Origin: Ascidia mentula
Taxonomy: Eukaryota > Chordata > Ascidiacea > Phlebobranchia > Ascidiidae
Reading direction: 5' to 3'
Length of the DNA: 64,000 nucleotides
NCBI GenBank assembly: GCA_947561715.1
Contig: OX387203.1
Coordinates: 1,674,001-1,738,000 of the forward strand
The notes beneath the pieces were generated by a model. That model made no database searches. It was given only the letters and a program-made list of their open reading frames with translations, and had not been told where the DNA came from. The position numbers and the translations under genes are program-made. This document shows positions 1 to 64,000 of the stretch, piece after piece. How positions within the stretch are numbered: the first letter of the stretch is position 1; each line of letters begins with the position of its first letter.

Positions 1-39
1 GTATGTGGATTCCAATATTTTTGCTTGTTTAAAAATGCC

Positions 40-952
40 AAAAAGGAAGGAATACTTCAAACATTCGGTACGAGATGTTTTGTTGATAAATGCTTACCCA
101 CTACGGCCTTGTACAACTCTTTAAAAGAACGATTCTTGTTTTGGCTATCATACTGTTTATTTTACTAAGAAATCGTCTGATTTATACATAGTCTCTTTCT
201 AAGCGGGTGAAAAAAAAAACGATCTTCCGTTTACACTTACTGCTCAATTAAAAGAAAGAAAATACAATTTGCATGTTTGGGGTTTAAATTTTAACATTTC
301 GTGTTTCCAGGTACCAATGACAAGCCTACCATGGAAAGGAAGGGGGAGCTTCCGTTTACCTGTGCCTTCATACAGGAAGTGATGAGAGTCAAAACCATTT
401 TGCCGATGGGAGCTCAACATGAAACCACGGAAACCACCAAGCTGATGGAATACGTAATTCCAAGGGGGACTAAGGTACAGTATAAAATAAATTGAAAAAA
501 AGGTTTGTGCAAGTTGTTGCATTCACTTTTTTTATTCAACAACGCGTCGTGTTTCCTAAAAACAATACGTAGCTTGCCTCCATCACATTAAAGGTTATTT
601 GCACCTTTTTGTTGTAGTTCTACATTTTCTTTGTTTTTAGGTCATTGGTAACCTTGTAGGAGTTCACATGGATCCAACAACGTGGCCGAATCCCCATTTG
701 TTCAATCCACGAAGGCACATCGACAAAAACGGGAGCTTCGTTGCTTCCAATAAAGTGATGCCTTTTGGAGTAGGCTCCCGATACTGCATTGGTGAAAGCC
801 TTGCAAGAATAGAAGTATTCGTCTTTTTCGTTCGCATTTTGCAAAAGTTTGACGTTTCTCCTGCAAATGATTGTCCACCGTCAGTCGACGATGAAGTTTT
901 TTCAATCGTGCTTGCACCAAAAACTTGTGAAATAATTTTAACAAGTCGTTGA
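40..952 (+). pseudogene. Cytochrome P450, CYP2-like, 3' exons only (unit A)
   Basis: Three pieces survive: the end of an exon up to 66 (donor gtacga), exon 311-474 and terminal exon 641-952. Exon 311-474 carries the K-helix motif E-V-M-R. The terminal exon carries the haem-ligand loop FGVGSRYCIG, with the cysteine that binds haem iron. A CYP2-type microsomal monooxygenase is the best fit. Compared with unit B, about 1.55 kb is missing: position 1 to about 37 matches intron 1 of the B copy (18480 on), and the next bases match its I-helix exon near 20068. The exons for the middle of the protein are therefore gone and no full enzyme can be made from this locus, although the last two exons read cleanly. 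A start outside the window cannot restore the lost exons. Confidence 0.8.
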
Positions 953-3744
953 ATGGGAATTTGCCAACAATATACTCAAACATATGAAACAGTAAGGTTT
1001 CACGTGTGTCTTGGTTAAAAGTGTTTAAATTAAAGTATAGTCGACTGCTTACCCCGGTTAACTGTGTTCAATCAGTCTGAATCAAATGCTGGACATGAAC
1101 CTGATGCCGCAATTTGTTCACATACGTCACATGACCAAAAAATGCATTTGTTTGCGGAAACATAGTGACATTGACTTGCGGAAGCACAATAAAGGAAGTA
1201 AGCAATTTTCTTTCTCTTAAACATTTTACTTTAATTTAAACACTTCAACGTACGAATCTTCATTGAAAATTTTTTCCCAGATTACAATACACCCCATAAT
1301 GCACATGCCGTCTGCTAGAAAAATTATTTTTTGTTAGACTCTGTTTATGGAAGAGCTTCGGTTCGCCACACCAGATGTTTCAATGAGAAAAAAAGGTTCC
1401 TAACAAAATAATTGTTTTAGCCCACACGACATTTTGTTGAAACAGATGTCCCCTTGTCGGTGGTTTGTTTGACTACATAAAACTTTATGTGGAGCTTTGA
1501 CCCAAAATTTTTTCAGGTAAAATCCTATTTATACAAGGACGCAGTTTTACTATGCCAGATGTGTTTTTAAAAAGGCCCATTGTAAAATTTCGACCCATGA
1601 CCAGTTTCGGTTTGCACTTGAATATTTAATAGTCTGCCAAACCGCCGAGGTAATTCCTTCTACTCGGCCATAAAATAAAACCGCCAACAACATTAGACTG
1701 TGGACAGACCATTGTGAAAGCTGGGTATTTCAAGCATTCCATACAAGTGACACTCAGTTGCTGTCGTTGAGACATCAGTCCCACTGTGTTTGCCAACTTT
1801 TCGATCTATTTCATTTTTAAACAACTTTCGTTTTTGCATCGTAACATTTCCGTAAATTGCATTTGTCCTGTGACAACATAAACCAAGGCAATAACCGAAA
1901 TTTTTAATTGCTTCTAATAAAGCATTACATTTTTATGACTCTTTGTCTGTGACCAGTTTATGGGCAGTTTACAGTGTTTTTCAAAAGGAGCATTGACCCT
2001 TACAACCTAAGAAATATCTAAGACGTTTGTGGTTAAGTACGCTGGACCTCAATGTCGACTTGTCGTAGATTAAAATTGATTAAAGATTCGTTGCTTTACA
2101 AATGGGATGTCTTGAAGTTTCAGGATATCGAAAATGTATTCCATGTTTAGGGTTGTTATCATAAATATTGAAATTAGGCAGTCAATGCATCATGTTCAAT
2201 TACATACAGTCTAATTTCTGACACTATCTTTTGTTCATGTATAGAACTAAAACCCAACTTTGCAGGCTGAGTGCATCGTATGATATTTACCACAGATTGA
2301 TGTCATGAAATAAACCAATGAATGAATGAATTGCATGTAAACAGACTTGGCAAATAAATCTGAAAAAAAGATGTTGGTTATCAAAACTATGACATTGGTT
2401 TTGCTGCAGCTAGAAGGCCTAGAGCACTGTAGCCAACGAAATTTACGCTGTTGAGACTGTTCAGTTCGTTGCCACAATATCTGCAAACCAAGATTGATTT
2501 TTGTTCTGTAAACAATAGACTACCAAGTTTTGTGGTTCGGGAGCACACAGTGACCGCGCCATTTTCAGTCAAACTATGAGCGTACTCAAGGAATTTTCTC
2601 CTTGGCCATAATGCTACTGACTGTTAGGCCACTGACCCCGTACGTTACTTTACAACTTAACAGCCAAAAGATTATTTTAAACCTGCATCTGTAGGAATGT
2701 TGGAACCTCTTCATGTACGAACCTGCCGTACGTTACTTTACAACTTAACCACCACAAGAATATAAAGTTTGTTACGACGTTTGCAAACGATTAAAACTGC
2801 ATAGTATGGTTAGTTTCCGTGCGACACAGCAGACAGACATGGAATCGTTAATGTCCGCCAAAGTGGTCCCATGTAAACGCAGTGGAAGGAAATTAAACAG
2901 ATTCAGTCGTTTGCGAATGCCGTAAAGATTTAATGGTTTCCATTGCGGTAATTTTTTAATGACCGATGATGAGCTCTAAAAAAGCAATCAATACACAAGT
3001 TTTACAGTAAAATGATTTCCAAAAAATAACATTTCACCTGGGAGTGTGGTTTCTTTCTTTCACAAAAAAAGTAATCAATAAACAACAAGTTTCAAAACCT
3101 AAGTCATTTGTCGTTCTGTTGTTTTTTTTATGTATATTTCGCCCACAATTCGGCGCCGTCATTATCGTTAAAAAACAACGCGGTTTGAACACAAGTAAAA
3201 CAATACAATCTTATAATTGCCCGATACGTTTCAGGTATTATGTTTTCCTTGGGAATACTTTCAATGACATAAGATTGTGGCCATTTGTAAAGCTAGGTGT
3301 TGTGCCGCGGTGTGTTACAATGTAGGGAGTTTGCGCGCGTATGTAACCGAGGAATTCCCTCCTGTACTAATGTGAACTGGGAGACGAAACGATTTTATCG
3401 TTAAAATGGTCTTTGTTTGGAGACATTCTTAAACGAGTATTTCCCACTCCTCGGTCATAAAATAAAATGTTTGACGTGAACTCATGATCATAAAAATTAA
3501 CGCTGTTTGCAAACGATTAAAACAGGATCTGTCCATGTCAATTCCGGCATTTGGGGATTTGCAAGCTGTAGGAAATACAAGCATTTTAGGGTGTCACAAA
3601 TAAAGTTTTTGGGAGCAACGTAGAGAGATCAGTTAGTTGAACTTGTATACATTAATATGCAAAAACAAAACAAAATTTCAAATTTTGACATTGGCTGATT
3701 TATATACGCATTTACTTTAAAATTTAGCAAAATCAAAACTAAGA
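953..3744. other. Intergenic, duplicated; no gene recognised
   Basis: Noncoding spacer between the P450 tail and the protease-homologue gene, matched by 20957-24528 in unit B. It contains one full and one partial copy of an 88-base repeat unit beginning at 2638 and 2726, which has expanded to four in unit B. Short open frames here are not preserved between the two copies. The last few hundred bases before 3745 should hold the promoter of the protease-homologue gene; I see no clear TATA element that I would defend. Confidence 0.6.
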
Positions 3745-6700
3745 ATGAACTCCAAATGGACTCAGTTGTTGTTGGTATTCGGCCTTCTGATTTTTAGCGA
3801 AACTGCAGTAGCAACCAAAACGTGTGGGAAGAAACCGAACTCCCGCGGTTTGGTAAGATCAAATAACACAAGGGTTTCTTCTCAAAATATTGAAATGCTC
3901 AAGAAATGCTTTAACAGCACGAACGAATTTACGGAGGTTCGTCAACGACCATTGAACAATGGCCTTGGATGGCATTGGTGGGCACTGTTTCTTCAACCGG
4001 AAGCCAGTTTCATTCAGGAGGAAGCATTTTGTCTGATCGTTGGATTCTAACTACAGGACAAATAAGTAGCAGTGATACGTAAGCTTTAAGTATTTTGTTG
4101 TTAGTAATATAAAGTTTAAAGTTTTTAAAGTGTTTTTCGTAAAATGTACCATTTCAAACCAACCAAAGGATAATAACACTAAAAAAACATGAAAAGATAT
4201 TTATAATCTGTGATAATCTGTGTATAAATGTGTGTTTTGCAGCTAAGTCTCTTTCCTCTGGTAATTACAAGATTTTTTTAAAAACTAAACAACTTACTTA
4301 TGCTTCAGTCTTGTTGTGTACGTCGGAAAGCAAAGCATCCAAAGTGTTTCGGCGACAGATCAGGTCCACAGTGTTAGTCGACGCTTCATTCACCCTGACT
4401 ACAGGTAACGTGCGTGGGGTCAGAATTTACTAGAATTTATCATTAGGTAACATCATAAATAAAACGACGATCACTTGTTGTCTGAAACTTCGAAAAAGTA
4501 ATTCTGCTTCTCATAGCAACCCTGACACTTCCGCTTGTTCATGCAATTACGACCATAATTCAAAAGCGGGGCTCGATCTTAGTTTTTTGTGCTTTTATCT
4601 TTCGAATGTTTTTTTATATATTTGCTACGTTTTTGATCTATTTTAAAACGTACTCAATCCAAAAAACTAAGTGCAGGCCTATATAATTAGGAGCTCCCTT
4701 TCTGGATACGACGTTGCATTACTTGAGCTTGTAACCAGTATTACATTCAATGAAGCAGTGGCCCCAATCTGCATTCCGCCAGGAACCAATTTCGATGTTG
4801 CACCAGAGACAACATGCTTTGTTGCCGGATGGGGTATAACACTTGGTAAGTCTTTCTATAAGAGTTGCTGACTTGTAAAGCAATTCGAAAGGTAAAACGT
4901 AAGGCTCCGTGTAATTGAAAAATGTTCTACTGCGATGTATAGTGCATTTAGTCTCATCCAGAACATCTAGCAATTTATATAATACTATTTCCCGCAGCAG
5001 CTAAGTCTCGGTCGTTTATTTTTTTAAATTGTTAAGTTATTTTGGACAAGCAAACACAATTACAAACCAAATACGGAGTCTAAAACTTTTATAATCTAGA
5101 GGATCTACGTAAAGTCGAGACAATATTATTTATTTACTCTTTAAGACGGGGATAATTCTTTGGCTGATGGTCTCCGAGACGTGGGATTGGATTCCAAGAC
5201 CAGATCCTACTGCGAATCGGTTTACACACGGTTTCAAGGAGCTTCCAATAGCATGCCATCCACTATTATGTGTGCTGATGCATCAAATAAAGATCTTTGC
5301 GAAGTGAGTAAAACCATGTTGTTTATTTGCTTTGTTCAATACCGGCTGTAATAAAACTAATTGACCATTTTGAACAAACTTCCAAATAGGCTACATGGTC
5401 CTGACAACAAAAGTTTCGTGACATATATAAAGGCAGATGTTAAAATTGATTTCGCACGGTATTTTGATTTGCTATATTGCTTTCCGCGATTGTCTTGCGC
5501 AAACTAATTTCTCTTGCAACCGTCCACTACAGGGCGATTGGGGCGGACCACTTATTTGTAACGTGGGAAACGATACCTGGTATCAATACGGAGTGTGGAG
5601 TTTCAGTGACAGCGTTTGTGGATCAGGACCGAACTTTTTCGCAAAGGTCACCCAAGTATACAGTTGGATCAAAAGCGGTAAGTTTATTCTGAACAAAAAA
5701 CAACAATTTTTAAAAATCTTAGGGCACTCAAATGTTTAAAAGTACCTCTTGAGTTAAATAATAGATCGGCATCTAATTTTATCACTCTATCATTTTTCTA
5801 TGACAATTAATTCTAATTGATGTTTTTAGTTACAAATCTGGAGTTTGACCCGCCCACAGGTGAGTACCATTTATTAAAATACATTCTTCGGCATTTTGTC
5901 TTATTTTGAAGAATGGGTAAAAGAATCAACCGCTTCTCAAGTCAAACAAACACTAAATGTTTTCAAGCTTCAAAACACGACGTGATACAAACGCGGTGCA
6001 CTGTGTGAATTGTTATAACAATGCAGTAAACAACGTACATTTTTGAGAATAAATCTGGTTTACAAGAATCACGTAGTTCTTCATTTGGAATTCTCTTTCT
6101 GAAATTCTCAAAACAATATATTTGTGACGGCAGTAATTGTTAATATTATTTTTATGGTTTTAAACAGACGTCAACGAGTGTCCTAGGCCCATAGTATCAC
6201 AGCATGGATCAATAAACCCGGATAAAGCGAAATACTCCATCAATGAAACTGTTTCATATTCGTGCAATGCTGGTTACCAAATATCAGGAGAAAGTGTTGC
6301 CCAATGCACGGATGTTGGATGGGACAGCCATGCTCCAACATGCAAAAGTAGGAATTCGTGATTTTCTTTTACTTCTCATTTTAAAAACAGGATTAAAGCC
6401 TTAATAACTAGTGGTGAACAGGATAAGAAAACAATTAAGGTTTAATTTTAAAATAACTGTATTCCTGTTATCACTCAGGAAAAATCAAAAGTGTAACTTT
6501 TTTTCAAAATGATGCCCACTGTACGAAAAGTTTATCGTTTAAATAAAGTTGTATTCTTTCGTAATACTAGATGCCGCTGCTACGAGATTTTTTTAATTGC
6601 TATTACAAAATACTTTCTAATCTGTCCTTGCGATGACCCGAAGTTTTATAGCAAACTCGAATATAGTAATAAATATGCAGATCACATCAGTGCGGCTGTT

Positions 6701-9700
6701 GACAGTGACACTGTGCTAGCTTTTACACTAGCGGGCACAGTGCCACTGTCAACAGCTGCACTGACGAGACCTTGCAGGTCGAAACAGTGGGTGTACACCC
6801 TTTCTGCAGCTCTCCAATTTTATGGCTTATTTTTGCACATATGTAGATCACTTTTCAGAATACGTCAAATAGTGCTTTCCATACCGTCATACTACGAGAA
6901 ATTTGAAACATTATCTAACATTTTATTGACCTTTCATTTAGTTCCTCTCAAATGTGGGAAGAGATCGAACACACGCACTGGGGTAAGATCAAAGAATACA
7001 AGAGGTTTGCTTACAAATAAACGAGAAATGATTCCACAGCACGAACGAATTTACGGAGGTTCGTCAACATCAATTGAGCAATGGCCTTGGATGGCTTTGG
7101 TGGGCACCGTTTCTTCAGCCGGAAGCCAGTTTCATTCAGGAGGAAGCATTTTGTCTGACCGTTGGATTCTAACTACAGGACAAATAAGTAGTAGTGATAC
7201 GTAAGCATTAAGTATTTTATTGTCAGTGATACAAAGTTCAAATGTTTTTTTGTCAAATTCACCATTTCATGCCAACCAAAGGATAACAACACAAACTAGC
7301 ATGAAAAGATGTTTATAATCTGTTATAATTTGTGTATAATTGTGTGTGTTTGGAAGTTTCTTTCCCCTGTTATTTACCAGCTTTTTAAAAAACTAAACAT
7401 CTTGCTTATGCTCCAGTCTTGTTGTATACGTCGGAAAACAAAGCATCCAAAGTGGTTCGGCGACAGAGCAAGTCCACAGTGTTAGTCGACGCTTCATTCA
7501 CCCAGACTACAGGTAACGTGCGTGGGGTCAGAATTTACTAGAATTTATCATTGTTTAACATCATAAATAAAACTTACACTTGTTGCCTGAAACTTCGAAA
7601 AAGTAATTCTGCTTCTCATAGCAATCCTGACACATCCGCATGTTCATGCAGTTATGACCACGATGCACAAGTGGGACTCGAGCTCAGTTTTATGTGCTTT
7701 TATCTTTTGATTGTTTTTTATTTTTTTATTTTCTACGTTTTTATTATATATTTTAAAAAGTACTCAATCCAAAACTAAGTGCAGGCCTATATATTTAGGA
7801 GCCCCCTTTCTGGATACGACGTCGCATTACTTGAGCTTGCAACCAGTATTACATTCAATGAAGCAGTGGCTCCAATCTGCATTCCGCCAGGAACCAATTT
7901 CGATGTTTCACCAGAGACAACATGCTACGTTGCCGGATGGGGTTTTACTTATAGTAAGTCTTTTCTAAGAGTTTCTGATTTGTAAAGCAACTGAAAAAGA
8001 TAACATGTAAGGCTTCGAGTAGTTGACTAATGTTCTACTGCGATGTAGGCTAGAGTACATTTAGTTTTATATAATACTATTTTCCGCAGCAGCTAAGTCT
8101 TGTTCGTTTTTTTTAATATTTTTTTTGACAAGCAAACACAATTACAAACCGAATACTAAGCTCAGATTTTTTTTTAAATCTAGAGAAATTTAATCCAACT
8201 TGCGTAACGGGGAGACATTATTATTTATTTACTCTTAAGACGGGGATACTTCTTTGGCTGATCGTCTTCGAGACGTGGGATTGGATTCCAAGACCAGATC
8301 CTACTGCGAATCGGTTTACACACGGTTTCAAGGAGCTTCCAATAGCATGCCATCCACTATTATGTGTGCTGATGCATCAAATAAAGATCTTTGCGAAGTG
8401 AGTAAAACCATGTTGTTCATTCGCTTTGGCCATACCGGCTGTAATAAAACGAATTGATCATTTTGATTAAACTTCCAAATAGGCTACATGGTCCTGACAA
8501 CAAAAGTTTCGTGACATATATAAAGGCAGATGTTAAAATTGATTTCGCACGGTATTTTGATTTGCTGTATTGCTTTCCGAGAGTGTCTTGCGCAAACTAA
8601 TTTCTCTTGCAACCGTCCACTACAGGGCGATTGGGGTGGACCACTTATATGTGACGTGGGAAGCGATACCTGGTATCAATACGGAGTGTGGAGTTTCAGT
8701 GACAGCGTTTGTGGATCAGGACCGAACTTTTTCGCAAAGGTCACCCAAGTCTACTCTTGGATCAAAGACGGTAAATTTCCTATCAATAGAATAATATTAC
8801 ATTATTTGAAAAGCTATATATAATGACTGGTTGAAATTAGTGAACGCCTCTTTGTGATGCGCAGTAATAAAAACACATTCAGTTATTCACAGTTATATTG
8901 CAATAAGAAGAACTTATTTCTTGTTTTTAGTTACGGATCTGGATTTCGAGCCACCGGAGTGTAAGCATTTTTTTTTAATTATAGGGTATATATATGTAGT
9001 TCTTATAACCGTGGATGACTATATAACACATGGTGTCGTAAAACACTTTCGACTTCCAGTCTTCTCGAAATTTGTCGCCCAAAGCATAAAATTGCTGTGT
9101 ATAAAATAAAAGTTCAACTATATGGCATTGTCTTCATTGGCAATAGCTATAATTTGCTATAGAGTTTGTATTTTTTTCTTCCTTTATTAAACTAATGACC
9201 AGAGACATACCTTACGGGCTTTCAACATTTTGTTTTAAACTGGTAAAATGTGGCATCAGTTTTACAATAAAGGTGATTAGTAGCCAACTATCAAGTGCAG
9301 TGTACATGCTTTTGAAAAACTTAATTTTTCACCTAATTATAGAATTGTCTTTTTTATAGTTTTTTGCTCCAGGCCGATAGTACCACAGTCTGGCTTTATC
9401 AACCCAGATAAAACAGAATACACCGGGAACGAAGTAGTGATCTATTCCTGTGATGGTGGCTACCAACTTTCCGGAGAAAGTACATCGCAATGTACGTTTA
9501 GTGGATGGAGCAACACTGCACCTCAGTGCAATGGTAATATAGTTTCCTCGCTTCTCCAAATGAAAACAGTCAAAAACATCAGAGTTTTCAGTGGCTTACA
9601 GATGTTATGATGAATTATTACTCCCCAGCAGGGTGAACATATTTGATATTTTTGTACTATTCCACATTATGTACAAACACAACATTGTGTTTGTTGGCAA

Positions 9701-9963
9701 TAAAGCCATTAACCACCAATATTGGAATTGCGTTTTTGACCTAGGTTTATAACACAGTGACCAGTGTCTCAATTACTTGTTATTTTAAAACAGATATCAA
9801 CGAATGCACCTTATATCCAAATATCTGCCCATCAGACATGCAGCCTTGCATAAACGTAATAGGAGCGTACAGGTGTGGCGCCATGAGCCAACTAAACAAA
9901 CACGTCGCCTTGATGGGGACAGCGGTTGCTATGGCTGCAAGTCTGCTGTTGTATGTGATGTAA
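3745..9963 (+). CDS. GPI-type membrane-anchored double serine-protease homologue with two sushi domains (unit A)
   Basis: Spliced gene. My exon reading is 3745-3852, 3918-4078, 4309-4404, 4691-4845, 5146-5303, 5533-5677, 5830-5859, 6168-6347, 6942-6982, 7040-7200, 7417-7512, 7799-7953, 8240-8397, 8626-8770, 8931-8960, 9360-9533 and 9794-9963; phases agree at every junction. Order: signal peptide, S1 domain 1, sushi/CCP 1 (6168-6347), S1 domain 2, CCP 2 (9360-9533), short EGF-like piece starting D-I-N-E-C, then a hydrophobic C-terminus with no cytoplasmic tail, as in GPI-anchor signals. Each S1 domain begins with an activation-like site R-I-Y-G-G. The catalytic His position reads TTGQ instead of TAAH and the Ser position reads GDWGG instead of GDSGG, while Asp102 (YDVALLEL) and the Asp189-type residue before it remain. 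Both domains are therefore pseudo-proteases, likely binding modules at the cell surface. Polyadenylation signals AATAAA lie near 10125 and 10290. Confidence 0.85.
6689..6762. repeat. Imperfect inverted repeat overlapping the ribozyme
   Basis: The left arm 6689-6719 and right arm 6728-6762 are reverse complements apart from a 3-base insertion and two mismatches, with a loop of about 8 bases. The right arm includes the 5' strand of ribozyme stem I and the first core bases, so the long hairpin and the ribozyme fold exclude each other. The left arm is absent from unit B. Confidence 0.7.
6754..6811 (+). ncRNA. Hammerhead ribozyme, type I (unit A, intronic)
   Basis: Stem I is AGCTGCA (6754-6760) pairing with TGCAGCT (6805-6811). 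The core CTGACGA follows at 6761 and fits CUGANGA. Stem II is GACCT-TGC-AGGTC, then GAAA, then a stem III hairpin built on GGGT/ACCC, with cleavage predicted after C6804. Stem III has a mismatch and a bulge next to the core, so activity may be weaker than in the 59456 copy. It lies on the sense strand of the intron between CCP 1 and S1 domain 2 of the protease homologue. Confidence 0.75.
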
Positions 9964-10742
9964 AACAATTCAACAGTTTCGTTTAAAGTTTTCGTTATCC
10001 AATTAACAAATATTCAGAAAAACATTTGTTGATTTTTCAAAGCATTTTTGCAGCAGATCGTCGTAATTGTTCATGTTTCTTTTGTTCATTATTTCCTGTA
10101 AAGTTTTTCATTTCCTTTTAGCTCGAAATAAACTCATAACTTAATTGAATATAATGCTAAATGCTACTAACAGCAAATATTGAGGTACTAATACACTACA
10201 CAGCTGGTAGGAATACAAATGGTAGCAGACACAAAACTGTTTGCGAAACCAATTGTTTTTTTTGTGTGTTCAAGACTCAATTGTTCTTCAATAATAAAAA
10301 AAATCTGTACATATTACGGACAAACTGTTAAAGTAAAGGAAATAGCTTGCTACTAATCACAGCAAAATTGATTTGACGCCAACTGTATTAAAATCTATAA
10401 TAAGCCGAAACAGTGACTCTTTATGAAGCTTACTCAAAACATAATTGTGGCTCAATTGAGTAATACTGAATAACACGATAGCTGCGAAGTGACCGTACAG
10501 CGAATTAGAAAAATTCAAACAGGAAAAATGAACAAAATACAACATAATGCTGTGCATCAAAAATTTTTTCTTGACTCTTGAAACTCGCGGGTGCCCATTA
10601 TCAGTATGATGGAGTAGGTTCGTATATTCAGACGAACATTGTTTTTCATTAGAACAACATTGCACACCATCAAAAAACAAATGTTTCAAAAACACTTTGC
10701 GGCATAACTGAGTTTTATCAATCTGATGACTCATAATGAACA

Positions 10743-13700
10743 CTAAGTAGCTGCGGCGTGGTGGTCGGTAATATTTAACACAGTAACCGAGGCGATTAGA
10801 TCATTAATTTTTGTTACTTCCTCGTCTTTCATCAATTCCAAGTATATTTTTTTAGCGACTTCGAAGTTCTCCAGAGCTTTCACCAGCTTATTGAGAGCTA
10901 TGTAGCACCTTCCAAGCTCTTTATGGCAGTCTGCTAAATCCACAACAACATTGTTTCCGTCACGTTTAATTCTATCCAATATCTGTAGTTCCCGTTTAAA
11001 GCAGACCTTTGCCTCCGACAAGTTCTGGTTTTCAAACAGAGTTTCACCGGAAAAATGTTCACATTCTGCCGCCTTTTGTTCAAGATTTGCCCCTAAGTAA
11101 ATACTCTTAGCGGAGGAAAAATAGTCTAAAGCTTTGCCGCTGTCTTCCTTGCCCACACTACAGCCCATGTGACATAAACACCTTGCGATTGCAATGCTTT
11201 CAGTAAGAGTTACGATAGGTTTATTACGGAGCTTCAGTTCATTGAAGTAAAATTCAAAGGCTTCTCCGTTCATTCCTTGATGTAGTTTAATGTTACCAAG
11301 AAGCATTTCAATATCTGGTAAATGTGTTGTAAAACCCATATCCTTGTAAACTGTTTTTGCAAACAGCAAGTAGTCAAAAGCCCGGTCACTTTTGTCCACA
11401 CAGGCGTAACATAACGCTAGGTTTTGCGCACATGCAGCAATAAGTCTGAGCTCTTCGTCTGTGTCCATTATGCCGTGACGAATGCGAAACTCGTTGCCGA
11501 AATGCTCTATTCCCGCTTCGTAATCAATGCTCTCCCAAGCAATTTTCCCGAGGAAAGCTTCTGAAGCAAGCGCGGAGTTAAGGTCCTTAATGTTACGAAA
11601 TATTGACAGGGCCTGAAGAGTATACTGCGTTGCATCTTTGTACAGGTTTAGTTTAAAGTAACTCCTGCCCAGGTTTTGGCAACACACTGCGAAATCCTCG
11701 TTCTTGTCGTCATCTTTCAAAACGGCGGAACGCAAATCGTACTCAACTTGGTAATAGGAAAGAGCTTCTTCAAAACACTCCATAGTATTAAAGTACACGT
11801 TTCCCAGCAATGACTTACACACACACAGTTGTGTAATGTCGAGCAAATCAGCGTAAAGACCTTCTGCAGTTTTAAGAAAGTGTATTGCTTCGCTGGTGTT
11901 CTGTAACTCGTGAAAGCATTTGCCCACGTTGAAACAGCTGGCAGCACACTTACTGGTTTCGCCAGAAGGCGTCATCATTTTTCTTATATGAAACTCGCTT
12001 TGAAAATGTGTCAAAGCCCTGCAAACTTGATCTGCTTTCCAACAATAAATGCCCAACCACATTTCGCATTCTGCAACCCTTTCTATGTTGCCGGTAAAAG
12101 TAAAAATCGCCTTAGCTTGTGCAAGGTTTTCTCCGGTCTGATCCAATGACCGGTTGTGGATGCAGCACATTCCGATGGTGACAAACATATTGGCAACATT
12201 TTCATCTCCGATTTCGTTTTTACTGTTTTTTCTTCTCTTATTCAGTTCCTTTTCGTAGCTCATTACGGCGTAGCTGTGAAGACCGATTTCCTTATAGCAC
12301 TGACCCAACAATAGATTGCACAACGAAACTAAGACGCCTGTATTGTCTCCTTTTTCCAAAGTTTTTCTGTTTTTCTTCACGATTTTCATTACAAGCGAGT
12401 AAGCGTATCCGGTATGAAATATCTTTTCTGCTAGCAACACGCTGTCTTTCGCTAGTTGAAATTGCCTTGTTTCATTTTGATTCACCGTCAATCGGTTTTC
12501 AATTTCTCGCGGTGGTATGTCAGAGCAACTTTTCAATTCTCTAAGCGCATTTGTGGCACCATTTTCGGCTTCTTCCTTCTCTCGCCCAAGTTTTAAGTAC
12601 TTGAACATCGATACGGCTTCTCTGTAGTGTGTGTGACTGCTTTCAAAGTTCTTGGCATCAAAACTTGCTTTACCGAGCCACAAATGGCATTCTGCGTAAT
12701 GTCGGTCCAACCGGTCGTTGCCCTTGTACGATTCGATATCGTTTAGAATGGAACGAAAGTAAAACTCTGACTTAAGTGTTTCTGAATTGGAGCAAAGCAT
12801 GCATTTGCCGATGTAGAGCTGACAATCAATCTGATATACGAAAGGGTATTCCTTAGTTTTGGCCTTGTTGTACGCCAAAGCGAAAAATGGCAATCCACGG
12901 TCTGGTTGCTGTATTTTATAGTAACAATAACCCCATAGATGGTACACCTCAGGTGTTAAGATGTTTTCCAGTTGACTTTTCTCGTGTGACTTTTCCACGG
13001 TCTCAATCGTTTGTATAGCTTTAGAGAAGTTTTGCATGATAGCGTGCCACATTGCCTCTCTGAATGGTCCGTAATTTTCCAGTTGTGGTATCGTTCGATC
13101 ACACACCTCTTTCAACACTATTTGTTGCACCCGGGTTACAGTTTCGAAGTACCGCACATAACCCCCGCTCCCCATAAGTTTTTCCACTTGCGTCGTCCCA
13201 CCGTCGATTGTATTCAGTATGACGTCACGCAGACTGCGGTGTTTGCTGTAAACCCTCAGTCTGACTTCGCAGGCCACAGCCAAAGCAAACAACATGTCAG
13301 ATTCAGTAGTTTTACCAATAAAACCATGTTTGTGAAGAGCTTTAACTTGAGCAAACGATGACGTGCCGTAAACTTTGTGAAACCGGGACAGCTCGGCTAC
13401 GGAGAGGGTGGCAGCTCGATATATCATACGTTTCATGTTGAGTTGGGCGTTTTCAATCAAGGCGTCTGAATTGAGAATGGGATTAAAGGTTCGGACGTCT
13501 TCGTGTACTTGCCAATGAAACGGATGCTTCTGAAGAATTGGAGTAAACCTGCTTGGTTGGTAATCGTGGTCAACAACCTCCTGTGAAACGTATTCCACAA
13601 CACCCTGCTCAAAGCGCTTGTAAAGTTCGAAATCGCCTGCAACGTAACACACCTTGGTAAGCATATCACCCAAGTGGTAGCCGTTCTTCAAATCCACATC

Positions 13701-14618
13701 CGCTTGAAGATATTCTAGCATTTCGCTCAAGGGCCTAATGAGCTCTGTTTTCCACGGTCGTCCTGGCGTCTCTGGTCGACCAATGGGAAGCTTACACGCG
13801 TAAGGAACCAACCCGTCAAAACACAAGCCACGAGGGGTGTAAGCATCGTAAAACCAGTCGTACCTTTTGTCCATATAGTTGTTTAAGTAGGGCAGGTTCA
13901 TTATTGCAACCATGGTTTCGCTCATGTTGACTATGATAAGTTGAAATATAACTGAAACCCAACGAAAATACTCTAAAGTGTTGTCCCCATTTACACCTTC
14001 CTCGAGAACAATAATGTTTTCAAAGTCAGAGTATGGTGTGATTTCCTTTCTTGCCAAAGACCCCATTCCAACCAACACATAACGACAAGGTGGGGTACCC
14101 ATAATTTCTACACAGCGGCCCATTATGTCCTTCATAATCGCTGTAAAATCAGATGCTATCTTTTTCTGTAGAGATTTTATTACTTTGATCTTCTCTTGGG
14201 CCAAACATTCAAACACGACGTCGTCACAGCTCGGAATTGGACGAATTTTTTCTAAAGCTTGTCGTACATCTTCCCTGATGATGTTCACTTTCTGAAAGTA
14301 GGGTTTCCATTCTTCAGTGAGGTCACAGTCCCTTTGTGAAGCTTTCGCAAGCTTTAAAACATGGTTACATAGCTCTTTGAGTTCTTTAATGCCGTCGGTA
14401 TTAACAGTAATATTTCTCACAAGCGCTGCATTGAGCAGTACGCCACTTCGTATCAATGCAACCTTATCGGGGCTACGCTGTCTATAGAGTTTTCCAAGTT
14501 CATAAAAAATCTTTGAGCTTTTACCAATGTCAGTTTCTCTGCCCCTTTCGTCACAGCTCGACCTTAATTCGTCACATAGCGTTTTCTCCGACGCATCAAA
14601 TTTATCCAGTGACTCCAT
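10743..14618 (-). CDS. NTase-TPR protein A, full length, single exon
   Basis: A 1291-residue open frame with no intron. Residues about 150-330 form a polymerase-beta-superfamily nucleotidyltransferase of the GlnD/DUF294 kind: G-S at 186-187, then D198-F199-E200, matching hG[GS]x(9-13)Dh[DE]h, in the run MGSLARKEITPYSDFE. From about residue 550 to the end there are roughly a dozen TPR-like helical repeats (for example LLLGQCYKEIGLHSYAVMSY), a protein-binding solenoid. The catalytic residues are kept, so it could transfer a nucleotidyl group to a protein or small molecule; the substrate is unknown. It converges with the protease homologue, whose 3' end is about 780 bases away. Unit B holds a truncated sister. 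The start M is the first of the frame and aligns with the N-termini of genes C-E. A cGAS-like role is less likely, because that family has different motif spacing. Confidence 0.85.
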   Translation of the reverse strand: MESLDKFDASEKTLCDELRSSCDERGRETDIGKSSKIFYELGKLYRQRSPDKVALIRSGVLLNAALVRNITVNTDGIKELKELCNHVLKLAKASQRDCDLTEEWKPYFQKVNIIREDVRQALEKIRPIPSCDDVVFECLAQEKIKVIKSLQKKIASDFTAIMKDIMGRCVEIMGTPPCRYVLVGMGSLARKEITPYSDFENIIVLEEGVNGDNTLEYFRWVSVIFQLIIVNMSETMVAIMNLPYLNNYMDKRYDWFYDAYTPRGLCFDGLVPYACKLPIGRPETPGRPWKTELIRPLSEMLEYLQADVDLKNGYHLGDMLTKVCYVAGDFELYKRFEQGVVEYVSQEVVDHDYQPSRFTPILQKHPFHWQVHEDVRTFNPILNSDALIENAQLNMKRMIYRAATLSVAELSRFHKVYGTSSFAQVKALHKHGFIGKTTESDMLFALAVACEVRLRVYSKHRSLRDVILNTIDGGTTQVEKLMGSGGYVRYFETVTRVQQIVLKEVCDRTIPQLENYGPFREAMWHAIMQNFSKAIQTIETVEKSHEKSQLENILTPEVYHLWGYCYYKIQQPDRGLPFFALAYNKAKTKEYPFVYQIDCQLYIGKCMLCSNSETLKSEFYFRSILNDIESYKGNDRLDRHYAECHLWLGKASFDAKNFESSHTHYREAVSMFKYLKLGREKEEAENGATNALRELKSCSDIPPREIENRLTVNQNETRQFQLAKDSVLLAEKIFHTGYAYSLVMKIVKKNRKTLEKGDNTGVLVSLCNLLLGQCYKEIGLHSYAVMSYEKELNKRRKNSKNEIGDENVANMFVTIGMCCIHNRSLDQTGENLAQAKAIFTFTGNIERVAECEMWLGIYCWKADQVCRALTHFQSEFHIRKMMTPSGETSKCAASCFNVGKCFHELQNTSEAIHFLKTAEGLYADLLDITQLCVCKSLLGNVYFNTMECFEEALSYYQVEYDLRSAVLKDDDKNEDFAVCCQNLGRSYFKLNLYKDATQYTLQALSIFRNIKDLNSALASEAFLGKIAWESIDYEAGIEHFGNEFRIRHGIMDTDEELRLIAACAQNLALCYACVDKSDRAFDYLLFAKTVYKDMGFTTHLPDIEMLLGNIKLHQGMNGEAFEFYFNELKLRNKPIVTLTESIAIARCLCHMGCSVGKEDSGKALDYFSSAKSIYLGANLEQKAAECEHFSGETLFENQNLSEAKVCFKRELQILDRIKRDGNNVVVDLADCHKELGRCYIALNKLVKALENFEVAKKIYLELMKDEEVTKINDLIASVTVLNITDHHAAAT

Positions 14619-15492
14619 GATAATACAAGCTGCCTACTGAATCCTATACAACAGTGTGTATTTTGGGCATTCCTTGCCCAAACATCTGGTCAAAACTGTA
14701 CAAAGGCTTAAAATTAACAATGTTGCATGCTGCAAAATATTCTACAAACGCGAACGCAATTTAAAGTTAAGCTTACGTGTTTAACCTAGCCCTCATATAT
14801 GCACCTACGCCAGGAAAATGTTTGCCGGTGCGTAGGCTGTAATCACCTCACTGCAATGCGGAACTGTTCGTATTGAGCGTAATGGTATGACAGCCATCGA
14901 CGGCAGGAAATTCACTGTAGGCGTATATTATGATTGTCTGCATTTAACTCATTAAAGAAAACACAAGTATGTTAGTAATATGATATAATCAGCATTCGAC
15001 GCGTTTGAATCGCAAGTCTGCGGTCAAAGCAACCAATGTGTTATAACCTGGTTAATTTGTCACATGCAAACTTAGTCTTGTGTTGGCAACTTTGCCTATT
15101 TTCTATGTTAGGCTACTTTAATATTAGGTCGCTGAACAATGGTTTGTTATACCATCCTAGCAAAATATCCCTCAACGCATCATAGATGCCTTTGGCAGAC
15201 AGAACAAATTTGACAAAGGCCAGTCTGGTGTCGTGTTGCCGTTTCGGAATGTTTGTCTCGGGTGGAACCCAGTCAAGCGTTTAGGAGAAATTATGGTGTT
15301 ATAATGTTGCAAATAAACACCTCTGGATTTTGGGATTCGACAAACTGTTGCAGCATTACTTTCCTATTTGTTTGAATAAAAAAAGGATTGCTCTAAATTC
15401 CGCATCATGTTGCTTAATTTATTTCATCCCTAAGTACTCTGCCCTCATCCGCTGTTTCAAGCGCGCGCAAAGACGATTTGTTAAATTTTATT
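14619..15492. other. Upstream region of NTase-TPR A; no gene seen
   Basis: Noncoding, repeated almost base for base at 36341-37214. It should contain the minus-strand promoter of gene A and the 3' flank of the remnant second gene. No open frame of note is conserved between the two copies. Confidence 0.6.
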
Positions 15493-16681
15493 GGGCAACA
15501 CTAAAAGGAGGGACGGAGGGAAGGAGGGACGGAGGGACGATGTACACTAAAGGGAGGGACGGAGGAAAATTGCACCCCTAAGGGAGGGAAACAGTCAGAA
15601 GACACAATAAAACATAAATACAAGTGCAAACAGGGCTGAAACCGTAAAATCATACATAAGAAAGGATAACAATTGTGGAGGGAAAGATTTGTTGACCATT
15701 ATGACCGAATATACTACAAAGTACATGCAGCAAACAATGTACAGGCGCTTATGGAGGGAAGGATTTGTCGCACAATTCGACGGAGGGAAGAATTTGTTAA
15801 ACATTGTGACCGAATATACTACAAAGAACATGCAATAATCAATGTACAGGCGCTTATGGAGGGAAGGATTTGTCGCAGAATTTAACGGAGGGAAGAATTT
15901 GTCGCACAATTCGATGGAGGGAAGAATTTGTTCACCATTGTGACCGAATATACTACAAAGTACATGCAGCAAACAATGTACAGGCGCTTATGGAGGGAAG
16001 GATTTGTCGCAGAATTTAACGGAGGGAAGAATTTGTCGCACAATTCGATGGAGGGAAGAATTTGTTGACCATTGTGACCGAATATACTACAAAGTACATG
16101 CAATAAACAATGTACAGGCACTTATGAACAAATTCTTCCCTCCGTCGAATTGTGCGACAAATCCTTCCCTCCATTAAATTGTGCGACAAATCCTTCCCTC
16201 CATCAAATTGTGCGACAAATCCTTCCCTCCGTCGAATTGTGCGACAAATCTTTCCCTCCGTTAAATTCTGCGACAAATCCTTCCCTCCATAAGCGCCTGT
16301 ACATTGTTGCTGCATGTACTTTGTAGTATATTCGGTCATAATGGTCAACAAATTCTTCCCTCCGTGGAATTGTGCGACAAATCCTTCCCTCCGTTAAATT
16401 CTGCGACAAATCCTTCCCTCCATAAGCGCCTGTACATTGTTTGCTGCATGTACTTTGTAGTATATTCGGTCATAATTGTCAACAAATCTTTCCCTCCACA
16501 ATTGTTATCCTTTCTTATGTATGATTTTACGGTTTCAGCCCTGTTTGCACTTGTATTTATGTTTTATTGTGTCTTCTGACTGTTTCCCTCCCTTAGGGGT
16601 GCAATTTTCCTCCGTCCCTCCCTTTAGTGTACATCGTCCCTCCGTCCCTACTTCCCTCCGTCCCTCCTTTTAGTGTTGCCC
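15493..16681. mobile_element. Foldback/MULE-like non-autonomous DNA transposon, 1189 bases
   Basis: The ends are GGGCAACACTAAAAGGAGGG and its exact reverse complement. A 9-base target duplication, AATTTTATT, flanks it (15484-15492 and 16682-16690). Unit B has the empty site with one AATTTTATT (near 37207-37215), so the insertion followed the duplication. Almost the whole element is one giant inverted repeat with arms near 590 bases. Each arm carries direct repeats of a block with GGAGGGAAGAATTTGT and ACCGAATATACTACAAAGTA. It encodes no transposase. The 9-base duplication fits the Mutator-like superfamily, but assignment by target length alone is tentative. Confidence 0.85.
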
Positions 16682-17120
16682 AATTTTATTGTGGATTTTG
16701 TTATGATCAGAAATTGTAACGTCATGACTTGGACAATTATTTACATACAAGTATCAATCAAAGACTGACATTATGTACTTCATAAAATGTCACTGGAGTG
16801 ACATGTAATTCACAAAACAGGTATTAAGTACTTTTTATTGATTCGTTTTTAATTATGAAACTGGCAAAAGACATGTTAAATTAAGCAAAATACAGTTAAA
16901 AATTTTTTTTTAGTGAAATCTGTAAAAATACAAAATCAGGTTGTGTTTAATTGCATATGTTACAATATGTTCATTTTCCATGACTTTAAAATTGTCTTTG
17001 GTTTTAAAATATATGTCATACTAAATGGTCTTAATTTTTTCACTTGTACGTTGGTTGTTTGCCACACAAAATAATTCTGATGTATGGTGATACAAATGTG
17101 GTTGATCAACCATGTACCAA

Positions 17121-18117
17121 TCATTTCTCAACCAAAAATTGTGACTGACAGCATTTAATCCATGCTTCGCACTCTTCCACCTTCTGTTTGGATTCAGGAC
17201 TTTGAACTCCTTTCCATGTTAGTTTTGCAAGTTTAAATTTGTTTGCTGCTTCCTCATGGTCAAGAAATCTCATATAGCAGAGGCCAATATTAAAATAGCA
17301 GTGTGCTGTTTCTGCATTTCCCCCGCTGCATTGTTTTGCTTGATGTAGAAGTTCAAGTTCCCTTTGAAAACTTTGCAGGGCTTCTTTCACTTGGTTCATT
17401 TCAAATTGTGTTTTTCCAATCCATTTTAAACAATTTACACATTTTTGCTGGTGTGGAGCATCAATACTGCTTAGCCATATCGCTTGCGCCTCCTGCAGAT
17501 AATTTAAAGTGATTCTGTGATTACCCAAATGAAAGTGACAGATTGCTATGTTAAATTTGCACTTTGCTATTTTTAACTTTTTGGCTTTGGTGTCCTCCGC
17601 TTCATTTCATACATTGAGTTCTTTTTCAAAAGTCTGTAAAGCTGGTTGATGTTCGTTGTTGGCTATCAAACTTTTACCAGCTTTCTTGAGTTCATTGGCC
17701 CGCTCCTGAATTTTGACAGAGTTTGAAAAGCTTTTTCGGATGCTTGTTGCCATTTTAAAGTTATCCAAAGCTTCTTTTTGATTTCCAATCTTAACAAAGC
17801 AGCATCCAATATTGTAGTAACATGTAGCTATCTCTTTGTTGGAACTTTCACCTCTTACTTTCTGTTTTCTTTCCTTAAGCTCCATTTCAAAGTGCTTGAG
17901 AGCTTGATTGTACTTTTCCATTTGCAGCAGTATCTTTCCAATGGACATTAAACAATTAGCACTTGTTTCATGCTGTGACTTAAATTTCATTAAGTTTATT
18001 AAAACATATGACATTTTAAATTCTGACATAGCTGCAACATAATTATTTGCCTTTTGCTGATTGATTCCATATTGATAAATCTGTTGTGGTACAAAAGGTA
18101 TTAGGCCTTGCAAATTG
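17121..18117 (-). pseudogene. 3' remnant of second NTase-TPR gene (unit A copy of gene C)
   Basis: This matches the 3' half of exon 2 of gene C (37642-38638) and encodes only TPR repeats. It is cut off at 18117, where unit B begins, so the NTase half and the N-terminal TPRs are absent. It also carries a nonsense change: the Arg codon CGA of gene C reads TGA here (near 17606), a typical CpG decay, splitting the frame into 17121-17528 and 17607 onward. About 13 of 135 residues in the last block differ from gene C, more than between the intact NTase A/B proteins, as expected once constraint is lost. Confidence 0.85.
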
Positions 18118-20956
18118 ACGCTGTGTTTTGTATGTTTGTTGTTTGTCTATTGGTGGAAGAAACCACATCACAAGTTTCCTCCCGGTCCAAGAGGTTTGCC
18201 TGTAGTTGGGGTTGTGCCTTTCCTCTCGAAAAACCCAGCACTGAAAATCAAACAGTGGAGTCTTGATACGTACGGTGACGTCATTCATGTCGGTTAGAAT
18301 GGGTCTGGAAGATGTGGTTGTGCTGAATACTTTCGAAGCAATTAACCAGGTACGTTAAGGGATGGTTAAACAAGGCTTTTGCCATCTAGTGATTGTACGT
18401 GCTGATTGCATGTCAAAATATTACAAAGAAAGAACTCGTTCAGGATGGTGTTTGTATTACTTTTGTGTTAGATTAGCTTGGTATGTGGATTCCACTATTT
18501 TTTGCTTGTTTGAAAATGCCAATTGTCCACAAATCGATTTTGATTTAAGAAATATTATTTTCTATTAAACGGTTACATTGCTTTTGATTTTTGGTTCATC
18601 TATAGTAGCCAACATACTTAGGTACATGTAACCTATGGCCATTTATTACTCCTTTTTACAAAGGCGTTTGTAAAACAAAGCTCTGCATTTTCAAATCGAC
18701 CATGGGTAGAGTTATTCAGTAGAGTTCACGGATTCAAAGGACCTGTGTTAATGAAATATGGAAAGGATTTCAAGTCACAAAAGCAATTTGGATTGAAGTA
18801 CTTGAAAAGGTAATAATATTTCCACAGTTCATATTTTGAATTCCACCAATTGTGCAATGCTAATATCATGCAAGGGAGTAGCAAAGAAAATAGCAAGAAG
18901 TAATCGAAATATCTTGGTGTCAATCACAGCAATTTTGTACACATCCACGTGTATTTGATAGAAAGGGCGTTGGAAAAAAAGCGATGGAAGACATTATTAA
19001 CACATAAACTGACCGATTCGTCAAGTTTCTGAAGGCCAGTGAAGGAAAACCTGTTGACGCTAAGGTAAAAATTCAATTTCGAGACTCAGTAATTTGTAAC
19101 CTTCACGTTGACACAACATTTCCCTTTAACAGGAGCAGTTTTTCTGGCTTGTGTGCAGCATTTTATCTCTGATCGTGATTGGAAGGAGATACGATTACGG
19201 GGATCCAATCTTTAAGTCACTGCTGGATAACATAAGATCATTGTAAGTGATTATGTCCCCATTTCATAGATCTTTTTACCATTTTCCTTTCGCCAAAGTC
19301 ATCAAGGACATTTAGAAAACAAGTATTTGTTGGGTATTATATATTGTTGCTGAGGTGACTGACTTATTTGTTATTTAAAGGTTTAACGACCCGCGGGACG
19401 GCAACAGATTGTCCTCAATACTTCTCTTTGACTTTCTGGTGAACATTCCACCTTTTAATGAAACTTTCGAGAGGTTTAATTTTAAAACTAGATCGCTGCT
19501 AGGTGAGATATTGTAAATATACGTAACATTGCAAAAAAAGTTTTACACCGAACTAAGTTTGTCAGTTTAAAACAGAACTGATTTTAGATGATATATTTAT
19601 AAACATATACCTTGTCAGGCTAGCAAAAGTACAATTCAAAACCCAAAAAAGTTTAGATTTCATTTATTTTTATCCTGTTTGACCTTATAGGTCGCATACG
19701 ACAATTTATCAAGGAGCACCATGAAAAATTTAACCCGGAAAGATTGGGAGACTTCGTGGATGCATACATTTACAAACAGAAGTTTGGGAGACCTAATTCC
19801 TCATTCACAGTGAGATAAACAACCGTAATCTAGAAGACTATATTAAAAATAGCAAAAACTAACAAACTGTCGTTTAATTTTGGACCAAGTACAATAATTT
19901 TTTGGTGAAGTACAAATCGAAATAACTTGGAATAACATGTTGTTTTTGAGGATGAACAACACAAATTTTACTGCAAGGACATATTTCTGGCTGGGGCAGA
20001 CACCACATGTGCCTTGTTATGTTGGCTATTTGTTTATTACCTTAACAACGCTGATTGCAGAAAAGCAATTAGAAGGGAAATACTCCAAACATTCGGTACG
20101 AGATGTTTTGTTGATAAACGCTTACCCACTACGGCCTCGTACAACTCACATGGAAATTAGACTTTAAAAGAACGTTTATATTGTTTTGGCTATCATACTG
20201 TTCATTTTACTCAGCAATCGTCTGAATTATATATAGTCTCCTTCTAAGCGGGAGAGAAAAGGGATCTTCCGCTTACACTTACTGCATAATTAAAAGAAAG
20301 AAAAATACAATTTGCATGTTTGGGGTTTAAATTTTAGCATTTCGTGTACACAGGTACCAATGAAAAGCCCACCATGGAAAGGAAGGTGGAGCTTCCGTTT
20401 ACATGTGCCTTCATACAGGAAGTGATGAGAGTCAAAACCATTTTGCCGATGGGAGCTCAACATGAAACCACGGAAACCACCAAGCTGATGGAATACGTAA
20501 TTCCAAAGGGGACTAAGGTACAGTATGAAATAAATTAAAAAAACAATACGTCGTGTTTCCTAAAAACAATACGTAGCTTGCCGACATCACATTAAAGGTT
20601 ATTTGCACCTTTTTGTTGTAGTTCTACATTTTCTTTGTTTTTAGGTCATTGGTAACCTTGTAGGAGTTCACATGGATCCAACAACGTGGACGAATCCCCA
20701 TTTGTTCAATCCACGAAGGCACATCGACAAAAACGGGAACTTCGTTGCTTCCAATAAAGTGATGCCTTTTGGAGTAGGCTCCCGATACTGCATTGGTGAA
20801 AGTCTTGCAAGAATATAAGTATTCGTCTTTTTCGTTCGCATTTTGCAAAAGTTTGACGTTTCTCCTGCAAATGATTGTCCACCGTCAGTCGACGATGAAG
20901 TTTTTTCCATCGTGCTTGCACCAAAAACTTGTGAAATAATTTTAACAAGTCGTTGA
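18118..20956 (+). pseudogene. Cytochrome P450, CYP2-like, nearly full set of exons but disabled (unit B)
   Basis: Nine exons: 18118-18349, 18664-18809, 18962-19064, 19133-19242, 19381-19502, 19691-19809, 19951-20095, 20354-20517 and 20645-20956. Exon 1 holds the membrane anchor and the proline hinge PPGPRGLPVVG, exon 7 the I-helix oxygen-binding motif AGADTT, exon 8 the K-helix E-V-M-R, and exon 9 the haem loop FGVGSRYCIG. This order is typical of microsomal CYP2-clan enzymes. Defects: no initiator codon, because the duplication joint cuts exon 1 (in-frame upstream sequence meets a stop before any ATG); a frameshift near 18293 in exon 1; an in-frame TAA in exon 3; and an in-frame TAA at 20816-20818 just after the haem loop, where unit A has GAA. 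It is a dead copy of the parent, whose true 5' end must lie left of the window. Confidence 0.88.
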
Positions 20957-22900
20957 ATGGGAATTTGCCAACAATATACTCAAACAAATGAAACAGTAAG
21001 GTTTCACGTGTGTCTTGGTTAAAAGTGTTTAAATTAAAGTATAGTCGACTGCTTACTCCGGTTAACTGTGTTCAATCAGTCTGAATCAAATGCTGGGCAT
21101 GAACCTGATGCCGCAATTTGTTCACATACGTCACATGACCAAAAAATGCGTTTGTTTGCGGAAACATAGTGACATTGACTTGCGGAAGCACAATAAAGGA
21201 AGTAAGCATTCTTCTCACTCTTAAACATTTTACTTTTATTTAAACACTTCAAAGTACGAATCTTCATTGAAAATTTTTCCCAGATTACAATACACCCCAT
21301 AATGCACATGCCGTCTGCTAGAAAAATTATTTTTTGCTAGACTCTGTTTATGGAAGAGCTTCGGTTCGCCACAACAGATGTTTCAATGTAAAAAAAACGT
21401 TCCTAAGAAAAACATTTTGTTGAAACAGATGTCCGCTTGTCGGTGGTTTGTTTGACTACATAAAATTTTATGTGGAGCTTTGACCCAAAGTTTTTCTGGT
21501 AAAATCCAGTTTATAGTAGGACGCGGTTTTTCTATGCCAGATGTGTTTTTTGAAAAGGCCCATTGTGAAATCTTGAACCATGACCAGCTTCGGTTTGCAC
21601 ATGAAAATTTGATAGTCTGCAAATACCTTGAGGTAATTCCTTCTACTCGGCCATAAAATAAAACTGCCAACGACATTAGACAGTGAACAGACCATTGTGA
21701 AAGCTGGGTATTTGAAGCATTCCATACAAGTGGCACTCATTTGCTGTCGTTGAGCCTTGTGTCCCACTGTGTTTGCCAACTTTTCGATCCATTTCATTAT
21801 TAAACAACTTTCGTTTTCGCATCGTAACATTTCCGTAAATTGCATTTGTTCTGTGACAACATAAACCAAGGCAATAACCGAAATTTTTAATTGTTTCCAA
21901 TGAAGCATTAAATTTTATGACTCTTTGTATGTGACCAGTTTATGTTTGTGGACGGTTTACAGTGTTTTTCAAAAGGAGCATTAACCCTTACAAACATAAA
22001 TTATCTAAGACGTTTGTGGTTAAGTACGCTGGACCTCAATGTCGACCAGTGTGGATTTGTCGTAGGTTAAAATTGATTGAAAATTCGTTGCTTTACAAAT
22101 AGGATGTCCTGAAGTATCAGGTTATCGAAAATGTATTCCATGTTCAGGGTTGTTATGATAAATATTGAAATTTAGCAGTTCATGCATCATGTTCAATTAC
22201 ATACAGTTTAATTTCTGACACTATCTTTTGTTCATGTACAGAACTGAAACCCAACTTTGCAGGAGTGCAAAGATGTCATGAAATAAACCAATGAATGAAT
22301 TGCATGTAAACAGGCTTGACAAATTAATCTGAACAGAAGCTGTTGGTTATCAAAACTATGACATTGGTTTTGCTGCAGCTAGACGGCCTAGAGCACTGTA
22401 GCACCTTCTTAGATTATTCTGCTCCTCGACTACAATATTTTCATCACGTATAAGCATATTAATTAGCGGAGTTACCGAAAAAAACAGGCATTTCTTTTTT
22501 TTGCATTCTGAATTTCAGTTGAAGTTAGAAAGGTGTTTGCATTTTGTCGCTGTTTTCTTTGCCGGCGCGTGGCAATATCAGCCGATGGCAATTGGCAACA
22601 TCGATCAAGTTGGAATGAAATTAAGCTTCTGTGTTCTTTATTTGATGCAGTTTGATGTTACCAAGACGATCTTGCCTGCAAAACTGCCAACCAACGAAAT
22701 TTACTTTGTTGAGATTGTTCAGTTCGTTTCCACAATATCTGCAAACCAAGTTTGATTTTTGTTCCGTGCTGTAAACAATAGACTACCAAGTTTTTTGGTT
22801 CGGGCGCACACAGTGACCGCGCCATTTTCAGTCAAATTATGAGCGTACTCAAGGAATTTGCTCCTTGGCTATAATGCTGCTGGCACTTAGGCCAGTGACC

Positions 22901-23276
22901 CCGTACGTTACTTTACAACTTAACAACCAAAAGATTATTTCAAACCTGCATCTGTAGGAATGTTGGAACCTCTTCATGTATGAACCTGCCGTACGTTACT
23001 TTACAACTTAACAACCAAAAGATTATTTCAAACCTGCATCTGTAGGAATGTTGGAACCTCTTCATGTATGAACAAGCCGTACGTTACTTTACAACTTAAC
23101 AACCAAAAGATTATTTCAAACCTGCATCTGTAGGAATGTTGGAACCTCTTCATGTATGAACCTGCCGTACGTTACTTTACAACTTAACAACCAAAAGATT
23201 ATTTCAAACCTGCATCTGTAGGAATGTTGGAACCTCTTCATGTCTGAACCTGCCGTACGTTACTTTACAACTTAAC
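22901..23276. repeat. 88-base minisatellite, four full copies and a partial fifth
   Basis: Copies start at 22901, 22989, 23077, 23165 and 23253, each with CCGTACGTTACTTTACAACT. The period is exactly 88 bases and the copies differ at only a few positions. Unit A has one full unit and a partial one (from 2638), so the expansion happened in unit B after the duplication, or a contraction happened in A. Confidence 0.9.
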
Positions 23277-23625
23277 CGCCACAAGAATATGAAGTTTGTA
23301 AAACGATAAAGTTTGTTACGACGATTAAAACTGCATAGTATGGTTAGTTTCCGTGCGACACAGTAGACAGACATGGAATCGTTAATGTCCGCCAAAGTGG
23401 TCCCATGTAAACGCAGTGGAAGGAAATTAAACAATTTCAGTCGTTTGGGAACGTCGTAAAAATTTAATGGTTTTCCATTACGGTAATTTTTTAATGACCA
23501 ATGATGAGCTGAAAAGAAGGGAATCAATACACAAGTTTCACAGTAATATGATTTCCAAAAAATAACATAGCACTTGGGAGTTTGATTTCTTTCACAAATT
23601 CTGGGCAAGTTTCTTTATTTCAGCT

Positions 23626-23712
23626 GATCGCGTCCTGTTTCATCCACGAAGGCAAATCGACAAGAACGGGAATTTCTTTGCTTTCAATAAAGTGCTTCCA
23701 GCCTATGGTTAA
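23626..23712 (+). pseudogene. Short P450 exon relic
   Basis: An isolated piece of a P450 terminal exon, read as FHPRRQIDKNGNFFAFNKVL, preceded by a plausible acceptor at 23621-23623 and ended by a stop before the haem loop. It corresponds to the FNPRRHIDKNG region of the P450 copies in the window but is more diverged, so it is an older fragment. The equivalent stretch is missing from unit A. Confidence 0.7.
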
Positions 23713-24528
23713 GCCTGTAACCTTATGTTCTGCCTATTATTAAATTTCAATTCTAAACAACAACACCTTGTGAGTCGATTGTGACAAACCAGTAAAAGTG
23801 ATTTGAATCATTTTTTTTATCTTCGCAACCTAATAGCTTACGGCCGTTACACTTCAAAATATTTGAATATACTGAATAAAAGCAAACCTAAGTCATTTAT
23901 CTTTCTGTTGTTTTTGATATATAAATATTTCGCCTACAATCTTCATTATCGCAAAAAACAACGCGGTTTGAAACAAAACAAGTAAAACAATACAATCTTG
24001 TAATTGCGTCACACGTTTTTTTTTGTTTTTATTATTATTTGACGAAAATCAGACGACAGTCCGAAAACTGAAAAAGGCCCTTTGTCGTTGGGGATTATAT
24101 TTTTTCCTTGGCAATACTGTCAATGACATAAGATTGTGGCCTAGGTGTTGTGTCGCGGTGTGTTACAACGTAGGGAGTTTGAGGAATTTCCTCCCGTACT
24201 AATGTCGTTGAAATGGTCTTTGTGTGGAGACATTCTTAAACGAATTGTTCCCACTCCTCGGTCATAAAAGTAAATGTTTGACGTGAACTCGTGATCATAA
24301 AAATTAACGCTGTTTGCAAATGAATAAAACAGGATCTGTCCATGTCAATTCCGGCATTTGGGGATTTGCAAGCTGTAGGAAATACAAGCACGTTAGGATG
24401 TCACAAATAAAGTTTTTGGGAGCAACGTAGAGAGATCAGTTAGTTGAACTTGTATACTTTTTAAATATTTACACTGGCTTATTTATATCCACGCATTTAC
24501 CTTCAAATTTAGCAAATCAAAACTAAGA

Positions 24529-27500
24529 ATGAAGTCCAAATGGACTCAGTTGTTGTTGGTATTCGGCCTTCTGATTTTTAGCGAAACTGCAGTTGCAACC
24601 AAAACTTGTGGGAAGAAATTGAACTCCCGCGCTTTGGTAAGATCAATTAAAGGTTTGTTCTCAAAAACTGAAATGCTCAAGAAATGCTTTCCCAGCACGA
24701 ACGAATTTACGGAGGTTCGTCAACATCAATTGAGCAATGGCCTTGGATGGCTTTGGTGGGCACTATTTCTTCAACCGGAAGCAAATTTGATGCAGGAGGA
24801 AGCATTTTGTCTGATCGTTGGATTATAACTACAGCACAAATAAGTACAAGTGAAACGTAAGCAGTTCTTTTTTCGAAAAGTGTTTTATTGTCCGGGTAAT
24901 GTTAACTTTGAACATTGTAAAATGTAAAACGTTTCAAACCAATGACTGGTCGATGATAGCACAAAATAGCATAAAATATGTTAGCAATCCAAATTTATGT
25001 TTTGCACCAAAATCTGTTTTCCTCTAGTAACTACCATGATCAAGTTTCTTTGTTTAAAAACTTAACAACATCCCTTTTTTCAGTCTTGTGGTGTACGTTG
25101 GAAAACAAAACCGCCTGAGTATATCGTCGACAGAGCAAGGTCACCTTGTCAGTCAAAGTTATATACACCCCAATTACAGGTGACATGAGGTCAGAATTTT
25201 CCAGAATCCATCATAGGCAACATGACAAAATGATACCAATGGGTTTTTACGAAGAGGACTCGATAAGATCTGTGCTCAATTTTGTGTGACTTATAATTTG
25301 TTGGGTTTAAATTTTTGTATGAAAATAGGAGATTTATTCCTAATCAAATAATGACTGTAGGCCTATATATTTAGGAGCTCAATTTCTGGATACGACGTTG
25401 CGTTACTTGAGCTTGCAACCAGTATTACATTTAATGACACAGTGGCCCCAATCTGCATTCCGCCAGGAACCAATTTTGATGTTGCACCAGAGACAAGGTG
25501 CTACTTTGCCGGATGGGGTATATATAGTAAGTCTTTACTTAGAGTTGTTAAAACAGCAAACTGAAAAAGATAAAACGTAAGACTAAATACCACATGTTCC
25601 ACTGCGATTTTTAGTCTCAATTCAAATATATAATATTTTTTTGCGGTACCATTTCACGGAGCAACGAAAAATGACACCAAATCTTGCACTATGTGTTTTT
25701 ATTTGATGAGTTATTTATAGCAAACTCAATTACAAATCAATACTGGGCAATCACACACTGTTTTTCGAGCATTTTAAAATGTGGAAGCCCTATTTCGCAG
25801 CTAATAGCTGTTATCTTTTGTAATATCAAGATGGGGATAATTCTTTCGCTGATGGTCTCCGTGACGTGGAATTGAATGCCAAGAGCAGATCCTACTGCGA
25901 ATCGGATTACACACGGTTTCAAGATGCTTCTAATACCATGCCATACACTATTATGTGTGCTGATGCATCAAATAAAGATACCTGCACAGTTAGTAAACGC
26001 TAATTAGTAAGCACTGCGAATTGATCGTTTTCGAGCGTTTTATGAAACATAAATAAGATGTTGTAATTATTAAGGCATCTTTTCCATCCATTTTTATATT
26101 GTTTTATTTGCCAATTTGTTGCCTAAAAGTTTGAAGACTTTTGTAACCTTCCACTACAGGGCGATGGGGGCGGACCACTTATTTGTGACGTGGGCAACGA
26201 TACCTGGTATCAATATGGAATAAGAAGTTTCAGCGACACTACTTGCGGTTCAGGGCCGACCTTTTTCGCAAAAGTCACTGAAGTATACTCTTGGATCAAA
26301 AGCGGCAAGTTTACTCTGAACAAAAAACACTTTTATAAACTTATATTGTTTAACGCTCTTTTAAATGTATGTTTTAATCCACGCCCCTTTGCCTTATTTA
26401 AAATTATGTGACTTAACCCGAGACAGAATCTTTTTTTTTGTTGATCAAAATCCCAGCAGGGCAGACAAAAATTTTAATTATATGGTTTTATTGTGTTCAC
26501 TTTTATTACTTTTCTATCTGACGTTCCAATTTTATGTTTTTAGTAACAAATCTGGATTTTAAGCCGCCGACAGGTAAGCACCATCTTAAAAATTATTTTC
26601 TTTGGCAAAGGGTGTTTACACATAAAACAGGGCAAAAAAATAAACAAAAATGGACAAATAGTCAAAGCAAGTATAATGTTAACAAACACTACAGTTTTCA
26701 AAGCTGCGAAACACGGTATTAAATAACGCAAAAAGCACTGTGATGATTGCATTTGCAATACAGTAAACAATATATGTTTTGAGGTTTGCAGTTTTGTTTA
26801 TTTGTGTAAAACGATCAGCAAATACTGACGCCACGTTTCATATTACGTAGCAAAAATATTTCCCAAGTTTGTAATAAGCACCATTAAGGTTGTGTAATTG
26901 TCTTTGTCGTTCTGGGTATGTTTGTTAAAACTTGTTTACAGCACTGTAAACCAGTTTGGGTCAAAAAAGCCCCAAAAAATTGGGTCTGTTCATTGGGAAA
27001 CCCAAAATATTTTTTGGGTTATTCAAACCCAAAAATTTTTGGGTTAAATATCTTCTTACCCTACAGATTTACCCAATAATTTTTGGGTAGAAACACATTC
27101 GACCCAATTTTATCTGGTCACTATTTTGGGTTTAAATTCACTATACCCAGAATCTGTGTCATTTTTTGCCCATTAATCATAGACATTGCACAGCTTGTTT
27201 TTTCGAAGAATCACATTTATTGTTTCTTGTCATTCTGTAGAAAGAACATGAACATTTAAAACAACTACAGTCAACACAAATAACTACAGGCTTAGTTTGT
27301 CAAGTTGAAGTTTTAACTCCCGCACTGAATCATACATTGAGTTTTCAGGAATATTAAGCAGATATGTTTGAAGAAATTGCAGTGTTTTGGTTATATGTGG
27401 GCAGTATTGATAATTGAGAATATAATACACAGCAAATAAAGCTATGATGCCTTTAGAAATGCTGTCCACACTGAGCACAGGGTTCTTCTCCGCAAAAAGT

Positions 27501-30500
27501 GTATTTTTTTGCGGCAAGAAAATGTCTCCATATACAAACAACACAGTTTGTTGCCGATCTCCAAAATCGGCCCTGGTATCTTCAAATGTTGTGTTGATCT
27601 AAATAGTAAAACAATTTAGTTACATACTCGGTTACTATTGGCCTGTGCTAAATAATAAGGATGCTGCTTTCCAATACCTAAATTGTACTTTTTACATTAT
27701 GCCCAATTTTAAATAATTATGCACAGAATAACTTTTTGGAAGCTAATAGCCTTGCTAGTCTTGTGGATATAAAATGAGTACATTAGGTCAATACAAAAAC
27801 TGCCCTCACACTAATGACCTGGCCAATGACCCAAACAACAACAAAAATTTTCCATGAAAATATGAAATATGATTGCTTATACTTACAGGGCACAAATCTA
27901 GCAAATACCACTCCTGCCAACTTGCTGTTTTGTATTGGACTTCGATTAAGTACACAAAAGTAATCTTCTAACCATAAAGTGAACATCTACAAAAACAAAA
28001 ATTTTGTAACATTTTTATGTGATAGTGTTTTCAGGCTTACCAGCAAAGCAATCATTCTCATCAAATGGCAAAAAGTCCAATATTTTTTTCATATAGGATG
28101 TTTTGTTTGGTTTTCCCGAAGAATATTTAATAATTGTTTGAAACAAGTTTTTGGCAATGCTGTTCAAAGCAGCTTCATCAGTAAAATTTTGTTTTCTTTT
28201 AAATTCACGAAGCAACTACAAGAAATAGAAATTACATTAAATTCAGTCCATAAATTTACAGTACCGCAGTCAAGCTATGGTTCAAAGCCGCTACAAATTG
28301 GCAAGTCAGAAGAAGATTTAAAGAATCAGCAGTGGAGCTCTGACTTGTCAATATGTGGCTTTGATGTATATGTAACAAAAATACATTAAAATACAATTAA
28401 CATACCTCGTTGTACATAGTTAAAGCTGGCCATTCTTTTATTAATGTCATAAGAGAAGGATTATTTTCCAAAACAAAGTTTTTGCGGACACAAAATGTTT
28501 CCTCCATTTTTTCTGCAATAAGTTTCTTATTGCGCAGCAAAGTTGTTTTTTTAAATTCATGCAGCAGGATCTAAAATAATCAAGTCAAAAATCCATCATA
28601 ACAAAGCTTTAAAAAGTTTAAATCCATACTTCTTTTGCCTCGTCATACAAGTTTTCGCCCCGTGTATGTACTTCATTTGATTGATGAGAAACCTTTCTTC
28701 GCTTTAAAGAAGGGTTGTTATATGCTCTTTTGATTTAGGGGTACCCATGACACTTCCGCTGTTTTTTAGCATGCACATTTAATCGGTCTGATATATTTTT
28801 GTACCAAAATGCCTGTGAAATGTAAATAAATAAGCATGGTTATTGAATTACTTGGTAAGTTATACTTCACTCTAACCTTGCCATCTGTTGCACCTAGTCC
28901 AAGACGAGCTGATTTGTACTGCTCCAAGAAAGCATCTAAACGCCTCGTTCTTTAGATGTCGGCATGGTCTGCAAAATATATATATATAGCTTATAGCCTA
29001 CCTTTTCCAAGTTAAGTGTAATTTATCAAATCTTTGGCAATTTTTTCACGTTTAAAGAAGTATATGTAAAACTTACTCTCAATTTCAGCATTTATTTGAA
29101 GAACTTCCCCTTGTGGGACATCTTCCAGAGTAGTCTTGACAAAATCAATTAAACCCTGGATGCTTAAATCCATACTAAGTCTTTTTCACTTTTTTTGATT
29201 AACTCACAAAATGATACACGAAACAGCTTACAACACTACCTGTAATTGAGAAAAAGGCGCGCCCAAACGTTCGGTAATCACGTTCGCACAGGTAGAGACA
29301 AAGAAGTTCAAAGAACTAAGACTGGGGAGGCAAGTTAGTTTGGCGCCCTTTTCAGTGAGCAGTCAGGCGTGACGCGCACATTGTTTGAACTTAAAAAAAA
29401 TAATTTTGAAACACAAGAATTGTTTTAAAAAAGTTTTTGTACTTCACACGGTTGAAGGATTGTAAATTAGAATTTTTTTTATAGTTTTAATGGTAAATCT
29501 GTTTCGTCGAGCAGATTTCAATAAAATTCAGATAATTCAAGTGGTTTATTTTCACAAGATTGAGATTTATTATGAGCTCATTATGAGGATAATACACCAT
29601 AGTAAGAGTATAATACAAATAAACTATTTTTAATTCTATCGCAGCATTATGTAATCAACCGGTGTCAAAAACATTTCGCAGCAGCGAGTGGTGCAAACAA
29701 AAGTTCTAACGGCGTAAAGCGATTTGTAGCTATGCCGTATGAATGAAATTTTTGTCATTCTTTATTTATAAGCTAGCTAGCCCTTAAACTGACATGTATG
29801 CAAACCATACCGACGATGTAAGGTTCAGACTTGTTTGCAAAATTGATAATGTATGGTAAAATAAAACAAAAAAAATAACCCAATTTTTTTGGGTACAGTA
29901 CAAGCATCACTTTACCCAAACACTTTTGGGTAAACAACAGTAAGCCCAATAATTTTGGGTATAATTATTTGGGTAACTTTCCTTTGGGTATAAATCATAA
30001 AGGTAAAGCAGCATTTTACCCAAAAACTTTGGGTATGTTAACATTGTACCCAAAGTTGCCTTTGTAATTTTACCCAAATTGGTTTACAGTGAGCAATATA
30101 ATTGTTCACTCATTCGTAATTGTGGCTCAAAAATACGCAAAACAATATATTTGTGACTGCAGTAAATATGGCAGGCAATATTATTTTTATGTTTTTCAAC
30201 AGACGTCAACGAGTGTCCTAGGCCCATAGTATCACAGCATGGGTCAATAACCCCGGATAAAGCGAAATACTCCATCAATGAAACTGTTTCCTATTCGTGC
30301 AATGCTGGTTACCAACTATCAGGAGAAAGTGTTGCCCAATGCACGGATGTTGGATGGGACAGCCATGCTCCAACATGCAAAAGTAGGAATCCGTGATTTT
30401 CTTTTACTTCTCATTTTAAAAACAGGATTAAAGCCTTAATAACTAGTGGTGAACAGGAAAAGAAAACAATTAAGGTTTAATTTTAAAATAACTGTATTCC

Positions 30501-33297
30501 TGCCATCACTCAGTAAAAGCAAAAGTGTTACTTTTTTCAAAATGATGCTCTCTATATAAAAAGTTTATCGTTTAAATAAAATTATATTCTTCGTAATACT
30601 AGATGCCTCTGCTACGAGATTTTTTAAATTAATATCCCAAAATACTTTGAAATCTGTCCTTGCGATGACCCGAAGTTTTATAGCAAACTCGAATATATTA
30701 ATAAATATGCAGATCCCGCTAGTGTACAAGCTTGCACAGTGTCACTGTCAACAGCTGCACTGACAAGACCTTACAGGTCGAAACAGTGCGAGTACAACCT
30801 GTCTGCAGCTCTCCAATTTTATGGCTTATTTTTGCACATATGCAGATCACTTTTCAGAATTAGTCAAATACCGTCATACTATAGTATTCTCGTGTACGAG
30901 AAATTTGAAATATTGCTTAACATTTTATTGACCTCTCATTTAGTTCCTCTCAAATGTGGAAAGAGATCGAACACACGCAGTGGGGTAAGAAAAAATAATA
31001 CAAGAGGTTTGCTTACAAATAAACGAGAAATGATTCCACAGCACGAACGAATTTACGGAGGTTCGTCTACGACCATTGAGCAATGGCCTTGGATGGCTTC
31101 GGTGGGCATCGTTTCTTCAACCGGAAACCGGTTTCATTCAGCAGGAAGCATTTTGTCTGACCGTTGGATTCTAACTACAGGACAAATTAGTAGTAGTGAT
31201 ACGTAAGCATTAAGTATTTTATTGTCAGTGATACAAAGTTCAAATGTTTGTTTTTGTCAAATTCACCATTTCATACCAACCAAAGGATAACAACACAAAC
31301 TAGCATGTAAAGAGGTGTGTAATCTGTTATAATTTGTGTATGAATGTGTGTTTTGCAGCTAAGTCTCTTTCACCTGTTAATTACCAGCTTTTTTCATAAC
31401 TAAACAACTTACTTATGCTCCAGTCTTGTTGTAAACGTCGGAAGGCAAAGCATCCAAAGTGGTTCGGCGACAGAGCAAGTCCGCAGTGTCAGTCGACGCT
31501 TCATTCACCCCGATTACAGGTAAGGTGCGTGGGATTACTAGAATTCATCATTAGGTAAACGTCTTACACTTGTTGCCTGAAACTTCGAAAAAGTAATTCT
31601 GCTTCTCATAGCAATCCGGACACTTCCGCATGTTGATACAGTTATGACCACGATTCACAAGCGGGACCCAAGCGCAGTTTTATGTGCTTTTTTTTATATT
31701 TAAAATATTTAATTTTATATTAAAGTTTTTATTAATTTTTAAAAAGTCCTCAATCCTAAACTAAGTGCAGGCTTATATTTAGGAGCTCAATTTCTGGATA
31801 CGACGTTGCGTTACTTGAGCTTGCAACCAGTATTGCATTCAATGAAGCAGTGGCTCCAATCTGCATTCCGCCAGGAACCAATTTCGATGTTTCACCAGAG
31901 ACAAGATGCTACTTTGCCGGATGGGGTATAACTCATAGTAAGTCTTTTCTAAGAGTTTCTTACTGGAAAAGATAACATGTAAGACGTCGAGTAATTGACT
32001 AATGTTCTACTGCGATGTATAGAGCAATTTGTTTTATATAATACTATTTTCCGCAGCACCCAAGTCTCGCTCGTTTTTTTACAAAGTTTTTTTTGACAAG
32101 CAAACACAATTACAAACCGAATACTAAGCACAGATCCTTTTTTTAAATCTAGAAGAATTTAATCCAACTTACCTAATATGGAGACATTATTATTTATGTA
32201 CTCTTTAAGACGGGGATACTTCTTTGGCTAATAGTCTCCGAGACGTGGGATTGGATACCAAGACCAGATCCTACTGCGAATCGGATTACACACGGTTTCA
32301 AGGAGCTTCCAATAGCATGCCATCCACTATTATGTGTGCTGATGCATCAAATAAAGATCTTTGCGAAGTGAGTAAAACCATGTTGTTCATTCGCTTTGGC
32401 CATACCGGTTGTAATAAAACTAATTGACCATTTTGAACAAACTTCCATATAGGCTACATGGTCCTGACAACAAAAGTTTCGTGACATATATAAAGGCAGA
32501 TGTTAAAATTGATTTTACAAGGCATTTTGATTTGCTATATTGCTTTCCAAGTTGTCTTGCGCAACGTAAATTCTTTTGTAACCGATCACTACAGGGCGAT
32601 TGGGGTGGACCACTTATATGTGACGTGGGAAACGATACCTGGTATCAATACGGAGTGTGGAGTTTCAGTGACAGCGTTTGCGGATCAGGACCGAACTTTT
32701 TCGCAAAGGTCACCCAAGTCTACTCTTGGATCAAAAGCGGTAAAATAAATAGAAAAATACTACATTATAACAGAAACCTATATACAAGGACTCGTTAAAA
32801 ACTAGTGAACGCCTGTTAGTACTTTTTGTGTTGTGCAGTAATAAAAACAAATTCAGTTATTCACAGTTATATTACAATAAGAAGAACTTATTTCTTGTTT
32901 TTAGTTACGGATCTGGATTTCGAGCCACCAGAGGGTAAGCACCGTGTTTTAATTATATGTTCGAGAAACGCAGGATTTTATATACATTATGTACAAACAC
33001 AACATTGTGTTTGTTGGCGATAAAGTCATTAAACATCAATATTTGAATTCGTTTTTTGCCCTAGGTTTATCACGGCATGTAGAATGTTACACAGTGACCT
33101 ATGTCTCAGTTACTTGTTGTTTTAAAACAGATATCAACGAATGCACCTTAGATCCGAATATATGCCCAGATATGCAGCCTTGCATAAACGTAATAGGAGG
33201 GTACAGGTGTGGCGCCATGAGCCAACTGAATAAACACGTCGCCTTGATGGGGACAGCGGTTGCTATGGCTGCAAGTCTGCTGTTGTATGTGATGTAA
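24529..33297 (+). CDS. GPI-type membrane-anchored double serine-protease homologue with one sushi domain (unit B)
   Basis: Paralogue of the gene at 3745. Exons: 24529-24636, 24696-24856, 25084-25179, 25375-25526, 25831-25988, 26160-26304, 26544-26573, 30203-30382, 30944-30984, 31042-31202, 31424-31519, 31783-31937, 32210-32367, 32595-32739, 32905-32934 and 33131-33297. Order: signal peptide, S1 domain 1, one CCP, S1 domain 2, EGF-like piece, hydrophobic C-terminus. The CCP 2 exon of unit A is absent and the flanking exons still join in phase. Domain 1 reads TTAQ at the His site and GDGGG at the Ser site; domain 2 reads TTGQ and GDWGG, so neither is catalytic. The exon ending at 26304 has a GC donor (gcaagt) where unit A has gtaagt. 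The intron 26574-30202 holds a 3.15 kb transposon. No disabling change was found, so the gene may be expressed. Confidence 0.82.
26942..30091 (-). mobile_element. CACTA/EnSpm-like DNA transposon, 3150 bases
   Basis: It begins CACTGTAAACCAGTTTGGGT and ends with the near-perfect reverse complement (one mismatch in 20). Both subterminal regions, about 250 bases each, are packed with copies of TTTGGGT in both orientations, the layout typical of CACTA elements. It sits in the intron before the CCP exon of the unit B protease homologue and is absent from unit A. Target duplication is unclear: only AG is repeated at the ends. The left flank ends in GTTTACAG, itself a partial match to the element's right terminus, giving a palindrome over the joint. 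One multi-exon minus-strand gene lies inside; no transposase was recognised. Confidence 0.7.
27284..29173 (-). pseudogene. Transposon-borne gene, similar to fish SAMD3-like multicopy proteins
   Basis: The exons read on the minus strand begin MDLSIQGLIDFVKTTLEDVP, include a block ending N-P-S-L-M-T-L-I-K-E-W-P-A-L (near 28410-28570), then LLREFKRKQNFTDEAALNSI (28160-28215), and finish with a C-terminal exon containing FAVYYILNYQYCPHITKTLQ (27284-27599). From memory, the order 'EWPAL ... F.R ... FAxYYxxNxxYPxxxxxTLxF' resembles proteins labelled sterile alpha motif domain-containing 3-like that are multicopy in fish; this needs a search. At least two upstream exons have an in-frame stop in the otherwise matching frame, so this copy is probably decayed. 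Its role in transposition is unknown. Confidence 0.5.
30753..30810 (+). ncRNA. Hammerhead ribozyme, type I, core-mutated (unit B, intronic)
   Basis: Orthologous position to 6754-6811, in the intron between the CCP exon and S1 domain 2. Stem I AGCTGCA/TGCAGCT, stem II GACCT-TAC-AGGTC, GAAA, and stem III ACAG/CTGT are all intact, with a GTC cleavage triplet ending at 30803. The core reads CTGACAA instead of CTGANGA, changing the catalytic G8 to A, which should abolish or strongly reduce cleavage. Confidence 0.7.
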
Positions 33298-33670
33298 AAC
33301 AATTCAACAATTTCGTTTGTTGTTTAATTTCGTTATCCAATTAACAAATATCGTGTTCAGAAAAACATTCGTTGATGTTTCAAAGCATTTTTGCAGCAGA
33401 TCGTCGTAATTGTTCATGTTTCTTTTGTTCATTATTTCCTGTAAAGTTTTTCATTTCCTTTTAGCTCGAAATAAACTCATAACTTAATTTAATATAATGC
33501 TAAATGCTACTAACAGCAAATATTGAGGTACTAATACACTACACAGCTGGTAGGAATACAAATGGTAGCAGACACAAAACTGTTTGCGAAACCAATTGTT
33601 TTTTTTGTGTGTTCAAGACTCAATTGTTCTTCAATAATAAAAAAAATCTGTACATATTACGGAAAAACTG

Positions 33671-36340
33671 TTAAAGTAAAGGAAATAGCTTACTACTAAT
33701 CACAGCAAAAAAATTTATATTATTATTATTTTTATAAGCCCTGCAAACTTGATCTGCTTTCCAACAATAAATTCCCAACCACTTTTCGCATTCTGCAACC
33801 CTTTCTATGTTGCCAGTAAATGTAAAAATCGCCTTAGCTTGTGCAAGGTTTTCTCCGGTCTGATCCAGTGGCCGGTTGTGGATGCAGCACAATCCGATGG
33901 TGACAAACATATTGGCAACATTTTCATCTCCGATTTCGTTTTTACTGTTTTTTCTTCTCTTATTCAGTTCCTTTTCGTAGCTCATTACGGCATAGCTGTG
34001 AAGACCGATTTCCTTATAGCACTGACCCAACAATAGATTGCACAACGAAACTAAGACGCCTGTATTGTCTCCTTTCTCCAAAGTTTTTCTGTTTTTCTTC
34101 ACGATTTTCATTACAAGCGAGTAAGCGTATCCGGTCTGAAATATCTTTTCTGCTAACAACACGCTGTCTTTCGCTAGTTGAAATTGCCTTGTTTCATTTT
34201 GATTCACCGTCAATCGATTTACAATTTCTCGTGGTGGTATGTCAGAGCAACTTTTCAATTCTCTAAGCGCATTTGTGGCACCATTTTCGGCTTCTTCCTT
34301 CTCTCGCCCAAGTTTTAAGTACTTGAACATCGATACGGCTTCTCTGTAGTGTGTGTGACTGCTTTCAAAGTTCTTGGCATCAAAACTTGCTTTACCAAGC
34401 CACAAATTGCATTCTGCGTAATGTCGATCCAACCAATCGTTGCCCTTGTACGATTCGATATCGTTTAGAATGGAACGAAAGTAAAACTCTGACTTAAGTG
34501 TTTCTGAATTGGAGCAAAGCATGCATTTGCCGATGTAGAGCTGACAATCAATCTGATATACGAAAGGGTATTCCTTAGTTTTGGCCTTGTTGTACGCCAA
34601 AGCGAAAAATGGCAATCCACGGTCTGGTTGCTGTATTTTATAGTAACAATAACCCCATAAATGGTACACCTCAGGTGTTAAGATGTTTTCCAGTTGACTT
34701 TTCTCGTGTGACTTTTCCACGGTCTCAATCGTTTGTATAGCTTTAGAGAAGTTTTGCATGATAGCGTGCCACATTGCCTCTCTGAATGGTCCGTAATTTT
34801 CCAGTTGTGGTATCGTTCGATCACACACAGCTTTCAACACTATTTGTTGTACCCGGGTTACAGTTTCAAAGTACCGCACATAACCCCCACTCCCCATAAG
34901 CTTTTCCACTTGCGTCGTCCCACCGTCGATTGTATTCAGTATGACGTCACGCAGGCTGCGGTGTTTGCTGTAAACCCTCAGTCTGACTTCGCAGGCCACA
35001 GCCAAAGCAAACAACATGTCAGATTCAGTAGTTTTACCAATAAAACCATGTTTGTGAAGAGCTTTAACTTGAGCAAACGATGACGTGCCGTAAACTTTGT
35101 GAAACCGAGACAGCTCGGCTACGGAGAGGGTGGCAGCTCGATATATCATACGTTTCATGTTGAGTTGAGCGTTTTCAATCAAGGCGTCTGAATTGAGAAT
35201 GGGATTAAAGGTTCGGACGTCTTCGTGTACTTGCCAATGAAACGGATGCTTCTGAAGAATTGGAGTAAACCTGCTTGGTTGGTAATCGTGGTCAACAACC
35301 TCCTGTGAAACGTATTCCACAACACCCTGCTCAAAGCGCTTGTAAAGTTCGAAATCGCCTGCAACATAACACACCTTGGTAAGCATATCACCCAAGTGGT
35401 AGCCGTTCTTCAAATCCACATCCGCTTGAAGATATTCTAGCATTTCGCTCAAGGGCCTAATGAGCTCTGTTTTCCACGGTCGTCCTGGCGTCTCTGGTCG
35501 ACCAATGGGAAGCTTACACGCGTAAGGAACCAACCCGTCAAAACACAAGCCACGAGGGGTGTAAGCATCGTAAAACCAGTCGTACCTTTTGTCCATATAG
35601 TTGTTTAAGTAGGGCAGGTTCATTATTGCAACCATGGTTTCGCTCATGTTGACTATGATAAGTTGAAATATAACTGAAACCCAACGAAAATACTCTAAAG
35701 TATTGTCCCCATTTACACCTTCCTCGAGAACAATAATGTTTTCAAAGTCAGAGTATGGTGTGATTTCCTTTCTTGCCAAAGACCCCATTCCAACCAACAC
35801 ATAACGACAAGGTGGGGTACCCATAATTTCCACACAGCGGCCCATTATGTCCTTCATAATCGCTGTAAAATCAGATGCTATTTTTTTCTGTAGAGATTTT
35901 ATTACTTTGATCTTCTCTTGGGCCAAACGTTCAAACACGACGTCGTCACAGCTCGGAATTGGACGAATTTTTTCTAAAGCTTGTCGTACATCTTCTCTGA
36001 TGATGTTCACTTTCTGAAAGTAGGGTTTCCATTCTTCAGTGAGGTCACAGTCCCTTCGTGAAGCTTTCGCAAGCTTTAAAACATGGTTACATAGCTCTTT
36101 GAGTTCTTTAATAACGTCGGTATTAACAGTAATATTTCTCACAAGCGCTGCATTGAGCAGTACGCCACTTCGTATCAATGCAACCTTGTCGGGGCTACGC
36201 TGTCTATAGAGTTTTCCAAGTTCATAAAAAATCTTTGAGCTTTTACCAATGTCAGTTTCTCTGCCCCTTTCGTCACAGCTCGACCTTAATTCGTCACATA
36301 GCGTTTTCTCCGACGCATCAAATTTATCCAGTGACTCCAT
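33671..36340 (-). CDS. NTase-TPR protein B, 3'-truncated sister of A
   Basis: Open frame of 889 residues, about 98-99% identical by eye to residues 1-868 of gene A. It has an intact NTase (G186-S187, D198-F199-E200) and the first part of the TPR array. A deletion matching unit A 10367-12013 (about 1.65 kb) removed roughly 420 C-terminal residues. The joint is filled by a short AT-rich stretch near 33706-33735 that adds about 21 unrelated residues before the stop. The enzyme half is unaffected, so a shorter protein with fewer TPRs may be made. Whether it is functional or an early pseudogene cannot be told from sequence; the few amino-acid differences show no obvious relaxation. Confidence 0.8.
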   Translation of the reverse strand: MESLDKFDASEKTLCDELRSSCDERGRETDIGKSSKIFYELGKLYRQRSPDKVALIRSGVLLNAALVRNITVNTDVIKELKELCNHVLKLAKASRRDCDLTEEWKPYFQKVNIIREDVRQALEKIRPIPSCDDVVFERLAQEKIKVIKSLQKKIASDFTAIMKDIMGRCVEIMGTPPCRYVLVGMGSLARKEITPYSDFENIIVLEEGVNGDNTLEYFRWVSVIFQLIIVNMSETMVAIMNLPYLNNYMDKRYDWFYDAYTPRGLCFDGLVPYACKLPIGRPETPGRPWKTELIRPLSEMLEYLQADVDLKNGYHLGDMLTKVCYVAGDFELYKRFEQGVVEYVSQEVVDHDYQPSRFTPILQKHPFHWQVHEDVRTFNPILNSDALIENAQLNMKRMIYRAATLSVAELSRFHKVYGTSSFAQVKALHKHGFIGKTTESDMLFALAVACEVRLRVYSKHRSLRDVILNTIDGGTTQVEKLMGSGGYVRYFETVTRVQQIVLKAVCDRTIPQLENYGPFREAMWHAIMQNFSKAIQTIETVEKSHEKSQLENILTPEVYHLWGYCYYKIQQPDRGLPFFALAYNKAKTKEYPFVYQIDCQLYIGKCMLCSNSETLKSEFYFRSILNDIESYKGNDWLDRHYAECNLWLGKASFDAKNFESSHTHYREAVSMFKYLKLGREKEEAENGATNALRELKSCSDIPPREIVNRLTVNQNETRQFQLAKDSVLLAEKIFQTGYAYSLVMKIVKKNRKTLEKGDNTGVLVSLCNLLLGQCYKEIGLHSYAVMSYEKELNKRRKNSKNEIGDENVANMFVTIGLCCIHNRPLDQTGENLAQAKAIFTFTGNIERVAECEKWLGIYCWKADQVCRAYKNNNNINFFAVISSKLFPLL

Positions 36341-37641
36341 GATAATACAAGCTGCCTACTGAATCCTATACAACAGTGTGTATTTTGAGCATTCCTTGCC
36401 CAAACATCTGGCCAAAACTGTACAAAGGCTTAAAATTAACAAAGTTGCATGCTGCAAAATATTCTACAAACGCGAACGCAATTTAAAGTTAAGCTTACGT
36501 GTTTAACCTAGCCCTCATATATGCACCTACGCCAGGAAAATGTTTGCCGGTGCGTAGGCTGTAATCACCTCACTGCAATGCGGAACTGTTCGTATTGAGC
36601 GTAATGGTATGACAGCCATCGACGGCAGGAAATTCACTGTAGGCGTATATTATGATTGTCTGCATTTAACTCGTTAAAGAAAACACAAGTATGTTAGTAA
36701 TATGATATAATCAGCATTTGACGCGTTTAAATCGCAAGCCTGCGGTCAAAGCAACCAATGTGTTATAACCTGGTTAATTTGTCACATGCAAACTTAGTCT
36801 TGTGTTGGCAACTTTGCCTATTTTCTATGTTAGGCTACTTTAATATTACGTCGCTGAACAATGGTTTGTTATACCATCCTAACAAAATATCCCTCAACGC
36901 ATCATAGATGCCTTTGGCAGACAGAACAAATTCGACAAAGGCCAGTCTGGTGTCGTGTTGCCGTTTCGGAATGTTTGTCTCGGGTGGAACCCAGTCAAGC
37001 GTTTAGGAGAAATTATGGTGTTATAATGTTGCAAATAAACACCTCTGAATTTTGGGATTCGACAAACTGTTGCAGCATTACTTTCCTATTTGTTTGAATA
37101 AAAAAAGGATTGCTCTAAATTCCGCATCATGTTGCTTAATTTATTTCATCCCTATGTACTCTGCCCTCATCCGCTGGTTCAAGCGCGCGCAAAGACGATT
37201 TGTTAAATTTTATTGTGGATTTTGTTATGATCAGAAATGGTAACGTCATGACTTGGACAATTATTTACATCAATCAAAGACTCACATTATGTACTTCATA
37301 AAATGTCACTGGAGTGACATGTAATTCACAAAACAGGTATTAAGTACCTTTTATTGATTCGTTTTTAATTATGAAACTGGCAAAAGACATGTTAAATTAA
37401 GCAAAATACAGTTAAAAATTTTTTTTTAGTGAAATCTGTAAAAATACAAAATCTGGTTGTGTTTAATTGCATATGTTACAATATGTACATGTTCATTTTC
37501 CATGACTTTAAAATTGTCTTTGGTTTTAAAATATATGTAATACTAAATGGTCTTAATTTTTTCACTTGTACGTTGGTTGTTGCCACACAAAATAATTCTG
37601 ATGTATGGTAATACAAATGTGGTTGATCAACCATGTACCAA
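36341..37641. other. Upstream of NTase-TPR B and 3' flank of gene C
   Basis: No gene seen. It matches unit A 14619-15490 plus 16682-17120 and preserves the empty target site of the foldback element. TTTATT near 37350 gives a minus-strand AATAAA about 290 bases past the stop of gene C. Confidence 0.6.
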
Positions 37642-40600
37642 TCATTTCTCAACCAGAAATTCTGACTGACAGCATTTAATCCATGCTTCGCACTCTTCCA
37701 CCTTCTGTTTGGATTCAGGACTTTGAATTGCTTTCCATGTTGTTTTTGCAAGTTTAAATTGGTTTGCTGCTTCCTCATGGTCAAGGCATCTCATGTAGCA
37801 GAGGCCAATATTAAAATAGCAGTGTGCTGTCTCTGCATTTCCCCCGCTGCATTTTTTTGCTTGTTGTAGAAGTTCAAGTTCCCTTTGAAAACTTTGCAGG
37901 GCTTCTTCCACTTGGTTCATTTCAAGTTGTGTTTTTCCAATCCATTTTAAACAATTTACACATTTTTGTTGGTGTGGAGCATCAATACTGGTTAGCCATA
38001 TCGCTTGCACCTCCTGCAGATAATTTAAAGTGATTCTGTGATTACCCAAATGAAAGTGACAGATTGCCATGTTAAATTTGCACTTTGCTATTTTTAACTT
38101 GTTGACTTCAGTGTCCTCTGCTTCATTTCGTACATTGAGTTCTTTTTCGAAAGTCTGTAAAGCTGGTTGATGTTCGTTGTTGGCTATCAAACTTTTACCA
38201 GCTTTCTTGAGTTCATTGGCCCGCTCCTGGATTTTGACAGAGTTTGAAAAGCTTTTTCGGATGCTTGTTGCCATTTTAAAGTTATCCAAAGCTTCTTTTT
38301 GATTTCCAATCTTAACAAAGCAGCATCCAATATTGTAGTAACATGTAGCTATCTCTTTGTTGGAACTTTCACCTCTTAGTTTCTGTTTTCTTTCCTTAAG
38401 CTCCATTTCAAAGTGCTTGAGAGCTTGATTGTACTTTTCCATTTGCAGCAGTATCTTTCCAATGGACATTAAACAATTAGCACTTGTTTCATGCTGTGAC
38501 TTAAATTTCATTAAGTTTATTAAAACATATGACATTTTAAATTCTGACATAGCTGCAACATAATTATTTGCCTTTTGCTGATTGATTCCATATTGATAAA
38601 TCTGTTGTGGTACAAAAGGTATTAGGCCTTGCAAATTGGCTATTGGAATTCCCTGTGCTTTCTCTTTTATTTCCATCACTTTTCCAAGGACTCCAGCTGT
38701 TTCTTTGCCATGTTCTTCCCAAGAATAGTCAGTTTTGTGTTCACTTGGAGCCAAAAAAATTTCTATTGCATTGTCAATCTTGTCAAATAATTGCAATAGC
38801 TGCATCAAATTACTTTGGTTGTCTGGTAGTTTTGAAAATTTACCCAAAGCCATTGTGCTTTGGAGTATATCTATGTATGCCATATGTGCATTAAACTTGG
38901 GGTTGTCCGACTGTTTAAAAATAGAACGGGCACTCTGTAAGCTCTCATTCGCTTTTTGATCTTTCCCCAATATGGAAGCCATTATACCAGCTCCTAGATG
39001 AGCTTTGCCCACATCTGGATCTCTAGTTTCATCATTAGCTTTCTTTCTTGTTTGTTCCACAACCTTTAAAAACATGGTTTCTCCCTGTTGTAAATCACCC
39101 ATGTGAAACAGCAACTTTGCCTGATTCAGTTTAAGGTGTGGACCTTCATAACCCTGCGGAAACCCAAGTTTATTAAATGTTTCCATGGTAAGATTGAAAA
39201 AATGTTGGCTCTGCTGAAAATTTTTCTGGTAATAATGACAGACAAACAAGGTGTAGTACACAGAGGCATGCAATTTTGTGATAAGATGTGTTTCATAATC
39301 TCTGAAATAGCCGGTTTGGAGCATGTCAAGTGCTTTTTCACTGTATTCCAATGCCTTTGCCAAGTCTGGATTTTGTTGCCTAACTAAACTTTTTGCTATT
39401 AACACCAAAATAAAAACTGCTTCCTCCTTGTTTTCCAAAAGGTTTTTAACAGCGAATGCTTGCTTCAAATGGTAAATTGCTTTCTCAAAGTCATGTAAGT
39501 AAAAGTAGGAGTAACCCAGAATGTTGTCAAAAGTTGCATCAGTTCCAAATTCAGTGCTTCCTCCTGCAAAGAACACAGTTTGGATTAAATATTTTTCAGT
39601 TGTGTCATTGATTAATGGTAAAAATTGTTGTATTTAATAAGCTTGCGAAGGCCGTATCTACATTTAACTCTAGAAAAACCAGCCTTTGTTCAAAATTACA
39701 CTCTATGGATGAGAAGAAACCTCAAGTCTTCATCAATTATAAAGCTATGCTAATAGTTGTTGTGTAACTTATAATTTATTTTTGCATACCCTGGTATGGT
39801 TCCCAGTCTTGAATTACTTTCATGTGTCTTCCTGTGAAATAATTGATGAAGAGTTGAAGTTTTTTCTCATCCATGGAGTGTAACTTTGGGGCAAGTTTGT
39901 TGTAAACACTTTTTTCAGCAATTAAGAGGTCCAACTTATCACAGATGTAGGACTGCAGTCTAATTGTAGCCAAAAATAAACTATCAACTTGCTCCTCATT
40001 TAAAACTTCAATCAACTTTTTGTCAATGCGATTCATGTCATATTTTTGCAAACTTTCTTCTAGGCCTTCACTTTCATCAATGATAAGCAGAAGATCATTT
40101 TGCTCCATTTGCTTATTGGTATCCATCATGTAAGCTTGCAAACGAGCCTTACAAACAACTGCAATACCCAACAGAAAGCAGTCCACGTATTTTGGGGGTA
40201 TTTTGTTTTGATTGCCAAGCTCCTCAATTATGGTGAAAGATGAAAGATTTTTAATACCATAAAGCCTCCCTAATGCTGATATAAGTAAAGTCAAACTCCT
40301 GTACACTAGCCGCTTTATGTCCATTTTGCGAGATATCCCTTGTGATATAATGTTATAAAATATATTGAACTCCATTAAATTTCCTTGCAGGTGTTGAATT
40401 GTTTCCGCCATAAGTATCTTGCTCTCCTTCTGTGCATTATTCTCCACAAACTCTTGTGCTCCAGCCTGGAATAACTCATAAACATCCTTGTTGCCTGACA
40501 CAAAGCATGTTTTTGTGAGCATATCTGCTAGTCGCTTGTCATATCTCTTTCCACAAATGGTAGAATCCAGCATATGTAACATATGATGTACTGGCTGAAT

Positions 40601-41590
40601 TAGTTCTGTTCTGTAAGGTTTTGATGAAGTAACTTCCTGTCTTCCAAGGGGATTTTTGCAAGCATCTGGTGCAAAACCATCAGGTGAAATGCCACATGGA
40701 GTGTAAGCATCATAAAACCAGTTGCCCTGTTTACTACCTGGAGTGTTTAAACCTGGTATTGCCATGAAACGTATGATTGTCTCACCGATATTTACCAACA
40801 CTAGTTGAAAGATGAGGGCCACACATCTGAAATGCTCCATTACTGCCATAACATCACTTTTTAGTTCAATACCATCTTCCAGAATAATTGCACTTTCAAA
40901 ATCAGAAAAAGGAGTGATTTCTTGTTTTGCAAGTGATCCCATTGCCAGAAGGGAGTATTTACATGGGGGAACTCCCATAACCTCAACAGAAAAGGTCATG
41001 ATTTCATTCATTAAGTCCGAATAATTTTCTGTTATTGCAAGCTGCAAATCTTTTATTTTTCTAATCAAGTGGTTCTTCCAGTTTTCATCCCTTTTTGTAT
41101 CCAGTTGCTGTAAGACCTCTTTCACTCGTATTCGAGTGTCATTTAGATTTGCTTTGCACAGTTTTCCTTGTGCCATTAAATTTGAACCCTTCTTTTCAGC
41201 TCCAATTTTGTCTAAAACATTTGTGCAAAGCCTGACAAGGTCAGCTTCAATATTTGGGTCATTTGGCTTTCTTACAATTGCTGCATTTAATAAAACTGCA
41301 CTTCTAATCCAAGCAATTTTGTCCAGATTCCTAACTTCACAGATGCTTTGATGTTTATTCAAAACATCACCTACATGTTCCTGGATATGGGCAAGTTCTA
41401 TGAGAATTTTTACGGATTGATCCAGGTCTCTCTCTTTTCCATTGGCATGACATGTTGTTCTCAACTTCTGGCCATGCATATGCTGAAAAGCAGTAATGAC
41501 TCCAATATGACTTTGGGATGTTTGTGTTGTCTTTCTTGCTTTTCCATAAATAAGGTCAGTGCACTCAAAATAGTTGCCTAAATTCTGCAT
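37642..41590 (-). CDS. NTase-TPR protein C, two exons
   Basis: Exon 1 41590-39790 encodes about 600 residues and exon 2 39563-37642 about 640; the donor GG|GTATGC and acceptor TTTGCAG|GAGG join in phase. The NTase motif is G218-S219 ... D230-F231-E232 in MGSLAKQEITPFSDFE. Exon 2 is a TPR array, with repeats such as TCYYNIGCCFVKIGNQKEAL and HCYFNIGLCYMRCLDHEEAA. Size and domain order match gene A, although A has no intron at this border. The 3' half is duplicated as the broken remnant at 17121-18117. Exon 1 is almost identical to exon 1 of gene D up to about residue 480, while exon 2 is only about two-thirds identical. The catalytic residues are intact; the substrate is unknown. Confidence 0.85.
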
Positions 41591-42780
41591 GGTTGCATTT
41601 GTCTAAATTCATTGTGCAATTATTAATAGTTTAAACCATATTGCCTTACTTCATAGAAATTGTGTAAAGCACATTTTGCTTTTCTTCTTGTGCATAAATT
41701 TTAAACTTGATTTTTAGTTGACAACTTCCTGTGAAATGTACATTATTTTAAAGTGATTGTGAAGCATTCTGAACAGTGCTGGCTAACAAACAAAAATAGC
41801 CTTCAAATTTTATCCTTTTGCAGGTAACCTGTGGCACCAAGGTTACTATTTAACAAAAAATCAATAGTGAAATGAGGTGATAAAATTGTTTGTACATTGT
41901 TTTGTTTGCTTTTGCCATATGTTGTTTAATGAATATGTGGTAAAATATTGTTGTTCAGTCTTTTTAAACTTGCTATACTTGATGGCAGTTGCTTTATAGC
42001 GAAATTGATCTTTTACGTTCTGTATAATCATTTTAACCAGGTATTAGACTGATATTAGTAGTAGGTTGCTCGCTTCACAGCCAACCTGTTTGCACTCGTC
42101 AAATATTTTTTGTGACATAATCGATTTGTGTTGTTTTCAGCTAGGACCAACCAATGATTTTGGCCAAATGAAATGCATCTGGGTTACCATGCAATGTCAT
42201 CAACATTCTTGGACTGACATTGGATAATTTTGATGACAACTCTATCATAATTGAACACATGTGAAGTTTGGACGTTTGGGTTTGGAATGTAATGAACTTT
42301 GTAAGTACACATTTGTTACCTTAATAAACCATTGATTAATTTCCATCACAAACAGATTAGGCCAAAAGTGAGATATTTATACAACTGTACTATCATATTG
42401 ACACACTGAATTTCCTTTTTCTAATACTACTGTTTATACTTATGTACACATAGTGATAAATGAAACACACATAAATGTTTTTACAGGGGTCAGCCAAACA
42501 AACATACAAATATTGTGGAAAAGCAATGTATATGTTGGATATGCAATAGTAATAAACATAAAGCACTATTAGTTTAGTTAACTACTCCAGTAAGTTGCAG
42601 AAAACTAGCATTGATCAGGTGACAAGTCATTGCACTTTAATGGAAAGTCAAGACCACAATTACTATTCCAGTGCACTAAAACATAAACTTGAGTACATTT
42701 AATCTACAAATATATGACGTGCTTTGTACACAGAGTTGACACTTTAATATACCATTAGGTATTTGTGTGCAAATGATTTT
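41591..42780. other. Intergenic between NTase-TPR genes C and D
   Basis: About 1.2 kb with no open frame or repeat that I can support. It should include the promoter of gene C and the 3' end of gene D. Confidence 0.6.
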
Positions 42781-45700
42781 TCAAGCAAAAAGTTCTGACT
42801 GACAATATTCAATCCATATTTCACACTCATCAATACTTTGTTTGAATTCAGAACTTTGCATTGCTTCCCATGTTATTTGTGCAAGTTTGAAATGGTTTGC
42901 TGCTTCTTCATGGTAAATGCATCTCATGTAGCAAAGACCAATATTAAAATAGCAGTGTGCTGTGTCTGCATCTCTCTGACTTTTTTGTTTTTCTTGTTGA
43001 TGAATTTGTAGTTCCTTTTGAAAACTTTGTAAGGCTTCTTCCACTTGGTTGATTTCAAGCAGTGCTTTTCCAATCCACTTTAAACAACTTGCTTGTTTTT
43101 GTTGGTGTTGAACACCAATATATATTTCTTGCAACTCCTGAAGGTAATTGACTGTGATTTCATGATTGCCGAGATGGAAGTGACAGATTGCTATGTTAAA
43201 TTTACACTTTGCCATTTTCAACTTGTTGCTTTCAGTGTTTTCCATCTCTGATCTTTTTTCAAGTTCTTTTTCAAAACTCAGTAAAGCTTCTTGATACTCT
43301 TTGCTGGATAACAGGTTTTTTCCAGTCTGCTTGAGGTTTTTAACCTGTTCTAAAATTTTGGAGAATTTTGAGATGCTGTTCTGCATACTTGTTGCTGTTT
43401 TGAAGCAATCCAAAGCTTTCTTTTCATTTCCTAGCTTAGCATAGCAGCAACCAAGATTGTGGTAGCATGATGCTACCTCACTGTTCATATTTTTACCTCT
43501 TAGTTTCTTTTTTCTGGCATTGAGCTCCCTTTCAAATTGATGCAGGGCCTGCTTATGTTTTTGTAAATGCAGCAGTATTTTGCCAATGGACATTAAACAA
43601 TTTGCACTTGTTTCATGTTGCTTAATTTTTGCCATATTTATTGTAACATATGACAGTTTGAAGTTGGCCATGGCAGCAATTAATTTATTACTGTGTTGCA
43701 GACTTGTTGCCAATTGAAAGAGTTGCTTTGGTACATTTTGCATGATGCCCTGCCAATTACCAATCCGAAGACCGGGTGCCATTCCTCTGTTTTCCATAAG
43801 CTGTGGACCAATCTTTTCCAAGTTTTCTGCAATTTCCTCACTACTGTTTGGCCATGAGGAATCATATTCACTTTCGCTTGGTGTCAAAAAAATATCCAAT
43901 GCGTTGTCAATTTTTTCAAATAATTGCAGAAGTTCCGAAAAGTTGTTTTGGTTGTCTGCTAATATTGATTGAACGTCGGCGAACTTTTGCAGAGTCATAA
44001 CATGTTGAACCAGTTCCATATAAGCTCTCTGTTTGTTAAATTTGGTGTTACCTGACTGCTTGAAGATAGAGTCTGCGTTTTTAAAATTCTCACTGGCCTT
44101 TTCGTCCTTTCCCAACATGTTAGCAACAAGACCAGATGCAAAATAAGCATTAGCCACATCTGGGTCTTTTGTTTCATCATCAGCTTGTTTTTTCCTTTCA
44201 TCAAGTGATTGTAAAAACATTTTTTCCCCTTCCTCCAGATCACCGGCTTGTAACAGCAGCTTTGCTTCATTCACGATCATGTCTGAACCTTTCAAATTCT
44301 TGGGAAGTTGATTGATTTTTTCTTGTGCTAAATCAAAGAACTTTTGACTTTCCTGGAAATTCTTCATGTAATAATAACATGTAAACAGCATGTAGTACAC
44401 ACAAACATGTATCTTTGCTATCAGGTCTTTTTCATAGTCCTGGATGGAGCTAAAATGTAGCAAAACAAGGGCTTGATTGCTAAATTCCAATGCTTTCCTT
44501 GCATTTGATGTATTCTGTTTGATCAAGCACAATGCTATTAACACCAGTATGATCACTGGTTCTTCCTTATTTTTTTGGTGAATCTTTGCTGAAAAAGCCT
44601 GCTTTAAGTGGTAAATCGCTTCATCATAGTTGTGCAACATGAAGTGAGAATAGCCCAAAACATTTTCAAAAGAAACATCATTTGTCGTTTCTTCGCTTTC
44701 ACCTACAAGTCAAAAATAGTTGTGTCTTTAAAAGAGTTTTGTTATGCTTAAAAACAATTTACCCAAAAGTATAAAGTTCTTAACTCAAATCAATATTTCG
44801 TTTGTCTTTACAAATTTAATGTAGACCTTCTGAATTAATACCTTTATTTGTGTTGTATTCATGCCAGTCTTCAATTACATTTCTGTGCCTCCCTGTGAAA
44901 TAGTTTATGAGTATTTGAAGTCTTTTTTCATCTAGATTGTGCAAATGTGGTGCAAGTGAGTTAAAAATACTTTTTTGGGCAATTAGGAGGTCAAACTTAT
45001 CAACAATGTAGGATTGTAGTCGGATTGTAGCTGAAAATAAACAATCAACTTGCTCCTCATTTAACATTTGAATCAGCTTTTTGTCAACTCGATTCATGTC
45101 GTAGTTTTGCAAAGTTTCTTCTAGGCCTTCACTTTCGTCAATAATGGACAGAAGATCATTTTGCTCCATTTTCTTATTGGTATCCATCATGTAAGCTTGC
45201 AAACGAGCCTTACAAACAACTGCAATACCCAACAGAAGGCAGTCCACATATTTTGAGGGTATTTTGTTTTGATTGCCAAGCTCCTCAATTATGGTGAAAG
45301 ATGAAAGATCTTTAATACCATAAAGCCTCCCTAATGCTGATATAAGTAAAGTCAAACTCCTGTACACTAGCCGCTTTAAGTCCATTTTGCGAGATATCCC
45401 TTGTGATATGATGTTATAAAATATGTTGAACTCCATTAAATTTCCTTGCAGGTGTTGAATTGTTTCCGTCATAAGTATCTTGCTCTCCTTCTGTGCATTA
45501 TTCTCCACAAACTCTTGTGCTCCAGCCTGGAACAACTCATAAACATCCTTGTTGCCTGATACAAAGCATGTTTTTGTGAGCATATCTGCTAGTCGCTTGT
45601 CATATCTCTTCCCGCAAATGGTAGAATCCAGCATATGTAACATTTGATGTACTGGCTGAATTAGTTCTGTTTTGTAAGGTTTTGATGAAGTAACTTCCTG

Positions 45701-46666
45701 TCTTCCAAGGGGGTTCTTGCAAGCATCTGGTGCAAAACCATCAGGTGAAATGCCACATGGAGTGTAAGCATCATAAAACCAGTTGCCCTGTTTACTACCT
45801 GGAGTGTTTAAACCTGGTATTGCCATGAAACGTATGATTGTCTCACCGATATTTACCAACACTAGTTGAAAGATGAGGGCCACACATCTGAAATACTCCA
45901 TTACTGCCATAACATCACTTTTTAGTTCAATACCATCTTCCAGAATAATTGCACTTTCAAAATCAGAAAAAGGAGTGATTTCTTGTTTTGCAAGTGATCC
46001 CATTGCCAGAAGGGAGTATTTACATGGGGGAACTCCCATAACCTCAACAGAAAAGGTCATGATTTCATTCATTAAGTCCGAATAATTTTCTGTTATTGCA
46101 AGCTGCAAATCTTTCATTTTCCTGATCAAGTGGTTCTTCCAGTTTTCATCCCTTTTTGCATCCAGTTGCTGTAAGACCTCTTTCACTCGTATTCGAGTGT
46201 CATTTAGATTTGCTTTGCACAGTTTTCCTTGTGCCATTAAATTTGAACCCTTCTTTTCAGCTCCAATTTTGTCTAAAACATTTGTGCAAAGCCTGACAAG
46301 ATCAGCTTCAATTGTAGTGTCATTTGGCTTTCTTACAATTGCTGCATTTAATAAAACTGCACTTCTGATCCAAGCAATTTTGTTCAGGTTCCTAACTTCA
46401 CAGATGCTTTGGTGTTTATTCAAAACATCACCTACATGTTCCTGGATATGGGCAAGTTCTATGAGAATTTTGACGGATTGATCCAGGTCTCTCTCTTTTC
46501 CATTGGCATGACATGTTTTTCTCAACTTCTGGCCATGCATATGCTGAAAAGCAGTAATGACTCCAATATGACTTTGGGATGTTTGTGTTGTCTTTCTTGC
46601 TTTTCCATAAATAAGGTCAGTGCACTCAAAGTAGTTTGCTATTGTAACCATTTTTTTAGTATGCAC
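42781..46666 (-). CDS. NTase-TPR protein D, two exons
   Basis: Exon 1 46666-44842 (NTase half) and exon 2 44702-42781 (TPR half) join in phase (donor AAAG|GTATTAA, acceptor TTGTAG|GTGAAAG), giving about 1250 residues. It keeps MGSLAKQEITPFSDFE, with the catalytic D-F-E. Exon 2 has TPR units such as HCYFNIGLCYMRCIYHEEAA. It lies head-to-tail with gene C. Its exon 1 differs from C at about 15 of the first 480 residues, but the last 100 residues of exon 1 and all of exon 2 are far more diverged. The N-terminus is ambiguous between M at 46666 and a second M five codons on; gene C starts differently just at the boundary of similarity. Confidence 0.85.
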
Positions 46667-47836
46667 ATGTACCTTAAATTAAACATAACTTGTAGCATTT
46701 GTCTTGTTTCTTTAAGAAATGAAATTCTTTTTCGTATTACTAAAAATTAGCCTGTTTACCTCTCATATTTCCTTTTGATTTAAATGATATCTTGATGCAG
46801 GTATTTGCTTTAGCTTTAACCAAGCTCTGTCCTGTTTTACAGTGTCTCTCAGATCTGTGTGCTTTGTGACAAATTTATCCATTATTGAATAGGGTGACGT
46901 TGTCATAAAAATTGTTCTTCTTCTCTCTCTATTTGACTTGCCAAGTCTTTTAAAGTTCTTGGTGTAATACATTGTTAAGTAAATGTGCACCTCAACTTAA
47001 CAATAGGGTCTCAGTATATTAACATGGCACAAAGTGATGGGCTATATCCCCCTCTGTTTGTGATTCTTTTTCACCAGCCTATTGGCAATTATGACAGTTG
47101 ATGATATTTCATCTTTGAGTAACCATCTTTACTAATTTAAAGCTTTCACTAATAAGCCCTGATTTAAAGCTGATATATGTTGATTAATAAACTCCAAATT
47201 CCCTTATATTTTACACACTCGTGTATTTGTACAGGATTAAAGCAAAATGCTTTATAAAGCAATTTTGATGATGATGGAAGTGGGCAAATTATTGTACAAT
47301 TAACATATTTACAAACAGTTACTTGTTTATGACAATTTTTTCATAGGAAAGGTGGTATTCCACATGGTACAATGAGTTCATCATATTATGTTGTGCAAAT
47401 TTTGTTTGTGTGGTGTATTTAAAAGCATAGCAGAATATTAATTTTTCTCGTGATATTTATTTTGCCTACAAGTTTTATACATGTAGTTATGGTACTACTT
47501 CAGTCATTACCTCTCATTATTAATGACAGTTTTGATTTAGAGACCAGACACACAACCATTATGTATGGCTTTCTTGCATGGATAGAAAATGGAAATGGAA
47601 TGCAAATGCCAAATGAAAAGCATCACTTCATGCATATGCCACTCCGGAAAAATGATATTGTTCAGTCAAATGGAAGTGGAACCAACAATAAAACTGTGTA
47701 AGTATTAAGTAAATAAAATTGTTTGGTGCTTCGTCTGACGAGCATCTATTCATAACTGTTTGGTTTGCCAGCAAAAGATGTATGAGGCCAAGGTAAGGGT
47801 ATTGTTTACTTAGTGCAAACCATACTGTGTAAACAG
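46667..47836. other. Intergenic between NTase-TPR genes D and E
   Basis: No recognisable gene. Open frames at 46763-46990 (-) and 47450-47701 (+) have no family resemblance or splice context that I can support. Confidence 0.5.
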
Positions 47837-50800
47837 TTAGGGTGCTTTACATTCAGCAATAAGTGCCTCGCACCGCTTGATTGTTTCATCAGCTTCGGGA
47901 AAAACCTGTTGTCTGTAGTGAAGTTCTCTTTTGAAGTACAGCAATGCATCAGCATATTTTCCCAATCTTTTAAAGCTGTTACCAATACCATGTCTACAGT
48001 CACAAACGACATCAACATACTTTGACTGAAAGCAGCTGGCCAGCACCTCAAGCAGTTTGAAAAGTTTAATGCGCATGTTTTGGTCTACTGCAAACTGACA
48101 CATAAACAACAACTGATGCATGATGTCTGAGTTTACCTTCATACCAGTGCCGTTTTCAAAGGCTACTTTGAGTTGTTGGGATATAGGTGATGTTGTTATG
48201 TTTCCGACCATCAGTTCAATTTCAAAATTTCTCATTACTTGCATGAGGTTGTCAATGGCATCAAGATGTGGCATCTCAACCACATCTAGTTGATAAAATT
48301 CCAGCATTTTTTTCACGTATCCAAGCAAACTTAACCACTCCTTCCCTCTGAAGTTGTCAATCTCTCCGATCACGTACAGGTGACAATCCAGCACTGTTTG
48401 TAGAACTGTCTGGACTTTACCGTGGAACGTTTCACTCGGTTCTGTGACATTAACCCTGACTGGCATCTTAATCTCGTCAAGGAAATCTGTTATAAATTGT
48501 TTAAACTCTTCTGCCTTGGAATGTATGGCAGGTTGATTCAACTCTGAAGGATTTAATATATCCTGAATAAGATGCAGAGAGTCGTACATCTTTTGGCAGA
48601 ACGTGTATATTTTCTTTCTCACATCCGCAGTGATTTTGTTGTCCCTCTCACGAAAATCAGCAAGAACTTCATCTTTTTTCCCCGTGAACATGGACAGTGC
48701 AAGGTAAGGCACCACGCTGGCCATCGTTACCTCCTGGGCGTGCATGAATCTTAACCCAAAGTTCTTTTGGGCATCGTCGATGTTTCCAAGAAGTAGATTT
48801 TGAAAACCAATGTTCTCGTAAAGCAACTCTAAAAAGTAATGATCGTTGTAGTTTAAACTCAGCAAAATATACACATAAGCTAAGATGATATCGACCTATT
48901 TGTTAGCCTAGGGAAATACGTTGCAAAGCCGAATCCTAAAGGTTGGTTTGTTTATTCCAGACACCACATTTCGGTATACCAGGAACGCAGGGGTCACTAA
49001 ACTACGGAACAAGGGCTGGGATCAGGCCCTCATAGCCACTTTATTCGGCCAGTGGGCCTCGAGCCCCCAAAACAAGAACATTTTTTGCACTGCCAGACAA
49101 AATCTCGTTGTTTTTAAAATCAGATCCGGATTTTTTGAAATGTGGAGTTATTGCTTTAAAACTCCCCTTACCTTCTGCAACATGAATCCGTGTGAGTCGG
49201 TAACGATAGTAATCTAACAACTCCCTCCGGATTCCCAACATCTCTTCTACCGCTATACCGCCACCTTGTGGTTTTAATGGATCAAGTAGCATTTGTACCA
49301 GCTCCCCGAGCTTTTCCACAGTCTTGAACGACTCCACAATGGTGCTCATCGGTATTTCGTTCGTTATTCTTTCCTCGGCTTTACCTCCTTGGTTTGTAGC
49401 TTTGAAATGAAAACCACTTTTCTCGTTTTGTGTTGTCACGATGTCTGCTTCACCTTCGGATTGCAAGTACAGCCTCAACCTTGTTTCATAAACCAACGCC
49501 ACGGTTTGAAGTATCTTCTCTGCACTTCCTTTAGATATGCTCGTGGTAAGCGGGTCAAGAAGCTCTTGGGCGATACCTAGTGGAGTAACTGCCTTCAACC
49601 CAAGTAAAAATCCAAGCGCTGACATATACTGGGACATGGTTCTGTATAGGAGTCTTTTAATGTTGTAATCATTTGTGAAGCTAGATTCAAACATTTTTGT
49701 CAAGTTAAGGTTTTCAAGGTCTTGGGCGATTACTCTGGTGGCTTGCTTCTTGTTGGCTCTTTGATGTTTCGTCACCTGTTCCTGGAAGTCAACTTGGATG
49801 GCTTCGTCCCCGGCAACAAAACACGTTTTGGTCAAAATATCGTCGAGAAAGTAGCCGTTTTTCTCAGCCTTTTCTCCCTGCAGGTACTCGAGCATTTCGC
49901 CTACAGGTTTTATCAACTCCGTAGACCACGGTTTGTTTTCAGTCCATTCAATTCTCCCCAGAGGATTTTTACAAGCATGCGGGGAAAACCCATCCGGTGA
50001 AATACCACAAGGGGAATTGTCGTGAAACCAATCGTCATCTTCATCATTGAGATAAGGAATGTAAGCGAATCTTATAATGGTCTCTCCCATGTTCACCAAT
50101 ATCACCTGGAAAAATGTGGCCACCCACCTCCAGTATTCCAATATCTTTTCGTAATCCTCATTGTTTTCAACACCATCCTCCAAGAGAATAATACTCTCAA
50201 AATCAGAATATGGAGTTACTTCCATTCTTGCAAGAGATCCCATTCCCGCTAAAGCGTACTTGCATGGAGCATTACCCATGGCGTGGACAGAGTAGTCCAT
50301 CACTTGCCTCATAATGTTGGTGTAGTCCATGGTAATGTCTTCTTGCAATGATTTAATTTTGTTCACTCGCCGTATTCCTTGTATATTCTTCCATGCTTCG
50401 AAGTCTAGGTTTTGTCCAGCTTTTTTACGCATTGTCTGCGCATTTTCCAAAGCGCGTTTTGCCGCCTCAACGAGGTCAGTTTCCTTGCTTGTTTCGAACC
50501 CATCTTTCCCGGCTTTTCGTATCAAATCTTGACACATTTCCTGTAACTTCGTTTTGACTTCCTCCGCATTAGCGGGCTTTCTGATTATTGCAGCATTGTA
50601 CAGCACTGCACTTCTCATCCAAGCTAACTTTGCCTTCTGTTTCTTCAATGTATCATTGCATTCATGGTAAAAGTTCCCAAGCTTCTGCTGTACACGACCG
50701 AGTTCATATATAACAATTGCTGATCTTTCTGGTCGTATTTCAGTTCCGTTGGGGTAACAGATTTTCCTCAGATCTTTGGCCAATTCTCTGTGCGCATTTT

Positions 50801-50840
50801 CCAACTGATGCTCTTCTGTGTATTTGTCGTTCATTGCCAT
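47837..50840 (-). CDS. NTase-TPR protein E, two exons, short TPR half
   Basis: Exon 1 50840-49172 and exon 2 48828-47837, joined in phase (GAAG|GTAAGG, TTTTTAG|AGTTGC). The product is about 890 residues, against about 1250 for C and D. The NTase motif is MGSLARMEVTPYSDFE, with G201-S202 and D213-F214-E215 counted from the chosen start. Exon 2 is helical with weaker repeats and ends in one clear TPR-like unit (GIGNSFKRLGKYADALLYFK). I chose the M at 50840, followed by A-M-N-D-K, because it lines up with gene A; the frame is open further upstream to 50900. It is the most diverged member and the one closest to the caspase cluster. Confidence 0.82.
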
Positions 50841-51064
50841 TATTCTTTTGCTTTTAACTATGGTTACTGCTATGCTGAGTCTCTGTAATGTAGTGATCAT
50901 GTTTTAATGCACCGTCCCATATGGTTTTTATTGCCCATGGGCGTTGAAGCGTTGTTTGCTCGTTTGACGTCACAAGTAAATATTTACCTTACAAATGCTG
51001 CGCACGCTTTGCTGTGATGCCTGTCTGGAAAAGTTTAAGGAACTCATAACTGCATAAAGCAATG

Positions 51065-51262
51065 TTATATATCCGTTTGTATAATGGGGAATATTTGTGG
51101 AAAGTCTGACAATTCGTCTATGTTTGCTAAAGGATAATTTGCAACGGCCAAGCTATGTGCCAATCTAAACTTTGTACTCTTTTCCTCGCAGCGTGCTTCT
51201 TTTATAGTCTTTAATATATCAACTAAACTGTCAAATATTTGTAGTGCTGTTTGCTCAGACAT
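51065..51262 (-). CDS. Unrecognised 65-residue open frame
   Basis: Starts MSEQTALQIFDSLVDILKTI and ends in FPIIQTDI. It is predicted largely helical and is free of low-complexity sequence. I recognise no family. There is no splice signal to join it to gene E or to the caspases. It may be a small gene, an isolated exon or chance. Confidence 0.25.
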   Translation of the reverse strand: MSEQTALQIFDSLVDILKTIKEARCEEKSTKFRLAHSLAVANYPLANIDELSDFPQIFPIIQTDI

Positions 51263-51339
51263 ACTGGGGGGGTTGCAACGTACAAAAAGTGAAAAAGAGA
51301 GAAGGTACAGTAGGTCTGGATATAATCTTATATGTTCCA

Positions 51340-52393
51340 ATGCTGAACGGTGAATTTAACGAATCTTTATTCCATACACACAATTCGTTGAAGTGGTGAT
51401 AATCGCTTTGTACCTGGCGGTACCGTTGCCCGAATACAAACTGCGACTGTAATCAAAGCTTGTAATTGTGTGATTTTTTGCCAAATACACAACTCAGCAG
51501 AGTTTGCCGTGAACCACACTTAAATTATGCAGATATGATTGGATAACTGGCTTAGACACAAAATTACTACTTGCGTTGATTTAAGGACCTACATGGGTAT
51601 TAAATCCAGAAAATCCCTTTTAAATCATTTGCATTAATACCTGTGCACAATGTTTTGCTTGATTGGCCGAAACGGGAGAAAAATATTACTTGCGGCTACA
51701 TTCGTAAACACTAAGCTAGGTTTTGCAGAGCCTCTCAAGACTTCATGATTTACATGGAGGTCACAAGCGGCCCTGGGGGGACCTTTAAGCAACATTTTAG
51801 CAACTAACTTTGATGCCATTGCATAGAGAAGAGTTGAGACTTCCACAAAAATGCAAATTAGTGGGCTGTTAACGATTCATTTTTCTGAAAAATAAAGTTT
51901 CATTTTTTGTTGCTTTTTTTACCAAAATAATGACTAACCACGGGGATGGCTAAACCATTTCTCAAGTAACTACCTGATTGAAATAGCCCAAAACTGCCCT
52001 CAAACACCCTCAAATCGCCATGACAACAGCACGCGCATGTGCGCTCATTCAACCGTAAAATGCATCACTGGTATGCTCTGTGACGTAATCTTTCCATTGT
52101 GACAGATGTCTGCACGGTGGGCATTTCCCATCACCGAAACTTATTTTTAAAGAAATACCAATATGTGTCCCTCAATCTTTAAATTTGAACGTTTGGCATA
52201 TTGTTTTGCAGTCAGCAGTAGGACTTTTGAAACCAAGATTTTGTGTTTTTTTGATAATCAGCAATGCCATCAAAGCCCCATAAATGTTTATGCCGACTCG
52301 TATATCGCAAAACAAAGGCCACTGGATTGTATAAACGTTTTGCTCTCTAGCATTGCAAACTTTGACCGTTTAAACCTATACTATAGTTCTTTG
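51340..52393. other. Gene-poor stretch
   Basis: No gene supported. An open frame at 51634-51846 on the minus strand reads smoothly, but I cannot place it in a family. Confidence 0.5.
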
Positions 52394-52633
52394 TTAAGCC
52401 TCAGCCGTATGGATCCTCGTGCCAGCACCTAAAATCAGTTTCTTACGCAGTTGACTGGTTACAGCAGAGACATGCAGTCCAACAACCTCGAACATCTGCT
52501 GGGAAATCAAGGAAAAGATCTGAAAAATTAACTGCAGTTTTACATTGTTTGGGTGAAGTGGTTTGGATTTTGCCTTGTGAGCCCTTGAGTGTGTGGGTAA
52601 ACAAAGTACCATCCGGGCTGTCTGTAGCAGGTT
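52394..52633 (-). pseudogene. Caspase p10-subunit relic
   Basis: An acceptor-like CTGCAG is followed by EPATDSPDGTLFTHTL, matching the p10 start of the other caspases here (EPEPNSEGGTLFIHTL at 63743 down). After a frame change comes VGLHVSAVTSQLRKKLIL, the C-terminal p10 signature seen as LPTVTSQLRKRVYF at 54490 down. The two halves lie in different frames without a clear intron, and no p20 exons were found upstream, so this is a decayed caspase end. Confidence 0.65.
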
Positions 52634-52639
52634 CTGCAG

Positions 52640-54343
52640 AAATGGCCAAAGCAGTATTGAGGGACAGTGTTACTACAAGTTGCGTTTAAGACCGCATATC
52701 AGTATTTCTTTTAAAAAAGTGTTACCTGTGGGAAATGCCCGTCTTGTGCCCTGTTATGAAAAGAAGGCGGCACGTGACAAAGCAACCGATGATGCACTAA
52801 GGTCGAATTTAGGATTATGTGGTAGGTATTGCCATGGCGATTTTTAGCGTTGGGACAGTTTAGTGCATTTTGTCCTCTTTAGTTCGCTAGTCATTCGGTG
52901 CTGAAAGCTGACAAAAAGTTATTTGAAAAATAGCATAAAAATGTTCGAGACGATTTTGCTAACAAATTGAGTCGCAGAAGTATACCTTAACTTAACATTT
53001 TATGTTAGGCCCGCCTCTTGTCTACGCTTAAAACATTTCGCCATCTGGGCGAACAATATTTTAGAAAAAAAAGCAACAAAGAATGAAGGTTTGTTTACGA
53101 AAAAATGAAATCCTCATCCAATTTGCAATTCAATGTTGCCCCGAACCCTGTTCTATGCAATGGCGTAAAAATCCTATAGGACATAAGAGTCTCTTCTCCT
53201 CAGACCCTTGCTGTGTTTTGTCGAGTATAGCTGTGATCATTTTACTTTCTCTTGGAATAGTAGGCTACTAGTGGACCTTCACGGGGCATCAGCCAGTTTT
53301 TAGCAAAAATGAAACCAAATCACTCAGTAGGTGTATTAATGGTCTGTATTTGAACCCGCCCTCCCTGGGTTAAAGCAGTGTGCTAACGGGAAAACTTCAG
53401 GCGCAAGATATTATGAGCAAAGTACCAGTCGATTCGTCTTCTATCAAACCGAAATTGTTGTCGGTAGTTGGCGCCAAAGAACCACCTTTATTATAAAATG
53501 CCAGCTATATACAAACAAAGAAAATTAATTAACATGTAAGTTTGTAACACATTTCCAAATCATTGTGTTCAGTAATACTACAATTTTACGCAAGTTTTGT
53601 CCTGTCACCAACTAGTTTTTATAGTCTTCGGGCAATAGTTGTTTCGTCACAAACTCTGACCACGAACGCACCAATCGCCGGTACCCACGGACGACAGGTG
53701 GAGGCTCGGACGATCTGTTTCTGACTCGGTGTGATTCGAACTTAATAACTTTGCACACGCTTTCGATATAAGCCATGTGTGCCCTTTGCATAAAATCAGA
53801 AGCGGTGCAATTCTAAAATTACTTTTTTACCAATACAAGCAAATTTTTCAATGCAGGCGAAAAATCCAAAAGTCCCATGGACGGCCAACGGCCAATTTCC
53901 TAATTGTCCTTGTCGACTGTCTTTATGCAGGGTCGCGAACAAGTTAATCGGAATAAACAGTTTATTATAGGAAAATGAAATAATAAAACCCATCTCAAAG
54001 GAATAAATTACCAGCCGGCTTAATGTCTTAATGGGACCCAATAATGATAGCATTGTCTTGTAACACCGAATATAATATCCAATTAAACATGAAATGCTCT
54101 GCAGTTAAAACAGTAGATTATGTAACAGGATACATGTTTACTGGCTTGTGTTTCGTGGAAGAGATATTATGATTCGCGATAAACGATATATTTAAGGAAA
54201 TATATTTGTGTGAAAATTTTCTATATCGGTAAAAGCACGACAAAAATAAACAGCCTTAAAAATACGACCTAAATATTATTGGCTACTTAACGATATATGC
54301 AAAGGATTCGTGGGACTTGTCCACAAAGCAAACACGTCGCGGG
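52640..54343. other. Gene-poor stretch with a possible tRNA-derived repeat
   Basis: No coding exon supported. Around 53330-53395 the minus strand reads GTTAGCACACTGCTTTAACC followed by GGGTTCAAATAC, which resembles the A/B-box region of tRNA-derived SINE heads. It lacks a full cloverleaf and I could not find its end. Confidence 0.35.
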
Positions 54344-57300
54344 TTAGTTGTCTGTTGAGCCACCGCTGTGGGGCTCATCCTTTCCAGATGTTGACTGTTC
54401 AGCAAAGTAGACTCTTTTGCGTAACTGGCTCGTCACGGTCGGAAGGCGAAGTCCTTTGTCAGCCATTTCCTTGTTTACTTTTATGAGTATCTAACCATAA
54501 GACCATAAAGGATTTTCATCAACGTCGGCCATTTTTACAGATTTAACTTTGACCCAGCATGCGCGTCAAACAGTAAATCTAGTGAAACTACTTGCATATT
54601 TCACGAGGAGATACAATGACACAGCATAGCTAGATGGTGTATTTTGTGACACTGGTGAACTGTTTGCTCTCCATCAATATAGTCTACGAATTAGTGCGAT
54701 TCTCAGTTTTGTCCTAATTTAACTAAGCTTACCTCAAGGAGGTCCGCCTTGTCTTTATATTCTCTCAACTGTTTACACAGCGTGTCAACGAATATGGTTC
54801 TTTTTTTGTCTTCAGTCATTTCTGCGAAATAAGTTGCTCACAATCTACAGTAGCATTTATTTTATATCTTGGACGTTGCGATACTGATGTGATAATAATT
54901 ATATTGATGTCGAACATAATACATGCACTGGAAACTGTACATAGTAAAACGGTTGTCTAGGCGACAAGAAGTTTTGTTTTTATAAAAAATTTAAATACCT
55001 TCTGTTTCCGAATAAACAAAAATTGTGTCAGCCGATTGCGGGATAAAAAGTTTGCTACTGGGATTTCCACCACCGCTTTTTGTTTGTGTAGAAGGTGGTG
55101 CCTGTTAAAAACAAAGCATCGAAATGCATATATATATAGATGCGCCGCTTGTTTTCTGTGTCATGTACACATTTTCTCTAATTAAATCTAACGCATTGAT
55201 CAAACCTGCACTATGAAGATTTTTGGTATTTCAAATAATTTATTGCAATTGTTTCCATTAAAAAGCTCAACAAATGTGTTTAGGGGGTAAGGCTGTTTTT
55301 TTCCATCGCGAAGCTTTTCGTGTGGACCGCTGGTACTTTTAATAAAACAGACGAAACACTTTTGGCCTTCGCACTTCTTGTTGTCCGAGACTGCAAGAAA
55401 ATAAGCGGATAAGGTTGAAAAGGCAAGATATATGTGCACTTACCAGCAATATCTGTCATCTCTTCTATTGACTTTTTTTCGTGAAAGTTTACATCGAATT
55501 TCAATTCCTCTCCTGTCTTTTTCAAAAGTTTCACATCACCATCTTCCTAACAAGTTGCGAAACAAAAACTTTTAGATTCTACGTAAAATAAATTTCTAAA
55601 GCTAAAAACGGAGTGTTTTAAGGAAACCATTCATTTCATCCCTGCCTGTTTTGCATTTAAAGGAAATTTAGCTACTTGCGCTTTCAAGATTTTATTTGTT
55701 GTCTGTTTGGTGCAATTTAAAATGTAATGCTGAGTGGATTATAGTTTTAATATAAATTTAGGTAAATAAGCAAAATCCACCGATGCAACTTGGACTATAG
55801 TTTAAATATGCATACAGGTAAATAAAGAAACCCAAACCTCGTCGCAAAATATGTAAAACAGGCCAGCGTCGTTATGGGACGTACTGTATGATCTAGCAAA
55901 AGAAATAAGACAGTTTGGCGGCTGCAAAAGGCACATTAGAACAACTTACTTCAGAGTTTTTGGTTGTTGGTCTATAACCCGTAACTTCAAAGGAGACTTC
56001 AATCTATGCGAAAAAGTGGGCATCTGGGGCCCATCTTCACGGCAACTTTGTATTGCTGTCTCGTTGTTAGCGTATGTGAACACCTGTTAAATACTCAATG
56101 AAACAACAACAACTTAGAACGAGAAAAGGCGAATATGCCTACATCTGTAATGTTACTATATTCTGTATTTTCGAGAGCTGCACACAAATTTCTGATGTAA
56201 ATGGATCCTTCCTCAACATCTGTTGCGTAGAAACCTTCAGAATAAATTTTTCAGTTACAATTATTTGCAAATTTGTTTAGTGAAATAATCTACCTGGACA
56301 AGTTGCATGGGCCACTATAAAATCTTCTTTCAATGGTACTTTAAGTACTTTTGCCTGTCCTCCATTAGGTTCTATTTGCTCTTTACTTAATGGTGATTTA
56401 AGTTCCTCGTCCACCCCTCTGCAAGCCTGTGGAAAACTGAATTTATTTCATGTGGTGTCGGTTTGCATAACTAAAAAATGGATTTATTGATCTAATTCGT
56501 TGTACATTTTTGTAATCAATTTTAGGAAAAAATTAGGTATTTGGTATCAAACGTAATTGTTATGTATAAATAAGTGATTGTTTTTGTCTGAAGCTGTACA
56601 TCGCTGTGCAAATATACGCGTATCTGTATTTTTTCGCCTGTGTGAAATGCCCAAATTGTACTATGTTGCAATGTAAAGAGTAGGCCTACGTCACAAAAGC
56701 GGTCACTGATGCACAGAAGTCAATTTTACCGTTAAATGAGCATGTATGCTTGTGCTGTTGACGAATTTGCGCGTGTTTGGGTGCAGTTTCAGTGGGGTGC
56801 TTTTCAGAGTTTTTATCATGTCCTTGATAATGTTAGACTTACATTAAAGATGCATTTAACTTATGGAATAAAAGTGTAGTGTCAGATACTACTGGCAGGT
56901 TGAAACGAGATAGCAATTTGTTTTAATAAACCCATTGACTTCAAATCTATAATCTTCGTTCCAACCCAACAGATATGTAACATCTCTGTATCATAGATAT
57001 TAGTAAATAACATATAAAAGCCGCATCAATAATAATATTAACCCACATCAATAATAAAAATCTTTGGTATTCCTTCTGGGCTATTACTGAACTTATCTAA
57101 AACGTCGGAAAGTGCGTATTCCTTGGAATCAACGTCCAGTAAAAGATCGCCTTCTACACCATGTGTGGTGATAACCACAACAAAACATTTGAAATTACTG
57201 TGGTCCATTTTGGCGTCTGAAAAAGGGACTAAATAGTTATTTTGCTCATCGCTCTTATTCAAAAGTAATCTGCCTTACAATTCTCCAACTGAGAAAAAAT

Positions 57301-57556
57301 AAAATCTTTTTTTCTGTTGTCAAACACTTTCACTTTAAATCCGAGGCCTTCTCCTGCAGTTTTGAGATTAGTTGCATCTGTTTTCGTTCCCCGAAGTGGA
57401 TATTTTCCTTTAAAGTTCTATATAAAATCAAACAAATATATCAATATATATATAAATTAATGTTAGAAAGTGCTTTGACAAACAAACCATGGTATAAAAT
57501 ATGACCATATGCCCCATCCTCCCTTCATTTTGCTTCATGTCATCCTTGCGCGCCAT
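54344..57556 (-). CDS. Double caspase: active domain fused to a dead domain
   Basis: Twelve exons: 57556-57486, 57417-57279, 57216-57047, 56426-56294, 56234-56143, 56083-55950, 55892-55838, 55546-55444, 55390-55206, 55101-54999, 54821-54733 and 54490-54344; phases agree throughout. Domain 1 has no long prodomain. It holds the p20 features LRGTKTDATNLKTAGEGLGF, catalytic His in ITTHG, catalytic Cys in IID|ACRG split by an intron, and a p10 starting EEGSIYIRNLC. Domain 2 has the caspase fold pieces (CFVCFI, PKIFIVQ, FVDTLCKQL, TSQLRKRVYF), but SHG is replaced by TSG and QACRG by QAPPS, so both catalytic residues are gone. The two domains are joined by a 57-base intron, 55949-55893. Reading into it gives TAA at once, so retention would release domain 1 alone. 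The arrangement resembles caspase-8 with c-FLIP in one chain. Confidence 0.78.
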
Positions 57557-59125
57557 TTTGGTTGGTAAAAGATTTTGCATGAACGCTGGCAACAAACATA
57601 AGTTTAGAAAACAGTGTGACTAAATGAAAGCACTTGCCTCTTTATTATGCTATGCTACTTGCAAATATTACTGCAACCTAGCGCGTTCTGTGTATAAACT
57701 GGTTTTGGCTCCGCCAGAAAAATGTTTGTGCTTCTCTTAGGATAGTCCTTAACTGAACCAGCACCCCTTCAGCATTGTTCACCGCGTCAAAAACATTCCA
57801 CGACTGTGAAAAAAGGCTGGTAGTTCCGTCGTAGGTTTTCTGTTGGTAGTGCTTTGTGCAGTTTTGCGTGACTACGACGGCTACCTATGTATCTTTTATG
57901 TATCTAACGTACATATCAAATAACTACATGACAGAAAATATGGCACCATGAGGGCCACGCATTAAAAACAACTGGCTTGCCTGGGATTTGCTCATCAGAC
58001 TACATTGGCTCTCCATGTTGAACAAAAAGTCCTCGAATAATCTTTACAGTAAAACTGCTCTTAATAAATTTAACCTAATGTTTGGCGGCAGTAGTCGGTT
58101 GACGATTCTGCCATTCCCCAATTATTTTTACTGGAATCGACTTTTATTTAAATACATACGTAGTAAATTCTTACTATGTCGAGCAGCTGTTTTGCAAAAA
58201 ATGCACCAACCAAGATGCATATCACCAAAAACAAGGGCGAAATACTAAAATGGTGGTTATACTCTGCTGAATTACTTTACAAACTAGCTTCTACCAACGC
58301 CCCAAATACTTCTCGCGACACTGTTTTCTCACCATGTTTGTGAATCAATTTATTTACAGGTCTAAAAAAGTGCGTCAAAAAATGAAAACTTACAAATATT
58401 CTCAGTTAAAGATTCAAAACACTACAAGGCACTGTAAAAATAGACGCTAGTAACCGCAACCTTGCCACAAATATATGTTTTTTTGTCGACATTTGCCAGG
58501 TGTTTACAAGCATTTAATATATGAAGATATGTTGCAAATTGCCGGACTTAAGTGCAAATGCAAGGGAAGTAACAACATATTTCACAAATTTACAAGCATT
58601 TAATATATGAAGATATGTTACAAGTTGCCGGACCTAAGTGCAAATGCAAGGGGAGTAACAACACAATTCACAAACAAAGTTAAAGATGCAAACCAAATGG
58701 TAACGCTTGACGGACCAACTTAAATTATAGCCAGGTACACAAAAAGGGATGCAAAATGCTCCTGAAAATCAATATAGGCAGTTTTTGATAATGGTTTTTC
58801 GGGCGCTTATTGTGTGTTTAAGTACACAACATACTTAAGATCGGTGTTGCCTTTTTTCAATGTTTATGTTTTTGAGTCTTATTTTTTGTATTTGATATGG
58901 AGCTAATCGTTGAATATCTTTGTTGATTGCTCCGCACAACTTAACAAATATTAACCGATGCGCAATATATTGAGATGTCATGGTCAAGTAACGGAAGGAA
59001 AACAGATGCCTGGTTGACCTTAATACATCAAGAACATAAAATAGGAAATTTTTGTATAGCTTTCAAGTGATTTTCAAACTGCACCACATAGACAAAGAAA
59101 ACAGGATGGAACAATTATAATCGTT
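57557..59125. other. Intergenic between caspase genes
   Basis: No exon recognised apart from a short tandem duplication annotated separately. The minus-strand promoter of the double caspase should lie just above 57556. Confidence 0.5.
58503..58676. repeat. Tandem duplication, 86-base unit, two copies
   Basis: Two head-to-tail copies beginning at 58505 and 58591, each with TACAAGCATTTAATATATGA and a downstream GCCGGAC block, about 93% identical by eye. Confidence 0.85.
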
Positions 59126-60765
59126 TTAAAGAAGATGAAACTTTTTGCGCAAACAATCTATAACTTCAGGCTTGTGTAGTCCGATAACTTTTGACATTCT
59201 CTCGTTCACATGATGTACCACCTGAAAAACAGACAAATTCATGTTCTATTGCTGTTGCCTCCAGACATTGCTACTTGTAAATAGAACTGATTTTCTTAAA
59301 TCAAACTACACTACGTGATTTTACGCCGGAAGATCAGTTCTATTTAAAAAAATACTTAATACGTTTTCCGTATTTAAATTACTTTATAGTCACCACAAGG
59401 TGGAATTCTTTGCTTGGCCGTTTGGTCAGCAAAGTCGTCTAAAAGAGTCACACCCAGCTGCACTGATGAGACCTTATTGGTCGAAACAGTGGCCATCTGT
59501 ATGCAGCTTACACAGTTCAATCACTTGTTTATATTTTTTTACTACAAAACCTGGTACATACACCATAGACGTCAATTTTGGTAAATCGTGAATGAAGTAT
59601 TTGTTCGCATAGTGTTGCAAGAAATAATGATCCTTGCTCATCTGAAGTAGGTTCTGTTAAAAAAACTAGAAGCGTTCACGCCAAGGAAAATCCAGTGAAA
59701 TTAAACTTAAAGTAAGAAAGTAAGATGGGTTATTTGCCGTTAACATTTAAAACTTACATGTCAGTCAATATCATAATCAATCCACCTGAAATTTTAAACG
59801 CATGTTTTTCGGTTTTGGCAGATAGAAACTCTGTAGGACTTCATAATCACACAAGCAGTTAAATAAGGGTAATTTCCGAATTCTTTTCGAGTATGTGCAG
59901 TGAAAACAGCTAAAGTACTTACCTGGTGATTTTGAGTACACGATCAATGTGTCACGTGGTTCGCGAACAGGGGTGTTTGGTTCGGAGATCAGTTTTGTTT
60001 TATACATTCTGCGGTACGGTGCCTAGTAAATAAACAAATGCCCAGCAATGATCTTTAAAAGTGGAAACAAAAAACATCCCTAAACGTCTGTTTACACAGT
60101 TAAACACTAAACGCATGCTGTGCAATTTAACCTGAATTATAAAAATTTTAGGCTTTCCATGTAATTCTTGGAAATCATCAATAAATGAAACGAGATTGTC
60201 CAGCTCATACGTCTCTCCACTTCCATCGTACAAAAGACCGTGCTCTTTTGTGTCAGTTATGATTACACACATAACATAGTCGCAGGTTTCGAGTTGTGGT
60301 TTTAGGTCTTTGAAAAATAAATTAACCTAATTTGAGTAAGTTTCAAAAATGTTACAAAGCAGACTTTACAAACGTTAAAATGCACCGTTGACAAGTAAAT
60401 CCACAATACCCTGATCTAACTTTTTAAAATACCGATAATTTTTTGGCGCATTTGTGCGAATGTGGTCTTTTCATGGTGTGCTGTCTTAAAGTTCAACTTC
60501 CTTCCGACTCTTAGTATGTCATCTACATCAGTAGTTTTCTACATATAACTTACGTGCTTAACTTTTTGCCACTGAAGCACAAACCTTTGGCATAATTTTT
60601 CCTTACCTGGTTACTAAAAATGATGATGAGCCCTCCTTTTTCGATTGGATATCTAAAAGAGAGTAAAATGCGTTAAGAGTGAAGATTTAAGGTCAAATAG
60701 AATTTACTTGAGTTCATTCCTCTTTGTGAAGAGTTGATATGGTTCCTCACATTCTTGCTTGTGAT
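59126..60765 (-). CDS. Catalytically dead caspase, single domain
   Basis: Exons 60765-60708, 60652-60607, 60538-60433, 60307-60132, 60022-59933, 59653-59571 and 59221-59126. The order is the caspase order: CEEPYQLF, EKGGLIIIFSNQ (first strand), TTDVDDILRVGRKLNFKT, VMCVIIT..KEHG, PKIFIIQ|APYR, DTLIVYSKSP, QGSLFLATLCEQ (p10 start) and IDCLRKKF. A His remains in KEHG, but the catalytic Cys of QACRG is Pro (QAPYR), so no protease activity is expected. It is probably a regulator or partner of the active domain downstream. The 5' end is unsettled: an M-starting exon may lie at 60944-60858, but its donor phase does not fit the next exon. An intron near the 3' end carries a hammerhead ribozyme on the opposite strand. 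Confidence 0.72.
59456..59508 (+). ncRNA. Hammerhead ribozyme, type I, complete
   Basis: Stem I AGCTGCA (59456-59462) pairs perfectly with TGCAGCT (59502-59508). The core is CTGATGA (59463-59469), stem II is GACC-TTATT-GGTC, then GAAA, then stem III ACAG-TGGCCAT-CTGT, with cleavage predicted after A59501 (GUA triplet). Every invariant position is met. It lies in the intron 59570-59222 of the dead caspase, antisense to that gene. Type I hammerheads with a short stem III are known from metazoan retroelements such as retrozymes and Penelope-like elements; I see no such element around it. Confidence 0.85.
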
Positions 60766-60944
60766 CTAAGCAAAATATTACCTTACTTTGTAGTTCATGT
60801 AAAGTCATGTATGTATTAGCTCGTGTTAATAAAGTCGTTTACTAGTCAGTCTCTTACATAAGCAGTGCACCAGCAAGCATTATATGTATAAGTATACACG
60901 ACTGGTTCTTCAGTTTTTGCAGAATCTAGCCTTCTGGATGGCAT

Positions 60945-63347
60945 TGTATTTTATCAGCGACACCAATTTCCTATTTTGATAGTAAGTCAATGGTATAAGT
61001 CAAACCTTACGCAGGCCTCAATAAACATTCAAAAAAATAATCATTCCCAGAATTCGGTGAATAATATCTTGACGTTTTGTTGATGTGTTCTCGGTTGCAA
61101 CGTATTTCTGTTCATTGGTTTTTATCATCTTCCTTATTACGTTCTGATGTGTTGTGTTTACGGCTTACGTTCGTATGTTGTAGGTGTTGTTGCGTTGCGT
61201 GTCACGAAATTCGGCTAATCGTATCTTTGCGCCACACAACGCCTTCCATTGCAGTGTAGTGCACAGGGAAGGCAGCAGTACAGGACTTTTAGCTTTTTTA
61301 CTTTAGTAGGTTTATTTTATTTCATTTTGTTTATTTTATTTTATTCTTTGATTTATTTATCGTATAGCTTTCTGTGTTTACTTGCAATTTCGTATTTGCA
61401 GAAACTGAGGATGCCTGTGCAGGCGAAATCGATTTTTCAAGATTGCTAATAAATCAGCTGACTTAAATTTAAAACTTATTGTGGTTTCACAACATTGACT
61501 TATTAGTATGTACCTGTTTTTGTTGAACTCGTTTTCGACTTACTTGATAGAATTGTACTTCCCTGATCCTAAAAATTCGACTCATTTTGTCAGATATTTG
61601 TGTAAAGATTTACTCAGTGTCATGCAAATTGTTTTTTAAAAAAAGCGTTTAAAATGTAACTTCATTCAAACATCAGCTCCAAGCAAAACCATTCAAAAAA
61701 GAGTATGTTTAGTAACACTTACCTTCATTTTTCTTCTAGTTTGTTAGGTACACAAAATTAAATGACAATACTGCCAGTCAGTTGTGCAAATAATTCTGAT
61801 AACAGCGTTAAAAGGAAAAAACCAATCCTTCTTCCCTAAAAATTCCTTCCTCTATTTGAAAGAAACTGACGATTCTTATGGTAGGTAAGCAAAATGATTT
61901 TTTTTCGATTTTTCCTGATACAAATATGCTGATATAAATGTCTTGTTGCTTCAAAATACATACAAATTACAGTAATTTAATGTCGCAAAGAAAAATACAA
62001 TAAAAGCCAGATTTCCTGTAGCTAATGAGCAAGTCCTCTTCATTGGTATACCTTCTAATTTACCCAAGCCTCAGCAACAAAAGGTTTTTTTAGTCTCGTC
62101 TCGCTCTTTTGTTACCAAACAACACTGCGGACGTGACAAAGAGTACTGCTCGTAACGAGACGCTAAACACGTTCACTGAAGCGAACATTTTTTTTGGTTG
62201 TTGTTTCGTCCTTGCGATACCTGTGGCCGTGACTGAGCATTTATAGCTTCAAAAGGTTTTGATTTAATACTATTATTTCGCCGAGGGTTTTTTTAACAAC
62301 CTTTCATCTCAAGCAAAACAAATATTATTCATTGCAACATCAATACAGCACGTTATGTTTGTTTAGGCATTATATTGCAGTGAGCCGTTTGATTTTCAAC
62401 ACATACAAGAAAGTTGAGACTTGAAACCCGTCAATTTTTCAGCACACTTTTTGTAACATTTACCAATATGTCCTGACAATTATACGTTCAACCAACATGT
62501 GAAATTTTTCCGCAACAAAATCTTGTAGGTTAATCAAGAAACAAAGTATTCAGGAGGTATTTTTTGAACAAGATACACCCTTCGCCCCGAATAATTTCAA
62601 CTACCGTTGTTTGTTGTGCGTTCCGCTACACGCGCTGCTGACGACCATGGTGACGAACATTGCTGCTTTGAATGTCAAGTCAAGTTGCTTCGCACGCGAT
62701 TGCCTGGTATTATCCTCAATATAGACTTGTTTGTCAACGTAGAATCTGTTCAATCGCGACATTTTTACTATTCAATTTAATGTTTTGAATAATTGATTTA
62801 TGATAGTTGGAACAAAATAAACGAAACTTTTTCTAGCCAGATACTTATTCGTGTTAAGATTGCTACTGCTTTGGGTGAAGAATATCGAAATTCCGCGTCG
62901 TTTAAACTGTTCGTTGGTTCAAAGTTGTATACACTCTTGTGTGTCGGTAACGTTAAATACTATTACTTTGTTGATTTGAGTTTTCTACATAACACTCTGC
63001 CTAAATAAGCATATATATAAACAGTTTTTATCTTGTTCAAGAATATTGATGATGATTTCTATTTGATATTTAGGTGGGCACCTTAACAAAGGAGGCCAAC
63101 CGCTCGACTCGCTGACAGACCAAATTTTTGACTGAGTTGCGCCACCACGACGTCTAGCGACAACTTCCACTGAATTAAAATAGTAGTAGGCAATTTTTTT
63201 TCCATGGTTAATGAACTGAAGCTTTGTATCGAGAAAACAGCTGGTATGAAAAAAATCAATATTGTTCTAAAAAAAGATCACGTTTTTCACCTTTTTCCGA
63301 AACGAGGGACAAAATGCAATCGAAAAAAACAATTCAACAGCAAAATA
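60945..63347. other. Spacer upstream of dead caspase; no gene seen
   Basis: AT-rich, with no conserved exon or repeat that I can support. An imperfect inverted pair of GTCTCG-rich segments near 62095-62165 is too weak to call. Confidence 0.5.
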
Positions 63348-63948
63348 TCAAACAAAGACGACTTTCTTGCGCAACTGGCTTGTCATTGTAGGAACATATA
63401 GTCCAACCATTCTTGACATCGTTTGTGTAACCAGGAGAAAGCCTGAAAACAACAATATTTCAGTCGTTAATGATCAGTGAACTGCCGTTTATTATAAGCT
63501 TTACATTCAAATCTTATGCAATCATTGCAGACCCCATAATTACTATTACAGAATCATCTACAGAATGATTAATGGTGATTAATGTGTCAGATAACAAAGC
63601 ATTTTATGTAATTGTCAGACGTCTCATGCATGTAAACTTTGGTCTTACGCTGAGCAAATCACATTTTGTGCTGCGCACGTTTCGAAGTTCTTCACACAGT
63701 GTATGGATAAATAAAGTCCCACCTTCACTGTTGGGTTCCGGTTCTGTTCAATAAACAGAAGTATCAGCAAGTTTAGGATGTCCATATATGGACAATCTAT
63801 AGATCTTCATAATATTTTTTATTTTTTTTTATTATTACTAAAACGAACCTGGAGATGTTGAGTAAAAGATCAGCGTGTCCGCAGTGTCTGGAATGATATG
63901 GTTGGTGGTTGGATTGCTCGTCCCAGCATCTACCATTACATCTGTCGC
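63348..63948 (-). CDS. Caspase, 3' part, dead active site, runs off window
   Basis: Three exons are visible: 63948-63849, 63743-63649 and 63442-63348. The first begins where the catalytic QACRG should finish and reads A-T-D-V, so the Cys is Thr; it continues TADTLIFYSTSP. The second is the p10 start, GGTLFIHTLCEELRNV. The last contains MTSQLRKKVVF, the conserved p10 end, but in a frame one base off that predicted from the exon before it. This suggests either a frameshift or a splice site I have missed. The p20 exons lie beyond 64000. I cannot tell whether this is a working gene or a pseudogene. Confidence 0.6.
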
Positions 63949-64000
63949 CTAAACAAGAAGTGAACCTGACGTGCCAACCCTTTACCACGATAAACGCATG

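Follow-up and report, generated by a model that had tools for sequence, protein, structure and literature searches.

The window analysed here is a stretch of 64,000 nucleotides from the ascidian Ascidia mentula (assembly GCA_947561715.1, contig OX387203.1, positions 1,674,001 to 1,738,000 of the forward strand), and positions are counted from its first letter. Its minus strand carries, at 57556-54344, one gene of 12 exons (copy W; Table 1) with a single open frame of 472 aa, which opens with a start codon at 57556 and whose stop codon ends at 54344. All eleven introns are GT-AG, with lengths of 70, 62, 620, 59, 59, 57, 291, 53, 104, 177 and 242 bases, in order, and phases of 0,1,0,1,0,2,0,1,0,1,0. 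Six exons encode each of two domains, and the phase pattern 0,1,0,1,0 is present in each half, which fits two six-exon caspase genes joined head to tail via a phase-2 intron. The Pfam model Peptidase_C14 matches both halves (domain 1, 2e-32; domain 2, 1.5e-21). An earlier note on this DNA, made from its letters alone, had claimed a chain of two caspase domains with ITTHG and IID-ACRG in the first and TSG and QAPPS in the second; the open frame and the C14 match in each half show this chain to be real, and all of these motifs are read in the gene model. Chance open reading frames were rejected as an explanation on the Pfam matches and on two further copies of the gene (A and E) with an equal layout.

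Table 1. Features of the fused caspase-like gene (copy W) and of a related lone domain (copy H) in the window.
Feature	Position	Strand	Basis
Whole gene, copy W: fused caspase-like and dead caspase-like protein	54344..57556	-	GT-AG at all 11 introns, one stop, C14 in each half
Exon 1: start codon, short N-terminus	57488..57556	-	copies A and E likewise begin with ATG in exon 1
Exon 2: column of caspase-7 Arg87, Leu in W (PLRGT)	57279..57417	-	gene model and alignment
Exon 3: catalytic His (ITTHG); IID at 3' end, before the cysteine exon	57047..57216	-	H88 invariant in 3/3 copies
Exon 4: ACRG with the catalytic Cys, then the intersubunit linker, which has one Asp ahead of the KEDF strand	56294..56426	-	C128 invariant in 3/3 copies
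Exon 5: loop with the column of caspase-7 Arg233 (Thr or Asp in W)	56143..56234	-	gene model and alignment
Exon 6: last part of domain 1, including QMPTFSHRLKSPLKLR	55950..56083	-	gene model
Linker intron, 57 bases, phase 2, GTAAGT...GCTAG, between domain 1 and domain 2	55893..55949	-	same place and phase in A and E
Exon 7: start of domain 2 (SYSTSHNDAGLFYIFCDE), without in-frame ATG	55838..55892	-	gene model
Exon 8: domain 2	55444..55546	-	gene model
Exon 9: domain 2, KSTSG at the catalytic His motif	55206..55390	-	gene model and copies
Exon 10: domain 2, QAPPS replacing QACRG	54999..55101	-	Q115 and A116 invariant in 3/3 copies
Exon 11: domain 2	54733..54821	-	gene model
Exon 12: last part of domain 2, including RLPTVTSQLRKRVYF, then stop	54344..54490	-	gene model
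Copy H, lone dead caspase domain	59126..60652	-	five exons in one frame; last junction unsettled

No DED or CARD prodomain was found by Pfam in the modelled proteins of W, A and E, in which only C14 was above the cut-off; frames upstream of exon 1 were inspected by eye only. As a control, the same scan found DED twice in the caspase of another locus of the genome (L001). A prodomain inside the modelled protein was rejected on this result and on the ATG in exon 1 of all three copies.

Domain 1 has the His/Cys dyad of a caspase, as ITTHG and IID-ACRG, with intron 3 (620 bases) interrupting the second motif; the first domains of W, A and E agree without exception in His and Cys and in the adjoining residues (HG, CRG). 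By sequence it is a caspase fold, since the best 60 of its 198 matches in the PDB are all caspases. The residues with which caspase-7 binds the P1 aspartate are Arg87, Gln184 and Arg233 (excerpt of PMC4357240). Copy A, whose alignment with human caspase-7 is free of gaps at all three positions, has Leu for Arg87, Asn for Gln184 and Val for Arg233, and copy E has the same three residues in the alignment. The residues of W are Leu, Asp and either Thr or Asp, a one-residue gap making the Arg233 column uncertain; its Asp directly precedes ACRG, where caspases have Gln. An Arg/Gln/Arg pocket for a P1 aspartate was accordingly found in none of the three aligned first domains. The caspase of locus L001, which has tandem DEDs, keeps all three pocket residues.

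Thirty-six caspase matches on contig C52, out of the 87 found in the genome, served as a control for the first and third pocket sites and were read by eye. With rows that do not cover a column dropped, and with some of the rows being near-copies of each other, Arg was kept at the first site in nine of nine rows and at the third in 14 of 16, both exceptions carrying Leu. Two near-identical caspases on this contig, outside the array described below (C52:3321113-3321241 and C52:3333194-3334186), have Leu for the third pocket Arg (VAWLN).

Caspases are cut after Asp in the linker between the large and the small subunit. This linker, counted up to the strand reading EDF, ADF or AHF, contains no Asp in A, one each in W and E, near the catalytic Cys, and three in the L001 caspase. 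With the residues that bind a P1 Asp replaced, domain 1 would not be expected to cut after Asp, and with a linker almost without Asp it would not be expected to become activated by Asp-directed cleavage between the subunits. Its sequence suggests a protease whose specificity has changed or whose function is being lost, and the loss of the pocket could mean that domain 1 is on its way to being dead. The earlier note had called this half an active caspase; the dyad agrees with that description, but the aspartate pocket has been replaced and activity is doubtful.

Domain 2 of W reads KSTSG and VQ-APPS at the corresponding motifs and has lost both catalytic residues; Cys is missing from the catalytic site of the second domain in W, A and E alike. 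Near their ends, both domains retain P-T-x-[ST]-x-x-L, in a region that we take to be the caspase docking strand. In a published two-domain caspase, beta6 is named as the interface strand (PMC4715348). A related lone dead caspase domain (copy H) lies in the same window, with IITDTK and QAPYRR, exons like those of domain 2 and a phase-2 acceptor at its start. Domain-1 exons were sought upstream of it and none were found. Judged from its exons, copy H may be either a lone pseudo-caspase or a remnant.

The genome searched comprises 195.8 Mb in 79 contigs. A profile search gave at least 87 exon-level caspase matches, most of them in clusters on contigs C52, C70 and C71; the cluster on C70 spans about 15.86-16.20 Mb. 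The window ends within a tandem array on C71, which extends, in continued window coordinates, over about 63351-98532. Copies A (98532-95632) and E (73555-70803), numbered in the same way, lie beyond the window and are intact. Each has 12 exons with GT-AG introns throughout, encodes 473 (A) or 471 aa (E), has two C14 stretches in Pfam and shares all eleven intron phases with W. The splice sites of both were chosen by hand with W as a guide, so the identity of phases is partly built in; the existence of complete open models with consensus sites is the stronger point. With the two halves of copy A as queries, all matches above 51% identity fall in the C71 array. Within it, E and C are spaced about 14.6 kb apart and B' and B about 15.0 kb, and partial dead-domain copies occur at about 64.2, 66.7, 70.0 and 84.6 kb.

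Identity is 34-48% among first domains, 35-49% among second domains and 20-26% between first and second domains, and either kind shares 23-28% with the L001 caspase. Of two other loci considered for the alignment, one (L002) yielded no row and the other (L033) a fragment of just 28 aa, which was left unused. A tree of seven rows separates the first domains (support 99/97) from the second domains (99/98), each as a group of its own; its branches are long, and the program warned of them. It is most simply read as a single fusion that preceded the copying of W, A and E. Since first and second domains are about as far from each other as from L001, the pair may go back either to the doubling of one gene or to two older neighbours that fused.

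Two recent relatives of A, B and B', have lost exons (at a 60% threshold, three in B and one in B'), which shows decay in the array alongside persistence. C, a recent relative of E, no longer has the catalytic His. Over shared exons, the comparison of A with B gave a dN/dS of 0.26 for domain 1 and 0.16 for domain 2, that of A with B' 0.33 and 0.31. Synonymous change was in excess, with one-sided Fisher p values of 1e-5 and 0.0014 (A/B) and of 0.0002 and 0.005 (A/B'), the two comparisons being dependent because both contain A. E against C gave 0.83 and 0.80, with no significant constraint. The point estimates for domain 2 of the partial copies F and G against A were 0.53 and 0.35, and in the comparison of H with W no exon passed. 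By point estimate, the dead half appears to be constrained no less than the catalytic half in the lineage of A.

Other features of the window and of the genome were recorded alongside. Five long uninterrupted frames lie on the minus strand of the window (10743-14633, 33671-36355, 39776-41602, 44816-46678 and 49041-50903). The last of these, the only one of the five that was scanned, matches a DUF294 nucleotidyltransferase at 4.7e-9. Inspection by eye shows the second to be a shorter near-copy of the first, and the third and fourth to be near-copies of each other. Two similar frames on the plus strand (6497-7204 and 30628-31206) end, also by eye, in a trypsin-like start, IYGGSST.IEQWPWMA; together with the near-copies among the long frames, they suggest a tandem duplication of about 22-24 kb. 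The pairing of cellulose synthase with a glycosyl hydrolase of family 6 marks tunicates among animals. The family 6 model has two matches in the genome, both over the cut-off, and none in 14 control genomes; the bacterial cellulose synthase model also has two, both under the cut-off, and matches 11 of the 14 controls as well. On C71 and C52, the two kinds of match share a strand, with that to the synthase 2.3 and 3.4 kb, respectively, ahead of that to the hydrolase, an arrangement that makes a tunicate origin probable.

The intron between the two domains of W (donor GTAAGT, acceptor TTTTGCTAG) has the coordinates, donor and phase given in the earlier note, and the stop that the note had placed one codon into it is likewise present in the gene model, where the retained intron reads K-stop. 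The corresponding intron lies at the same place and in the same phase in A (152 bases) and E (75 bases). In B' its donor is GTATAT, and retention would add about 14 codons before a stop (by eye). The lengths in W and E are multiples of three, and in these two copies an in-frame ATG after the stop runs into domain 2; this does not apply to A.

The further proposal of the note, that this intron acts as a switch which gives a lone domain 1 when retained and the fused pair when spliced, draws on the K-stop and could also draw on the lengths divisible by three (57 in W, 75 in E), but we consider it very improbable. In a phase-2 intron that starts with GTAA, two exon bases and the G complete a codon and TAA follows, so the immediate stop is automatic and is no evidence for a switch. 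Retention stops the frame for ten of the eleven introns of W, with intron 9 stopping at the same index as the linker intron. The length is ordinary, five of the eleven introns being shorter than 65 bases, and the corresponding intron of A has 152 bases. A perfect GTAAGT donor, present in the linker intron and in intron 8 (2/11), argues for constitutive splicing. A stop upstream of further exon junctions marks an mRNA for decay in many animals, and the retention stop precedes five such junctions, so that decay of the retained form would be expected. The linker intron is most likely an ordinary intron and is presumably spliced constitutively. Operons with very short intergenic gaps, as well as spliced leaders, occur in tunicates, and this invites the reading of the locus as two genes in one operon, in which domain 1 ends at the TAA and a leader is trans-spliced to domain 2 at 55893. 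It was rejected as hardly credible, because domain 1 ends precisely at a consensus donor, exon 7 is without an in-frame ATG and the intron is in phase 2 in W, A and E.

The evidence on the catalytic state bears on two other alternatives. That both halves are dead and serve as a scaffold or decoy, domain 1 having mere relics of the dyad, would agree with the change of all three S1 residues in all three intact copies and with the loss of His in copy C. We nevertheless regard it as unlikely, since His and Cys with HG and CRG are invariant in the three copies despite an identity of only 34-48% between their first domains, whereas domain 2 has lost both His and Cys. That the gene is unexpressed, or decays along with its array, is quite improbable: the broken neighbours B, B' and C, the partial copies F and G and the near-neutral E/C comparison point in this direction, but W, A and E are open across 12 exons, and synonymous exceeds non-synonymous change in both A/B and A/B'.

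The gene of this tandem family is rather probably one that encodes, in a single chain, a caspase-like enzyme with a specificity other than for Asp and its own pseudo-caspase, docked in cis, and that is constitutively spliced. This explanation rests on the gene model of W, the Pfam matches, the layout of A and E, the tree, the constraint among A, B and B' and the alignment of the pocket. Domain 2 would serve domain 1 as an in-built partner for dimer formation, docking on it in the way that c-FLIP(L) docks on caspase-8, and its docking would hold domain 1 of the same chain in a competent state. As a built-in partner it would leave one catalytic site per chain. The heterodimer of caspase-8 with the pseudo-caspase c-FLIP(L) has activity, according to an excerpt of PMC7586951. 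An equally fair guess is that the effect of domain 2 would be restraint rather than activation, as the dead half of Acropora caspase-X lowered killing. Docking, activity and substrate of the fused protein are inferred.

Caspases are defined by cutting after aspartate. We tentatively consider that in a tunicate lineage a caspase may have turned into a protease with a new P1 preference, locked to a dead partner and activated without death-domain recruitment or cleavage after Asp. If true, its S1 pocket, without the two arginines and partly acidic or apolar, would belong to a caspase-derived enzyme outside the aspartate rule. Such a family would offer a case in nature for testing how the specificity of a protease shifts, and whether activation can rely on a pseudo-caspase as the only partner.

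The earlier note had likened the chain to a cis version of the caspase-8/c-FLIP pair, and this part of its interpretation stands, as a dyad-bearing and a dead domain do share one chain and recur in A and E; the intron switch that went with it is not supported. In caspase-8 and c-FLIP(L), too, a catalytic domain is paired with a pseudo-caspase without the dyad, but there the partners are encoded by two genes, both with tandem DEDs, and meet in trans (as described in an excerpt of PMC7586951), whereas W is one chain. Tandem DEDs ahead of a pseudo-caspase, which characterise c-FLIP/CFLAR, were not found by Pfam in the modelled proteins of A and E or in either half of W.

Paracaspases offer a comparison for the pocket. 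The residue just before ACRG, MCRG or VCRG, which is Asp in W and Asn in A and E, presumably occupies the same column as Asp462 of MALT1. This Asp462 belongs to the S1 pocket, on loop L4, of an enzyme that cuts after Arg (excerpt of PMC4357240). The likeness ends there, as the best 60 of 198 PDB matches of W and the best 60 of 162 of A are caspases, and in place of the three acids of the paracaspase pocket for a P1 Arg there are at most two acidic sites in W and none in A and E.

Proteins that combine a dead with a catalytic caspase domain in one chain have been published before. Caspase-X of the coral Acropora combines two caspase domains, one of them dead, in one chain, for which its authors modelled a cis pair like c-FLIP/caspase-8, and the dead half damps killing in HeLa cells (PMC4715348). 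The dead domain comes first in caspase-X and the second is typical in all respects, whereas in the W family the domain with the dyad comes first and has a changed Asp pocket. In mammalian caspase-16, the caspase domain has been duplicated within the gene, one copy is dead and a cis dimer has been proposed; the excerpt of PMC12198278 places the dead copy N-terminally and the copy with the catalytic site C-terminally, so that the order in the W family is reversed. Four caspases of Mytilus coruscus have two CASc domains (excerpt of PMC10967218). The terms 'FLIP', 'inactive' and 'two caspase' are absent from the main text of a paper on Ciona caspases (PMC10923776), and among the matches listed in the open-licence literature none was found with the reverse order, a changed aspartate pocket or a tunicate setting. 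Both published cases, caspase-X and caspase-16, are dead-first. The coral and mammalian cases, taken together with the W family, suggest that fusions of an active with a dead caspase domain may have arisen more than once in animals, in either order.
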